The position numbers and the translations under genes were made by a program. From the NCBI RefSeq assembly GCF_041146795.1, contig NC_135172.1:16565123-16629122 (forward strand): a stretch of 64,000 nt of DNA, read 5' to 3'. The notes beneath the pieces are model-generated. The model was not told where the DNA came from. It ran no database searches and worked only from the letters and a program-made list of their open reading frames with translations. The DNA is from Maylandia zebra. Its lineage: Eukaryota; Chordata; Actinopteri; Cichliformes; Cichlidae. Below, in pieces: positions 1 to 64,000 of this stretch; position 1 is the stretch's first letter, and each line of letters starts with the position of its first letter.

Positions 1-76
1 GCCACTTGGCACACGCTTCACCAGTGACCTCATAGCCAATATCATATTTTTCTTTCAGAAGCATTTTAATGACTCT

Positions 77-80
<4 letters not shown>

Positions 81-117
<37 letters not shown>

Positions 118-128
118 TGTGTTTGTAT

Positions 129-168
<40 letters not shown>
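81..168. repeat. (GT)n microsatellite at a cacna1h acceptor
   Basis: Two GT runs separated by a short TCTGTGTTTGTATCTC interruption; the second run ends directly in the TAG of the 3' splice site at 168-170. It replaces the usual polypyrimidine tract. Confidence 0.95.
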
Positions 169-170
<2 letters not shown>

Positions 171-3100
171 GGGCCCTTGAGAAGCCGTATTACGCCGACT
201 ACTCTCCGTTACGTCGAAGCATCCACACCGTGTGCACCAGCCACTACCTGGATCTCTTCATAACCATCATCATCTTCACAAACCTCCTCACCATGAGCAT
301 GGAGCACTACAACCAACCTCAGGTAACCATGGCAACACCTTCCTCCACCTGTCCTAAAACCATAGTAATGAAGCACAATGCAGTGGTATTGTAGAAGTGT
401 GTATCTGTGTGTCCTGCAGTACCTCGAGGAGATACTGAAGTACTGCAATTATGTCTTCACGCTGGTTTTCGTCATCGAGGCCATTCTGAAACTCATCGCG
501 TTTGGTCTTCGGCGCTTTTTCAAAGAGAGGTATCCCCAGTCGCGCATGGAGACAGAGGCTCTCAAAAAGCATCCCTTCAGAAGCTAATATTGTTTTTGTC
601 CGTGTGTGTCAAGATGGAACCAGCTGGACCTCGCCATTGTGTTGCTGTCCATCATGGGTATCACACTGGAGGAAATAGACCTGAGTGCTTCCCTGCCCAT
701 CAACCCCACAATTATACGGATAATGAGGGTCCTCAGGATAACACGAGGTAAGCACACGGGGAGACAAACAAAGAAAAAAAAAAACACGACGGGGTGAGGC
801 TGATAAGAGCTGACATGTTGCGATATTTCAGTGCTGAAGCTGTTAAAGATGGCGACGGGGATGAGAGCTCTGTTGGACACGGTGATGCAGGCTCTGCCTC
901 AGGTAAGAAGCATCTATTGTGCTTGTACAGTTAAACATGTCTTTTTAAATGGCTGCCTGGTGTCCAGATCTGATGAAAAGCAGATGGCTTGTTTTATTTA
1001 GCAATTTACGAGGCCTGGCACTGACTGCCTCTTCCATGATTTATCACTTATTCCTCCCAAGCAGTGCTATACCAGCGACACCTAATAATCACTAAACAAA
1101 GAAGAAGACATACTCAGATTTAGCTAAAAGGTACCTGCAGATCCTTAAACTCATCAGTTAAATCCTGACTTTTTGGCATGTTATGAAACAGTTTGGCTTT
1201 GGGATGATTGTTTTGCTGCTTGCTGACGAATAAAGCAGAACATCCAAAGATCCAATCTGAAAAGCTTTCTTTTCTTTGAGGCACAAAAGCTCTGCAGACA
1301 AAAGCTGCATTCAGGCAGATTTTACCAGGCAAATACACTGGTAGATATATCACACTTTTCCACTGTATTTAAGCACTCAAACCACTTTCTTACTATAAGC
1401 TTCATTCACACACCCATTCATATTTGCACCACCAACCGCCAATCACATCGCCAACCTTCTGATTACCTCCTGAGCTCCTTTCCTGTGTGATTTTTTTTTT
1501 TCAAGCCTGTGTTTATGTCCTCTACTAACACTGACAGCCTGGACCACTACCTCAAGGTGCTTTATATTGTAAGGTAAACCCCAATCAAACAACCCCCTAT
1601 GAGCAAGCACTTGGCGACACTGGGAGGGAAAAACTCCCTTTTGACAGGAAGGAATTTCCTGCAAAACCCGTCTCAGGAAGGGGCGGCTGGTTGGGGATAA
1701 TAGAAGGGAGATGGATGTAGTCACTGTGACGCCACCGGGGGTCTGCAGACTCTCCTTTTGAAGCCAAAAGTTATGAAATTTAAATGAAAGGCTGCTGTGC
1801 TAAGTTAGCAGCTAGCTTGGTTAGCAAGACTCCATGGGTGCAACACAGTCACAGATACCTGCTAATTAGTGCTAACTACAGATGACCCTGTCTAGCTTTT
1901 TCCAGTTAAGATATGCTGTTGATACCTTGGCTGTCTAAAACACTGGCTAACACAGTGGAAACAGTTAAAAATATTAGAATATCACGCACAGAAAAAACAG
2001 CTAAGCTAAGACTTCTCAGCCAGTTTGACCTAGCCACAAAGCTAGTCATATTTTTTGCCACATAAATGCATTAACTTTTTCCCCCATAAAGACATTGAAG
2101 ACCTCTTCTGTGCCCTTAATAATGAGTTTTGACAAGTATATATCAATAACGCTGGGTTAAATGACCATTAGAGTAGCCATAGTAACCTGTATAGGCAGAG
2201 ATAACCCTCAATAATGTCTAATACACACCCAGCTATTTTGTTCTGGAAACAGGCCGGAAATATGACACAAACCTCTCAGTTCAGAAAAGAAAAACAAGGG
2301 TTAGCCACAATAGGCGTCTACTAAGGAAAAAAAGGCCTAAACAAGGTTGAAATCCAACATCAAGCACCTGCCTATCACTAAATTGCTACATCAAGTTATC
2401 GGGTCAACTACTAATTGGAAGGTTTGTGGTTTGACCCCTGGCTGCTCCGGTCTGCATACCAAAGATCTTTGGGCAAGATACTAACTCCAAGTTGCTCTAC
2501 GATGCATCCATCGCAGTATGACTGTGTGTGAATGTTAGACAGAAAGCATGTATGTAGAAAAGGCAAGGGAAAATTTTCTTGCATGATTGAGGCAAGGTGT
2601 ATGAAGTGCTTTGAGTGCTCCAATAGAGTAGAAAAGGACTTTATAAGAACAAGTCCATTTACCATTTATAGTAAAAAGGTAAAAAGAAAAGAAAATGTGT
2701 CTTAGATGTGGGAGCAGCAACACTAGTTCACCATTTTGGTCCAGATTAAATTCCAACTATTAAATGGATTATCATAAAATGTTTAGCAAATATTCACGAT
2801 GAGGCCAAATGAATTTAGCTTTCCAGCTGACGTTTGTAGCTTTCATTTAAATTTCTTCATGATGTGGATGGATTGTAGTGAAGTTTAGCATCACTGTTTA
2901 TGTTCCTCTGTGGCTGAACACTCTCATATGTTAACCTTTTAATGGTTAACATGCGAGTGTCAGATTTTACCTGATATACTAGTAGAATATGGTCTGAACT
3001 TTTACAGCACTTTTTAACCTTAGCAGATCTTCAGAGCACTTTAACAATGTCTCTGTCATTAATTCGTGCAACTGGGGACTCTGTGAACTTCTCTTACCCA

Positions 3101-6100
3101 AGGACATTTTAGCATTTGGAAGGAGCAGCCAACATTCTGCAATTAGTTTAAAACCCAGTCATTCACCTGAGCAATGACTCAGAAACATCCCCATCAGCCT
3201 CAGCTCTACTTGTGTGTTAACTTCTAATTAACAAATATTAGCACGCTAACAAGCGTGGGCATAACATCATAATTATGGTGCGCACTACTAGAGATCTGCA
3301 CATTAGCATTGTATCTGTGAGCGTGTTACCATTAAGTCAAAGCGCTCCTGTGCCTAAGTATAGCATCACAGAGCTGCCGCCTTCCCCGTGTGCCTTCTTT
3401 GAATATAATGTGGGAAGGCTTTGGGGAGGATCAACCAACCTTCCTCGGGGGACCCCACAAGAAACAAGGGAGAAAGGGTGAGGGAGGGGGCGGTGGTGCA
3501 CATCAAACAAGCGGAAACATGTATACAAGTACACATTTATAAGGTGTGGTGATGGTTTTGACCTGCAGCTTAACCATGTTCATTTTAAACGACCGTGCTC
3601 ATCTTTGCATATATTCAAACAAACCAGCGGAAATCTCAGCTATAAAGAAAATACCCACGATCCTCCACTTCCCATTTGTGTAGTATTTGTGTGTCTTTGA
3701 AGTGACACGTCACTGCAGGGGATCAAACCCACGTCTTTGCAGCGCCGTCCAATGCGCTTGTTTCCAGTTCGCTTCATCGGTGGATGCACCTTTTATCTAA
3801 TTAGACATCGCCGTGCCTCCTACCATGACGAGAGGCAGGCCAGGACTCGGTGACAAGCGTGTTTGTGACTCATCAGGGTTGGGTCCAGGCGCCAAAAACT
3901 CACTTGTTTCTCAAGCCCTAAAACGTAAGGTGTTATTCCACTCCAGGTACCATGATGGATCCCGTTAGTTTTTAAGGAGTAGTAAACGTCAGTGCAGTAA
4001 GGCTCAGCGGTCTCTGTCTTTGGGCCTATCCTATCTGTTGGCGTCTCCCTCTCTCTCTTTTTCAGTGTATACTGTACATGTCTATTTTTTGGTGTATCAT
4101 ACACTCTATATATCTGTTTGTGCGTGTAATGTGTCCGTCTAGGTGGGGAATCTGGGTCTGCTCTTCATGTTGCTGTTCTTCATCTATGCAGCTCTGGGAG
4201 TTGAGCTCTTTGGAAAACTGGGTTAGTGTGTGCGTGCATGTATGTGCAAGAGTGTGCATGTGAGCCTGTGCATGCGTGCAAGCGGGTGCGACCGACGGGT
4301 GATTTATGTGTGGATTACATAAACAAGCATAAATTTTGCTGAGTTACATACATTAATTAATGCCAATTTAGAATCAGCAACCTAATCAGTGATCTAATCT
4401 GCGCGCAGTTCTCTTTCTTCTCCCCCCTTGCCTTCGTCTCCCACACTTACCGGATCTAATATTCCTTTCATCCTCTTTCAGAGTGCTCAGACGAGAACCC
4501 GTGCGAGGGTCTCAGTCGCCACGCTACCTTTGACAACTTTGGCATGGCTTTCCTCACGCTCTTCAGGGTGTCCACCGGGGACAACTGGAATGGGATCATG
4601 AAGGTTGTTACTCTTCCTTTCCTCTACTCTGAGGGGGTTTTTTAAGAAGATGGATGGACGACTGAGTGCATGTTTGTGTCTGCGTGTCTCAATGCATAGG
4701 TTATGAGACAGCCTCTGCATTAAGCAGAGAGCAGATCACTGTTTTTTTATGACAGACTAAGAGCTGATGACATTCGAGGGTCAGGAGAGTGTATTACTCT
4801 TCTGTGACAGGCTCAAGGTCCTTTTGGGCTCAGATCAACATCTCCCCCTGTAGGAGATGAGAGGAAGTACAGCAGAGCGCATTAATATATCACCCTAATC
4901 CCTTCATTTATCATCAGGTTATTGCTTCTTGATCCTTTATCGTCTCCTCTTCCCTTCCTTTATCATCCAGGACACACTGCGCGAGTGTCGCCCGCAGGAT
5001 CGCCACTGCCTCACCTACCTGCCCTTGATCTCGCCCGTTTACTTCGTCACCTTCGTCCTCACGGCTCAGTTTGTGCTTGTCAACGTGGTCGTGGCCGTTC
5101 TGATGAAGCACCTGGAGGACAGCAACAAGGAGGCACAGCTGGAGGAGATGGAGGAGAGGAGGGAGAGGGAGGAGAGAAGAGAGCGGGAGGAGGCCAGTCG
5201 ACGGCTCAGCACCGCGTCTGTGGGCGGGGACTTAGAGCTGGACGCACCTGCCCAGGTGCCTGCTTGTATTTCTGCATGCGTGTAAGCTAGCAGGGTAGAG
5301 ATGACAGTGAGAGTAACAGTGTTGGTGATGTCATGTGCCAGGTGCAAGTTGAGGATGAAGGGTGTTCCCATGGCAACCTACTGAGCATGGGACGCATGCT
5401 CTCCCTCCCCAGCGACAGCTATCCTCAGCCGCTCAGATGCTCTCCTTATCCGCTCATTGGCCACGAGGCATTCTCCGGCTACAGCTTCTCAGGTAATTTG
5501 GCTGTTTATAGCCAATCGAATTAAGGAACTGTTTTTTACTGTCCTATAACAAGTAAATGACTCCTGTAAAGATTATTGCTTCCATAAATAGCTTAGAAGG
5601 CAGCAGAGCTGTGAAGTTTGCACAAGGTAAGGCAATGTTATCAAAGGCCTTAAGGAAGGAGATATTTGTTATGGATTTAAATGGAATTGATAGAACTATA
5701 CGCCTGCCACGTCTTTCCCATCTTTAGTTTATATTTGGATTGTAACAAATCCTGGAACAGCCAGGTATCCCAAGAACAAATAAAAAACAACAGAAAATGT
5801 TGGGTCATCCAATATAAAACCAACCACATCTCAATTGCACACACCGTAATTCTTTGTTTCCACTCAGTGTTCTCTCTCAGATGTTTAACAATATGCTGTA
5901 AGTAAAAGGTTTATCATAGATTAAAACTAGAAATCAAGTAGTTCTAGATTTGGAGTGTGCCTGTAGCATTACCTGGAAGTTATTTTCAGTCTTGTCATGT
6001 TAAAGTGTCTTTTTTAACAGTGGGAGTTTATTGCACCAAGTGAGCTGAATATAGAGTCCTCCACTGGAAGTCATGTTAACTAAAATTGCCAATGAGATAA

Positions 6101-6189
6101 AGATGAGGTGAAACTGAATCGTGACTTGGTCTCAAAACAGTTTTTTCATCTCCTGAGTTGTGAAAACGTACTGAAATATAGGAGCTGAT

Positions 6190-6223
<34 letters not shown>

Positions 6224-8089
6224 TGAGTGGCTGTGAGGTGAAACAACTCTTTTAAAAAAAAATGCATCTAATGGTTAAAGTCTTGCTTTTTTATGTTCTA
6301 GCTGTCATCTTCATAATCCACGTTACTGTCTGCAGGCTCCATGTCATCTCTGGGCTCCAGTGGAGGCGGCTCCCTGCTGCAGGTTCCAGGAGCTCTGCCA
6401 GCCATCAGTCACGCTTCACTGGGGTCTGGACGCAGCTCAAGGCCAATGATCTGCCTCAGCACATCTCACAGCATCGACAGGCACTCCTCACACAGACTCG
6501 GCTCAGCCAACAGCGTAGAAGGATACAGGTTTAGCCCCACTCACAGAGCCAAGAGACACAGACTGAACTCGGCTCACAGCATAGACGGATATAGATTCAG
6601 CCCAGCGCATCGCATCAACAGACACAGACTCAGCTCTGCTCACAGTATGGACGGATACAGGGTGAATCCGGATCCCAGCGCCGAGCGGCCGAAGCTCATG
6701 TCCAGCCACAGCATAGACAGGCATCCGTCGCTCAGACTGAGCCCCACGCACAGCGGCGGCAGGCGTCCTTCTTACTGGCTCAGTCCCGAAGACAGTTTAG
6801 ACAGAAACAAGTTGAGCCCCTCCTACGTCCCTGACAGTTCAGCCATGAGGAGACCAGCATCCTTCCGCGCTGCAAGCAGACAGTTAAGGAGACAGGTGTG
6901 TTTTTATGACGATGATAGCTGAACACAAACACACTGCAAACCTTTTTCAGCTCAGTTTAGTTCAGTTTTATTGATAAAGTATCAAATCACAACAACAGTT
7001 GCCTCAAGCTGCTTTATGTTGTAAGGTAAAGACCCTATAATAACATATCTGCTGGGGGTGAGGAGAGGAAGACAGTTATATTAGTTTAGTTCTACAAGTT
7101 TAACAGTTTCCCTTTGAATCAATTAAATAAGCCAGGTGAGATTCGAAGGATTTAGATGGTGCTTTTTAATTTTATGGGAATGAATCGGAATCAAGCTGAG
7201 AGGTTAGAGGGCATCTCTCCAAAAAATTTAAAATCGCAACGTCTGCAAAGTTTGAAGTGGGTGGTAGTTGCTTATAATCAATTTTGGGGCCTTTTTGTGT
7301 TTGTAAGGAACAAAAAATTATCTAAATGTATTTTTTAGTATTCCATCTTTTGCTCCAGGTTGATCTGCAGCACACAAGCCTACACGCACTTTACAACAGT
7401 CTGCGATTGGCTATCTCATAGTGTTTGTGAATGTGCTGTGTCCGCAGGAGGCCGTGCGCCTCGACTCTCTGGATCAGAGTTCAGCTGACGATCTGGCGGA
7501 GCCCCGACTCACTGTGCCCGCAGCCTCCTCCACCCCGCCACGGCAACGGTCGTCCAGCGTTCACACAGTGAAATATGCGCACTCGCAGAGGGTCATCTCC
7601 TGCAGGAGCCACAGCCGGAGCCACAGCGATACTGCTGCACAAGAACACGTATCTGAGCAGACAGCCTGTGGCTCTCAGCCAGAAGCAGATTTTGAGAAGA
7701 GTTTGAAGGTATCAGTTCCACTCTGTGACTCCAGAGCAGCCAGCCCCGTTCCTGGCTCAGACCCCGCCCCGCAGCCAGATGACGCTGACGCAGAGGTCAG
7801 CTGTATTAACAGCTCTGTTCACTCTCACACGCAACCTACCAGCTCCCCGCACAAAAGCAGACACCTCACCCCGAGTCCCGGGGAGCACAGGAGCCGCCTC
7901 AGCCATTCGGTGTCCCCGGATTCAGGCAGGAACAGGAAGCAGCGAATGAGCCCGCCGCCCAGGGAGGAGCCAGTTCCAGTCGCAACCCAACTAACTGACA
8001 GCAGCGCTGAGCTGAGGAGGCGGACTTTGTCTTTTGACGCCACAAGCCTCTCTCCTAATCTGCCGGAGGGAAGTTCTGTGGAAGACTAA
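171..8089 (+). CDS. cacna1h: T-type voltage-gated calcium channel alpha-1H, 3' part (domain IV and C-terminal tail)
   Basis: Ten coding exons are read: 171-322, 420-529, 614-747, 832-902, 4143-4221, 4482-4603, 4971-5255, 5342-5492, 6336-6895 and 7448-8089. Phases agree throughout and give 767 residues to the stop; the 5' exons lie left of the window. The protein is the pore subunit of a low-voltage-activated plasma-membrane Ca2+ channel. Seen in order: domain IV S1 ([11 protein letters not shown]), S2, S3 ([15 protein letters not shown]), an arginine-bearing S4 ([13 protein letters not shown]), S5, the P-loop STGDNWNG with the aspartate that completes the T-type EEDD filter, S6 ([15 protein letters not shown]), then an acidic/basic charged segment and a long serine-rich tail. 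[17 protein letters not shown] and [10 protein letters not shown] match alpha-1H better than 1G or 1I, and syngr3 and pdia2 nearby support the symbol. The 560-nt exon carries a 22-residue tandem repeat. The last exon is read as one uninterrupted exon. Confidence 0.93.
1555..1700. repeat. Teleost interspersed repeat ('tatgagcaagcacttggcgac')
   Basis: Contains GCAAGCACTTGGCGACACTG and GGAAAAACTCCCTTTTGACA, phrases common in fish genomes. It lies in the cacna1h intron between 902 and 4143. A related piece in opposite orientation is at 50290-50375, and one with the adjoining 5' part is at 6945-7075. Confidence 0.6.
2390..2670 (+). mobile_element. tRNA-derived SINE, near full length
   Basis: A B-box-like GGTTTGACCCCTGG near 2430 is followed by a body (CTTTGGGCAAGATACTAACTC, GTGTGAATGTTAGACAG) and a tail with GTGCTTTGAGTGCTCC and GTCCATTTACCATTT. 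This layout, a tRNA head and a LINE-like tail ending in ACCATTTA, is typical of fish SINEs. It lies in a cacna1h intron. Confidence 0.65.
6190..6222. repeat. (GT)n microsatellite
   Basis: About 15 GT units in a cacna1h intron, roughly 110 bp before the acceptor at 6335. Confidence 0.95.
6945..7075. repeat. Teleost interspersed repeat fragment
   Basis: TTTAGTTCAGTTTTATTGAT, CAAATCACAACAACAGTTGC and TTGTAAGGTAAAGACCCTA are recognisable parts of a common fish repeat. It lies in a cacna1h intron. Confidence 0.55.
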
Positions 8090-9540
8090 ACAAACCTGTG
8101 ATGGGATTGGTCATTCTTTGAAGTGGAGGAGCCGAATGTGCTGCTTTAGTGCACGAGAGGGACGGGAGCCGCGGCCGGAAACAGGATTATACCCGTCTCC
8201 TGTCCCGCCCCTCGCCTCTTGCACTCACAAGGTTTTCATAGGTTGTGTGAGCAGGACTCAGACTGTGTGTGTACTGAGTGTGTATGTGTTCAAAGACTTG
8301 GACCCCTTTTGTGCCGTATGCACACGAGATGCACACAAGAAGAAGTTTCCTTTTCTTCTCTCATAGTTCTAGCTTTAGTTCACTCATAGAGTCACTTTGC
8401 AGCTATATTACTCAAACACTAACCCTCCCCCTTGCTTGCTCCACTCGCTCATCCTTTTCCTCGCACCTCAAGCCCAGGTCAGAGTACAAAACTACTCTGA
8501 AGGTGCACTGCAGGTTAAGTTAGTGACTGGTCTGCTGTTTTACACAAAGAGACCACACAGCTGGGGCTGCAACTACCTGTTAGTCCACACAACATAACCG
8601 GATCACGGTAACGTCTAATCACATTTTTTTCCTCTGTGAAAATACCAAACCCAAGGCACTCGATTCTGTTCATCTGGTTGCAGCTTTTTTTTTAATGGGA
8701 TAAATGACTTTTTCAGCCATCCAAGTGACTGAAGACTGTTGAATTTCCACATTTTTGAATGTCAAATGACTGAAGTTGTCAGTAGGATTAGTGATTAAAT
8801 GTTTTTCCCACTGAAAATGCAGCATCCAGGTGAACAGAGTAGGCTGTTCTGGGATTTCTTTACCCCGACAAAAAAGACCAAACAGCAGGTTGTCAGTTTA
8901 TTATGATTTTGGATCAAGAGGATCAAAGTCATTTAAGTTCTTAGGCTACACACAACCCAGTTTGATCTTAATGAAATAGTAAAATCATTGAACAATATAA
9001 AAGAAAAACACCTCAAAATGTTCCCCTTTTTTTCAGTGTAAAGACATACATTCTAAATAGAGTCGCATGTATGAAACCATCTATTTACAGGACAGATGAT
9101 GAATAATCCTAAAGAAAATAAGTGATTTCAACAATATGTCTCAGTCTTAGTATCACCCCAACTCCTTGACTTAACCACCTTACCATGGTGTGGTACAGCA
9201 GGCTAGGAGTAATGTCTTAGTAAGTAAGAAAAAGCTGTAAAACTAACAAATCTGATTAGTTAGCAGAACCCCTCGCAGCATTGCTGCTTGAAAATGTATC
9301 CGTCAGTTATCAATATCAAGAGTTGCCAACTGTTTTCTTTTGACTAACCCTTTGATCAACAAGCTGTTTCAGCTCTCATTCAGTTAATAAGATCTGATGA
9401 TTTTCCTAATTTGCAAACCGGTACTTGAATAGAATTTTCCCCCACTTTGTTCTCTGTGGTGCAGAAATGACAGTTTATGTTTACAAATGTGGTTTTAAGC
9501 AGTAGAATTACAAAACGTAATAAAAAATAATAATAATTTG
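8090..9540 (+). other. Probable cacna1h 3' untranslated region
   Basis: No coding signal follows the stop codon. The first clear plus-strand AATAAA is at 9519-9524, which would give a 3' UTR of about 1.4 kb. The extent is inferred from that signal only. Confidence 0.45.
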
Positions 9541-10760
9541 TAACTGAACACCTGCAGTATGTGAATGGTGCAGGCACAATGCCGTTTTATAAGAGACTTA
9601 TACCTCCACAACAGTAATAATGAATCCTGTACAGCAGCTTGTTGGATATATTATAATAGGAAATTTTATATTAAAGATAGTTTTTGATTTTCAATATGAT
9701 TCATCTTCAGTTTTTTGGTTTTTGGAGGGGTTTTTTTCTTCATTCATCACGGCCTACAGTAAACTTCTGGGTGTCGCTTGATTGCTCATGGCCTGAGAAA
9801 ACCTTGATGTCTTGTTGATTTTTGGCCTGTATGCACCCGACCCTGACAGCCTGAAAAATCAATCCGCTCTTTGAACCTTTAAGTTAAAATCATGTAGCGT
9901 GACCTAGGCCTTAGTAGTTTCTACCTCGCTTTCCCCCCGATCCCACCCACTCAAAACATTCAGTCAGCTCCGTTTTCTCACAACCCCCCCCTCCGTCTTA
10001 GTATTCTCAGGGTAGAGGTAGTTCAGACACAGCTGAGTGTGGTGCGATCAGAGCTTTGCGGAGTTAGATTGCCCTCTGCTGGCCCCTTAAATTTGAAGAG
10101 GTGATTCAGACAGACGCAGATGTAAAAGAAGGGCTTATTCAGGTGACATAACAATGCGTAAAACTTTGTAGAAAAGGTCAAGAATCTATTTTATTAACAC
10201 AGTGGGTGGTAGGAGAACTACAAAGGTGAATTTCTACACTTTTGAATGTCAATTTATCTGCTGGTGATGACGAGGATGGATGATGAGGGGTGCCAGTTGT
10301 AACGATTGATGATGATGGTGGATGATGCAAATGTTCATAAAGCCGTTTAATGTTCCTGCATATTAATGGAAGTGGGGAATGATACAAAGAGAGGAGATGA
10401 TTGGACAGTGCTGGAATAAAACCACTTCCTGTCTGACTTTTATCTGACTCAATAACCTTTCTTCTAATTCTGTCCTTTCCTCGTGTGTCAAGATGGTAAA
10501 AAGAAACAGAAGCGGAAACATTCGCAGTCTTCAACACGTGCCTCCTAATCTAAAAATAATGATAACACACAGCAGCTGCCTGCTGCCGCTAATGAATTTA
10601 ACCACTCTATGGCCTTCTTCCAGCAAATGGTGATTAGTATGCTAACACGTCCCCGGATCTTTGTCGCAACACATGATTATTTTCAAAAAAATGTGTTCTC
10701 ATGTTGCAGGAAGCAAAGAAGTTATTTAAAGATAATGGAAACAAAGGCAGACTCTGGTGG
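9541..10760. other. Intergenic stretch between convergent cacna1h and syngr3
   Basis: Short AT-rich sequence with small GATGAT-type simple stretches near 10260-10330. No ORF with codon-like character, RNA gene or recognisable transposon was seen. Confidence 0.5.
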
Positions 10761-10764
10761 TGGT

Positions 10765-11527
10765 AGTAGATAGATTTTATTTTCAAATACCACTTCAGCA
10801 TATCACAATAAAATATTGAATCACATGAATATTTCACACTAAAACACCATAGCATACAAAATGCATTAAGCAGTCCTGCCTTTATTCCCCTGCTAAGAAA
10901 ATGTAGCATTTTCTGCAAGGTCTGCCTGGCCTCACTCTTTTTGCTCACAATCTATTGGTCAAACCGACCTTCTGTTTGACGTTCAGCCAATGGGAGCTCA
11001 CGTGTCACCAGGGCAGCTTGTGATTGGCCAGGCTGACTGAGGACAAACAGAAATAGATAGCTACACAGCTTCCCTGTCCTCCATGTTTCCTTCGCTAAGT
11101 TATCTGTTAATAAGGCAGATGGAGCACCATCACTGCATCTACATCTATGTTAATCTGCACTTCACCATATGAACATGCAGTCAAGGCGTGAGCGTGTGTT
11201 CTTCCAGGTGTATGTACATGTGTTTCCAGGTGTGTGTTTGGGTGTGTGTGTGTGTGTGTGTGCATCTGTTTCCAGGTGTGAGGGAGTACAGCGGTGTTTG
11301 CGTGCGCCGGTATCTGTGTGTGTGCATGAGCAGAAGACGGAATTCTTGACACAGACAGTTACAAATAACTAAGCTGAGCCAGCAGTTGCCATGGTGATAA
11401 CATATCACGCTTCACATGACCCAAAATCCTGCCAATCCCAGGAGAGGACGGAGAAACCGCTCAACAGTGAGGCAGGAAGTTGTCCATGTCGTGTACATCT
11501 TGTCCTTCTCTCCCTGAGTGTGTGTCT
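10765..11527 (-). other. syngr3: Probable syngr3 3' untranslated region
   Basis: The region lies directly downstream of the minus-strand syngr3 stop. A minus-strand AATAAA occurs around 10774-10780 and a short GT/CA tract lies at about 11231-11262. There is no coding continuity. Assignment as 3' UTR is inferred from position and the signal. Confidence 0.4.
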
Positions 11528-14500
11528 CTAGAAGGCAGGAGCCAAGGGTCTCTGCTGTGTGAGCTTCTGGGGGTCCAGGGTTTCAGTGAAGGGCGGAGCT
11601 TGATAGGGATTTGTGGTAACTATGGTAGCGCCATTGGCAATAGGGTATGGTGTAGCTCGAGTGTTGCTAGGGATGGGATCCAGGTGTTGCCAGGTGAATA
11701 AGTTTGAGTTACTGCCGGTTAAGAAGCGTCTCAGCGCACTCAGCGTCAGCACAGCCTGTTAGTAACACACACGCAGACACACACATGTTAACGATTAACA
11801 CTGTTAATCACACGCTGAGTAACACTCTGTTTTTAGAGAAGCCTGCAGATGTGCACGGGTTGGTTAAAGATGCAGTGACGAAAAATGGACAGAAGAAGCA
11901 CGAAGGTGAAGAAGAAGAAGGTTTACACCACTTGGGATTAAGTGTTGTGCTTTTCCATTACGCAGTTTCAGAGTCTTCAATGAAACAACAGCGCAATGTA
12001 ACAATATAAAAACCTGCAGAGCTGAAAAATCAAACTGCAGTTCCTCGAGTGGCCACTCGAAGCTCGCTCCCAGAGTGAGACACTCATGTTAAAATGCCCA
12101 ACTTTACATCAGAAATAAACATGTTTACAGCCTGCTATACTATGTTTTGGTCTCCATAGCCAATTTACCTCCTTAATAACATCGCAATAACAGTGAAGGC
12201 ATGAAGGCTTAAAATTATGTGTGAATCAGGCCATATTTAGTCTGTGCTCATCTGTGGTGACATTCAGGTATTTTATTTGCATGTTATTTAACACCATTTA
12301 GCAAGTATCTGTGACTGTGTGACACAAAGTCTATGTATGCAACTTGCTGACTAGGCTGGCTAACATTACCTGATACCTCAGCAATCCACCTTCTCATAAA
12401 AATACGATTGATTCTGAAGTCTCACAAAACCCAGATGATGACAGATATAATGCTAAACTCTTTAAACTAAAAGCTGCTCTTATTCATTGAGTTATGGACG
12501 CTATAAGGCTCATTTGACAGAATGGGACCGCTGCGTTAATGGTTTTACGGAGGAAAATAAGTAATATGTTAACTACTTAAAGCCTGGGCTATTTTTTAAA
12601 TTATATTTACTTAGTGTATGTAGTGGTGAGTCAGAAGAAATTCTGTCGTAGGTACAAATTTGGAAGATGCAAGGAAACAGTGAGCGTTAAGTATGGGCAA
12701 CATATGTTCAACAAGAAAACTGAAACGAATGCAAACAGAGAACCTGATATTGCATTTGCAGGCGACTCATAAAATGAATCCAATATACAGGAAATCGAAC
12801 AACATATGAATGTTAATAATCGTTGTGTGTATGTGTGACAGTGCACATGCAGACACATAGACATAAATGCGCTGCGATCATTATTGTAAGATTATATTTA
12901 TTTGTTTTTATTAAACCCGAGTGTCTCCTATCACACTGAAACTGGGCATAAAACATGCATTTAATTATAGCAGTGTTAGGCTCCCTGTCACTCACACTGT
13001 GCCTACAATTGGAAACCTTCTCAAAATGCCTCAGGTTTCATTTTAATGACAGATGAAATACCAGGTGCCAAGTTCTCACACCCACACTGGCTCTACACTG
13101 GGATAACAAACTGGAAAATTCATCCCAGTTTCCCCAGTTTAGTGTCACAGTGGGAGAGCAGTCCATCCCAGCTGCTGCTAAAAGAACAATTCAAAGTACT
13201 GAAATCCTTCTTTGTACTGTTATAGACTACTGTGCATCTGATAAAACCTCAAACTCAAGGACCTGTGACTTAAGCGAGACACTAGGCTGTTTATCATCAT
13301 CTCACACAGACCCTCTTTGGTTCGACACAAGGTTATATGCAGATTTAACTGCTTTCAAACACAAGCTTCCTGTCAAAAAAAAGGACAGCCTTGAAGCCCA
13401 AACAACTACAAGGTGTCACTCGCTAATCATGTTTAATGAGTAATGCCCTCCAGAGAGGAGCTACAGCCTGAAGACGACCGAACCTTTAATATGATTGTTT
13501 GCCACCTGCTACTAACCCTCTGCAGGGGAACAATTGAGTCCTTTTCAACTTAATGGTTAATAAATGACTGAAAAAGTGAAACCACTTCCTTGACACAATT
13601 AGAGCTTATCCGATGACAGTGAGATGAATGGCTGCTATAGGTTGGTGTTAAGCTAGTTTTAACAGGCTCTACTGAGTCACCAGGGGATAATAAATGAGCT
13701 AACTATCTCAGTTGAAATATATTCTTGCAATGCAGTTCTCAGCAGTGAGATGCTTTGTCAGCAAAACTACACAAACACACACACGGTCAAACAAGCACCG
13801 ACGCCTGGAAGCTGCCCAGGTCAACCAAGTGTGTGCGGCAGTGTTAGACTTGAGAGAGGGCCGGGGGGGTCGTGGGCAGCAGCTGCTCGACCTCCGTGAA
13901 GGAAACACTCTTAAATGTGTTCATGGTCAGCAGACACTGATAACCCTGAAAACACACACGCGAGCATGCAGGTGATCAAATATCAGATGATGATGATAAC
14001 CACATGCTCACAGGCGTGCAAAAGACAAAGAGGGCAGTGGGAATCGACAGGTGTAAGCATACACACCCAGGAGAGGATGGAAAAGAAGCAGAACGCGATG
14101 GTGGCTCTGGCTGCGTCGGAGCCCTGCGCCAACGGCAGCTCTTCCGGAGAGGTCGCCTGCCACTGATTGGCCAGAAAACAGAAGCCGACAAACCACAGGA
14201 AACATGCAATACCTTTGAGGAGAGGAAAACAGGCCTTTTAGATGCAGGGTCACTTCATAATTACCACATTTTTCCCAGTTCGACTTTTTACAGAAAAAAG
14301 TGTCTCCAGTCTATTTGAGAACCAGAAAAGATGAATTTTGTCTCCTTTCATGTTAAAGAGAGATTCTGCTCTCTGTTGTTTTTCTGACTTGATTATGAAG
14401 CAAATTGTAAAAGGCAAAAAAGAAAGAAGATTATACTCTATTCATGTTTTTTTCATTCTAAAAATATATTTTATTCCTTTGATGTTCTCAGCTTCTCTGC

Positions 14501-17238
14501 ACTGAAGGCTTCAGATAACTATTAAACATACAAAATCAAGTTTCAGCCGCTGAATTAACAGGTGTCATGGGCTACGTTTAGTACAGCACTGCTCACAGTG
14601 CTCACAGTAAGCATGATATATGATCAATAGTTTTAGCTGAGCGTTATTAGTGTGCTAACATTTCCTAATTAGATATAAACACAAACTGTTAGCTGAGGAA
14701 GGACAATCATTAATCTTTGTTTTTCATAACCCGGCATATTGGATAGATTGAAAATGTGTACTAATGACCACGGACTGAATCACCAGCTATTACAATTTAT
14801 CCCAACAGCAACCTGAATGTGTGCTAAATTATGCGCTGTTTCACTCAACACCACAAAGGTGAAGCTCATGTTGCTGTTAAAGAAAAATCCTTTCCTTTAA
14901 AACAGGGGTGTCAAACATAAGGCTCCGGGACCATGAATGGCCCCACAATAAAGCACCAATCCAGCCCACTGGACAATTTTGGAAAATATGAACTGTATTT
15001 TCAGATGTTTTATAGCTTTTATGAATGACACAGACCTCCACCATGGACATTAAATGACAGAAATCTTCATGTTTCTTGACCATCTATTAAAGCGACACTT
15101 TCTGTCAATTACAAAAAAACCTATTTTACAATCACAGGACAGTTTACTCAATGAGCTACCACAACTTTTTCTGTAATTTTTACACATTCATTTCTTGCAT
15201 TTTAAGCCTAAAGAGTCATGCTGACAGATTTCTTTCATTTACTACAGAAGCGTTTTTTTAAATTACATTGAAAGACTGATGTGTATTATTGAAACTGCAC
15301 TTCTTTTACTGTCTTCGGGCAGGACTCAGGCTAGCTGCCAGTGTTCTGCTAAGCTAAGCCAAGTGCTGGCTGAAAGTAAAGATGTGCAGTTCCCAGAAGA
15401 TTAAAGAATACAGTGTTATATGCCTGATATTTAAATGTTGTTGTTAAAATGTTTGAGATTTGGCTTTAATACTTTTGTTTTGCCTATTTGAAACTGATCG
15501 ACTTGCCGCTTGAATTTAAGGGGTTTAACAAAAGTGTTGTATTTAGGATTCAGGGGTGTAAAAAGTAATTGGGCAAGCCAAGATAATTTTAAATATAAGG
15601 ATTTTCTTCTTTGTAAATATCCAAAAGATGATGTCTAGCACATGTACCTCAAATGCTCCTGGACCTAGCTCTACGTTGTGTGTTACGATATTCGGCCTGT
15701 GATAACTGTGTACCAGAAAAGACGAGATCCAGCAGGACCGCACGTTTTCTGTCCCTGACGCTGCTGATGCTGGGAAAGTAAGCATCCAGGATGAGAAAAA
15801 AGATGCTGCCGAGGAAACAGGCCACGCCCACGGTGACACCGAAGTTACAGGCGTCGGCGTTGTTGTTGAAGATGCAGAGCAAACGCTCGCTGCCGATGTT
15901 GATGTAGCCTTCATTCACAATGCAGCTGAACACCACGATGGAGAAAACCTGCAGGGAGAGACGTGTTGGCCGGTTTATTACCTGACACGCAGAAGAGAAT
16001 TAACTCACACCGGCGCGCCAGTGCCATGCATTCCTGCGGTTGAGAGCTCAAAGACCAAGGATATCCTTCTTCTCCACAATTAGATGACACTTTAAAAGGG
16101 TTATGTCGCCCAAATTGCAACAAAAACAAACACTTGTGCCAGTTACTTAAATGTCATCATGTGACACACCGTGCAGAAAATGAACTCTGATATAAAAGGA
16201 AACAGAAACTGAGTAAAGATAATACCAAGTAATAAGAATGGGATTTCTTTCAAAGACAACTGGTTTCTCAAAGCACTAAGAATTTTCCTTTTATTTATTT
16301 ATAAAACACAAATTGAATCATTTGCCAGAGGTAGATAAAACTGTTAGTTTTTAAAGCACCCTTGTTTAATGAATCTGTAGCCAAATATCAGGAGCTACCC
16401 TAAAATCCTTTTCAGTTAGACAAAGAAGTGTCATGGATGAGCTTTACAGGTTTCAGCTACACCACTTTTGTATTGTGTGATTGTAATTCAGCTTTACACT
16501 GTTCATTTGGTCCACAGAGATCTCATATGTCATTAATACTTCTCAGGACTAGGCTCAAATCATAGTTTGGAGACTAATGGTGAAATCATTCAACTTAATG
16601 TCTTCTTTCATCCAGCGGGTGCTAATTGGATAGGTCAAAGAAAAATGGATGGATAGAAATAGAAAAGCAACAGTGACTAGCTGGCATATGATGAGCTGAA
16701 TTATGAAGGACACACACGGGAAAGGAGGGCTGGTGTGCTTTCTTATAACTAGCTCTGCTTTTGCTCATCTGTAGCACATTGCCTCCTGTGCTCCTAAAAT
16801 GTTGTATGGTGACTCACAGCAGCACAGCACAGAGAAAACAGAGGTGTTACGTTCCGGTTGGGGGGCATTATTATCCCCGAGCGTTCACATTAGCTCCATC
16901 CAGACACAAAGAGGCAGCCCTGTAGCCTCTGTGCCAGAGGCTGAAATGATGTGAGCGCTGTAAAAGCTGAAATTCAGACACTCAGCCTTTTGCAAAAATA
17001 GCCCACTGATGTAAAATGCAGACGTGAGTGGATGAAACACCAGACAGATGTAAGTGGGAACGAGGCAGAGAGGGGGGCTGCAGGTAGGCCTATCCATTGA
17101 TGAAGATACCCACACAGTGCAGGGGAGGCTTACCCACGAAAGCAGTCTGAGGACGGTGCGGGGATGCGTGAAGAAGGCGACCGGATCGAAGGCGACGCTC
17201 CCGGCCTTCCCGGCGCCGTACGCGCCCGCTGGCTGCAT
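11528..17238 (-). CDS. syngr3: Synaptogyrin-3, complete coding sequence
   Basis: Four exons on the minus strand: 17134-17238, 15714-15948, 14067-14212 and 11528-11755, all with GT-AG borders and compatible phases, giving 237 residues (mammalian SYNGR3 is close to 229). Synaptogyrins are four-pass MARVEL-type proteins of synaptic vesicles. Visible features: N-terminal GAYGAGKAG and DPVAFFTHPRTVLRLLSW; TM1 FSIVVFSCIVNEGY; a luminal loop with cysteines (LLCIFNNNADAC); TM2 VACFLGSIFFLILDAYF; the family signature SSVRDRKRAVLLDL; TM3 ACFLWFVGFCFLANQW; TM4 AFCFFSILSWAVLTL. The tail contains PPFTETLD, which I recall from SYNGR3 and not SYNGR1, so the paralogue call rests on that and on synteny. The start ATG is in GGGATGC context inside a CpG-rich stretch. 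Introns hold no other gene. Confidence 0.92.
14900..15110. mobile_element. hAT-type repeat fragment in syngr3 intron
   Basis: The sequence begins with CAGGGGTGTCAAACATAAGG, which resembles the terminal repeat of common vertebrate non-autonomous hAT elements, and continues with GGCCCC/CCAGCCC-type motifs. No matching far end was located, so this is called a fragment. Confidence 0.4.
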
Positions 17239-17400
17239 CCCTCCGGCTTTCTGATGCCTGACTCCAGCCGAGAGAACTAGACGAGTCGGTGTGAGCTGCG
17301 CGGAGCGGCGACGTCCTACTCCAGCCTCCGTGTGAAGTCACAACGCGTCACCGCCAGCAGCTCGGCACAGGCTGCGGCAATATAACACTCACCGTGACTT
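17150..17400 (-). promoter_or_regulatory. syngr3: CpG-rich promoter region of syngr3
   Basis: Exon 1 and about 150 bp upstream of it are rich in CG dinucleotides (GGCGCC, CGCCCG, GCGCGG), unlike the AT-rich surroundings. This fits a CpG-island-type start. No TATA box was assigned. Confidence 0.45.
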
Positions 17401-18340
17401 CAGCTTAACACCGATATGCTGCGTGGTTTCTGGGTGTCACGCCTGTTTACCCAAAATATCAACGCGAGCTTGAATATCCTTATGTAATTTGTTTCTTGCT
17501 AGAAATATGTTAATATTATCGATAACATGTGTACCTTATTTTAAAAAAATAGCGATAAACCCATGTCAAATATAAATATATAAATAAACCAAATAATAGG
17601 CGATTTATTTTTGAATAAATAAATAATAAATCTGAAAAAACTGCATAACGAATTATCACAGAGTGAACTGAACCCATGTTAAAGGGAATCTCTGCCCTTT
17701 GTTTGCTCCTCCTGGCTCACAGATTGCAGTTTGTTGCATTTATACATGGATAAAACCTCAGCACAGCAGCCTATCACTGACATTTCTGGACAACGTCGTC
17801 TATTCACCTCCACAAAACTTTCATTTCGCGTGCTCACGACGTCACCGCGTTGCCTAGCAACTGCCCAACAACTGTCTAAAATCACAGGCCAAACAAGCAT
17901 GTAGTCTTGTTGTGTCCTTAAACAGGGGAAATAGTGAGGAGAGATGAATGAATGATACTGACACACAGCTCTCGCTTTCACTCACTTTGCTCTAGATCCA
18001 CACATATAAAAGCTTATTACTTTTAAACGTTCGCGGTCTTCAAATGTCCGACAGCCCCTGCACTGGCACAAAACCTAAAAAGGACCGCGCTGAGACGCGC
18101 TCAAGAGAAGAAGAAGAAAAAAAATTCAAGGCAATGTGAATTTAAAATGATTCATATAATACATGCTTGCTATTAGCTGTTGAGCATTGTGTCCCTAGAA
18201 ACAATTCTGTTTTCTATTTTCTAATTTGTTTTCACTTTTCCTACTTCACTTGTGTTTTGTCTGCTTTTCCTGGGTTTTTCTATTTGCTGACGATTTCTTT
18301 CTTTTTTTTCCCACTTGAACTTTATTAGATTTTAATAATT
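17401..18340. other. Upstream intergenic stretch without recognised gene
   Basis: AT-rich sequence with small A/T tracts between the syngr3 promoter and the LINE tail. No feature could be supported. Confidence 0.4.
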
Positions 18341-18441
18341 AAAAACAAACAAACAAACAAACAAACAAACAAACAAACAAACAAACAAACAAACAAACAA
18401 ACAAACAAACAAACAAACAAACAAACAAACAAACAAACAAC
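18341..18441. repeat. (AAAC)n microsatellite
   Basis: About 25 uninterrupted copies of a 4-bp unit (AAAC on plus, GTTT on minus). It directly abuts the 3' end of the minus-strand LINE and is probably its expanded tail. Confidence 0.95.
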
Positions 18442-20775
18442 AAAAACCTACAAGATAACAGAATGGACATTCCACTCCTTAACACAGTTACAATAGCAAA
18501 ATAAATTGAGAATCAGTACATATTCTCATCAAAAACAGAATCCAAAATAACATAAATACACAATGATGCCAATATTTTCCATAAACCCAATTACAGCTAT
18601 TGTGATTAGTCCGACCTTAACTACTTTAGCTCGATACGTGTACTACCGAGACCTGTATATGAAAGGTACTTGGCCCATTTGTCATTATAGTCGTCCAGTC
18701 TATTTAGCAGCCTATATGATAATCTTTCGTAAGCTGCCACTTGTCCCGAAGAAATATACCATTGAGAGAAGGCAGGAGTCGATGAGGCCTCCGACTCTTT
18801 CACCAACAGCTTCCTCCCCAGCGTAATAGCCATTTGTACCCAATGAGCAAGAGGAGTAGGTAAGTGACCCAAAGCTGAAGGGTCTCCTAGTACATAAAGA
18901 CTGTTCATAAATGGCCTACAACCTTCTCTACTACAGTGTGAATATGAGTCCAATAATCTTGGACCTTGGAGCATCCCCAAAGCAAATGTAAAAGTGTGCC
19001 ACTATCCTGCTGACACTTCCAGCATGCATCGTCAGTCGCTAGACCCACCCTGTGCAACCGTGAGGGTGTCCAGTAAACTCTATTTAAAATCTTAAATTGA
19101 ACCAATCTTGAACGCAGTTCACGTGACATTTTTTTCAGATTCCTAAGAATGCCATTCCATTCCTCAGTGTAAAGCTGAGATTTAAAGCCATTTCCCACGT
19201 TCTTTTGAGGGACAGTGTGTTAGGATCAGAAGCTAATAAAAGCATTTTGTAATAAGCTGATGCCTCTTGTCCACACCCAAAGATTTTTTGATTTCCTCCA
19301 GAATATCGCAGCTTAAAGGGAACTTTGCGGATGAGCCAAATGTATTAACCATCAAATGTCTTAGTTACAGGTATTTCCAAAATTCCTGCCAAAGTAAATC
19401 AAATTCTTCTGCAAGTTTTTCAAATTATTTAAATGTACTGTTTTCGTAAAGATCCCCCAGCACTGTTATACCTCTCTGAAACCAGAGCTTCCAAAAGAAA
19501 GGTAACTTGGTGATAGAAAGTTTGGGATTATACCAAATACCAGCAGATTGGTTGAGATGTGGGTCAAATTTGAATAATTTGGACATTCTTTTCCATACTT
19601 CTTTTAAATGAGAAAATACCAGATGTGATTGGATGTGGGGGAACAGATTAGTTGATAAGCTATATAATGGTGTAAATGGCGATGCAGTACTTTCAATGGA
19701 GAACCAAGTAGGCGCTTTCTCAGGGGGTAAAAACCAATGTGCCAAATGCCTAAGAGAAAAAGCATAATGATATAAAAGTAGATCGGGCATCCCTAACCCA
19801 CCTCTGTCTACTGGTTTCTGCAGTTTTCTCAAATTCAATCTAGGCTTTTTAATACTCCATATAAATGCTTTGCAAATCTGGTCAAATTGTTTGATGTATT
19901 TCAAAAGAACATGGATTGGTAGAGCCTGCAGCAAATAATTGAACTTAGGTGTGCATACCATTTTTTATTACATTTACCTTTCCCCACATCGAAAGATACA
20001 TCTGAGACCAGCGATCAACATTAATTCTCATATCGCTAAGTAGAGGTTCAAAATTTATCTTTATCACGTCTGACAGGTGAGGTGGGAAGGTAATGCCTAA
20101 ATACTTAATGCCCTTCTGAGGCCAGGAAAACATACCGGTTGGAAAAAGCGACCTAGGGCAATAACTAGTTAGCGGAAGGGCCTCTGACTTGGTCCAATTC
20201 ACCTTGTAACCAGAAATACCTGAGAACGTATTTATTATTACCTGCAAGGACTGAAAAGACTTTTCTGGGTCTGATATAAAAAGCAAAATGTCATCGGCGT
20301 ACAACAACAGTTTATGACAGTCTCTCCCTATACTAACACCTGGATAATTGGGCTCCCTACGAATAGCCACTGCCAGTGGCTAAAGGGCCAGAGCAAAAAA
20401 GGAGTGGGGAGAGGGGAGGGGATCTAGTTCCTCTACCTAGTTCAAAAGGAGGCCCTATTATTCCATTTGTAAGTACTGATGCCTTGGCGTCTACATATAC
20501 AAGCCAAATCCAGTTAATAGAGCTTTTAGTAAAACCGAAACACTCCAAAGTGGCAAATAGATATCTCCACTCAACTCTGTCGAATGCCTTTTCGGCATCC
20601 AATGAAATCGCAGCTATGGGAGAATGACTGTCCTGAACCGCCCACATAATGTCAATTAACCTCCTAATATTATCAGCTGAAGAGCGTGAACTTATGACAC
20701 CAACTTGATCTACATGTACAAGAGAGGTTATTACCCAGTTTAATCATCGATTAGCCAGAATTTTAGATAGAATCT
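18442..20775 (-). mobile_element. 5'-truncated, decayed L1/Tx1-like LINE
   Basis: Minus-strand fragments of a non-LTR reverse transcriptase in several frames. At 20357-20647: SLDAEKAFDRVEW and FELGRGTRSPPLSPLLF, the palm motifs of L1-clade enzymes, with the usual RQGCPLSP altered to RSPPLSP. At 19945-20370: the catalytic LLLYADDILLF. At 19425-19961: the connection region with GGLGMPDLLLYHYAFSLRHL. At 18905-19198: VYWTPSRLHRVG with the cysteine motif CWKCQQDSGTLLHLLWGC near the C-terminus. The fragments are collinear but need several frame changes, so the copy is dead. Endonuclease and ORF1 are absent, as expected for 5' truncation. Confidence 0.85.
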
Positions 20776-21300
20776 TACTATCATATTTGTTGGCGTTTTC
20801 TTAAATTGCGGTCCTTTTGGCCCTTCGGGGCCACTGTAGAGAGTCCATTGTAGGAATGTTGACAATGCTGCAAGCCTGAATGCTCATCACTGCTTTTGTT
20901 ACCCGTTGAAGGTCTGGCTCCTGGGTTTGGGTCCTCATAGACGTCAAAACTAGCCAAGCTCCGAGTAAGCATGCTGTCTGTGCAGATGTTAGCAGTATAA
21001 TCCATTTGTTTCTTTCTCAGACTCAGTTTTTATTTCACCATCATGCTCTTGCCTCTTTGTACAGTAAAAATACAAATAATGTCAATATCTCCATTCTGAA
21101 AACCTGTAGACCAAACAACTGTTTTGCTCCTCCAGCAAACAACTGAAATCAGACTTAAGAAGTGTCATTCAGTCTGACATAAATGTAGCCTAAAATGCTT
21201 TTCTCTCATCATCTGCTCAAACTAACAGATGTAGGTCTGTTGCTTTAGCACTTGGTGTTTATTACATTCCTAATGTTATTTTAAACTTGTTTCCTCACAG
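20776..21300. other. Unassigned stretch between LINE and acidic ORF
   Basis: On the minus strand an open frame of 74 codons (20781-21005) reads MDYTANICTDSMLTRSL and has CpG-bearing, codon-like composition, but no family was recognised. The rest is AT-rich and ends in an acceptor-like tract (CTTGTTTCCTCACAG) at 21286-21300. Confidence 0.3.
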
Positions 21301-22130
21301 GTCGTCTTGACTACGTGGTTGAGCGTCCTGCAGAAGAAGGCCTTCCTGAAGTCATCAGGATCCTGGATGACACTGACACTGTCAGTGAAGGTGAGTATGG
21401 TGAGTATCTCCCTCTCTCACCCTCCCCCTCTTCTCATGAAGCACAGCATCCTGATGACAGTGAAGAGGAAGGTGAGTACCCTCCCAACGTACCTGAGGAC
21501 GTTGAAGAGGTGAGTGAAGACACTGACAATTCATCTGACTGGAACGACTCAGAAGAGTGGGGCGATTGGCTTAGCGATGACTCGGGGTATGACACCATGG
21601 ATGAGAGAGATGATTCCCCTCTCATCCGGGAGCTTTCTCCAGAGCCGTTTTGGCACGATTGGCAACGTCCTATTTCTCCAGGTGGTGCCCCATTCGCCAT
21701 GCCGCCTTTCGGCCACGCCAACGACCCACTCTTCCCTCGAGTCGTTGCCCCAGTCGGTGATCCGTCAGCTGCTCCTCCTTCAGCTGCTCCTTCTTCACCT
21801 GCTCTCTTATCTACTCCCTCAGCTGCTTCCTCTCCTGCTCCGTCACCTCCGCCCTCACCTGCTCCTTCTTCTTCACCTGCTCTCTTATCTTTTCCCTCAG
21901 CTGCTTCCTCTGCTGATCCTACAGCTTCTCCTTCTCCTTCAACCTCAGCTCTTACCTCCTCAGCAAAGAGAAGGAGAGAAGACATCTGCACTGAAGAGGT
22001 AAGTGCAAAGGTAAGCAAGGTAAGTGATGACACGTTCTATGGCCCTTCAACATCATCGGGTTCTTTTGGTGTCAGACGCTTCTGGGAAAGGCCTTTTAAC
22101 CTTTCACTTGATGACAGCGACTCTGACTAG
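21301..22130 (+). CDS. Unrecognised acidic, proline/serine/alanine-rich protein (probable 3' exon)
   Basis: An acceptor-like CCTCACAG precedes 21301, and the frame is open from there to a TAG at 22128-22130 (about 276 residues); no ATG precedes the conserved-looking start (RLDYVVERP), so an upstream exon is likely. In order: a strongly acidic N-terminal 110 residues (EGEYGEYLP, EEEGEYPPN, EEVSEDTDNSSDW), a region of alternating Pro, Ser and Ala stretches at roughly 150-220, a basic patch AKRRRED that may be a nuclear localisation signal, and an acidic end DDSDSD. No domain was recognised. Low complexity and charge suggest a disordered nuclear protein; this is inference. It could also belong to a transposon or be a chance ORF in a retrocopy. 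A run of 5' splice-site-like motifs lies inside it. Confidence 0.5.
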
Positions 22131-22433
22131 ATTATGTTAGAACTTGTTTTTAAACTTGTAAATATCTTTTAATTTTTAATTAACTTTGTAATATGTAAGT
22201 TAAGCCTTTGTGTCTTGTGATGTTTGTAAGACAGCTAACTAAGAATATCTGACTTTTAAAAAATATTAACTAACACATGTGAAATGTATTGTTTTTTTCT
22301 TAATATGTGACTTTGCCTGTGTGACTGTAAGGTAGTGTTTTAGATATTGTTACTTCTATTTCTTTTGATATCACAGGTAACTATTTAAATGACTTACATA
22401 TTTTTTCTCAAGCTCTAGCTCACCATGCAGGAC

Positions 22434-23040
22434 AAAGGTAAGTCTGTACTTAATGTCAACACGAATAATTAGAAAAGGTTTAAAAATGATGTAGTGAACT
22501 GACTGTAGTCTCTTGTTTTTACATAAGGTATAGCCTGTGGCTCAGGGATCAGAGGTGAAGTAAAAACACATAACAGAAGAAAAGTAAATTGAACAACTCG
22601 GTGATCTGTGAATTCATGCTTTTCTCTTTGTCTTTTTGTCTTCAGGTGCTTTAAAATCGTCCTCTCCCAGCATTCAGCACTTCAGACACTCAACGTCCAG
22701 GACGGAGCTAACACAGAGAGATACTCCACCCAGAAGACAGCCTTACCCCAACCCGATGAGAAGGATGGATGACCAAATGACAAACTGGAGAGTGGTGCTG
22801 TGTTCCAGCTATGTAAGTTATCACCTCACATTGGCTACAAACTGTTTTGAAGACTAAATCCTTCCAAAAGCTGGTTTAAATCATCGTCCTACAGTACTGT
22901 AGGTGTAAGTTTATTTATGTTTATGTGTATATGTTGAGTTTAAAATTGCATTTTAACAACATGCTGCAGCTGCCTACAATGGAAATCCTGTTTTGTGTTA
23001 AAATGACGTCTTTCTTGTGTTATTGCTTTGCAGGGCAGCT
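22434..23040 (+). CDS. Possible small spliced gene, about 60 residues
   Basis: Three segments have good splice borders: one with CACCATGCAGGACAAAG before GTAAGT near 22440; 22647-22813 between TTGTCTTCAG and GTAAGT; and one from 23034 after TTGCTTTGCAG. Joined in phase they start at ATG and encode MQDKGALKSSS, a basic arginine-rich middle (PPRRQPYPNPMRRMDD), NWRVVLCSSY and a stop at the third segment. The product resembles nothing I know. It might instead be part of the transcript of the acidic ORF just upstream, or non-coding RNA exons. Confidence 0.25.
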
Positions 23041-23934
23041 GAGAGTGGACAGAGCTGCACAGAGGACCAAAGATCCACTCTCAGCACTTCATACCTGACT
23101 GGCCACAGCACCACCCCTCTTCACCCAGGGTGAGGAGGGTCCTGACCCCGCCTGCACAGAGGGAGTTGTGAACATGCACTTCTGTGTCGGTGGGTTTAGG
23201 AGCCTCCTCACACACACACGGATGAAGACTGTCACTGGAAGATGTCTCCATTGCATCAGCAGGACGTAAGCATTTGTATAATATTACAGTTTGTGATGTT
23301 TTATACACGTTTTTATTGCTTCACTTCAAACTAGGAGATATAAAATAAACCAGTTTTCAAAATATTTTCTGTGTATTTAGTTGTTTTTTGTTAATAAGTT
23401 ATTTGGAACATCATTGCAACCTGTCAGCTTTTTATTGAGGATTTAGAAAGTTACTGGTGGCCCGAGTGTGTACAGTGGGGTGTTGTTTTTGTCACATGGT
23501 GAAAGTGACCTCAGGGGGAGCAAAAAGAACAGCTGAACAATTTGGGGATTCACAGACTTTGGTAATCGTTAAAAAATGAAGAAAAATAGTTCTGTGTGAA
23601 CAAGAAGCTCAAATATAAACCATCCTGACACACTGACACAAATGATCTGCTATCAGTGTTTTCATGAACCTGGGTGAAGGTAATCTGCATGAGTTTAACC
23701 TCCCTGTCAAAAACCTGTATGATTCTGTTAGCACTGTAACAATGAGGTCTTGCTCGAGCTACTGATGAAGCTTTATCAATGCTTGTTAAGTTTCCAAATC
23801 ACATTTTATCCCGATGGTCCAAGGCTTACATCTTTATGCTCACAAACGTACTTCTGTAATTAATCAGTAACCAATTTATTACTTTAAGTTACAGTGTGAG
23901 GGGCATTAATGAACATAAATTAGATTTAACCTTC

Positions 23935-24200
23935 AGAACTGCCTTAATTCTTTGTGGCACTGATTCAACAAAGACCTGGAAACATTCCTCACAGATTTAG
24001 TTTCATATTGACATGATAGCGTCACACAGTTGCTTCAGATTTGTCAGCTGTGCATCCATGTTGCAAATCTCCTGATCCACCACATGCCAAAGATAATCTG
24101 CTGGATTGACATCTGTTATAAGAGCAGTATACTGTGGTCATAAAACGATGGACATGGTCAGCAGCACAACTCAGGGAGGTTGTACCTCTGGAGAGGCCCC
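23935..24200 (-). mobile_element. Tc1/mariner fragment (family with TTAGGTACACCT ends)
   Basis: Stretches such as GACATGATAGCGTCACACAG and GGTCATAAAACGATGGACAT match the transposase region of a widespread fish and amphibian Tc1/mariner family, read on the minus strand. The same family recurs at 45250-46432, 46975-47078 and 50574-51125. Both ends are missing and the frame is broken. Confidence 0.6.
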
Positions 24201-24592
24201 TTCCTACACCTGAAGTTTTGACCAGTGAAACGTTTCCTCACACAGTGTTTCCTAGTGTTTCATCAACAAAAGGAGAATTTGTTCCTCAGACTGTGCAAAA
24301 AGCCCTGACGCACCACAAACCTGTTCATGTGTCTAACTGTTTTCCCCACTCAGCGACACACCGGCCGGGGATCAAACTCTGGTAATTGGTGATTCTGTTC
24401 TGAGACACGTGAAGACAGCAGCAACCATAGTCAGTTGTGGACGGTGATCTGTTATTTGTCAAACTCTTTAGCTGTATGCACATACTGTGTCTTCTTTCAG
24501 TATTCAACCTTTTCCATTTAAAGTTTCATTAAATATCAAAAATGATGTTTTGAGACTTTAATGCAGAATCAAAAAAAGAAAAAGTATTTTTT

Positions 24593-24598
24593 TTTATT
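24593..24598 (-). terminator. Poly(A) signal of the PDI-like gene
   Basis: AATAAA on the minus strand about 95 nt beyond the KDEL stop codon. Assigned by position. Confidence 0.45.
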
Positions 24599-24626
24599 TA
24601 GAAACATTTAAAGAGCATCATTTTAC

Positions 24627-24645
24627 ACACACACACACACACACA

Positions 24646-24676
<31 letters not shown>
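24627..24676. repeat. (CA)n microsatellite
   Basis: A CA tract interrupted once by CGCG. It sits in the 3' UTR region of the minus-strand PDI-like gene, upstream of its AATAAA. Confidence 0.95.
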
Positions 24677-24692
24677 TCATGTCTTTGTTGTC

Positions 24693-27600
24693 TTAAAGCT
24701 CATCTTTGGTGTTGTTGGCTTTTTTTGCCTCCTCAGCTTTCATGGCCTCGGTGTACTTCCTCCTGTCTTCATCCTCCTGGATACACAAAGGAGAAAAGTA
24801 TATTTTTAACTGAAAGAAAAAGGCAGCTCTCAAACACACAGACAGCTATAAAAACACACAAAGGCACAAGTGTAAGGATGATCATTCACCTTAGCTCTGT
24901 ATTTTTTGGCTTTCTCCATCTCCTTCTCTACAAACTTAATCAGGGGTTTCAGCTTCTTTTTTCCAGTGTAAACCACCACCTACGACACAGACCACAGAGA
25001 TCTCACTGTAATGAGCCTGGTTTCCTCTAAAGAGCAAATAATTCCTTTTTTAAAATCTGTTTTTCGTGATGATATCATAGGCTTTAATAAAAACGATTAA
25101 TCGCCTCATAATTGCCTCGTACCCTTTCAGCATACAGAGCAGGAAACAAGCAGAGTGATGGGTACGTGCCCTGCACTGATAAGTTGATATCATTGGCTGA
25201 AGCATCGATACGAGTGATGACCACGTCCTCGCGCTCCTTAAAGGCCTCAGCTAGTTCCTCCCACAGCGGAAACACAGCGCGGGACTCTTTACTGTAGGGC
25301 AGATCTTCAATACAAACACATACGATTACTTTAGGAAGCTCTCTATGTTTTCACTTTTAATCACAACATAAATTTGAACTTTCCTTGTATCAAATGCCCT
25401 AAATAAGGGCATCATTTTTTTTAATCTGTCAAATTTCATCACATTGTTTGGGATGTATCTCTGCAGTCTGTCTATGGATCTTAAATAGAATTTGAGTGAT
25501 GGTTTTAGCTGAACTACATAAAGGATTGGCACAGACTTGGTTGCTTGTGTTGGTTTGCTCATTTTCTGAAAGGTTAACTGATCATTTCATTGAAGGGGAC
25601 TTCTTCAAGTGTTTGTATTGCCTGGGAGATCTGTTCAAACACTTTTTTGACTCATCATGTTAGGAGGTGGTGGGTAGGTGTATTGTTGTTTTTGGGTTTT
25701 GTTTCCCTTTTTGGCATAGGTAGGCGGGGCGGGGCTTGATGGCATTCCGGCACACCTGCGGCGCATCGGACGTCATCAGTGAGCGCTTTTATGGAGCTGA
25801 GTCACGGACGTCTGGTGTCGGAGTATTGTCGCTGTCATAAGTGGTAACGTGTTGGTGCAAGCTGAATCTGTTGATTCCACGCTATTGAGCTGCATGTTTT
25901 GAGGATCCATCTCCTGCCTGCTTCTCCTTTGTTCTAGCCTGTCCCGCTGCCTGCTCGCCTGCCTATTTGTCTTTGTGTTGGCTTCTTTGGATCCGTGACG
26001 GAGAGTTACTTCATACCAGTCTGTGACCACCGCTACAGCTGTAGTTCTGTGTTTCAAGTAAGCTCTCCAACTCTCCCCATCGTCTTTAGTTTAACTCTCG
26101 GCTATCGACGTTACTCCGTAAACTTTGTCCCTCGTTTTCAGGTAGCTCTGGTGCGTCATCTGCCCACCCGCATACCTCGGCTCCGTCTCGTCTCTTCAGC
26201 TCTGCTCTCCTTGCACATTTTTACCTGTCACTGTATATAGCCCCTTCCCTTGTAAATATTTCCCCATCATTGTATATAAATCTGCATCACTACTATCTTG
26301 TGCCCGTGTGTTTCTGCCACTAAATCCATCCGTGTGAGTTCTCCTAACACATCATGTTAGAGAATCTTTTTCCTTATACTCTCAGGGCCCTTTAAATACA
26401 CTCCCAACAACTCAAATCATGTGCGTTTTCAATCTAAAGGCTTGAAGGTGCTGTTTAGCTTATGGGATTCAGAGGGTGGTCGCCAATTTTAGTCACCAAT
26501 GACTCCCAGTATAACTTAGGGCCCTCTTTAAAAAGAAAAACAAATTAAAGCATGATATTAAAATGAACAGTGTTTACATACAAAACAGGACAAAAACAGT
26601 CTTGTCTGGGTTAAAGGCAACTTTCTCCAGATTCATCCCCACCAGCTCCTTCACTGGTTTTTGGTCCCATCCTTCAGGTATCGGCTCACTCTGCATCTTA
26701 GGCTGTTAGAGATACACAAGTCCATTAAACACATAAAGATGAGCTGCCTCCCGGGTTCTGTCTCTGTGCCACACAGCAGAGGTGAGTGGGACTTACCTTG
26801 GCTTTGCCCTCGAGGTAGTCCTGGCAGAACCTTTCTATGATCTCTACGCTCAGGGCGTCAGAGGGCAGATGGTAGGTCACGTGATTTGACAGGTTAACCA
26901 GTCGGATTAGGGGAGCCTCAAAGTCCCGCACCCGGAAGTACTCCATCATTCTGCCATTGCGAAGCTCAGCCACGTTCACCAACACAAACAAAATCTGACA
27001 CACAAACATATACAGCCCTCAGACGCTCCTGTACATCACAACAAGGCGGCAGGGCCAGGAGGCAGCCTGGGATCAAACCACCGACCTTCGGATTAGTGGC
27101 TGACCTGCTCTGCCACCTGAGCTACAGCCACCCCGTAAGAATGCCCTAAACAGTATGGTCAAAAACAAAGGAAAAATTAAACAAAATCTATGTGCTGTAT
27201 TCATTCTTATCTCACTCTGGGACTAGAGTAAGGGTCAGATACGGTCATTTGTTTATGATTTGCTGTTCTGCAGCCAAACTGCTCACAAGACCTTAGTAAA
27301 GAACTGGTTTGGGTAAAAAGTAGGTTTAAGGTGAGGATTAATGTTATTTATGCGATCGAGTCAAGGTCAGAGTCTGAAAATACATTATTATTGACCTCAA
27401 AAGCACAGACATATGTTAGGTACCTTCATCCTGAATGTCTCTGCAGCGGTGCTGAAGGCAGAAAAAATCTCATCAAAGTCTTCTGAACTTTTGTTGACAA
27501 AGAGAAGAGCGTGGTTTAACACAGGCGAAGATAAGATCTGAGAGGCTGTCTGCAAAAGGAGACAAAGCGGTTCAAACACTTAAGCAGTGAAACTGGATTT

Positions 27601-30600
27601 CAGCTGGCGCTAATGTTAAGGCAATTCAGCACATTTTTAAGTTCAATGGACAGAGCCCTCTACTGACTGAGATAATAATAATAATAATAAACTTTATTTA
27701 TAAAGCACACTTAAAAACCAAGGGTATGCCAAGGTGCTTAACAAGTAAGATGATCATAACAGGTGCAAATGAGGATATTAAGTTGTAATTGAGCCGCTAA
27801 CTGCAAAGGCAGGAGGTGAAGGTGGATAAAGAGGACAACAAACTCCAGCTCTGTGTGCCAAAGCTCCAGTGCATCCATCAGAGTGTGAACGCATGTGATA
27901 AAAAGCACTTAAACTTCAGTTAAAGTGCTGTGCAAACTCATTCAGAGTTTAAAAACACCTTTTAATATGGCGTCATGTATGCCAAAGAGGTGGATAAATA
28001 TTAAAATTGATTTTCAACATAATGCGATCCAGTACCACCACCACCACCCACTACGACCTCAGTGATAAAGATAAAGTAGAATAATCACCTTTCGGGCAAT
28101 GTCAATGTAACCCCTATAGACATGGTTACTAGTATTTTCTTGTTTTTACCTGGTAATATTATTTCCGACACCCCTTGAACACACTTTGATTTTCTGTAGT
28201 TCAGTGAATGCAACAAAAGCACATTGCTGCATTAAGCTAGGCAAAACGGAGCAAGACACCGAGAGCAATTAACAAGCTACACAGTGAGTCTTTTGGTATA
28301 AAATAAGTGTTATAAAGTATTTTCAACAGTCTCTAACTTAAAGTTATGTACTTTTCAGAGGCCTTTATGTGTTTTACTCTCGACCAAAACCAGGCAGAGC
28401 GTGTATTTGTTTCTTGGGAATTCCGGTGAGTTACTAGAGATGATAAGTTAGCAGGAAAACTTATGCTAATTTTACATGTGGTAAACACTGCAACAGTGCG
28501 AATTCCGTATTGTCTAAAAAAAGCTAAAACCAGTCGGAGTACTTGAATCGTGTGTGAAATGGAATGTCGTATTTTATTTTATTGTCTATTTGATTGGGCA
28601 TCTTCACAAATGTGCAAAACTAATGCAGGATGCACTTCTCTTTTAGCCATAAATGTTGTCCAGTGCCTTTTCTGCACTTTGTAATTTCAGTTATAGGTTA
28701 ATACATGTAAATAAGTTATTTAAAACTAGTTACGTTACAAACATTTCATGATGTGATTACATATGCCTTAAAAAGGGGTATATAAATACAATTGATTGTA
28801 ATGCTGTAAAGCAATACAAATGGAATTCATAGAGACAGAACAATGTTAAAACAACAGTGTACTTGATTTTGAAAACTTTATGAGATCTCATTTTATTTAG
28901 AAAAACTGTTAAGAACTATTCTGTTTATTGCTCTGTACTGTATGTGCAGACTGGTTTTTTGTGATCCTGGATCTGAAGTGGTTCTGGATATGGATGGCGA
29001 GCCAGACCCTGTGAAAACTCTTGGCGAATCCAAAAGCAGTGTGGCCAGCTGTTCTGGATGCAGGAGTAGAGCTACAGTCTGAATTACTTCGAATCGCAGG
29101 ATTTCAGATAAGCAAGAGCAAAAACTGCTTACTTGATACGGATTGTTTCTCTGGGAAACAGTTGAACTCCCAATATCCTGCTCATCAGGAGTCAGGTCTA
29201 AAGAGACTAGTTATTTTATTTTATTTTGTTGTTATTTTCAAAAGAGCGCTCTTCTCTGTTGATCTTCTGTTAATTTTCTATGCTGTTTACATTGGATTAT
29301 TGCACCACTGTAACATTGTAATAAATCTGCCGGCTGTTCAACACTCAATTCTCTCAAATTTATTTTACTCCTCTCGAATCTAGTCTATAAGTTTAACCCT
29401 ACTATACTAAGCAGGTGTTACATCAACAATAGACTTATAAAAGTTTATGGCAGAAGAGCTGCATTACACTGCAAGGTGCAAGGTGCTCGGTGGGTGTAGC
29501 CTACATGAAAACAGCAATTAGATTTCAGTCAGCAGAGATTTTCCCTGAACACCATCCCAGTGGATTCAGACCAAACCGTTCCTACCGTAGCTGTTGTATA
29601 TGTGTGAAAATACACCATGGACACAACACTGTACCTGCCCGGTGTACTCAGTGACTGGGTCCATCTGGTAGATCGTGATAAAGACAATCAGGACCCCTTT
29701 AGATGTCTCGGGCGTCATTTTGTAAGCCTTGATGAGCTTAGACTGCAGTGGGCACACACAGACACACAAACATACATGGTATCACAGGTAAGACTATAAC
29801 CAACAAGTCTGCTTCATATATTTATGCTTCTTTTGTAAAACTCTGGATGCAACATCAAGATTTCTTTCAGTTATGCCGTCTTTTTGAAGGCTCACAGTGA
29901 GGTTTATGTTTAAAATCTCACTCATGTTTTATGGCATTCACCCTCAGCTAATTTCTCTTAACTAAACAGAACTAAAAACTAACTAAAGAACTAAAACCTC
30001 TCTTCACATAGAGCAATGTCACAACTAGTATTGTTTTTGTGAACCGGTGTGTTTGTATGTGTTGTGCGTGAAGAACCTTTTTGAGCATCAGAACAACATC
30101 ATGTGTGTGGCCGTATTTGGCGATGACGTCATCGTCCTGCGTCACCACAAACCTGACGTCAGGAAGCTCGACCGCCGTGGCGTAGAACACCTGGACGTAC
30201 TCGTGGTTCAGCTCCTGCTCACACGCAAACGCATAGAAACTGTCGGAGTGCGGTAGATGCACAACATAATAGAGAAGGGAACTCAGGCGAGGCTTTTGTT
30301 TTACCTTAAAGAATCCAACCACTGTCACCTCTTCTGAGGCCTCTGATTGGCTGAGATCAGTGACGAGGTCAGCAGCTGACCCTGCCCTCCGTTTCAGCCA
30401 GGTCAAGATGGAAGCCGAGCTCTGAGGAACTTCAGGACAATCCAAGATCACAAATCACTTTACTGTTAATATTTTACCCAAAACAATTAAGATTCAACAG
30501 CTGAGGGGATCCTAATAACTCCTGGTGCTCTGCAGGAAATATGAAACAACAGCCAGTAAACTCTAACCACTGGTGTTTCACAACAAATGGCAGGCTAGTT

Positions 30601-31863
30601 AAATCAAAGAGACACATGTCTGAAAAGTTCAAGGCAAAATTTAATGACAAGGTGTCAGCTTTAACAACTTAACTGCAGCATGTGCCTCTTTCAGCATGAT
30701 CTTTTCGCATGTTTCCAGAATAAGAGCAAACTTTCATACAAAAAATGCCGTTAAAATTTGTGCTGGATAACTTTAGAGATATATAATAATAATAATAATG
30801 GATTGGATTTATATAGCGCTTTTCAAGGCACCCAAAGCGCTTTACAATACCACTATTCAGTCACTCTCACATTCACACACTGGTGGAAGCAGCTACGGTT
30901 GTAGCCACAGCTGCCCTGGGGCAGACTGACAGAAGCGAGGCTGCCATATCGCGCCATCGGCCCCTCTGGCCAACACCAGTAGGCAAGTAGGGTAGAGTGT
31001 CTACATATGGTTCATATGAAAACATAATGACTCCAGCCAGGGCTTTCACTGCTGTTTTTATTACCCAGCATCTAGCCATCGGTGGTGCCAGCAAACATCA
31101 TAATGAAGTAAGAGTACTAGAGGACAAAGCCCTCGAACAGAGGTAGAGGAAGATTCAAACCAAAGCATCTCTTTGTTTCTCTATTGTTTCCTAATAATCA
31201 GAACCCTGATTTTTCATTCGCTTTGTCACATGATAAAACAAGTGTGGATCATTTATTTTTCAGCAGTATGCCATATCTGGAGCTACTCCTCTGGGTCATG
31301 TCATATGATATACATTGTTCTTGTTAAAAGAATAAATGAGATGAATGAAACTCTTCTGCACCTACCAGGGCAGGCTACTGGGTTGTGTTTATCTCCGGAG
31401 AGGTACAGTCTGATTACTGGGTGGCCCGTTGCGTTCAGTTCTTTAGCCAGGTCCTTCTCTTTTGACACATCAACCACTGCCAGCTTGACCTTTGACCCCT
31501 TGAGCTCTGCTGCAGCTCCTTGGAAAGCTGTAGACACGCGCTGGCTTTCTCCCGACAGAGGTGCAACTGACAGACACGCAGAGGAAATGAGGATTTGATT
31601 TCTTACACACCTTGCAGTCGCCTGTTTGTGCGCTTACCATATGAAAGTATGAAGGTCAAAGGTCATGCTGTACTAGGCTTGATGTTTAACTTACAGAAGT
31701 GCACCAGGAGTTGGTCATGCTTTCTCAGCGCCCTTTTGAAATTCCCCTTCTTCAGCTGTAACACTCCGTCTTTCTCTGGGAACTGTTTGTCTTCCTTCGT
31801 GTCGGCGGCGACGCATACGGCGAGACAGAAGGCCGTCACGCACAGCAGCAAAAGCCTCTTCAT
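24693..31863 (-). CDS. PDIA2/PDILT-like ER protein lacking both CXXC active sites, complete
   Basis: Eleven minus-strand exons: 31695-31863, 31366-31566, 30305-30429, 30077-30214, 29635-29742, 27424-27549, 26797-26994, 26582-26702, 25123-25304, 24890-24979 and 24693-24776. All have GT-AG borders, phases agree and the product is 513 residues, the usual PDI length. Seen: signal peptide (residues 1-20, leucine-rich, ending CVAA); a domain; b and b' domains (SILTWLKRRAG, VTVVGFFK); a' domain (VKELVGMNLEKVAF); and C-terminal KDEL for ER retrieval. Normal PDIs have CGHC in a and a'. Here the same positions read SGES (61-64) and SKES (400-403), so thiol oxidation and isomerisation should be impossible. 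An intact frame of 514 codons argues against a pseudogene. Mammalian PDILT is also degenerate at these sites and acts as a chaperone, so this may be a PDILT-type gene or an independent decay of a pdia2 duplicate. The active paralogue lies about 27 kb away on the same strand. Confidence 0.9.
25658..26349. mobile_element. Solo LTR of an LTR retrotransposon
   Basis: A 692-bp segment begins TGTTAGGAG and ends CTCCTAACA, a perfect terminal inverted repeat of TG...CA type, and is flanked on both sides by the 5-bp direct repeat CATCA (25653-25657 and 26350-26354). It sits in the PDI-like gene's intron between the exons at 26582 and 25304. No internal region or partner LTR is present, consistent with LTR-LTR recombination. 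Clade not determined. Confidence 0.85.
27025..27137 (-). mobile_element. tRNA-derived SINE fragment
   Basis: On the minus strand: GGCTGTAGCTCAGGTGGCAG (A-box-like) followed by GGTGGTTTGATCCC (B-box-like), as in the tRNA heads of fish SINEs. It lies about 30 bp upstream of a PDI-like exon in the intron. The tail is not recognisable. Confidence 0.65.
27669..27760. repeat. (ATA)n plus interspersed repeat fragment
   Basis: An AATAATAATAATAAACTTTA start followed by TTATAAAGCACACTTAAAA. It resembles a common teleost interspersed repeat with the phrase 'tttatttataaagca'. Family not named. Confidence 0.5.
27761..29560. other. Long intron segment with no recognised content
   Basis: AT-rich intronic DNA of the PDI-like gene between exons 27549 and 29635. 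A plus-strand open frame at 29021-29383 has no recognisable family and AT-driven codons, and is not called a gene. Confidence 0.4.
30785..31090. repeat. Teleost interspersed repeat with 'tatatagcgcttttcaag' motif
   Basis: Begins with (ATA)n and TGGATTTATATAGCGCTTTT, then CACTCTCACATTCACACACTG and GGAAGCAGCTACGGTTGTAG. Sequences of this form are abundant in fish genomes. It lies in the intron between PDI-like exons 31366 and 30429. Class uncertain (SINE or LINE 3' end). Confidence 0.55.
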
Positions 31864-32402
31864 GGCGGTTCAGTCTCACACTGACAAACTTGGCGGGAGT
31901 GGTGAAAGGGAGGTCTGATGTGTGTATCAGTGCCGAGGAGGTATAACTGTGAATCCTTGCGTTATCTGCCGCCTGGACCCAGCAGCCTATAGCTGATTAA
32001 CTTTCCTATCTGAGCACTGCTGTATGTCTGCTATTGGCTGCTGTTCATATCAGGCTCTAGTATCTAAACGCTAAACCCTAACTTTGTTGCCTGTACAAGG
32101 TCACACAGCAGACATAAAAGAGGAAGTTACTCACACATTTGGTGTTTGTGTTCATATGCAAAGTGCACCCATTTGCCCTTGAAAATACATAAATGCATGT
32201 TTTGTTTTTGGTCCGCAACGAAACATGACCTCAACTTGGCAAAGATACTAAACATTCACTACAGCATTAAAGGCAGGGAAAGAAAGCCCATTTATCACTT
32301 TATTTAACAGCCTTTTCATTCTTGATCCCATACTGTCATATCATTTTATCACACTGTTTTTATACTGGACTTAACAGACGGTTAGATAACAAGAAAAATG
32401 TC
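31864..32402. other. Upstream region of the PDI-like gene
   Basis: Sequence between the PDI-like start codon and the first hAT element. A promoter is expected here, but no motif was strong enough to mark. Confidence 0.35.
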
Positions 32403-32410
32403 CGTACAAC

Positions 32411-33992
32411 CAGAGGTGTGGACTCGAGTCACATGACTTGGACTCGAGTCATTAATTTTATGACTTTAGACTTGACTTGGACTTTTACACCAATGACTTG
32501 GGACTTGAATTGGATTTGAACCGGTTTACTTGAAAAGACTTGATATTTTACCCCAAATATAAAATTTAACATCCATATTATATAGAGATTGAAAATGTGA
32601 CGTAATTCACGGGTAGAACCGCAAAGGATTCTGGGAACTCGTGGCAAGAGGTACTAGCGCATGCAGGCTTTCAATTGAAATCAGTTATACAGCGATAAAA
32701 AGAAACACAAAAATGTTGTCGCATGACAGCCATGGGAAGCCGACGGGTAAAGAGATCGGTTGTTATCGGATTACGTCGTTGAAGAGAAATTGTTCGAGCC
32801 ATGTTTCCGAAGTAACAAAGAGGCGACAGATGGCCTGGATTGCAGCCACTCAAAGATCAAATATAACGTCCCAGAACACTCCAGCTCACAGGTTAGTCTG
32901 CTCCAAGCATTTACACAAAGGTCAGTCTGCTGTTGTAGTTAATGCGTCATTTTTCTTAACATAATTGGTGATATAGGTTACAAGCAAGTCTGGCGCTGAA
33001 CAGAAATTGTCGCGCTATGCTCCTTTATTTATTGTGCATAAATAGTGAATTGTCCTGACACAATATTGCGTTTCGCTTCTGTTATTATGGTACATTGACA
33101 AAAACATATACTTTTATTCACAGGATAAAACAGTTGTTTTGTATCACTAATTGTCCAGTACGATTACAGCATGCAGTATTATTGTCACTGCTACATTTCT
33201 GTGATGCTACCAGAAATTATTTCCACTACTAATTAATTACCGTTGAGCTCAAAGGTCCTATTAATAAACGGTTAACGAATGTGTATTTATGACGACGATT
33301 TGTGAGACTGGTAAACTTATGATAGGTACGATGGTCTTTACTTTCTACACTGTGCATTTCAAGGTCCTGTACCCATCCGTCGGTAAACTGTACCTGGGCT
33401 TGTTGCAGTGACCTGAAGTTACTAAACTTCATGAGTGTATGCACTCACTCCAAGAACCGTATGATTATAAATATGCTACGATGAGATAGCTGACTTCATT
33501 TAACTAGCAAATGTTTTCCAGGCTACGTTGGTGATACAGTTTTTTTTAATATGTATGATATTTTTGTCATGCGATTTTAAAGCGGGTCCTACAACCGCAT
33601 CCAAGAATAACATGCAGCTTATCTCAGAACTGTCGGTGAAAATTATTCTTGGAGCTAGGTTTAATTGAGCTGCATTTTAAAGAGGTGCAATTTCACAATT
33701 TGTGTATATTTTCTAAGTTCACTATTTTGTCATGTGTTGAGAAAAACAGATTTAAAAATTACATGGTCTAATATTTACATTTAGCATATAACTGCAACAT
33801 TCTTTTTTTCTTTTTTAAAGACTCGAAAGGACTTGAAATTCAAAGTTTCAGACTTGTGACTTGACTCGGACTTTTACACCAGTGACTTGAGACTCGACTC
33901 TGACTTGCCTGACATTACTTGAGACTTGACTTGAGGATAAAGACTTGAGACTTACTTGAGACTTGCAAAACAATGACTTGGTCCCACCTCTG
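32411..33992. mobile_element. Non-autonomous hAT element with perfect 8-bp target duplication
   Basis: A 1582-bp element beginning CAGAGGTGTGGACTCGAG and ending GGTCCCACCTCTG, flanked on both sides by CGTACAAC (32403-32410 and 33993-34000). Both ends are built from repeated GACTTG/CAAGTC subterminal motifs, typical of hAT ends that bind transposase. An internal frame near 32820-32935 reads AWIAATQRSN and VCSKHLHKG, weakly like the middle of a THAP zinc finger. No transposase catalytic region is present, so mobilisation in trans is inferred. Confidence 0.85.
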
Positions 33993-34335
33993 CGTACAAC
34001 AATTGCATGGTTAGCTTAGCATTAAAGAATAGAAACAGCACCAGGATCACTTAAGCTGGCAAATTATGTTCTATAAAAACTGTTTAATCATAATGAGGTA
34101 AGTAAGAACGTTTTATCTGGTGATATAAACAGCAAAATACCAGAAAACTGCTTAAAAATAGATTAGTACCCTCATTACCTGCAGCTAGCTTGAAGTTTGA
34201 AATTGTTTTCATCTGCAAGAGTAGCTAATTTCGGCTGGTTAGTAAATGTTAAGTACCACACAGGTTTTCCTGTTGTTCATATTCTGAGAGATTCATATCA
34301 AAGCTCCCTCTGTGCTCGATTGTTTCTTGGTCAGG

Positions 34336-35918
34336 TGTTACGACCCGGCTCAAAAGCCGCAACATAAGAAAAAGGAGACGAATAACAGAGTGTGGGTGAG
34401 AAGAGGTTTCATCCTAAAATGGAAAACCAGGTTGGCTAAAATGGCTGGTGCCACCAAGGCAAAGACTAGTGCACTGCTGGAAAGCTTGCCTCAGGTATGC
34501 TTTTATCCACACTTGACTAGGTGTGGCCAATTAGCACCAGCTGAAAACACTGAGACGATTAAAAGCTGCAGAGGGACGCAACACCTCCTCCCTTAAAAGG
34601 GTTCCTCTAGGACCCTTAAATTTATTAAAAGCCCCTCTGAAGCCTTCAGTTCCTTGACCCACAAACCTGGAATAAAAGTTAAAGCTAACAGAAGCACAGT
34701 ATTCACGTTATAGTTGGCATCTCTAAGCATGGATGGGCATGAGGATTTGAAGTTGCCACACTGAACAGACAAAAAGTAACATGTGACCAACACAAAGGAG
34801 CACAACAGTCACAAACCCAAAATGATTACCTGATCTGCTACAACACAAAACCAGAAGTAGCAACAAATAATCACAACTAAGTGATCTGTTGTCTCCACCA
34901 CACAAACAGTCACATACAAGTGGCCCTATACCACAACAAGTTACTTTAATCCAAAAAGTTCAGTAAATCAAGCATACTAGTGACCAACCACAAAATGGAG
35001 AGCTATGGCCACACAATGATCACATCAAGGGTGGCTCAGCACCCCACAGTGTTATTGCCATCACCTGGCCAACAACACTCACAAGTGATCCAACAAAATA
35101 GCCATATTCCCCACAACACTAAAGGTCACAGCCCAAAACACTCACCTCACAAGGATCTCATTAGCATCCATCCACACTGACATATGCACACACAGGGTGT
35201 GCACACAATGCCAACTTAAAAACAGCCTACCTGCCTCAGCTACAGACCATAATCAAGAATGGTCTCAAACCTCCTACCAAGTTTGGTGCCACTGATTTAC
35301 TATGTGCAACTCCCATCCTAAAATGCTAAAAAACAATAAAACTTTACCTGTCTAGTCTTCAGTGGTGTACCGGGCTCGAGGCACCTTTAAACGCAAACTC
35401 AAGGATAGGCAGCAGACCGGGGTACAGTCTCCCACCAAACCCTGAAGCGTACCCCCACCCAGGATAGCCACCAAACACAATAAACTAAAACAATAAAGCA
35501 AAACAACAAACAAGTGCTTCGATGGAAGGGCAGCACAGCCACCCAGCTGAAACACTAAAGGGAGTTTGCTCAATTACAGTGACCACCATCACTCACCCAC
35601 TTAAAAGCAAAACAAACTGACATTCAGTCTCCACTAAAATGTCCAAATATCCCGGACGTGCCACCACTTATGTTACGACCCGGCTCAAAAGCCGCAACAT
35701 AAGAAAAAGGAGACGAATAACAGAGTGTGGGTGAGAAGAGGTTTCATCCTAAAATGGAAAACCAGGTTGGCTAAAATGGCTGGTGCCACCAAGGCAAAGA
35801 CTAGTGCACTGCTGGAAAGCTTGCCTCAGGTATGCTTTTATCCACACCTGACTAGGTGTGGCCAATTAGCACCAGCTGAAAACACTGAGACGATTAAAAG
35901 CTGCAGAGGGACGTAACA
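34336..35918 (-). mobile_element. Short LTR element with matching 248-bp LTRs
   Basis: LTRs at 34336-34583 and 35671-35918 are both 248 bp and differ at only a few positions. They begin TGTTACGACC and end with AACA. The element is flanked by the 5-bp repeat TCAGG (34331-34335 and 35919-35923). A purine-rich tract on the minus strand next to the left LTR suggests minus orientation. The internal part is about 1.1 kb with no recognisable gag or pol, so it looks non-autonomous; structurally whole, probably a recent insertion. Confidence 0.88.
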
Positions 35919-36149
35919 TCAGGCTTGCTGGTCTCCAGTGAAGTGACTGATAGCTATCTAGCTGCAAAATCTTTTCAAACGTGCCAAAGCCAGGTAAGAT
36001 ATACAAGTTGTGTTTGTCTACTCCACATTTACAGTCCAGGTAAGATACCTACAAGTGTGCTGAATCAAAATTGAAAAGGGTAACTGCTAATACACACTTC
36101 CTTTATTCTTTAATAGACCTCATTTTAAAATCTAACATTGGTGCAGAGT

Positions 36150-39100
36150 TAGTGATGGCCAAATGAAGCTTTCCGAAGCACTGAAGCTTGTATTGAAAAA
36201 CGGTTCATTACTCGAAGCTTTTCAACACAGTCCTCTCCGGTGACATCTGGTGGTGAAAATTTTGAAGAGCAGCTTGAATCTGCAAAATAAAACGGACTGC
36301 TCAATTATCACTGCTCACTCAAGAGTGGAGTTCTCTCTGATATTGGGCCACCGTTCCGTTGCTTTGAACATGTAATTGGTTTTGTTTTCTCGATTGGGGG
36401 TGTAACGTCGGGTTGCGTTTAGTGGTTGAGAGGAGGCGGCAAAACACCTAGCAGGGTAGCCAAAAGAATACACACTCACGCTGGCGTTGGGGATTCCACA
36501 GTGTGTTCTTTAATATACCTTCTCTTCATCAACCATATAAGCCCGGTTGAACGGCTGCAGCTTAACAAACATAGCGCACAGTGTTCGTACAACCCATAAC
36601 GTTGCAAACAAAGGTGTCTGGAGAGGTAAAACATAAAATCCGTCCCTCCTCATGTACTAGCGTGCAAGCACATGTCCACACCATCACAGAGAGAGAGAGC
36701 AGAGAGCAGTGGCACAAACTGATGACACCATCAACCCTCGACTTGGGTGTCTTAAAGGGACACCACACCATAGTGGCTGTTACATATTCCCCCCGGGTTA
36801 AACAAAGGCTGCCCTCAGCCGGACCCAGGTGACCCTCCTCCCGCTACCCCCTTTCACCACACATAGCTACTTTAGGTAGTAAGCAGGTCGTGGAGGAATT
36901 GTTACACACCTGTACAGCATTGGTACAGTCCAGACTTAACCAGCCTCCATACATGGTCAGCAGGATAAGAAGTTAAAACCAAAACAGGGAAATGTACAGT
37001 GCAATATTGACAAACTGGCATACATGACAGTGTCCCACATGGTGAATGTCCATTTAAACAAATGTTAAAGAAAGAAAATAAACTTAGCATAGCCAGGACA
37101 ATTACAGAATGAAATTCCCTTTTTCTTTCATTGCGTTTCTTCTACTTCACAAACTTGCAACAGACAGCATAATATGTGAAAACAGTACCAGAAAGTACTG
37201 TAGAAAACCCAAACAACAGTCATGTTACAACAGTAACCAACACGAAATACATAAGAAAATATATGCAAATTCAGGAACTATGGCAAAGCTGCATCGAACC
37301 CACGCCCGGGAAACGCAGGTCCACGCACCACCAATGGAGCCACGACGAAGAGGCCAAACAGAGAACGGCGCCACAGTCCACAAACCATGCTGGAGCAGCT
37401 CCAGTCGTTGCCATGGAAATGCACCACCGCGACCCTTTGATCCTCCCGACGTCCTCGTCCAGGCCAGCCTGGTCCGTTCCCGCGAAACATGGCGGACAGC
37501 CACTTTGCCGCGTCGTACCTTTTTATGTACCAATCATCAGATGCTCGAAGATACTGCATACTGAGGTCCAAGAGAAGATGTTCGGGCGCCATTTTGTAAC
37601 GTCGGGTTGCGTTTAGTGGTTGAGAGGAGGCGGCAAAACACCTAGCAGGGTAGCCAAAAGAATACACACTCACGCTGGCGTTGGGGATTCCACAGTGTGT
37701 TCTTTAATATACCTTCTCTTCATCAACCATATAAGCCCGGTTGAACGGCTGCAGCTTAACAAACATAGCGCACAGTGTTCGTACAACCCATAACGTTGCA
37801 AACAAAGGTGTCTGGAGAGGTAAAACATAAAATCCGTCCCTCCTCATGTACTAGCGTGCAAGCACATGTCCACACCATCACAGAGAGAGAGAGCAGAGAG
37901 CAGTGGCACAAACTGATGACACCATCAACCCTCGACTTGGGTGTCTTAAAGGGACACCACACCATAGTGGCTGTTACAGGGGGCTGAAAAAAATGTAATG
38001 CGTATCTGCGTAATACATTTTGATCAATAAACTTTCCCTATTTAAACATGCACTATGGTGTGGCCTTTCTTTGCTCATAACTCCTTGATGTTGGTAAATA
38101 CAATAAGTGAGCAATATATATAATATACATATGATAATGCACAGCACATTATGGAGTATGCCCCTGCTGTGAAGTCCTGCCTCCATCTACTTGTCGTTTA
38201 ATCACTGGACAGCTGGACAGGTTCATACAAAATATTAGATGAGGCCAATTCCTATACATATTTTTGACCTAGGGGTGGGATTGATTGTGAACTGGAAAGG
38301 GAAAATGCTTAGGGGGCTGAGTACGGCTGCATCGTCACTGATTTGTAGAATCCTTTTGATTCGATACAGGATCCGATTCAATTTGATTGGAATCTGGAAA
38401 GTTTTGCCTCAGTCAGAAATATTACAAGTCTGATCATTTAACAGTATATATCCATAATTTCGTATCTATTAAAAGAAAGCTGACACATGTGAGACTTAAT
38501 TAGAGATGTAAACAGAGAGTTATGAAACCTGCAGCTGCAGAAGCCAGCGGAAAAAAAAAAAAGAGGCAAACACAGCGCGGACCCGACGACGCACCAAAAT
38601 CTGACTCTGACGCGTCGGGTCCGCGCTCTGTGTTTACGTTTGTATGCAGAATCCGTAAACCTGCTCCCAGTTACTGTTTTAGCTGCATGGTGTTTGACGA
38701 CATGTTGTGAGGTTTAACCTGAGATGCTGGCGTTTCAGGCATAATAACGTTAATTTACAAATCGACACAGGATTGTAATGAATCAATATCACTTTATTCA
38801 ATTTAGCATGGATTGTAATCAGAAAGGCGATAATCAAAACCCATCCCTAATCAAGAACTTGCAAAGTAAAAACATGATCTATGTAAGGTAGCCCTTTTGT
38901 TATTTACATTTAAAAAGAGGATTAGTGTTACTGTGCGCTGGCTGAGTCTGTTTCTTTTCTTAGAAATAGTTTCTCCTGCCCTGGAGAAAATCCACTTGCA
39001 TGGAACAGAAGAGGCTGTGGAGTGCAGGAACCACACTGCAAGCTGGTAGATATGCAGGTATTCCTGGGTCCTGCAGACTATCACCTAAAAACAATAAACA

Positions 39101-39597
39101 AAATGATTTTCTAAACTGTAGCAATGTAATGTACGTATAGTGCCAAATACATTTTTGTAGTCTTCATTAGCTTTAATTCACATGGAAGTGTTCCTAAAGT
39201 CATATGCTGTAATGATATTTACATTATGAAAACATGATTTTGGACATTTCAACTTTTTCACTTCGGCAGATAAAATGAATTGAGCAAAATCAACTCAAAA
39301 TATTTCCACACGCCATAACGTCCTCTCTTCCTCGCTGGCTCCATATCTGTCAGTGGAATGATCACCTCGTCGCTATCTGTCACTATCAACACACTCCACG
39401 AATCCCGTGGATGATTCACTTCCTTATATCCGTTTGAATCAGGTACCGAAGCAGTTACGTGCGTAATGAAGCTTCGGACGTCACTGGTCACGTGACTTTT
39501 GCCAAACGAAGCAAGCCTCGACACAGTGCTTCTGAACCAGTGTGTTGTTTTTTTCGACACACGCTCCGGAGCGTCAGCTTCAAGCGGGCCATCACTA
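36150..39597 (-). mobile_element. hAT transposon remnant with inserted LTR element
   Basis: The ends TAGTGATGGCC and GGCCATCACTA form inverted repeats, flanked on both sides by the 8-bp duplication TGCAGAGT (36142-36149 and 39598-39605), the hAT hallmark. Minus-strand pieces of transposase remain: a start-like MEPARKRGRYGVWKYFE near 39345 and a C-terminal dimerisation-like stretch (SSVPCKWIFSRAGETISKKR, about 38900-39060). Most of the catalytic core is absent. The element is interrupted at 36401-37978 by an LTR element. A second small inverted-repeat segment (GGGGTGGGATTGATTG to CAAAACCCATCCCT, about 38270-38855) may be another nested non-autonomous element. Confidence 0.85.
36401..37978 (-). 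mobile_element. Short LTR element with 384-bp LTRs, nested in hAT
   Basis: LTRs at 36401-36784 and 37595-37978 have the same length (384 bp) and appear essentially identical by eye. They begin TGTAACG and end GTTACA. The flanking direct repeat is GGGGG. On the minus strand a TGGCGCCCGAACA-like tRNA primer site follows the right-hand LTR and a purine tract precedes the left-hand one, giving minus orientation. The internal part is only about 810 bp and lacks pol, so it is non-autonomous. LTR identity suggests a young insertion. Confidence 0.9.
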
Positions 39598-39808
39598 TGC
39601 AGAGTCAAAGGTAATGGGATTAAAAATAAAATCACTACTGAAATCAAACAAACTACTACACTGACAGAAGTTACACATACAGTTACTATAAGGAAGCAAA
39701 TAGTACACCTTCTGTCAGCTCGAAGGTTTTGCACATCAGGATTTAACAACAACAAGTACATCCCATGATTCAGTAGCTTGTAGAACCACCTTTAGCAGCT
39801 GCAAATTA

Positions 39809-41371
39809 CAGGGAGTGCAGAATTATTAGGCAAATGAGTATTTTGTCCACATCATCCTCTTCATGCATGTTGTCTTACTCCAAGCTGTATAGGCTCGAAA
39901 GCCTACTACCAATTAAGCATATTAGGTGATGTGCATCTCTGTAATGAGAAGGGGTGTGGTCTAATGACATCAACACCCTATATCAGGTGTGCATAATTAT
40001 TAGGCAACTTCCTTTCCTTTGGCAAAATGGGTCAAAAGAAGGACTTGACAGGCTCAGAAAAGTCAAAAATAGTGAGATATCTTGCAGAGGGATGCAGCAG
40101 TCTCAAAATTGCAAAGCTTCTGAAGCGTGATCATCGAACAATCAAGCGTTTCATTCAAAATAGTCAACAGGGTCGCAAGAAGCGTGTGGAAAAACCAAGG
40201 CGCAAAATAACTGCCCATGAACTGAGAAAAGTCAAGCGTGCAGCTGCCAAGATGCCACTTGCCACCAGTTTGGCCATATTTCAGAGCTGCAACATCACTG
40301 GAGTGCCCAAAAGCACAAGGTGTGCAATACTCAGAGACATGGCCAAGGTAAGAAAGGCTGAAAGACGACCACCACTGAACAAGACACACAAGCTGAAACG
40401 TCAAGACTGGGCCAAGAAATATCTCAAGACTGGTTTTTCTAAGGTTTTATGGACTGATGAAATGAGAGTGAGTCTTGATGGGCCAGATGGATGGGCCTGT
40501 GGCTGGATTGGTAAAGGGCAGAGAGCTCCAGTCCGACTCAGACGCCAGCAAGGTGGAGGTGGAGTACTGGTTTGGGCTGGTATCATCAAAGATGAGCTTG
40601 TGGGGCCTTTTCGGGTTGAGGATGGAGTCAAGCTCAACTCCCAGTCCTACTGCCAGTTTCTGGAAGACACCTTCTTCAAGCAGTGGTACAGGAAGAAGTC
40701 TGCATCCTTCAAGAAAAACATGATTTTCATGCAGGACAATGCTCCATCACACGCGTCCAAGTACTCCACAGCGTGGCTGGCAAGAAAGGGTATAAAAGAA
40801 GAAAAACTAATGACATGGCCTCCTTGTTCACCTGATCTGAACCCCATTGAGAACCTGTGGTCCATCATCAAATGTGAGATTTACAAGGAGGGAAAACAGT
40901 ACACCTCTCTGAACAGTGTGTGGGAGGCTGTGGTTGCTGCTGCACGCAATGTTGATGGTGAACAGATCAAAACACTGACAGAATCCATGGATGGCAGGCT
41001 TTTGAGTGTCCTTGCAAAGAAAGGTGGCTATATTGGTCGCTGATTTGTTTTTGTTTTGTTTTTGAATGTCAGAAATGTATATTTGTGAATGTGGAGATGA
41101 TATATTGGTTTCACTGGTAAAAATAAATAATTGAAATGGGTATATATTTGTTTTTTGTTAAGTTGCCTAATAATTATGCACAGTAATAGTCACCTGCACA
41201 CACAGATATCCCCCTAAAATAGCTAAAACTAAAAACAAACTAAAAACTACTTCCAAAAACATTCAGCTTTGATATTAATGAGTTTTTTGGGTTCATTGAG
41301 AACAAGGTTGTTGTTCAATAATAACATTATTCCTCAAAAATACAACTTGCCTAATAATTCTGCACTCCCTG
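39809..41371 (+). mobile_element. Apparently intact Tc1-like transposon with double inverted repeats
   Basis: A 1563-bp element. Outer ends are CAGGGAGTGCAGAATTATTA and its reverse complement at 41350-41371. A second, inner copy of the GCATAATTATTAGGCAACTT motif lies at 39990-40010 and, inverted, at 41161-41182, giving an IR/DR arrangement like Sleeping Beauty-type elements. The target TA is present at the left (39807-39808) and reads CA at the right. It encodes an open transposase. Confidence 0.92.
40027..41043 (+). CDS. Tc1/mariner transposase, full length, DD37E spacing
   Basis: A 338-residue open frame inside the inverted repeats. An N-terminal helix-turn-helix pair (residues about 10-55, with AEGCSSLKIAKLLKRDHRTI) is followed by a basic linker KPRRKI and a second helix-turn-helix region to about 115. 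The catalytic triad is visible: D in VLWTDEMR, D in FMQDNAPSHAS and E in DLNPIENLW. I count 37 residues between the second D and the E, whereas classical Tc1 has 34, so it fits the DD37E (TRT-like) group rather than DD34E. No stop or frameshift interrupts it. The enzyme would cut and paste the surrounding element at TA sites. Whether it is still active is not known. Confidence 0.93.
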   Translation: MGQKKDLTGSEKSKIVRYLAEGCSSLKIAKLLKRDHRTIKRFIQNSQQGRKKRVEKPRRKITAHELRKVKRAAAKMPLATSLAIFQSCNITGVPKSTRCAILRDMAKVRKAERRPPLNKTHKLKRQDWAKKYLKTGFSKVLWTDEMRVSLDGPDGWACGWIGKGQRAPVRLRRQQGGGGVLVWAGIIKDELVGPFRVEDGVKLNSQSYCQFLEDTFFKQWYRKKSASFKKNMIFMQDNAPSHASKYSTAWLARKGIKEEKLMTWPPCSPDLNPIENLWSIIKCEIYKEGKQYTSLNSVWEAVVAAARNVDGEQIKTLTESMDGRLLSVLAKKGGYIGR

Positions 41372-41372
41372 C

Positions 41373-42978
41373 AATGCACTCTGTCCTCTCACACCTGGAC
41401 AACAACAACACCTACGCCAGAATGCTGTTTATAGACTTCAGTTCAGCATTCAATACAATCCACCCCTCACAACTCATCAGGAAACTGACAGACCTGGGTA
41501 TCAGTTCCCTCATCTGCAAATGGTTACTGGACTTCCTGACCAACCGCCCCCAACATGTCCGGCTGGATAACCGCTGCTCATCTACCATCACAATGAACAC
41601 CGGTGTACCACAAGGCTGTGTGATGAGCCCTTTCCTCTACTCCCTCTTCACCCACGACTGCAGACCTGCTGATGGTTCCAACACCATCATTAAGTTTGCA
41701 GATGACACCACGGTGATTGGCCTCATCAGTGACAACGATGAGGCCGCCTACAGGGAGGAGGTGGATCGTCTGGCTGAGTGGTGCGACAGAAACAACCTGC
41801 TGCTTAACACCGAGAAGACCAAGGAGCTCATCGTGGACTACAGGAGGAATGCTGACCCACATCCACCCATCCACATTAAGGGGACGGCTGTGGAGCGTGT
41901 GAGCAGCTTCAAGTTCCTGGGAGTCCACATCTCCGAGGATCTCACCTGGACGACCAACTGCTCCAAGCTGGTCAAGAAGGCTCACCAGCGCCTCTTCTTC
42001 TTGAGGACTCTGAGGAAGAACCACCTGTCCTCAGACATCCTGGTGAACTTCTATCGCTGCACCATCGAGAGCATCCTGACCAACTGTATAACAGTCTGGT
42101 ACGGGAACTGCTCTGCCTCGGACCGGAAGGCGTTGCAGAGGGTCGTGAAAACTGCCCAGCGCATCGCCGGAGCACCACTTCCTGCCATAAAAGACATCTA
42201 CAGGAAGCGGTGTCTGAAAAGGGCTGGGAAAATCATCAAAGACCCCAGTCAACCATCACATGGACTCTTCACCCTCCTGCCCTCTGGGAGGCGCCACAGG
42301 AGCCTCCGGACTAAGACCACCAGGTACCGGAACAGCTACTTCCCCACAGCTGTCAGACTCCTGAACTCTGCCTCCTGACATCTGACCCACGTTAAACTCA
42401 TGGACTGAACATACACACACCCACAATGGACAACTGTACCCTCAAACACAATAATAACATGGACTGAACCACCACTCACAACCACTAGCACTTTATATAG
42501 CCTCTGTAGAAACTATCTACACCCTCACTTATCTTAACTGCACTACTGTATAGCTCTGTGTAAATAATCATTCTGTACATTCGATACCGGTAATTTTTAA
42601 TCCTACAACTGTTTACAACTTGCATAGTTCCCATTTCTGTATAGCTGTATATCCCAGATTCTGTAAAGTTATTCATTTCATATTCTGTATAGTTTTTCAT
42701 ATTTATATCCTGTTCATATCCTGTACATAGCTTGTACTCACTACAGCCTGTACATACTTATAGTTATAGAATATTCACAACATACTTCATACCGTGTACA
42801 TTATAACATACCATAATAGACCCATTTCTGTAATATACTCACATATCTATATTATTGCTAATATATATTGTAATAGATCTATATCACTAAAGCACTTCTG
42901 GATGGATGCAAACTGCATTTCGTTGCCCTGTACCTGTGCATGTGCAATGACAATAAAGTTGAATTCTATTCTATTCTA
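41373..42978 (+). mobile_element. Rex1-like non-LTR retrotransposon, 5'-truncated
   Basis: An open frame to a stop at 42376-42378 encodes the reverse transcriptase C-terminal two thirds: [13 protein letters not shown] (motif A), [34 protein letters not shown] (the catalytic FADD), and the thumb region with [17 protein letters not shown] and [13 protein letters not shown] 600-bp 3' UTR follows, ending CAATGACAATAAAGTTG and an ATTCT-type tail at 42960-42978. The 5' end abuts the terminal repeat of the Tc1-like element. The frame is open over about 335 codons, so the copy is fairly young. Rex1/Babar is my best clade guess; CR1 or L2 are alternatives. Confidence 0.85.
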
Positions 42979-43450
42979 AAAGTAATCACTTTCTGTATCA
43001 CTTTCCCTTTCCCTCTCTCCATTGTGGAGGAATTTTATTCCACTCTACTCTAAAGGTTTACAAGTCATACTTGATCAGTCTTTTTCTAATTGTACTCCCA
43101 TGGAGTGTAACATTTAACCAAGGCCTGTAGAGTATGAGATGCAGCTCTTGCAGTTTCTCTGATTATTGGATCTTCTGTATGTTGGGGTGAATTTGCTGGG
43201 ATGTTCATTCCTGGGATGACTGGCAGCTGTCTTGAATGTTTTCTACCTCACTGTAAAATGAAGGACTTTAAATTGTTGGTAAATGACCTTGCGACCCTTT
43301 CCAGATTGATGGAAAATAAAAACTATTTCTCTAAGATCACTGTCTGTCATCTTTGTTGTGTGCTAACACACACCTGAATGCTTCAGAGTAGCAAACACCA
43401 AAAACCTCTGCATTTATAGAGGTGCTCACCCGCGGTCATCAGTTAATCAA

Positions 43451-44763
43451 GTGCAATCCAACTTTCTATAGAAACACTAATGTTGTACTTAGTTTTTCAC
43501 ACACTGCTTCTGCATTTTGGCTTATTTTTTGCTAATTAAATGATGACAGAGGGTAATATCTCATTGATTTATCATCTATCAAGTCTTCAACTTCAAGACC
43601 TGCTAAAGACCAACCTTTTTTCAAAATTTTTATTATCTCCTGATATGTAAATACTTGGAATTTGAAGAGGGTGTACTTTCTTTGGACCATTTCTATGTGA
43701 TAGATTTCCAACGCATCACAACCATTAAGGTATTTTAAGGATTTCTATTTATTTATTAATTTTTTTGATCACATAACATATTTGTAAAGCTAAACATTTA
43801 TAGGTCTGCTTGTCAGAGAGTAAACATTGCTGGTGTAAACAAACCTTTTATATGTTGCTAAGTAAATAGAAGTCCTGTAAATCAGTTCAGGAACAGGTTT
43901 CAATCAGGAGTGGCTGGCATTTGGCCACACGACAGAATGAGTCAGTCCCACTGACTGATTACAGCTGCTTAGAAAGCAGTGCAGCAGAGTTAGGTCACCA
44001 TTCTCACATGAAATAATAACAGATGTAATAAATATAATAATTTAAACCACATAACCTTTTTTCTAACTATCACTAAGAGTAAAATAGTGTAGTTAGGCAG
44101 TTAAAGGTACTTTAAAAACTTCAGTTGTACCTGCAGTAAAGCTAAAAAACATCAAAGTTTTGTTTTTTTTTCGTTTTCAGATATAGAAATCAGTCAGTTT
44201 GATTAAAAAGCAATGAAAGCTTAATTAAAAATGATAAAAGAATTTAGTGCAGAGCTGTAAAACTCTTTTCATGTTAGAATTTGGACAAATGTGGTTAAAC
44301 ATGGCTGCATTAAACTGTCTCATCCCATTGTCTGCAATGAAGAAGGACTGTCCTGCACTGTCTTTAGGGGAGTGTAAAGTGTTATTGCTGTGTGTCATTT
44401 AATCATAATGAACTCACACTGTAATACATTTGTACAAAATTAGAAAGTGCAAAAAGTGTTTTTGTGTAATTTCTTTTTCATATTTACGTCCTAGAAATGC
44501 TTTTCTGCTTGTGAGCCTAAAGTGTGAAAAAAAGGAAAAATGTCTCAGTACAGCTACCAGCTGTGGTAGTGTGTGTGGTGACCTGGAGGTCCTCTGTAAC
44601 AGTCTGGGAGAGTTTGTACAAAAGTCTCCACATGACTCCGGGCCTCTCCTCAGCCATCATCTGTGTAAAGTATTCGTTTGCCATAGATGTCACACTAGCA
44701 TCACAAGTTCATTAGTTCATTTGTCCACACTTCGATGTGTAAGGTTAATTAATCCTCACAGGG
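43451..44763. other. Stretch without recognised gene, downstream of the LITAF-domain gene
   Basis: AT-rich DNA. The part closest to 44763 is presumably the 3' UTR of the minus-strand LITAF-domain gene. An open frame at 44430-44849 on plus is antisense to that gene's last exon and is not called. Confidence 0.4.
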
Positions 44764-47661
44764 TCATCTTTTGTGCACGTGCAGAGGGTTTCCACACTGT
44801 GGGCAGGAGTGATGTGTGTCTTGCATTCCCCGTACCATTAATGGAATGAGACAGAAACCGCAGATGAGCCTGAAACACAAGCACAGAAAACACCAATGAA
44901 GCTGTGCTCAAGCTCGTTTAGCGCCGGTGCACATGCAATACTCCTCCTGTGTGAGTGTTTGGGGCTCTTACCCCGCCATTGCAAGAATGACACACCAGCA
45001 CCAAGCAGCTGTCCCAGGTACATGTGTGACTTTACTGGTTACAAGATGACTGCAGTGTGGGCAGCGTACCAAACCAGGGGCGCCTCTCAGATATTCCACC
45101 GCTATGGGAACAGGCTGCGGCTGGCTCACTACTGCTATCGGCTGAGTTTGTCTGCTGTTGACACGCGGTGCGGCACCAGCTGCCATTCAGGAGACAGATG
45201 AAGTTATTAGAAGGAGAGAAGAACAAGTAAGGCAGAGGCTTATACACCCACTGGACACTTTGTTAGGTACACCTAGCTAGTACTAGGTTGGACGTCCTTT
45301 TCCCTTTCAAAACTGCCTTTACAGCTTCATGGCAAGATTCCAACAAGGTGCCAGAAACATTCCTCAGAGATTTTCCTCCATATTGACATGATGACATCAC
45401 ACAGCTGCTTCACATCCATGATGCAAATCTTCTGTTCCACCACATCATGAAGATGTTGAATTGAAATCTGATGACTATGGAGGCCATATGGTCAGGAAAA
45501 CCCGTCTGAGATGATTTGAGCTTTGTATATGTGGTGTTTATGCTGCGTGCATATCGTTAGGGTCTGCTTCTCTGTTACTCCTGATAATCCCTGCAGTCAA
45601 AGCTTATTTCAAAAGCAGCTTGTGTCCTTGCTGTTGCTGCATCAAAACTCTTAAATGACCTCCCAGATGACCTCGTGCAAGCATCAGTGAAGACTGTTTT
45701 TAAATCTGAGCTGCCTTTTCTGTTAGACTTGTGAAACAGTTGAATTGTTGAGCTGTGATTGGAGGATTGGCTGCTGTTAGCTGCTGTTTTTTTTTTATAG
45801 GAACCTGTTTATTCTGTTTTATTTTGTGTAACACATTTTGGTTTTAAATATCCTATAGAAATAAAATGTATTTACTTACTTAGACCAAATGACTGACTCT
45901 CTTGTTCAATTTTGTTGAGCCAGTTTAAACTGTAGCCTCAGTTTCCTGTTCGTAGCTGACAGGAGAGACACTCAGTGCGGTCTTCTGCCTCGAGGATCGA
46001 CATGTTGTGTGTTCAGAAATGCTCTTCTGCATATCTTGTTTCCTGATGCCTTTCTATGAGCTAGAAACAGTTTGGCTATTCTCCTCTGACCTCTGGCATC
46101 AACAAGGTATTTTGATCCAGAGAACTGCTGTTCACTGGATATTTTTGGCCCATTTTATGTAAACCCTAGAGATGGTTGTGTGGAAAAATCCCAGGAGATC
46201 AGCTTTTTCTCAAATACTCAGACCAGCCTGTCTGACGAGAACAACCGTGTCACATTCAAAGCCACGAATGCCACCTTCCTCCCCCATTCTGATGCTCCTT
46301 TTCAATTTCAGCACGTTATCTTGACCATATCTGCATACCTAAATGCATTTAGTTACCTCCCTGTGATTTTCTGATGAGATACTTGCATTGACAGTCAGAT
46401 GAAAAGGTGTACCTAACAAAGTGGCCAGTAAGTGTAAATAGCAGTAAAGAGATCATGCTTATAGTAAAGATGTAGTCTTGATACTTGCCTTGTCGGGAAC
46501 GCGAGGACGCAGCAGCTGGAGCAGAAGCTGCAGCGCGAGCACGAGAAGCATGCGGATTAACTGTAACACAGAAAAACCTAAATTTAACCTAATGTAGCTT
46601 TTTAAATACTTACACTTTGACCCTTTAAAGTCTGAACCATGAAATAATTGCCAGAAAGTTCAAGATTTTTGAAAATATTGTGAACCTTCTGAGAAAAAAC
46701 ATATTCATTTACATGCATGAGTTTACTTTGAAATTATATTTGTTACATTTGTTTCTCTCTCTCTAGTGCTGTTTAGACAGGCTTTCCACGGGGATCACTG
46801 TGATGATGTAGAAGTCTCAAAAACTCACAAAAACTCATGAATTAAATATGATACGACAGGCACTGTGGGGTTAAAATACAAACATTTGGTGAGTAGACTA
46901 CAGACAGCATATGGACTGAGCCTCTTACATTGTGAAACCAGCGTGCAGCACATAGAGACTGAACTGAACTTGCTGAGCATGCCTACATGCCTAAACGCCT
47001 TGGTTTGCTGCCATGTGATTGGCTGATTTGATATTTCCGTTAATGAGCAGTTGAACAGGTCTACATAACAAAGTCAATATTAAAAGTGCAATCTTTATAC
47101 TTTGAGTAATGGGATGGACTATGACTCCAGTGCTTTGGTGGGGAGGCGAGGACACGGCAGTTGGCACAGACAGGACAGGAAAAGGATCTGGCTGAACTGT
47201 AACTGTGATTTAAAAAAAGAAAAAGAAATGTTTACATGTTATTTTGCAGTCACACTAGGGTTTCCTTCCACACTTTACTTTAAATATATATTTTTTAAAT
47301 TTACTTCAGAGTGCACTGAAGTGGTTGTCTGGCAGAGTAAAAGCATGAATACACTTAATGACGACATTTCTACAAATCAGCCTGGTAAAACTGGTATGTC
47401 ATGTAAACAGTATGCCAAAAAATAAATAGAAAAGGACACATGTTAGTGTGTACATCCTGTCAGCAATATCTCACGAGCTGACTCAAGAAATGGGGTTAAA
47501 GGAAGCAGAAAGATTTTTATCTCACCTGCTTCTCTGTAGGCAGGTGGAGGTGTCGGTGGGGATGAGAGAGAGGCGTCATAGGCAGGTGGGGGGGCGTTAA
47601 AAGCTGCAATGGGCAGAGCAGGAGGTTGGCGACTGGCCTCCTCATATGAAGGGGGGTCCAT
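44764..47661 (-). CDS. LITAF-domain (SIMPLE-like) membrane protein, complete
   Basis: Four minus-strand exons: 47526-47661, 46489-46560, 44972-45179 and 44764-44869. Phases agree and give 173 residues. LITAF-family proteins sit on the cytosolic face of late endosomes and lysosomes, held by a zinc-stabilised hydrophobic hairpin, and bind WW/ESCRT partners through N-terminal PPxY/PSAP motifs. Seen: MDPPSYEEA, the classic LITAF-type start with a PPSY motif, and two more PPPAY motifs (about 25-45); an Ala/Ser/Arg linker; then the LITAF domain from about 105 with CPHC (109-112), a hydrophobic stretch AAWCWCVILAMAGLICGFCLIP and the closing HSCPQCGNPL (159-168). All four zinc cysteines are present. 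The second intron uses a GC donor (CAAG then GCAAGT). Several LITAF-like genes exist in fish, so no symbol is given; litaf or a cdip1-like paralogue are the options. Confidence 0.88.
45250..46432 (-). mobile_element. Tc1/mariner copy with both ends, in LITAF-domain gene intron
   Basis: It starts CACTTTGTTAGGTACACC and ends AGGTGTACCTAACAAAGTGG, a clear inverted pair. Between them are decayed minus-strand transposase segments (GACATGATGACATCACACAG, ACCTCTGGCATCAACAAGG) plus unrelated sequence at about 45520-45880, so the copy is both deleted and interrupted. It lies in the GC-AG intron between exons 46489 and 45179. Confidence 0.8.
46975..47078 (-). mobile_element. Tc1/mariner end fragment
   Basis: TGCTGCCATGTGATTGGCTG and TTAATGAGCAGTTGAACAGG match the terminal 100 bp of the same family as the copy at 45250-46432. 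It lies in the first intron of the LITAF-domain gene. Confidence 0.6.
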
Positions 47662-50280
47662 CCAAACAGATCAAACAGGATTCTGTCATGAAGATAAAAA
47701 CAGAAATGTAGATAAGAGCAAGTTTGAAATGTGTGTTTTCATCACAGATAGTTAATTACATAAAAACGATGTAAGTCTATACCCAGATATCTTTGATTTG
47801 GTACAGTCTTGCTTTCCAGATAAAACCCCAAAAGGGCATTAATGTAAGACTCTTCTTCACAATTATCGAGTCACGTAGCTCCTGCTGTTGATAACATCTG
47901 TGCTTTTCCTTCAGTGACAAATTAAATATATTTTTATTTGTCATCACTTTAAAACAGGTTATTTTTGATCTTCATTCACAAGTCGTCACAATCTTCTAGT
48001 ATTTGGTGGGGAAAAAAGTTGACAATGATCTTGCGTTTGGTGAACCCACATTAGCGATTCTTAACACACGACTAATGTCACATGTTAGGTTCTTAACATG
48101 CGACACGAGTCATGTGAGACTCTTATCAGAATTGTGATAAAAGTATTCGTAGAGTCAGTCGTGCCCTTTTTCTTTTGCTGTTCTTCTTTTAGGGGTAATT
48201 TGTTGGACTGGATTATGGGGAAGTTACTTTTATCAAAAGTTGTACTTACATTAAAAATGTATTTACATGATCCAATGCATCACTTTATAATTTTACTTTT
48301 TAGGATTAGTGGAAGCGATGACCAGCTTAAAGTTGTTTACCTGGTCATAAAGGATACAAAGGACATTACGTGTGTGAAAACACTATTGAATTAAGCAAAA
48401 TTACTTTATTTCCAAGTAATTTTCGCTGGATTACTTGTCATTTAGCTCACTAACAAAAACTGAAGTTCACACATACTGGTGCCCACTCCTTTCCCTCATA
48501 TTTCCACACTATTATCACTGTGCTATCTAGTCAGAGTCAGACTTATTTTTGTTAGTCTCTCTCTCCAGTATCAAAATATAGAAAACTGAAAAATAGACCA
48601 TGTGAAAGAGTACATTATATACAAAAAGGACATTTTTTTATTGACAAGACAACATGTATTATATACAGTCTCAGTAAAAGTGCCAGTAATCCAATTAATT
48701 AATACATGGTTACGAAAGACTATTGTTTAAAAAAATGACATTGAATCACGTGTAATCACTCTGTTTAGGACTGAATCCGAGAAACTGGGGAGAAAATGGG
48801 AATGAATAAAAAAAACCAACATATAAGGTTTTAAGAATGAAAAAATAACATTTTATACCCTGGGCTTTTCCAGCTTGCATTGCAAATGAAATGTGCTGTG
48901 TGTACACTAGCTTCTTTCAGTTTATCCTGGTGTTAATGTGGGCGCACTGGAAAGAGTCAATTGTAAAGTATTTTATGTGGCGGTTTAGCTCTTTGTATGC
49001 CAGGCTCTGTGATGCTGAGTCTCATATTACTGCTTTTAAGTCTGAAGCTCTGATTCTGCCGTAATAGCTACTTGCATTATCTCTCCTCCTGACTGCTAAA
49101 CAATGAAAGGCGCTACATATCCAGTCTTTCATTGTTTAGCACTGCTGGTTTAAAGTGACAGCGTCAGAACAGTACACACAGTGTAACATGTGATGGCGTA
49201 AATCAGTCTTTTACTCATACTTCACATACTTTAGTGTTTTTAATAATGCCGCACACATTAATCTTAGTTGTGTTTTAATGTAACTATAGAAGCCATATAT
49301 CAGCAGCTTCATCCCTTTTAGGGATTATAAAAATAGAAACAAATGTCAAATCTAGACTGTTAGTCTATATAGTTGCACTGTTTTTAAACTGGTGTGAAAT
49401 ATTCACCCTTTTAAACGTGTATTACTCATCGTCCACCTTTTTATCAAGATGACACAGAATTATTACAGCATGTAAACACAACTCTGACTGGCAAAGATGT
49501 ATTTTTCTACCCCTATATCAGAGAAAACCGAGTGTATCAGCCATGAAATGCACCCGCTGAATGCAGTCAAGTCACTCGAGCTCACATGAGACTTCGCTCT
49601 TATGTAAACAAGACACATCCAAGTCCCGATACCTGATCCAGACAGGCACAGACCTGCCCCTGCCACATAGACATTTCCAATAACACCTGCCAACAACCTT
49701 ATAGCTCATTACCCGCTAATTAAATAGTGTAATGTGAGATATATCGGAGCAGTGGTCTTACCTTGGGCAAATGAGGAAGAACGACTGGCAGGAGGAAACA
49801 CGTACCATTGCTGATCATGGTCATCACATCACAGCCTGTTAAACCTGTTCTCCCCTGGAATTGGAAACATTTTACGTCTCACATGAAAACCAACCTGTTT
49901 GTCTCATTAGTCACCACTGCCTATTCAGAGGTTTTCCCTGCAGGAAGAAAAGATTGTTCAACTTAAATCAGTCTATACCTGCTTACTAGCTGGAATCACT
50001 ATATTTACAAGATCTACAGCAATAAAAAAAACTTTTATAGTATGATTTATTGTTAGATACCCAGCACAAAGACTAATCATTCTTTATGAGGCAATTATGG
50101 AAAGTTTTTTAATAATTGGCAATCATTTCTAATATTTCACATTTTTTTTGTAAATGTCACCACTCCTCCTCTCCTTTTTTTACCTTATTTTTTCCTTCTC
50201 TCTACGTACACCTCCGCATTTAGTCATTAGCTATTATTAATCTCCAACTCTCTTACACAGTGTGCCCTTTGTCCTGTCTT
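47662..50280. other. Upstream region of the LITAF-domain gene, no other gene seen
   Basis: AT-rich DNA without coding signal. It contains one perfect 16-bp inverted repeat at 49094-49141. Upstream untranslated exons of the LITAF-domain gene may lie here (a minus-strand donor-like TAAGGTAAGAC occurs near 49760) but could not be proved. Confidence 0.4.
49094..49141. repeat. Perfect 16-bp inverted repeat (hairpin)
   Basis: TGCTAAACAATGAAAG and its exact complement CTTTCATTGTTTAGCA are separated by 16 nt. It could form a stem-loop in DNA or RNA. Pairing does not extend far beyond 16 bp. Confidence 0.8.
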
Positions 50281-50284
50281 CCTC

Positions 50285-50570
50285 TCCTCACTCCCTCGCT
50301 CGCAGCAGACGGCTGCCCCTCCCTGAGTCTGGTTCTGCTGCAGGTTTCTTCCTGTTAAAAGGGAGTTTTTATATATGCTCTAAGACAACCGGTGCTTTTT
50401 TGGTTTTCTTTTCCTTCTTTCTTTCTTTTTTCTTTTTTTCCCCAAAGCTTTGGAAAGATAGTAACTGGACTGGTTTTTATAAAGCGCTTTTCTACTCCAC
50501 TGGAGTACTCAAAGTTTTATACAACTGCCTCATTCAGCCAGGCAGTCGAGCATATTTGGCAGTTACACAT
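50285..50570. repeat. Fish repeat and SINE-tail fragments
   Basis: 50290-50375 holds GAGTCTGGTTCTGCTGCAGG and CTTCCTGTTAAAAGGGAG, the reverse complement of the family at 1555-1700. After a pyrimidine tract, 50470-50560 carries TATAAAGCGCTTTTCTACTC, a SINE-tail-like stretch. These are mosaic fragments. Confidence 0.5.
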
Positions 50571-50573
50571 CCA

Positions 50574-51125
50574 CCAGCAGCCTGAACTGTTGGTACTTGG
50601 CAGAATGGATCCATTTTTCTCATCCTATCGTCTGAAAGTTGTAACAGAAATTGAGACCCATCAGACCAGGAAATGTTTTTTCTAATCTTTTATTGTCCAC
50701 TTTTAAAGAATGTATCGTCAGTTTCCTGTTCTTAGCAGACAGAAGTGATGCGGTCTTCTGCTGCATTTAGAGATGCTCTTCTGCGTACCTTGGTTGTATG
50801 TAGTGGTTATCTGAGTTACTTTTGCTTCTGTTCATCTCAGAGGAGTCTGGCCATTCTCCTCTGACCTCTGACATCAACATGCATTTTCACCCAGAGAGCT
50901 GCAGCTCACTGGATATTCTCTCTTTTTCTGACCACTCTCTGCAAACCCTACAGATGGTTGTGGTGAATAATCTCTGTAGATGACCATTTTCTGAAATTCC
51001 CAGACCACCCTGTCTTGCACTATGACAATAAGTGCCACATCAAATAACTTAAATCACCTCTCGTCCCCATTCTGATGGTCACTTTGAACCTCAGCTGGAT
51101 ACTCTGCACACCTAAATGCATGTGA
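50574..51125 (-). mobile_element. Tc1/mariner fragment (same family as 45250-46432)
   Basis: The phrases CAGCAGCCTGAACTGTTGG, GAGACCCATCAGACCAGG, CCATTCTCCTCTGACCTCTG and GCAAACCCTACAGATGGTTG occur in family order. The left part and both ends are missing. Confidence 0.7.
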
Positions 51126-51699
51126 ACAGTGAATGGATGTGCATTATTATTATCATTAGGCAGATTAAAGCATATCATTATTGAATTAGTTAACTTTTTT
51201 AAGCCTAGAGCCATTTCAAATACTTCTCAATCAGCTCAACAAATATCAGGAAACACAAACTTTTTCTCTCCAGTTTGTCACAAATTGTGTCTGTGAGCGC
51301 TACAGTATGGAATCAGAACGATGCCACCTTGAAACGAAACCGAAAAATGGATTGAAACCGAAAAAAAATATTGTAACTGAAATAAATATACTGAAAAATC
51401 TTGTATTGAAACCGAAAAAAAAATTGATAGTGAAAAACAATTAATTGAAACTGTAATTTTTTTGTTTTCGCTTACAATTTTTTTTTTGTTTTCGGTTTCC
51501 ATCCATTTTTCGGTTTCAATCCACTTTTCGGTTTCAAACCATTTTTCAGTTTCACTCTGCTGGCACTGTTTTGGTGTACGGGGGCGCGCTGGGGGGCGGG
51601 GATTCCGACCCGCATGTATTTGCATATATTATAATGCTGACCAATGACTGGAGAAAACACTGACGACGCGGCTGCGGTCACGGACAAACTCGCACGTGT

Positions 51700-52900
51700 C
51701 TGTTCGGGAATGGCAGATGCCGAGAGGTCCAGCGTTTACATTACCGACTATTTCAAAGTGACAGCCTGAGGTGTTCTTCAGTAAATTGGACTACCGGACA
51801 GGAGGACCTGAGGCCCCACCGCATTATTTTTGGTAAGTTAAATGTGTTTGTAAGCTAATCCGTAATTTAGGTCCTTAGCTAGCTACCTAAGGACCTAGCT
51901 AGCTAAGATGAGCACTCGGCTGTCGGGGAAACATGTTTTGTAAAGTTCGTTTAGCTAACCCGTGCAGGTGAATGAATTTACCCTGACTAAAGAAATCAAG
52001 AGAAACGCACCGGGCTGCTCAGTGACTAACCACGGTTACTGTACTTTTATTATGAGTATTATACTGTAAGAGCAACGGGCTGGACTCTGCTTCTGCTCCT
52101 GTGCAGAGCTGATTATTAAATATGTGCAAACAGCAGCATGTTTTCTGTCGCTTTCCACATGTGGAAGGACATTAAAGCCAACTTTTAAATTCCCCTCATT
52201 AGTCAATAGCTACGGATTAAATAGCAAAGCCCGATACTTATGTACTGAAACCAACTACTTCCGCTTGTCAGCTTAAGTTAAAATGTTACATTTTTTCCCC
52301 TGATTATTTTTTTTAGCTTTTTTTTTTTTTTACTGAGTTTGTTACAAATATTCAGGTTAAAAAACTGTCCAAATTATTTTTAATGAATTATGTTCACAAA
52401 GTCACATATTCAGTACTCTGTACAGCTTGCATCCTTTAGGACAAATAATTTGAAACGTTAATATTTCTTGTTCAATACTGAGCTGATAACACCTCTGTAT
52501 GTTGTGACCAGGATGCAGCAGCAGACTGAACCTCGACTGAAACCTGCTCCATCATCTCATCTTTGCAGATGTCCATTTATAAAGCATCAACAACTCAAAG
52601 GTAAACATGATATTAGAAAATGTGTTAGTAAAGCCTTTAAAACAAATAAAAAAATAAACAGCTGTCGGCAGAACTGTAGGACTGAACAACTTCAGATCCC
52701 GAGTGTGTGAGGCCGGAGAAGGATCAGCTGTATTTCAGATTTGAGAGATAAACTTTATATTTCAGTTTGTGATGATTCTGTTCTGTTTGTGATTACAGGA
52801 GCTGACCTCAGATTCAGACCTCAGCACCACCCAGTGACAGCAGACAGATCATCCTATATCTTCAATCTTTGTAGTAACTCCAAAATTAACTGAAGAAAAC
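51700..52900 (+). other. Possible spliced transcript, probably non-coding
   Basis: A CpG-rich segment with ATGGCAGATGCCGAGAGG encodes only 19 residues before a stop and ends TTTTTG at a GTAAGT donor (51832). Later segments have acceptor/donor borders: TGTGACCAG at 52510 to AAAG before GTAAAC at 52600, and GATTACAG at 52799 onwards. No long frame joins them. This fits an untranslated or transposon-derived RNA; it is inference from splice signals only. Confidence 0.25.
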
Positions 52901-53149
52901 AGTACAAAGGTTAAAGTACCACATGTGCTGTCAGTGAAAGCTGCAGCTGTTTTATTGATAAATTTAAAGACAAAAAGTCAAAAGGATTAATCACCCCTGT
53001 AACTGTGTCACTATACATCAGCATTAACAGTACCTCAGTTTGGTGTTTCAGAAAACTGCTGATCTCAGACCTGCACAACTTCTGTTTTAAACTCTGAATG
53101 TACTCAGCTACATGAAGAGCACGTGATGTTTTCTCTGACACAATTAAAT

Positions 53150-53447
53150 AAAACGATCGTGGCGATCGTGGCTCAAGAGTTGGGAGTTCGCCTTGTAATC
53201 GGAAGGTTGCCGGTTCGAGCCCCGGCTTGGACAGTCTCGTCGTTGTGTCCTTGGGCAAGACACTTCACCCGTTGCCTACTGGTGGTCAGTGCGCCCCAGG
53301 GTGGCTGTGGCTACAATGTAGCTTGCCATCACCAGTGTGTGAATGTGTGTGTGAATGGGTGGATGACTGGATATGTAAAGCGCTTTGGGGTCCTTAGGGA
53401 CTAGTAAAGCGCTATATAAATACAGGCCATTTACCATTTAAATAAAA
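53150..53447 (+). mobile_element. tRNA-derived SINE, full length
   Basis: A tRNA-like head with A box (GTGGCTCAAGAGTTGGG) and a strong B box (GGTTCGAGCC), a body (GTCCTTGGGCAAGACACTTC) and a tail ending GCGCTATATAAATACAGGCC then ATTTACCATTT. It is well preserved, hence fairly young. Families of this form are abundant in cichlids and other percomorphs. Inserted within the inverted-repeat-bounded region. Confidence 0.85.
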
Positions 53448-53639
53448 CCTGATTAAAAGTCAAAGGTTGTTACTTGTATTTGAACTAAAAACTTGTGATC
53501 TAGAATTCTTTCACTGTTTTTTGACAATAGTGTGTTATTTATCATAAAGTAATTCAGAGTCATTCATACCAGAGTAACCAGTGAGCACAACATATATTTA
53601 ACTTTCTACAGGACTTAAAGCTATTACTATAGCTTATAG

Positions 53640-54052
53640 CTATTACTTAACTGCACTACTGTATAGTTCTGTGTAAATAATCATTCTGTACATATGATGA
53701 TTTTTAATCCTACAACTGTTTATAATTTGCATAGTTCACATTTCTGTATAACTGTATATCTCAGATTTCTGTAGTTTCTCATTTATATCCTGTACATAGT
53801 TTGTACTCACTACAGCCTGTACATACATAGTTATAGAATATTCACAACATATTTCATACCGTGTACATTGTAACATACCATAATAGACCCATTTCTGTAA
53901 TATACTTACATATCTATATTATTGCTAATATATATTGTAATATATCTATATCATGGCTAAAGCACTTCTGGATGGATGCAAACTGCATTTTGTTGCCCTG
54001 TACCTGTGCAATGACAACAAAGTTGAATTCTATTCTATTCTATTATATTATG
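53640..54052 (+). mobile_element. 3' end of a Rex1-like LINE
   Basis: This 410-bp piece matches the 3' UTR of the LINE at 41373-42978 almost throughout (ACTGCACTACTGTATAG, CACTTCTGGATGGATGCAAA, GTTGAATTC plus an ATTCT tail). It is a severely 5'-truncated second copy. Confidence 0.85.
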
Positions 54053-54365
54053 TAAAAGTCCAGACCCTCTGAGGATTATCTGAGTACTTCTAACATTACA
54101 CAAAACAAAGGTCTCCATCAGTGTTCATGAAATGCTGGGTTTATCCTTCTTGTGAGGGAGCTGCTGGTGAAGATCACGAGCCCTGCTTGATCCCGGCGAT
54201 GAGTTTCAGTCTTCCTGGTGTTTCTGAAATGATGCCTCTCACTGTGGGTCAACAGAACTTCTGGCACAGGACAGCTGTAATGAAAGAAATTGAAGTTTTG
54301 GAAATGCCCTATATGTGAGAAGCAGATTTTGTATTTACTTTTCTTTTGCCAATCAAGATAACAAA

Positions 54366-55519
54366 TAGGGGTGGGCGATATAAACGATATATGATAGAAA
54401 CGATATAAATTTGGCTAACGATAGAGCGATATAGTCAAAATCTCTATCGCGATAGTGCATGTTGATGATGTCATCAAGCTGCGCCTGTTTTGGTCGAAAG
54501 CATCGCAGCGGCTACAACCATTATCATCTGCAGATTATGGCGGGCGATAGTCATAGCAAAGAGATGAAGCACTTTTGAAATATGGGGAAAGCCAAAAACT
54601 GCCGTTCCTTCACTTCCGTAACATTGATTCATTAATGTTGAATTCTCTCGCAGCTGCTCTATTCCCATGCTGTTGCAGTATATTAATAACTAACCTCGTA
54701 TTGTGGATGAATAATCTCAGTTGTTCTCCTGACTGAAGTTTGGCCCATGTATAGCATCCTGCTATGTGATTGCATTTGTCCCTGACCACCAGAATCCCTC
54801 ACGTTAACTTTTATTGAGTGGAAAAAAAGTTAGCTGTGTCGCTAGCAATCACATTCACGTAGCACAACATTATATACCAGGTAGTCCAACTTCAGTAACC
54901 CTGCAAACGCCACTGCTGTTTAGTTTTCTGTCTTCATTTATGTTGGTAGCAGAGCTGTTTCAAAAGTCTCTCAGTCAGAACATGGTATGAAATGTTTAGG
55001 TGTAAACTAGCGAGCTAACTTCCTGTTAACTTCTAACTCCGTTAAATTTAATAAATTCTGTTTTCATGGATGCATGGATGTACAACTTAATTGTTACACC
55101 CGATAAAGCAGCAACGCTGATGATTTAATTAAAGATGAAAGAATTTAGACTGTTTTTAATTCTGTGTTCGTTTGACTTTGGGACCTGAAGAAGACGGAGT
55201 TTTGGACCCAGATTACTCCGCGAAGCTCTTCACTACGGCAGCCGTAATCCAGCAAGCAGTGCGGCTTACCAAAGTTGTACTAAAACATTTTTTAACAGAT
55301 TTCTGCACGCCAAAATCGGTTCGAGGTCAGTAAGCACAACCAGAATTCATACATAAGGCACACTCTTGATTTTTGAGAAAATTAAAGGATTTTAAGTGTG
55401 CCTTATAGTGTGGAAAATACGTTATACAGAAGAAAAGAATATATCGCAATATATATCGTTACCGCACATGCTTCAAATTATATCGCGATATGAATTTTAG
55501 GCCATATCGCCCAGCCCTA
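54366..55519. mobile_element. Non-autonomous hAT element with 8-bp target duplication
   Basis: Ends TAGGGGTGGGCGATAT and ATATCGCCCAGCCCTA are inverted repeats, flanked by ATAACAAA at 54358-54365 and 55520-55527. Subterminal ATATCG/CGATAT motifs are repeated at both ends. The 1154-bp interior has no transposase frame. Confidence 0.88.
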
Positions 55520-55657
55520 ATAACAAAGTATAATTTTCACCATACAATTACTAACCTTGTCATCTCCTGCACTGTCTGTTTTGGGCTCTGGGCTCCTCCT
55601 TCCCAGCGCTCATGAGACTGCTTTGATGCACTGTGGTATGAGGTGCTAACCTGTTGA

Positions 55658-56589
55658 CAGTGTTGGGAAGGTTAATTTTAAAATGTATTCCACCAAAGAT
55701 TATAGAAGTAATGTATTCTGAATACTTTACAACTACATGAATGTGCTATTGCTGTGTGATTTATTACTATTACTGAAGGCTACTCGCCATAACAACACCA
55801 ACTAGATGTTAAAATCTTAATATAAATGAGTAACAGTAGGGTGGACATTAGGTAAGGCTGCAGCGATCTCGTGTAGAAAACTATTCAGCACGTATATAAA
55901 ACAGGTCAGCGGCTCCGAACCGTAGTAAAGGGACCTCTGGCTAATACGTCCGGTTCGTGTCGGGCTCATAGCTGAAAACTAGCTTTACTTTGTTGTCTGG
56001 GTCAAGTTTGCTAGCGAGAGACAGAGAGGCGTTGAAAGGCTGCTTATTGTTTCGGAGGAAAACACGAACACAGTGTACAGTCGAGTCTTAACAGCTTACT
56101 TACAGCTGGGCTCGTCAGGCTCTCTTTTTGGCTTTAGTGGTTATTATTATATTTACATGCTTCCAGCTCCTGTTTCTGCTCCGTGACAGCTGTACTTTTC
56201 CTTTTTCTCCCTCCTCGCTCACAGACACATAACGGGTATGGCAGTCCATTCTCCCTGCAGCACTGCCCATGAGGCTACATTGTTTAGGGCGATGCCTGTA
56301 ACACTCTGCTATTGCCTTCATATTAAATAATTTTTGTATAATAATTTTTAGAGGCTCTTATTGTGTGTTTTGTTTGGGTTTCCACCGGCGTGGAATTACC
56401 AAAAAATAGAGAGACCATAGCCTAACATATGAAACAGGTAAATACCGCCATGTAATCCATTTATTTCAACAAACTAACTGTATTCTCAATATCACCTATT
56501 GAACAGTAATTGTAACGGATACATTTACTCATATTTTGTATTTTAAATACGTAACGCCGGTGCATGTATTATGTTACTGCCCAACACTG
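55658..56589. mobile_element. Non-autonomous hAT element with 8-bp target duplication
   Basis: Begins CAGTGTTGGGAAGGTTAA and ends TTACTGCCCAACACTG, flanked by CCTGTTGA at 55650-55657 and 56590-56597. The 932-bp interior is non-coding. It lies only about 130 bp from the neighbouring hAT copy of a different family. Confidence 0.88.
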
Positions 56590-57062
56590 CCTGTTGAGAT
56601 CCTGAGATCCGCTCCTAGAACACCGGCCTCCAACTCCTGAAGAGACACGGGTGTCCCTAAATTTAGCAAATATTAGCTTCAGGCTAGCTTGCTACGACGA
56701 ATAGGCTAATACCAGCATTTTACCACAACTTCACCAGATGTAGCTAAAAAAACTAAACTAATGTCCAGTCCAGTGGGACAGCAAGAAAAGATGACAAAAA
56801 ATGATTACTTACTTGCGGTTTGGAGGTTCGAGCTGAAATTGAAGCAGCCATTGAAAGACGGGAAGAGAGAAAGATGGCAGCTTGGTCAGCACTAGTGGCC
56901 TCTATAATATATGCAAATACATGCGGGCCGGAAACCCCGCCCCCCCAGCGCGCCCCCGGACGCCAAAACAGTGCCAGCAGAGTGAAACTGAAAAATGGAT
57001 TGAAACCGAAAAATGGATTGAAACCGAAAAAAAAAAATTGTAAGCGAAAACAATTCCATACT

Positions 57063-58440
57063 ACAGCTGCTGCAGTGTTAAAGTGACGCAAGAGAAGAAG
57101 ATGAGGGGTTATTTGCAAAGGTAAGGACTGCTCAGCAAGTGAAGTTTTAGAAAATCAAATTTAGATCTGCAATTAATGTTGATTCATTTTAGAGTTTTTT
57201 AACCAAATGTTGGATCAAAATTGCCAAATTATGTCTGTAAAATGTCTTCCAAAACAAATTAAATATACGAATTTTGTCTTATTCAGAGCTTGCATGAAAA
57301 CAGCTGGCAGTTTAGTTCAAGCTACACCGGTTAGTTTGCTGTATCGTGATAACATTTACAATGATGCACTATTTGGGATGGAAGTACTGTTACTAGGTTA
57401 CATCAGGGGTGTTAGGATCTTTGGGTCCTAACACCTCCTAGTTTCTTGAGTTTTTCTTGCTCCTCCCAGTTTTGTGGGTTTTTGGTTCATTCTTGGAGTT
57501 ATTATGTGATTACACTCTAGTTCTTCATGTCCTAGTCATTGCATAAGTTATCACCCTCATACCTTTCTGACCTTTTGAACTGGTACACTCCTGCAAGATC
57601 ACTGAGGTCTGCAGATCAAATGTTCCTAGCTGTCCCAAAGTCCAAATTAAAGCACAGAGGAGATCGAGCCTTTGCCGTGACTGCTCCTAAACTGTGAAAC
57701 AAACTGCTGTTTCACATCAGGACCTTTTATTCCTTGGCTTTTAAATGAGAATAAGTTCATACTACTTTTATTTGTCTTATTTCTTACTCAGATCTTCTCA
57801 CTTTATGCTTCTTAGATTTTGTCATGTCTTCCTATGTTTTTATCTCTTTTGATTATTTAAATGTACAACACTTTGCTCAACAGTTGTTGTTTTAAATGTA
57901 CTATATAAATAAATTCAAGCTCGTTGCTGTAACCTGTTTGTATTTTGATCTTTTGAGTCTGTAAAATTTAGTTATCTTCATCTATGGCCCTGGTCATGCT
58001 TCTGTGTCTCACTGTGCCCTGTCCCTATGGTCGGTCACCCTGTTGTCTCAGGTCAGTCATGTCTCTGTGCTTATTTAGTCTTTACCTGCATCTAGTTTGT
58101 CTCGGGTCTCTGTGTTTGTTTATTTCTGGTCTTATTTTGATCGTCTCTTATGTGTGCATTGTGTTTTTGCTTCTTCTGTCTTGTTAGCCTGATTTAGTTC
58201 ACCTGTGCTCCCTGGTGCACTCCATCTCCCTCATTACTTCCTGTGTCTGTTTAAGCCCTTGTTTGTCTTTCCCTCAAGCTGTGTGTCCTGTGAGTTCCTG
58301 TGTAGTTTCCTAGCTTGTATTCCCACATGTCTGCTTAGTCTTTCTATTCAGTCTCATGTAAGTTCAGCAATAACTGAGTTCAGTTCTATGCCTGAGTCCT
58401 CCATATTGTATAACAAATACCTCTCACACAGTGATAAAGG
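57063..58440. other. Stretch with possible LTR-derived sequence, no gene
   Basis: From 57409 the sequence GTGTTAGGA...TCCTAACAC forms a tight inverted repeat, and 57950-58400 is rich in CTGTGTCT/CTTGTTAGCC-type pyrimidine phrases reminiscent of fish LTRs. No LTR pair or target duplication was found, so no element is called. Confidence 0.3.
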
Positions 58441-58930
58441 GTAGCAGACATTAATTTATATTTGAGGTGATGCTGATTAGACTGGTTTCTACTTTTTACA
58501 CTAGATTTATCATATTAAGGGGGTTAGAAATAAGCCACATAGCTCACAACACATACAGTTATGTCTTGTTGAATTCAAGATAAAGAGCAGTGAATATCAG
58601 AGCAGCAGCACAAGTCAGCTGATCACAGTTTGTACACAAAGAAACTCACAGAACAAATCATTATGTGACTCGTTTCCAAGAAATCTCTAAGAAATTCTTT
58701 TCACTGCACTGCTACATCCAACCTTGATCCTGGTCCATCGTGTCCTCGTAATCCTGCTGAAGCTCAATTTTATGACACATTTGGAGAGTCTCTATAAATA
58801 TTACCGTCTGTGTTGAACGTTTCAAATTCAGCCGTGTGAAGCACTCAACAGACATATAAAGAAGCAAGCATCAAGACAAAAAGTTTAAAGCTTTTTCACA
58901 ACAAAGCCAACACTTTAAACCTGTATCACT

Positions 58931-58936
58931 TTTATT
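58931..58936 (-). terminator. pdia2: Poly(A) signal of pdia2
   Basis: AATAAA on the minus strand about 50 nt after the KDEL stop codon. Confidence 0.55.
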
Positions 58937-58985
58937 AAGAAAATTCAAAGTTGCTAGGTTGATCCTGATTGGCCAAAAAGTGACA

Positions 58986-59350
58986 TTACAGCTCATCTTT
59001 GGATGTTTTGTTGGTCTTTTCCTCTGCGGACTCATTGGGCTCCTGAAAAAGAGGAAAACGTGTGAACTGTGGATTATTTTTAAAAGAAAAACAGCATAAA
59101 TCTGCAGCGTTAACACAAACCTTGCTATCGCCAGCAGCCTTGTCGGCTTCCTTCTTCTCATCCACCTCATCCTCATCATCATCATCATCATCATCGTCGT
59201 CGTCATCCTCATCCTTTTCCTCTTTAGGTAAAACTCCTCCACCATCCAGGAATTTAGAAAATGTCTCCAGGTCCCTTTCTCCAGTGTATTCGATCACCTG
59301 AGAGAAAAGGAAAGAATGCAGTGTGTAGAGGTGTGTGTGTGCGCATGTGC

Positions 59351-59382
<32 letters not shown>

Positions 59383-62300
59383 TTACCTCTTTGTCACCAG
59401 CTGGGAAGTATTTGAGTGTTGGGAAACTCTTAATGTCAAGAGATTCCACTTCATTGGCTGTGGCGTCTATTTTGGCTATGATGATGTCATCATGGTCGGC
59501 ATATTTCTCACCAAGCTGATCCCAGATGGGAGCCAACTCCTTGCAGTGTCCACACCATGGAGCATCTACACTCAGACACACAGAGATACACATACAAGGA
59601 ACGTCATTCTAATGTTGGTGAAGATGAATTAATGAAAGGTGGATTATTTCAGCTGTATGTTACAGTAAACACAGAGGAATAACCATTTTAGAGATCTGCT
59701 TCGTTGCTTAAAGGAAATGTGGAAGGATAGGAGGTTCTTACCTTAAGTTCAGCTAAATAAACTTTAACTCCCTTAATGCCAACTCCCTGTTTGGTGCATA
59801 CTAATCTACACACATTATATGGACCAAAGAACTTAGCCAACACGATGTTCCACCAACAGGAGCTGCTCGACATGTAAACTCATGCCATGAAGCTCCTGGT
59901 GCACAGTTTCTGTGCTGATGTTAATGACAGAGGTTTGGAGCTCTGCAGTTACTGAGTCAGCAGAGAGTTGGCGTCTTTTATGAACTATACGTGGTCTACC
60001 AACACTTACAGCTGATCGTGGAATTTATAGATGTCACAGAAAATGTTACAAACTGACTTGTTGCTATGATGGCATCCTGTTACAGAACCGATTCTTTCAT
60101 AAATGTTTGTAAAGGCAGACTGCATGGCTAAGTGCTTGACTTTATACACCTGTGGCAATGAAACTGAAAGCACCTGAATTAAAAGGCGTTTCCTAATCCT
60201 TTTGTCCACATAGTGTATGTTCTTTATTTTAGAAATCCAGCTGAGCTGTTGGCCTGTCTTACTGCTCTTGCCCCATATGACTTTAGAGTAGTGACATGGC
60301 CACGTTAACAATTACTTGTGTTAAGTGAGAACAATAATCTTCTTACAGAGTATGTGCCCTTTCTCCACCTTAATGGGTGGGCCAATCTGAATGAAACTTG
60401 CATTACTAACATCTAGATGGTGTTTTTTTATAGATCCATTATAAACCCCAGCTCTGTTAATTTTCATGATATCATGTTCATTTTATCATACCTCTATAAA
60501 TGTGATGTTATCTTCTCTGTTTGCGTTTCTTACTTTTGTTCATCTATTCACCACCAAATACAGAATGAAGAATTTGAAAAACTGCCGCAAGCCTGGCATG
60601 AACTTTAGGATTGGTTGTTGCTAACTAATATTACCTTTTTGCAGTTGTGTGACTCCATCCATATACTAAAGTTGGAATGTACTTCTGATTGTGTCCAGAC
60701 TCAAGATACATGCAGTGCAGACGCTGAACGAATTTATTAATCGGTGGATACAAAAGGTCAGCATCACCAGATCAGCATCTGACTGAAGGTGAAATATCGT
60801 CACAGTCTCACCCTCTGCTTCTGTGTGCGTATGGCGCCAAATATTGGCCAAAAAAGTGTTTTTGAAGAACAACACTATGGCAAAGCACAGGTGACCATCG
60901 ACCTTCTGGCTTTAAAATGCTATTTTATTAGACATTTTGTGGCTGTAGTCTTGACTGGTTGCATTGATGTTTGGCCAGCAAATTCTAATCAGCTGTTCAG
61001 TGTGTGCAAGACAACGTTTAAGCAAATTTTGGCAGGATTAAAAGATTAAAAGACAGCCACAGCATAATTATGCCTCGAACATATAAAAAGAACAGGTGTG
61101 AATTTATACTACTTTTTCTCCAGGCTAAGCCTTTTTCCCAAATCCGGATCTTTCTCCACATGCCCTGCTTTGATTACAGGAGTGGAATCAGTTGCTTGGT
61201 GGCTTGAGTTTCCAGCTGCCAATCATCTGCAATCATCTGTGCCTCAAATACCGGTCCTTAGCTCCAGCATGCTGCCCAATCACATAATCAGCCGTTCAGT
61301 TCCTCGAGCCACTCACTAAACCTCTTGCTAATTCCTTGCTGATCCACTCCTGGAGTGGACCTCCTCTGGTCTCCAGCTTGCACAGATTACTTGTGTCTGA
61401 GTGTCCCTCTCTGCTCTCACTGGCTCGGATTAGCCTTCGCTCTGTGTGCACGCTGCCAGCTCCAATCCTTTTACCAGCTCATTCTGCTTCTCTGTCTCAA
61501 ACACTTCATGATGTTCTTTGGTAAACTGTAAATAAATGTTGCTTGACCATGCTTCTGCTTCCTGTCGCTTCACTTTGAGTTCTCTCCAGCTTTAACACAA
61601 GACTTGAATGATAATGTTATCATATATAGATACTGCATCTAATATCAGTACCTCCTTCACTCAATAGCTTAATCTACTTCTGTTAGTGCTTGTTTTGTGT
61701 CCTCTTCTGTAGTTTCTGTAACATTAAAATCGTTCAGTATGCTATAGACTCTACAGCCTTTGCTCCATGCTCTCTTGAGAGGATGTTTTGTTCAGAAGTA
61801 GTAAATTCAAGGAGTTTTCCCTCCTTGAATCCACTGTTGGTGGATATGCAAATATTTTTCTTGTCAAAGGTTTAAAGACTGCATTGGAAATGTCTATCCT
61901 CGGTGTTTGTGCAGGGTTCCAGCTGCCAAATTTCCTATTAGACCAGGACTCGCTTTTAAGTTATTGAGATGTCGGAAATCCTGCTCACAGGTAGGCTCAT
62001 TAAAGTAAGATGAGACACCGGAGCAACTCCGGTGCCTCATTTAGCGAAGCAGCTTAAATCAAGGACTAATGAATTTGAAGTCAGAGAAAAGTGATGATCA
62101 AAGTGATGTTGGCAAACTTCACTGCAAATTTGATTGAGTTGAATAATAAATGAACGCTCTGATTTCACAAGATCCCTGTCCAGGATTTGACTTACAAAAC
62201 TCCACAAACACATTTTTGGTCGGGTCCAGAGCGACGGAGTCAAAGTTCTTTCCCACCAGGATTTTAACTGGTCCTTTGTCCCAGTCCTCTGGGATATCCT

Positions 62301-62663
62301 CTGACCGATAGTAAGGCTGCAGAAGAAAAAAGGACCAGTTAGAAGAACTCGTACTTCTACAGTACTTTACTAGTTACATTACTTCACTCCAAGTGCTTTT
62401 AACCTAACATTCACAGTCACATACAGACTTGAGAAGGTGAGGACTGTCTGCATTTGTAGTACCTTTGCAGTACCATCCACAACCTCTTGGCACAGCTGTC
62501 GTAGTGAGTCTATGGTCAGTTCCTCTGAGTCATTGGCGTACTTCTTTCCTGTGTCCATATTAATGATGCGCATCGTGGGGGCGTCGTCCTTGGACACGGC
62601 AAAGTAGCTCAGCACGTGTGACAGGGGCTCTGACACGTCTATCAGAATGAACAGCAGCTGTAT

Positions 62664-62750
<87 letters not shown>

Positions 62751-62818
62751 TTCCAACAGTTTAGAGGACGAAGCACTGATGAAACAAAGTCTTCACCTTA
62801 CATTGTAATGATCCGCAT

Positions 62819-62901
<83 letters not shown>

Positions 62902-63045
62902 CAGGACAGTTACCTTTCCCTTGAACTCCTTGGCAACAGCCTTGAATTTTTCCAGGAGCCTCATCTGACTCTCCGCTGTGGAGTTCATGAACAGAAGGCA
63001 GTGCACGTTGATGCCAGAGTTGAAGACTTTGTCTGCTACCTGAAA

Positions 63046-63127
<82 letters not shown>

Positions 63128-63312
63128 ATGCTATCATTTTTTAAATTTAATTGCAGTTTTCTCTTCGTGTCTGCTCACTGGTGTGTGCGTTACCTCCTGG
63201 CTGAATCGGATGATCAGCTGCAGGCTGTTTTGCTTGATGAAGGTGGTCATGTTGTTTTTGTCCAACTTCCCTTCTTCTGACAACACAAAGTCTGCTCTGC
63301 CATCATCAAACT

Positions 63313-63379
<67 letters not shown>

Positions 63380-64000
63380 TTACATTTTACATACTTGAAA
63401 TATTACACCTGCAGGATTAAGGTTCATAATTCTGTGCGTTCTTTCTCCACATCTATAACACAGTAGTTGCTGTATAATCTACCCTCTCAAATCCATAAAT
63501 GTCATAGTAATTAATGTGTTTTGGTCTTTAATTCAGTTTTAGTGGTTTTAATGTTTGATTTGTTACCTCATGTGTACGTTTTTTCTTTCACATACAGTAT
63601 GTTTAAATGGTTTTCTATGTTTGTTTTTTCTTAATTACCTATAAATAATATCAACCTACCAGGTTGCATTTTCCCTTTTAAATAAATACAAAGATTATTA
63701 CAACTATTTTGTCATATTCTCACTGATTCATCAAAATCTGTTTTATAGTGAAGTTATTCAAAGAAATGACTCATAGACTCAAAGAAGTTGATTCTGTTAT
63801 ATGTCACAGTCTCTTTTTCTGATGTTTTTTCTCTTCATGGTCAATAGGATAAATAATTTACAGGAACACGCAGTCACCATCTCCGGACACTAGATGGCAG
63901 CAAAGCAAAGTATCTGCAAAGTATTTGTACCGTTTTGAAGAGCACCACGGAGCTGCCTTTCACCTCATACTTCTGGAAAACCTCTGGAGTGGCTGTGACT
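58986..64000 (-). CDS. pdia2: Protein disulfide-isomerase A2, 3' part (runs off right edge)
   Basis: Eight minus-strand exons are visible: 63931-64000 (cut by the window edge), 63194-63310, 62914-63039, 62463-62657, 62196-62316, 59387-59565, 59121-59297 and 58986-59042, with compatible phases. The enzyme forms and reshuffles disulfides in the ER lumen. Seen: the end of domain b ([19 protein letters not shown]), domain b' ([18 protein letters not shown] to [10 protein letters not shown]), the linker [20 protein letters not shown], the a' domain with an intact [14 protein letters not shown], the cis-proline region [11 protein letters not shown], an aspartate-rich C-tail (eleven D in a row from TCA/TCG repeats) and KDEL. 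Exon lengths 121, 126 and about 180-198 match the redox-dead paralogue at 24693-31863, so the pair arose by tandem duplication. The symbol rests on synteny; p4hb is the alternative. Confidence 0.9.
59330..59380. repeat. (GT)n tract with CG interruptions, after a pdia2 donor
   Basis: GT run broken by GCGC steps, immediately downstream (gene strand) of the donor of exon 59387-59565. Confidence 0.9.
59745..60215 (-). mobile_element. Tc1/mariner remnant in pdia2 intron
   Basis: Phrases CTCATGCCATGAAGCTCC, GATGTTAATGACAGAGG, GTAAAGGCAGACTGCATGG and the end CCTTTTGTCCACATAGTGTA occur in the order of a common fish Tc1-like family, different from the two above. Decayed, with internal deletion. Confidence 0.65.
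61090..61600. other. Possible solo-LTR-like sequence in pdia2 intron
   Basis: Pyrimidine-rich sequence with CTCCTGGAGTGGACCTCC and, near its end, AAATAAATGTTGCTTGACC followed by TGCTTCTGCTTCCTG, resembling the polyadenylation part of fish LTRs. No terminal repeats or target duplication were identified. Confidence 0.25.
62664..62749. repeat. (CA)n microsatellite directly before a pdia2 acceptor
   Basis: About 42 CA units; on the gene's strand this is a GT/UG tract ending a few nucleotides upstream of the acceptor of exon 62463-62657. Confidence 0.97.
62819..62898. repeat. (CA)n microsatellite downstream of a pdia2 donor
   Basis: About 40 CA units in the intron following exon 62914-63039. Confidence 0.97.
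63049..63122. repeat. (CA)n microsatellite directly before a pdia2 acceptor
   Basis: About 37 CA units, ending about 9 nt upstream of the acceptor of exon 62914-63039 on the gene's strand. Confidence 0.97.
63316..63378. repeat. (CA)n microsatellite directly before a pdia2 acceptor
   Basis: About 31 CA units, ending a few nucleotides upstream of the acceptor of exon 63194-63310 on the gene's strand. Confidence 0.97.

Follow-up and report, generated by a model that had tools for sequence, protein, structure and literature searches.

The window, by which we mean the whole 64,000-nucleotide stretch of Maylandia zebra DNA that was analysed, contains two genes of the PDI family on the same strand. 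The gene under study, labelled W1, lies at 24693-31863 on the minus strand of the window and comprises 11 exons and 10 introns, each with GT-AG ends, which are spliced into a coding sequence of 1542 nt encoding 513 residues. The joined frame is free of internal stops over all 513 residues. Exon boundaries were picked by eye, and the GT and AG contexts were checked by script as being present and unique. Pfam recognizes Thioredoxin in two stretches together with Thioredoxin_6, and the protein, which begins with a hydrophobic leader (read by eye) and terminates in KDEL, has the a-b-b′-a′ thioredoxin-fold order expected of PDILT. W1 is a real and intact gene, and its spliced model agrees exactly with the coordinates, exon count, length and motifs given in a preliminary description made from the sequence. 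Five N-glycosylation sequons are also present in the protein. The features of W1 and of the second gene, W2, are as follows.

31695..31863, minus strand: W1 exon 1, with the ATG, the hydrophobic leader (by eye) and the start of the a domain, ending at a GT donor
31366..31566, minus strand: W1 exon 2, a domain, containing the SGES site at residues 61-64 and, near the 3′ end of the exon, Cys122
30305..30429, minus strand: W1 exon 3, end of the a domain and start of b
30077..30214, minus strand: W1 exon 4, b domain (Pfam Thioredoxin_6 at residues 164-348)
29635..29742, minus strand: W1 exon 5, b/b′ junction, order and phase as in a W2 exon
27424..27549, minus strand: W1 exon 6, b′ domain, 126 nt (W2 counterpart also 126 nt)
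26797..26994, minus strand: W1 exon 7, b′ domain, containing Arg301, Gly303 and Arg310, which human PDILT shares
26582..26702, minus strand: W1 exon 8, start of a′, 121 nt (W2 counterpart 121 nt, same phase)
25123..25304, minus strand: W1 exon 9, a′ domain, containing the SKES site at residues 400-403 as well as Asp434-Ile435
24890..24979, minus strand: W1 exon 10, end of a′ and start of the charged tail
24693..24776, minus strand: W1 exon 11, charged tail, KDEL and stop
58986..63999, minus strand: W2, 3′ part of the second PDI gene, 8 exons and 346 residues from b to a′, with its 5′ end beyond the window

W2 carries CGHC in its a′ domain, an acidic tail and KDEL, and its closest match in the PDB is P4HB; going by features of the tail of human PDIA2, we take it to be probably pdia2. 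It lies 27 kb from W1, with a LITAF-like exon and transposon stretches in between, and the exons common to the two genes follow the same order and phases, two pairs being of equal length (126/126 and 121/121 nt). A retrocopy origin of W1 is ruled out by its 10 introns and by this exon order and phasing. The other neighbours of W1 in the window are Ion_trans, MARVEL and LITAF-like exons, which we presume to belong to CACNA1H, SYNGR3 and CDIP1/LITAF, genes whose human copies we likewise take to be on 16p. Human PDIA2 and PDILT have been placed on the same chromosome arm, at 16p13.3 and 16p12.3, respectively (PMC3500226).

Active sites and remaining cysteines

Both active sites of W1 are devoid of cysteine, the a site being SGES (residues 61-64, codons TCG GGA GAA AGC) and the a′ site SKES (residues 400-403, codons AGT AAA GAG TCC). 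The number of CXXC sites in the protein is zero, which separates it from catalytic PDIs of the P4HB and PDIA2 kind. The sites of human PDILT (PDIA7; PDB 5xf7, 4nwy) are reported as 72-SKQS-75 and 417-SKKC-420 (PMC12561257; motifs also in PMC12781119). The SXXS arrangement of the PDILT a site is thus found in both proteins, and both a′ sites open with Ser-Lys, serine occupying the first cysteine position. The SXXC arrangement of the human a′ site is absent from W1, where Ser403 stands at the position of human Cys420, and this last a′ cysteine is the sole active-site-cysteine difference between them. SXXC was taken as descriptive of human PDILT, membership being a matter of orthology.

The buried glutamate and the arginine of PDI sites assist catalysis. 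Both are lost at both sites of W1, Glu47 and Glu391 of P4HB being replaced by His55 and Leu394, and Arg120 and Arg461 by Gln126 and Lys464. Human PDILT lacks them as well, with Leu, Val, Met and His in the columns of P4HB Glu47, Arg120, Glu391 and Arg461. The cis-prolines, in contrast, are kept in W1 (Pro106 and Pro444), in columns that hold proline in every protein covering them, so that W1 has lost the catalytic set while keeping a structural residue, as is the case for human PDILT. These replacements, together with SGES, SKES and KDEL, bear out the earlier proposal of a protein with a PDI fold that is retained in the ER and has no catalytic cysteine. The accompanying statement that every cysteine is gone holds for both sites but not for the whole protein, in which Cys122, Cys346 and Cys447 persist outside the leader.

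Among these, Cys122 aligns with position 130 of the 5xf7 chain. Since the two sites occupy positions 67-70 and 412-415 of that chain, native numbering is obtained by adding 5, and the aligned human residue is Cys135; P4HB has Tyr116 there, and W2 does not cover the position. The match with human PDILT allows a refinement of the PDILT reading set out below, namely that W1 is a PDILT orthologue whose remaining redox-linked function resides in Cys122, which would trap clients covalently or link a dimer. Disulfide-bonded complexes formed by human PDILT in vitro are in line with such a role, but the relevant passages of that review (PMC3500226) do not name the cysteine responsible, and human PDILT also possesses Cys420, which is absent from W1. 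A redox-linked function of Cys122 is therefore put forward tentatively.

Relationship of W1 to P4HB, PDILT and W2

Searched with phmmer against PDB sequences, W1 retrieves 58 distinct sequences at E <= 0.001. The first three are human P4HB entries (best score 327.9 bits; 8eoj, E 1.1e-96), and the fourth is human PDILT (5xf7, 273.7 bits, E 2.9e-80), values which, together with the Pfam domains, make a chance resemblance to the PDI family remote. P4HB (PDIA1), which has the same domain order, also gives the highest identity of three comparisons, at 38.1% over 478 columns, against 33.8% over 447 columns for human PDILT and 32.0% over 319 columns for W2. It differs from W1 in its two CGHC sites and in the Glu47/Arg120 and Glu391/Arg461 pairs. 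In a 444-column alignment of W1 with human P4HB and human PDILT, all three proteins are identical at 90 columns, while W1 shares its residue with P4HB alone at 78 and with PDILT alone at 60, Cys122 being among the latter. This count gives no support for a PDILT identity of W1, and a slowly changing P4HB could explain both the 78 against 60 columns and the higher P4HB scores. For the b′ domain alone the order is reversed, with 80.3 bits for PDILT and 79.3 for P4HB, a 1-bit lead that is no evidence by itself. Bit score and identity, with P4HB ahead over the whole protein and PDILT ahead by only 1 bit in b′, were accordingly set aside as evidence of orthology. Searches for W1 relatives in genome_contigs, a collection not meant for fish, gave 16 pattern matches and no confirmed one, and the a′ piece alone gave eight matches, none confirmed, in viral_contigs, which is likewise not meant for fish.

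In b′, Arg301 and Arg310 match human PDILT, as do Asp434 and Ile435 in a′, and at none of these four positions do P4HB or W2 carry the same residue. Gly303 in b′ likewise matches human PDILT but not P4HB, W2 being gapped there. Tyr308, Val311 and Asn323 are common to W1 and human PDILT but are found in W2 too.

The main competing explanation is that W1 is a copy of pdia2 or p4hb specific to fish, in which both sites were lost independently of the loss in PDILT. Such a copy would fit the presence, 27 kb from W1 and on its strand, of a CGHC-type PDI gene whose exon order and phases agree with those of W1, and it would fit the closer overall likeness of W1 to P4HB, in identity as well as in the 444-column count. 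It accords less well with the residues just listed, to which Cys122 may be added with respect to P4HB, and with the grouping of four proteins: W1, the partial W2, human P4HB and human PDILT, with PDIA2 represented through W2 and not by the human protein. Residues of all four are present in 286 columns, or in 268 once residues 393-410, around the a′ site, are removed. Over the 286 columns, 17 site patterns unite W1 with PDILT, seven with P4HB and none with W2; over the 268 columns the corresponding numbers are 13, seven and none. Residues of W1 that occur in one partner only (286 columns) are shared with PDILT in 31 cases, with P4HB in 21 and with W2 in 10.

The tree joining W1 and PDILT is the best one for these four proteins, one of them partial, under both LG+G4 and LG+C20+G4. 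Under LG+G4 the AU test rejects the two rival trees (p 0.0007 and 0.005; 0.003 and 0.021 once the site region is removed), whereas under LG+C20+G4 the p values are non-significant (0.14 and 0.25; 0.10 and 0.27 after the same removal) and compatible with an independent copy. The log likelihood of LG+C20+G4 (-2583.8) is below that of LG+G4 (-2555.9). Both W1 and human PDILT sit on long branches. In LG+G4 simulations with these long branches in place (1000 per rival tree), 17 or more W1+PDILT sites were reached in none, and a W1+PDILT lead of at least 10 sites over W1+P4HB arose in 7/1000 and 5/1000. Under LG+G4, the only model simulated, the W1+PDILT signal is not readily accounted for by long-branch attraction. 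Overall, an independently inactivated copy is considered improbable.

The neighbouring CGHC gene also bears on the tandem duplication suggested in the preliminary description. Its position 27 kb from W1 and on its strand fits that suggestion, but a LITAF-like exon and transposon stretches intervene. A recent local duplication would be expected to group W1 with W2; W1 as such a duplicate is rejected by the AU test and the simulations under LG+G4, but not under LG+C20. We infer that any tandem origin of the pair would predate the split between fish and tetrapods.

Taken together, the quartet and the shared residues lead us to regard W1, with good though not complete confidence, as the fish orthologue of PDILT. 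The preliminary description had cited mammalian PDILT as a known case of degenerate sites; the sites are indeed degenerate, but the comparison was drawn as an analogy, and W1 is most likely PDILT itself. If so, W1 has in common with the human protein both the loss of the a-site cysteines and the serine at the start of the a′ site, and both traits predate the fish-tetrapod split. W1 is then probably not a freshly inactivated PDI, and it represents no new protein class but a probable PDILT with one further cysteine lost. Among the papers listed by searches of an open library, none was a study of fish PDILT by its title or the start of its abstract. PDILT genes were reported as not found in snakes (PMC9146206), so some lineages may have lost the gene.

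That W1 is a decaying pseudogene whose frame is still open by chance, as the missing catalytic residues at both sites might suggest, is very improbable and was set aside, given its 11 open exons, 10 GT-AG introns, ATG and KDEL, the absence of the same residues from human PDILT, whose mouse counterpart is required for fertility according to the literature, and a simulation of neutral decay. In this simulation of the W1 coding sequence (2000 copies, substitutions only, transitions favoured), the frame, splice sites and ATG remained intact in 18.7% of copies at 2% divergence and in 1.4% at 5%, about 99% being broken; at 10% none was intact (2000/2000 broken).

Proposed function in the light of mammalian PDILT

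As a PDILT orthologue, W1 would be an a-b-b′-a′ protein of the ER without a dithiol site, for which no oxidation, reduction or isomerization of disulfides is expected from its sequence. It most likely acts as a holding chaperone of a non-redox kind, in which the b′ domain, aided by a and a′, may bind unfolded client glycoproteins and KDEL would ensure retrieval to the ER. Cys122, the one free cysteine common to W1 and human PDILT but absent from P4HB, could engage clients or partners in mixed disulfides, or link a homodimer. W1 would thereby be recast from a newly dead enzyme to an old non-enzyme chaperone. Chaperones of the PDI family include ERp27, whose b-b′ chain 4f9z is matched by W1 at 6.2e-24 but which is described as having neither an a nor an a′ domain (PMC12781119); PDILT has been grouped with ERp29 and ERp27 as chaperones (PMC7687155). 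Beyond its a′ site, W1 differs from human PDILT in ending with KDEL instead of KEEL and in being 71 residues shorter (513 against 584; PMC12561257, PMC12781119).

The roles ascribed to the fish protein are transferred from mammals. There, PDILT is reported neither to oxidize nor to reduce disulfides, yet to enter disulfide-bonded complexes in vitro and to have Ero1-alpha as an interaction partner, its expression having been reported from testis only (review PMC3500226). In a panel of 11 tissues, transcripts were present in testis and reported in none of the non-gonadal tissues (PMC4735587), whereas the table of another review lists high expression in the stomach (PMC12384036). The tissue picture is therefore not uniform, which we counted against a reading based on PDILT. 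A complex of calmegin and PDILT has been described in post-meiotic germ cells (PMC3174242), and the literature further attributes to mammalian PDILT complexes with calmegin and CALR3 and a part in the maturation of ADAM3. The formation of disulfide bonds in ADAM3 has been tied to PDILT (PMC8026947, PMC11383184), which points to some thiol role in mammals and argues against a purely non-redox PDILT there. By analogy, W1 may be expressed in the germ line of Maylandia zebra.

Fish, most of which fertilize outside the body, are not known to possess ADAM3. It is conceivable, although we would not yet count it as likely, that fish PDILT has been active without active-site cysteines for hundreds of millions of years and that its part in making gametes does not, in essence, depend on redox chemistry. 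The mammalian SXXC cysteine would then be a remnant, or a specialization acquired later in connection with clients such as ADAM3, and Cys122/Cys135 would be the sole ancestral thiol of PDILT. Should SKES prove to be fixed across fish, the function of PDILT would be independent of a catalytic thiol, and fish would offer a route to its original clients.

Transposons and a repeated block between the two PDI genes

The stretch separating W1, the probable PDILT gene, from W2, the 3' part of a second PDI gene (probably pdia2), holds the following features:

34288-38037, both strands: several translated stretches present twice
39997-42375 (+): DDE_3 transposase match, then reverse transcriptase match (Pfam, stop-free stretches)
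44971-45186 (-): exon with LITAF-like zinc ribbon (Pfam)

The repeated stretches, which include the pairs 34288/35638 (+), 36318/37281 (-) and 36575/37769 (+), mark a block that would be either duplicated or derived from a transposon. At 39997-42375, the DDE_3 match lies within a stop-free stretch of 348 residues and is followed by the reverse transcriptase match within one of 381 residues, which points to a pair of distinct, adjoining transposons. The zinc ribbon exon suggests that an additional CDIP1/LITAF-like gene may be present here.

Other genes and elements in the window

588-4642 (+): Ion_trans matches in two stretches, 588-794 and 4460-4642 (Pfam)
15652-15999 (-): MARVEL-domain exon (Pfam)
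19948-20379 (-): another reverse transcriptase match (Pfam)
21285-22127 (+): acidic stop-free stretch of 281 residues (translation)

The two Ion_trans matches indicate a predicted voltage-gated cation channel, by eye a putative T-type calcium channel. Visual inspection likewise likens the MARVEL-domain exon to synaptogyrin and would assign the reverse transcriptase match to a LINE-like element. The acidic stretch had no match in a Pfam search at E 0.001.

Introns of W2

Long GT microsatellites occur in several W2 introns (62668-63373).
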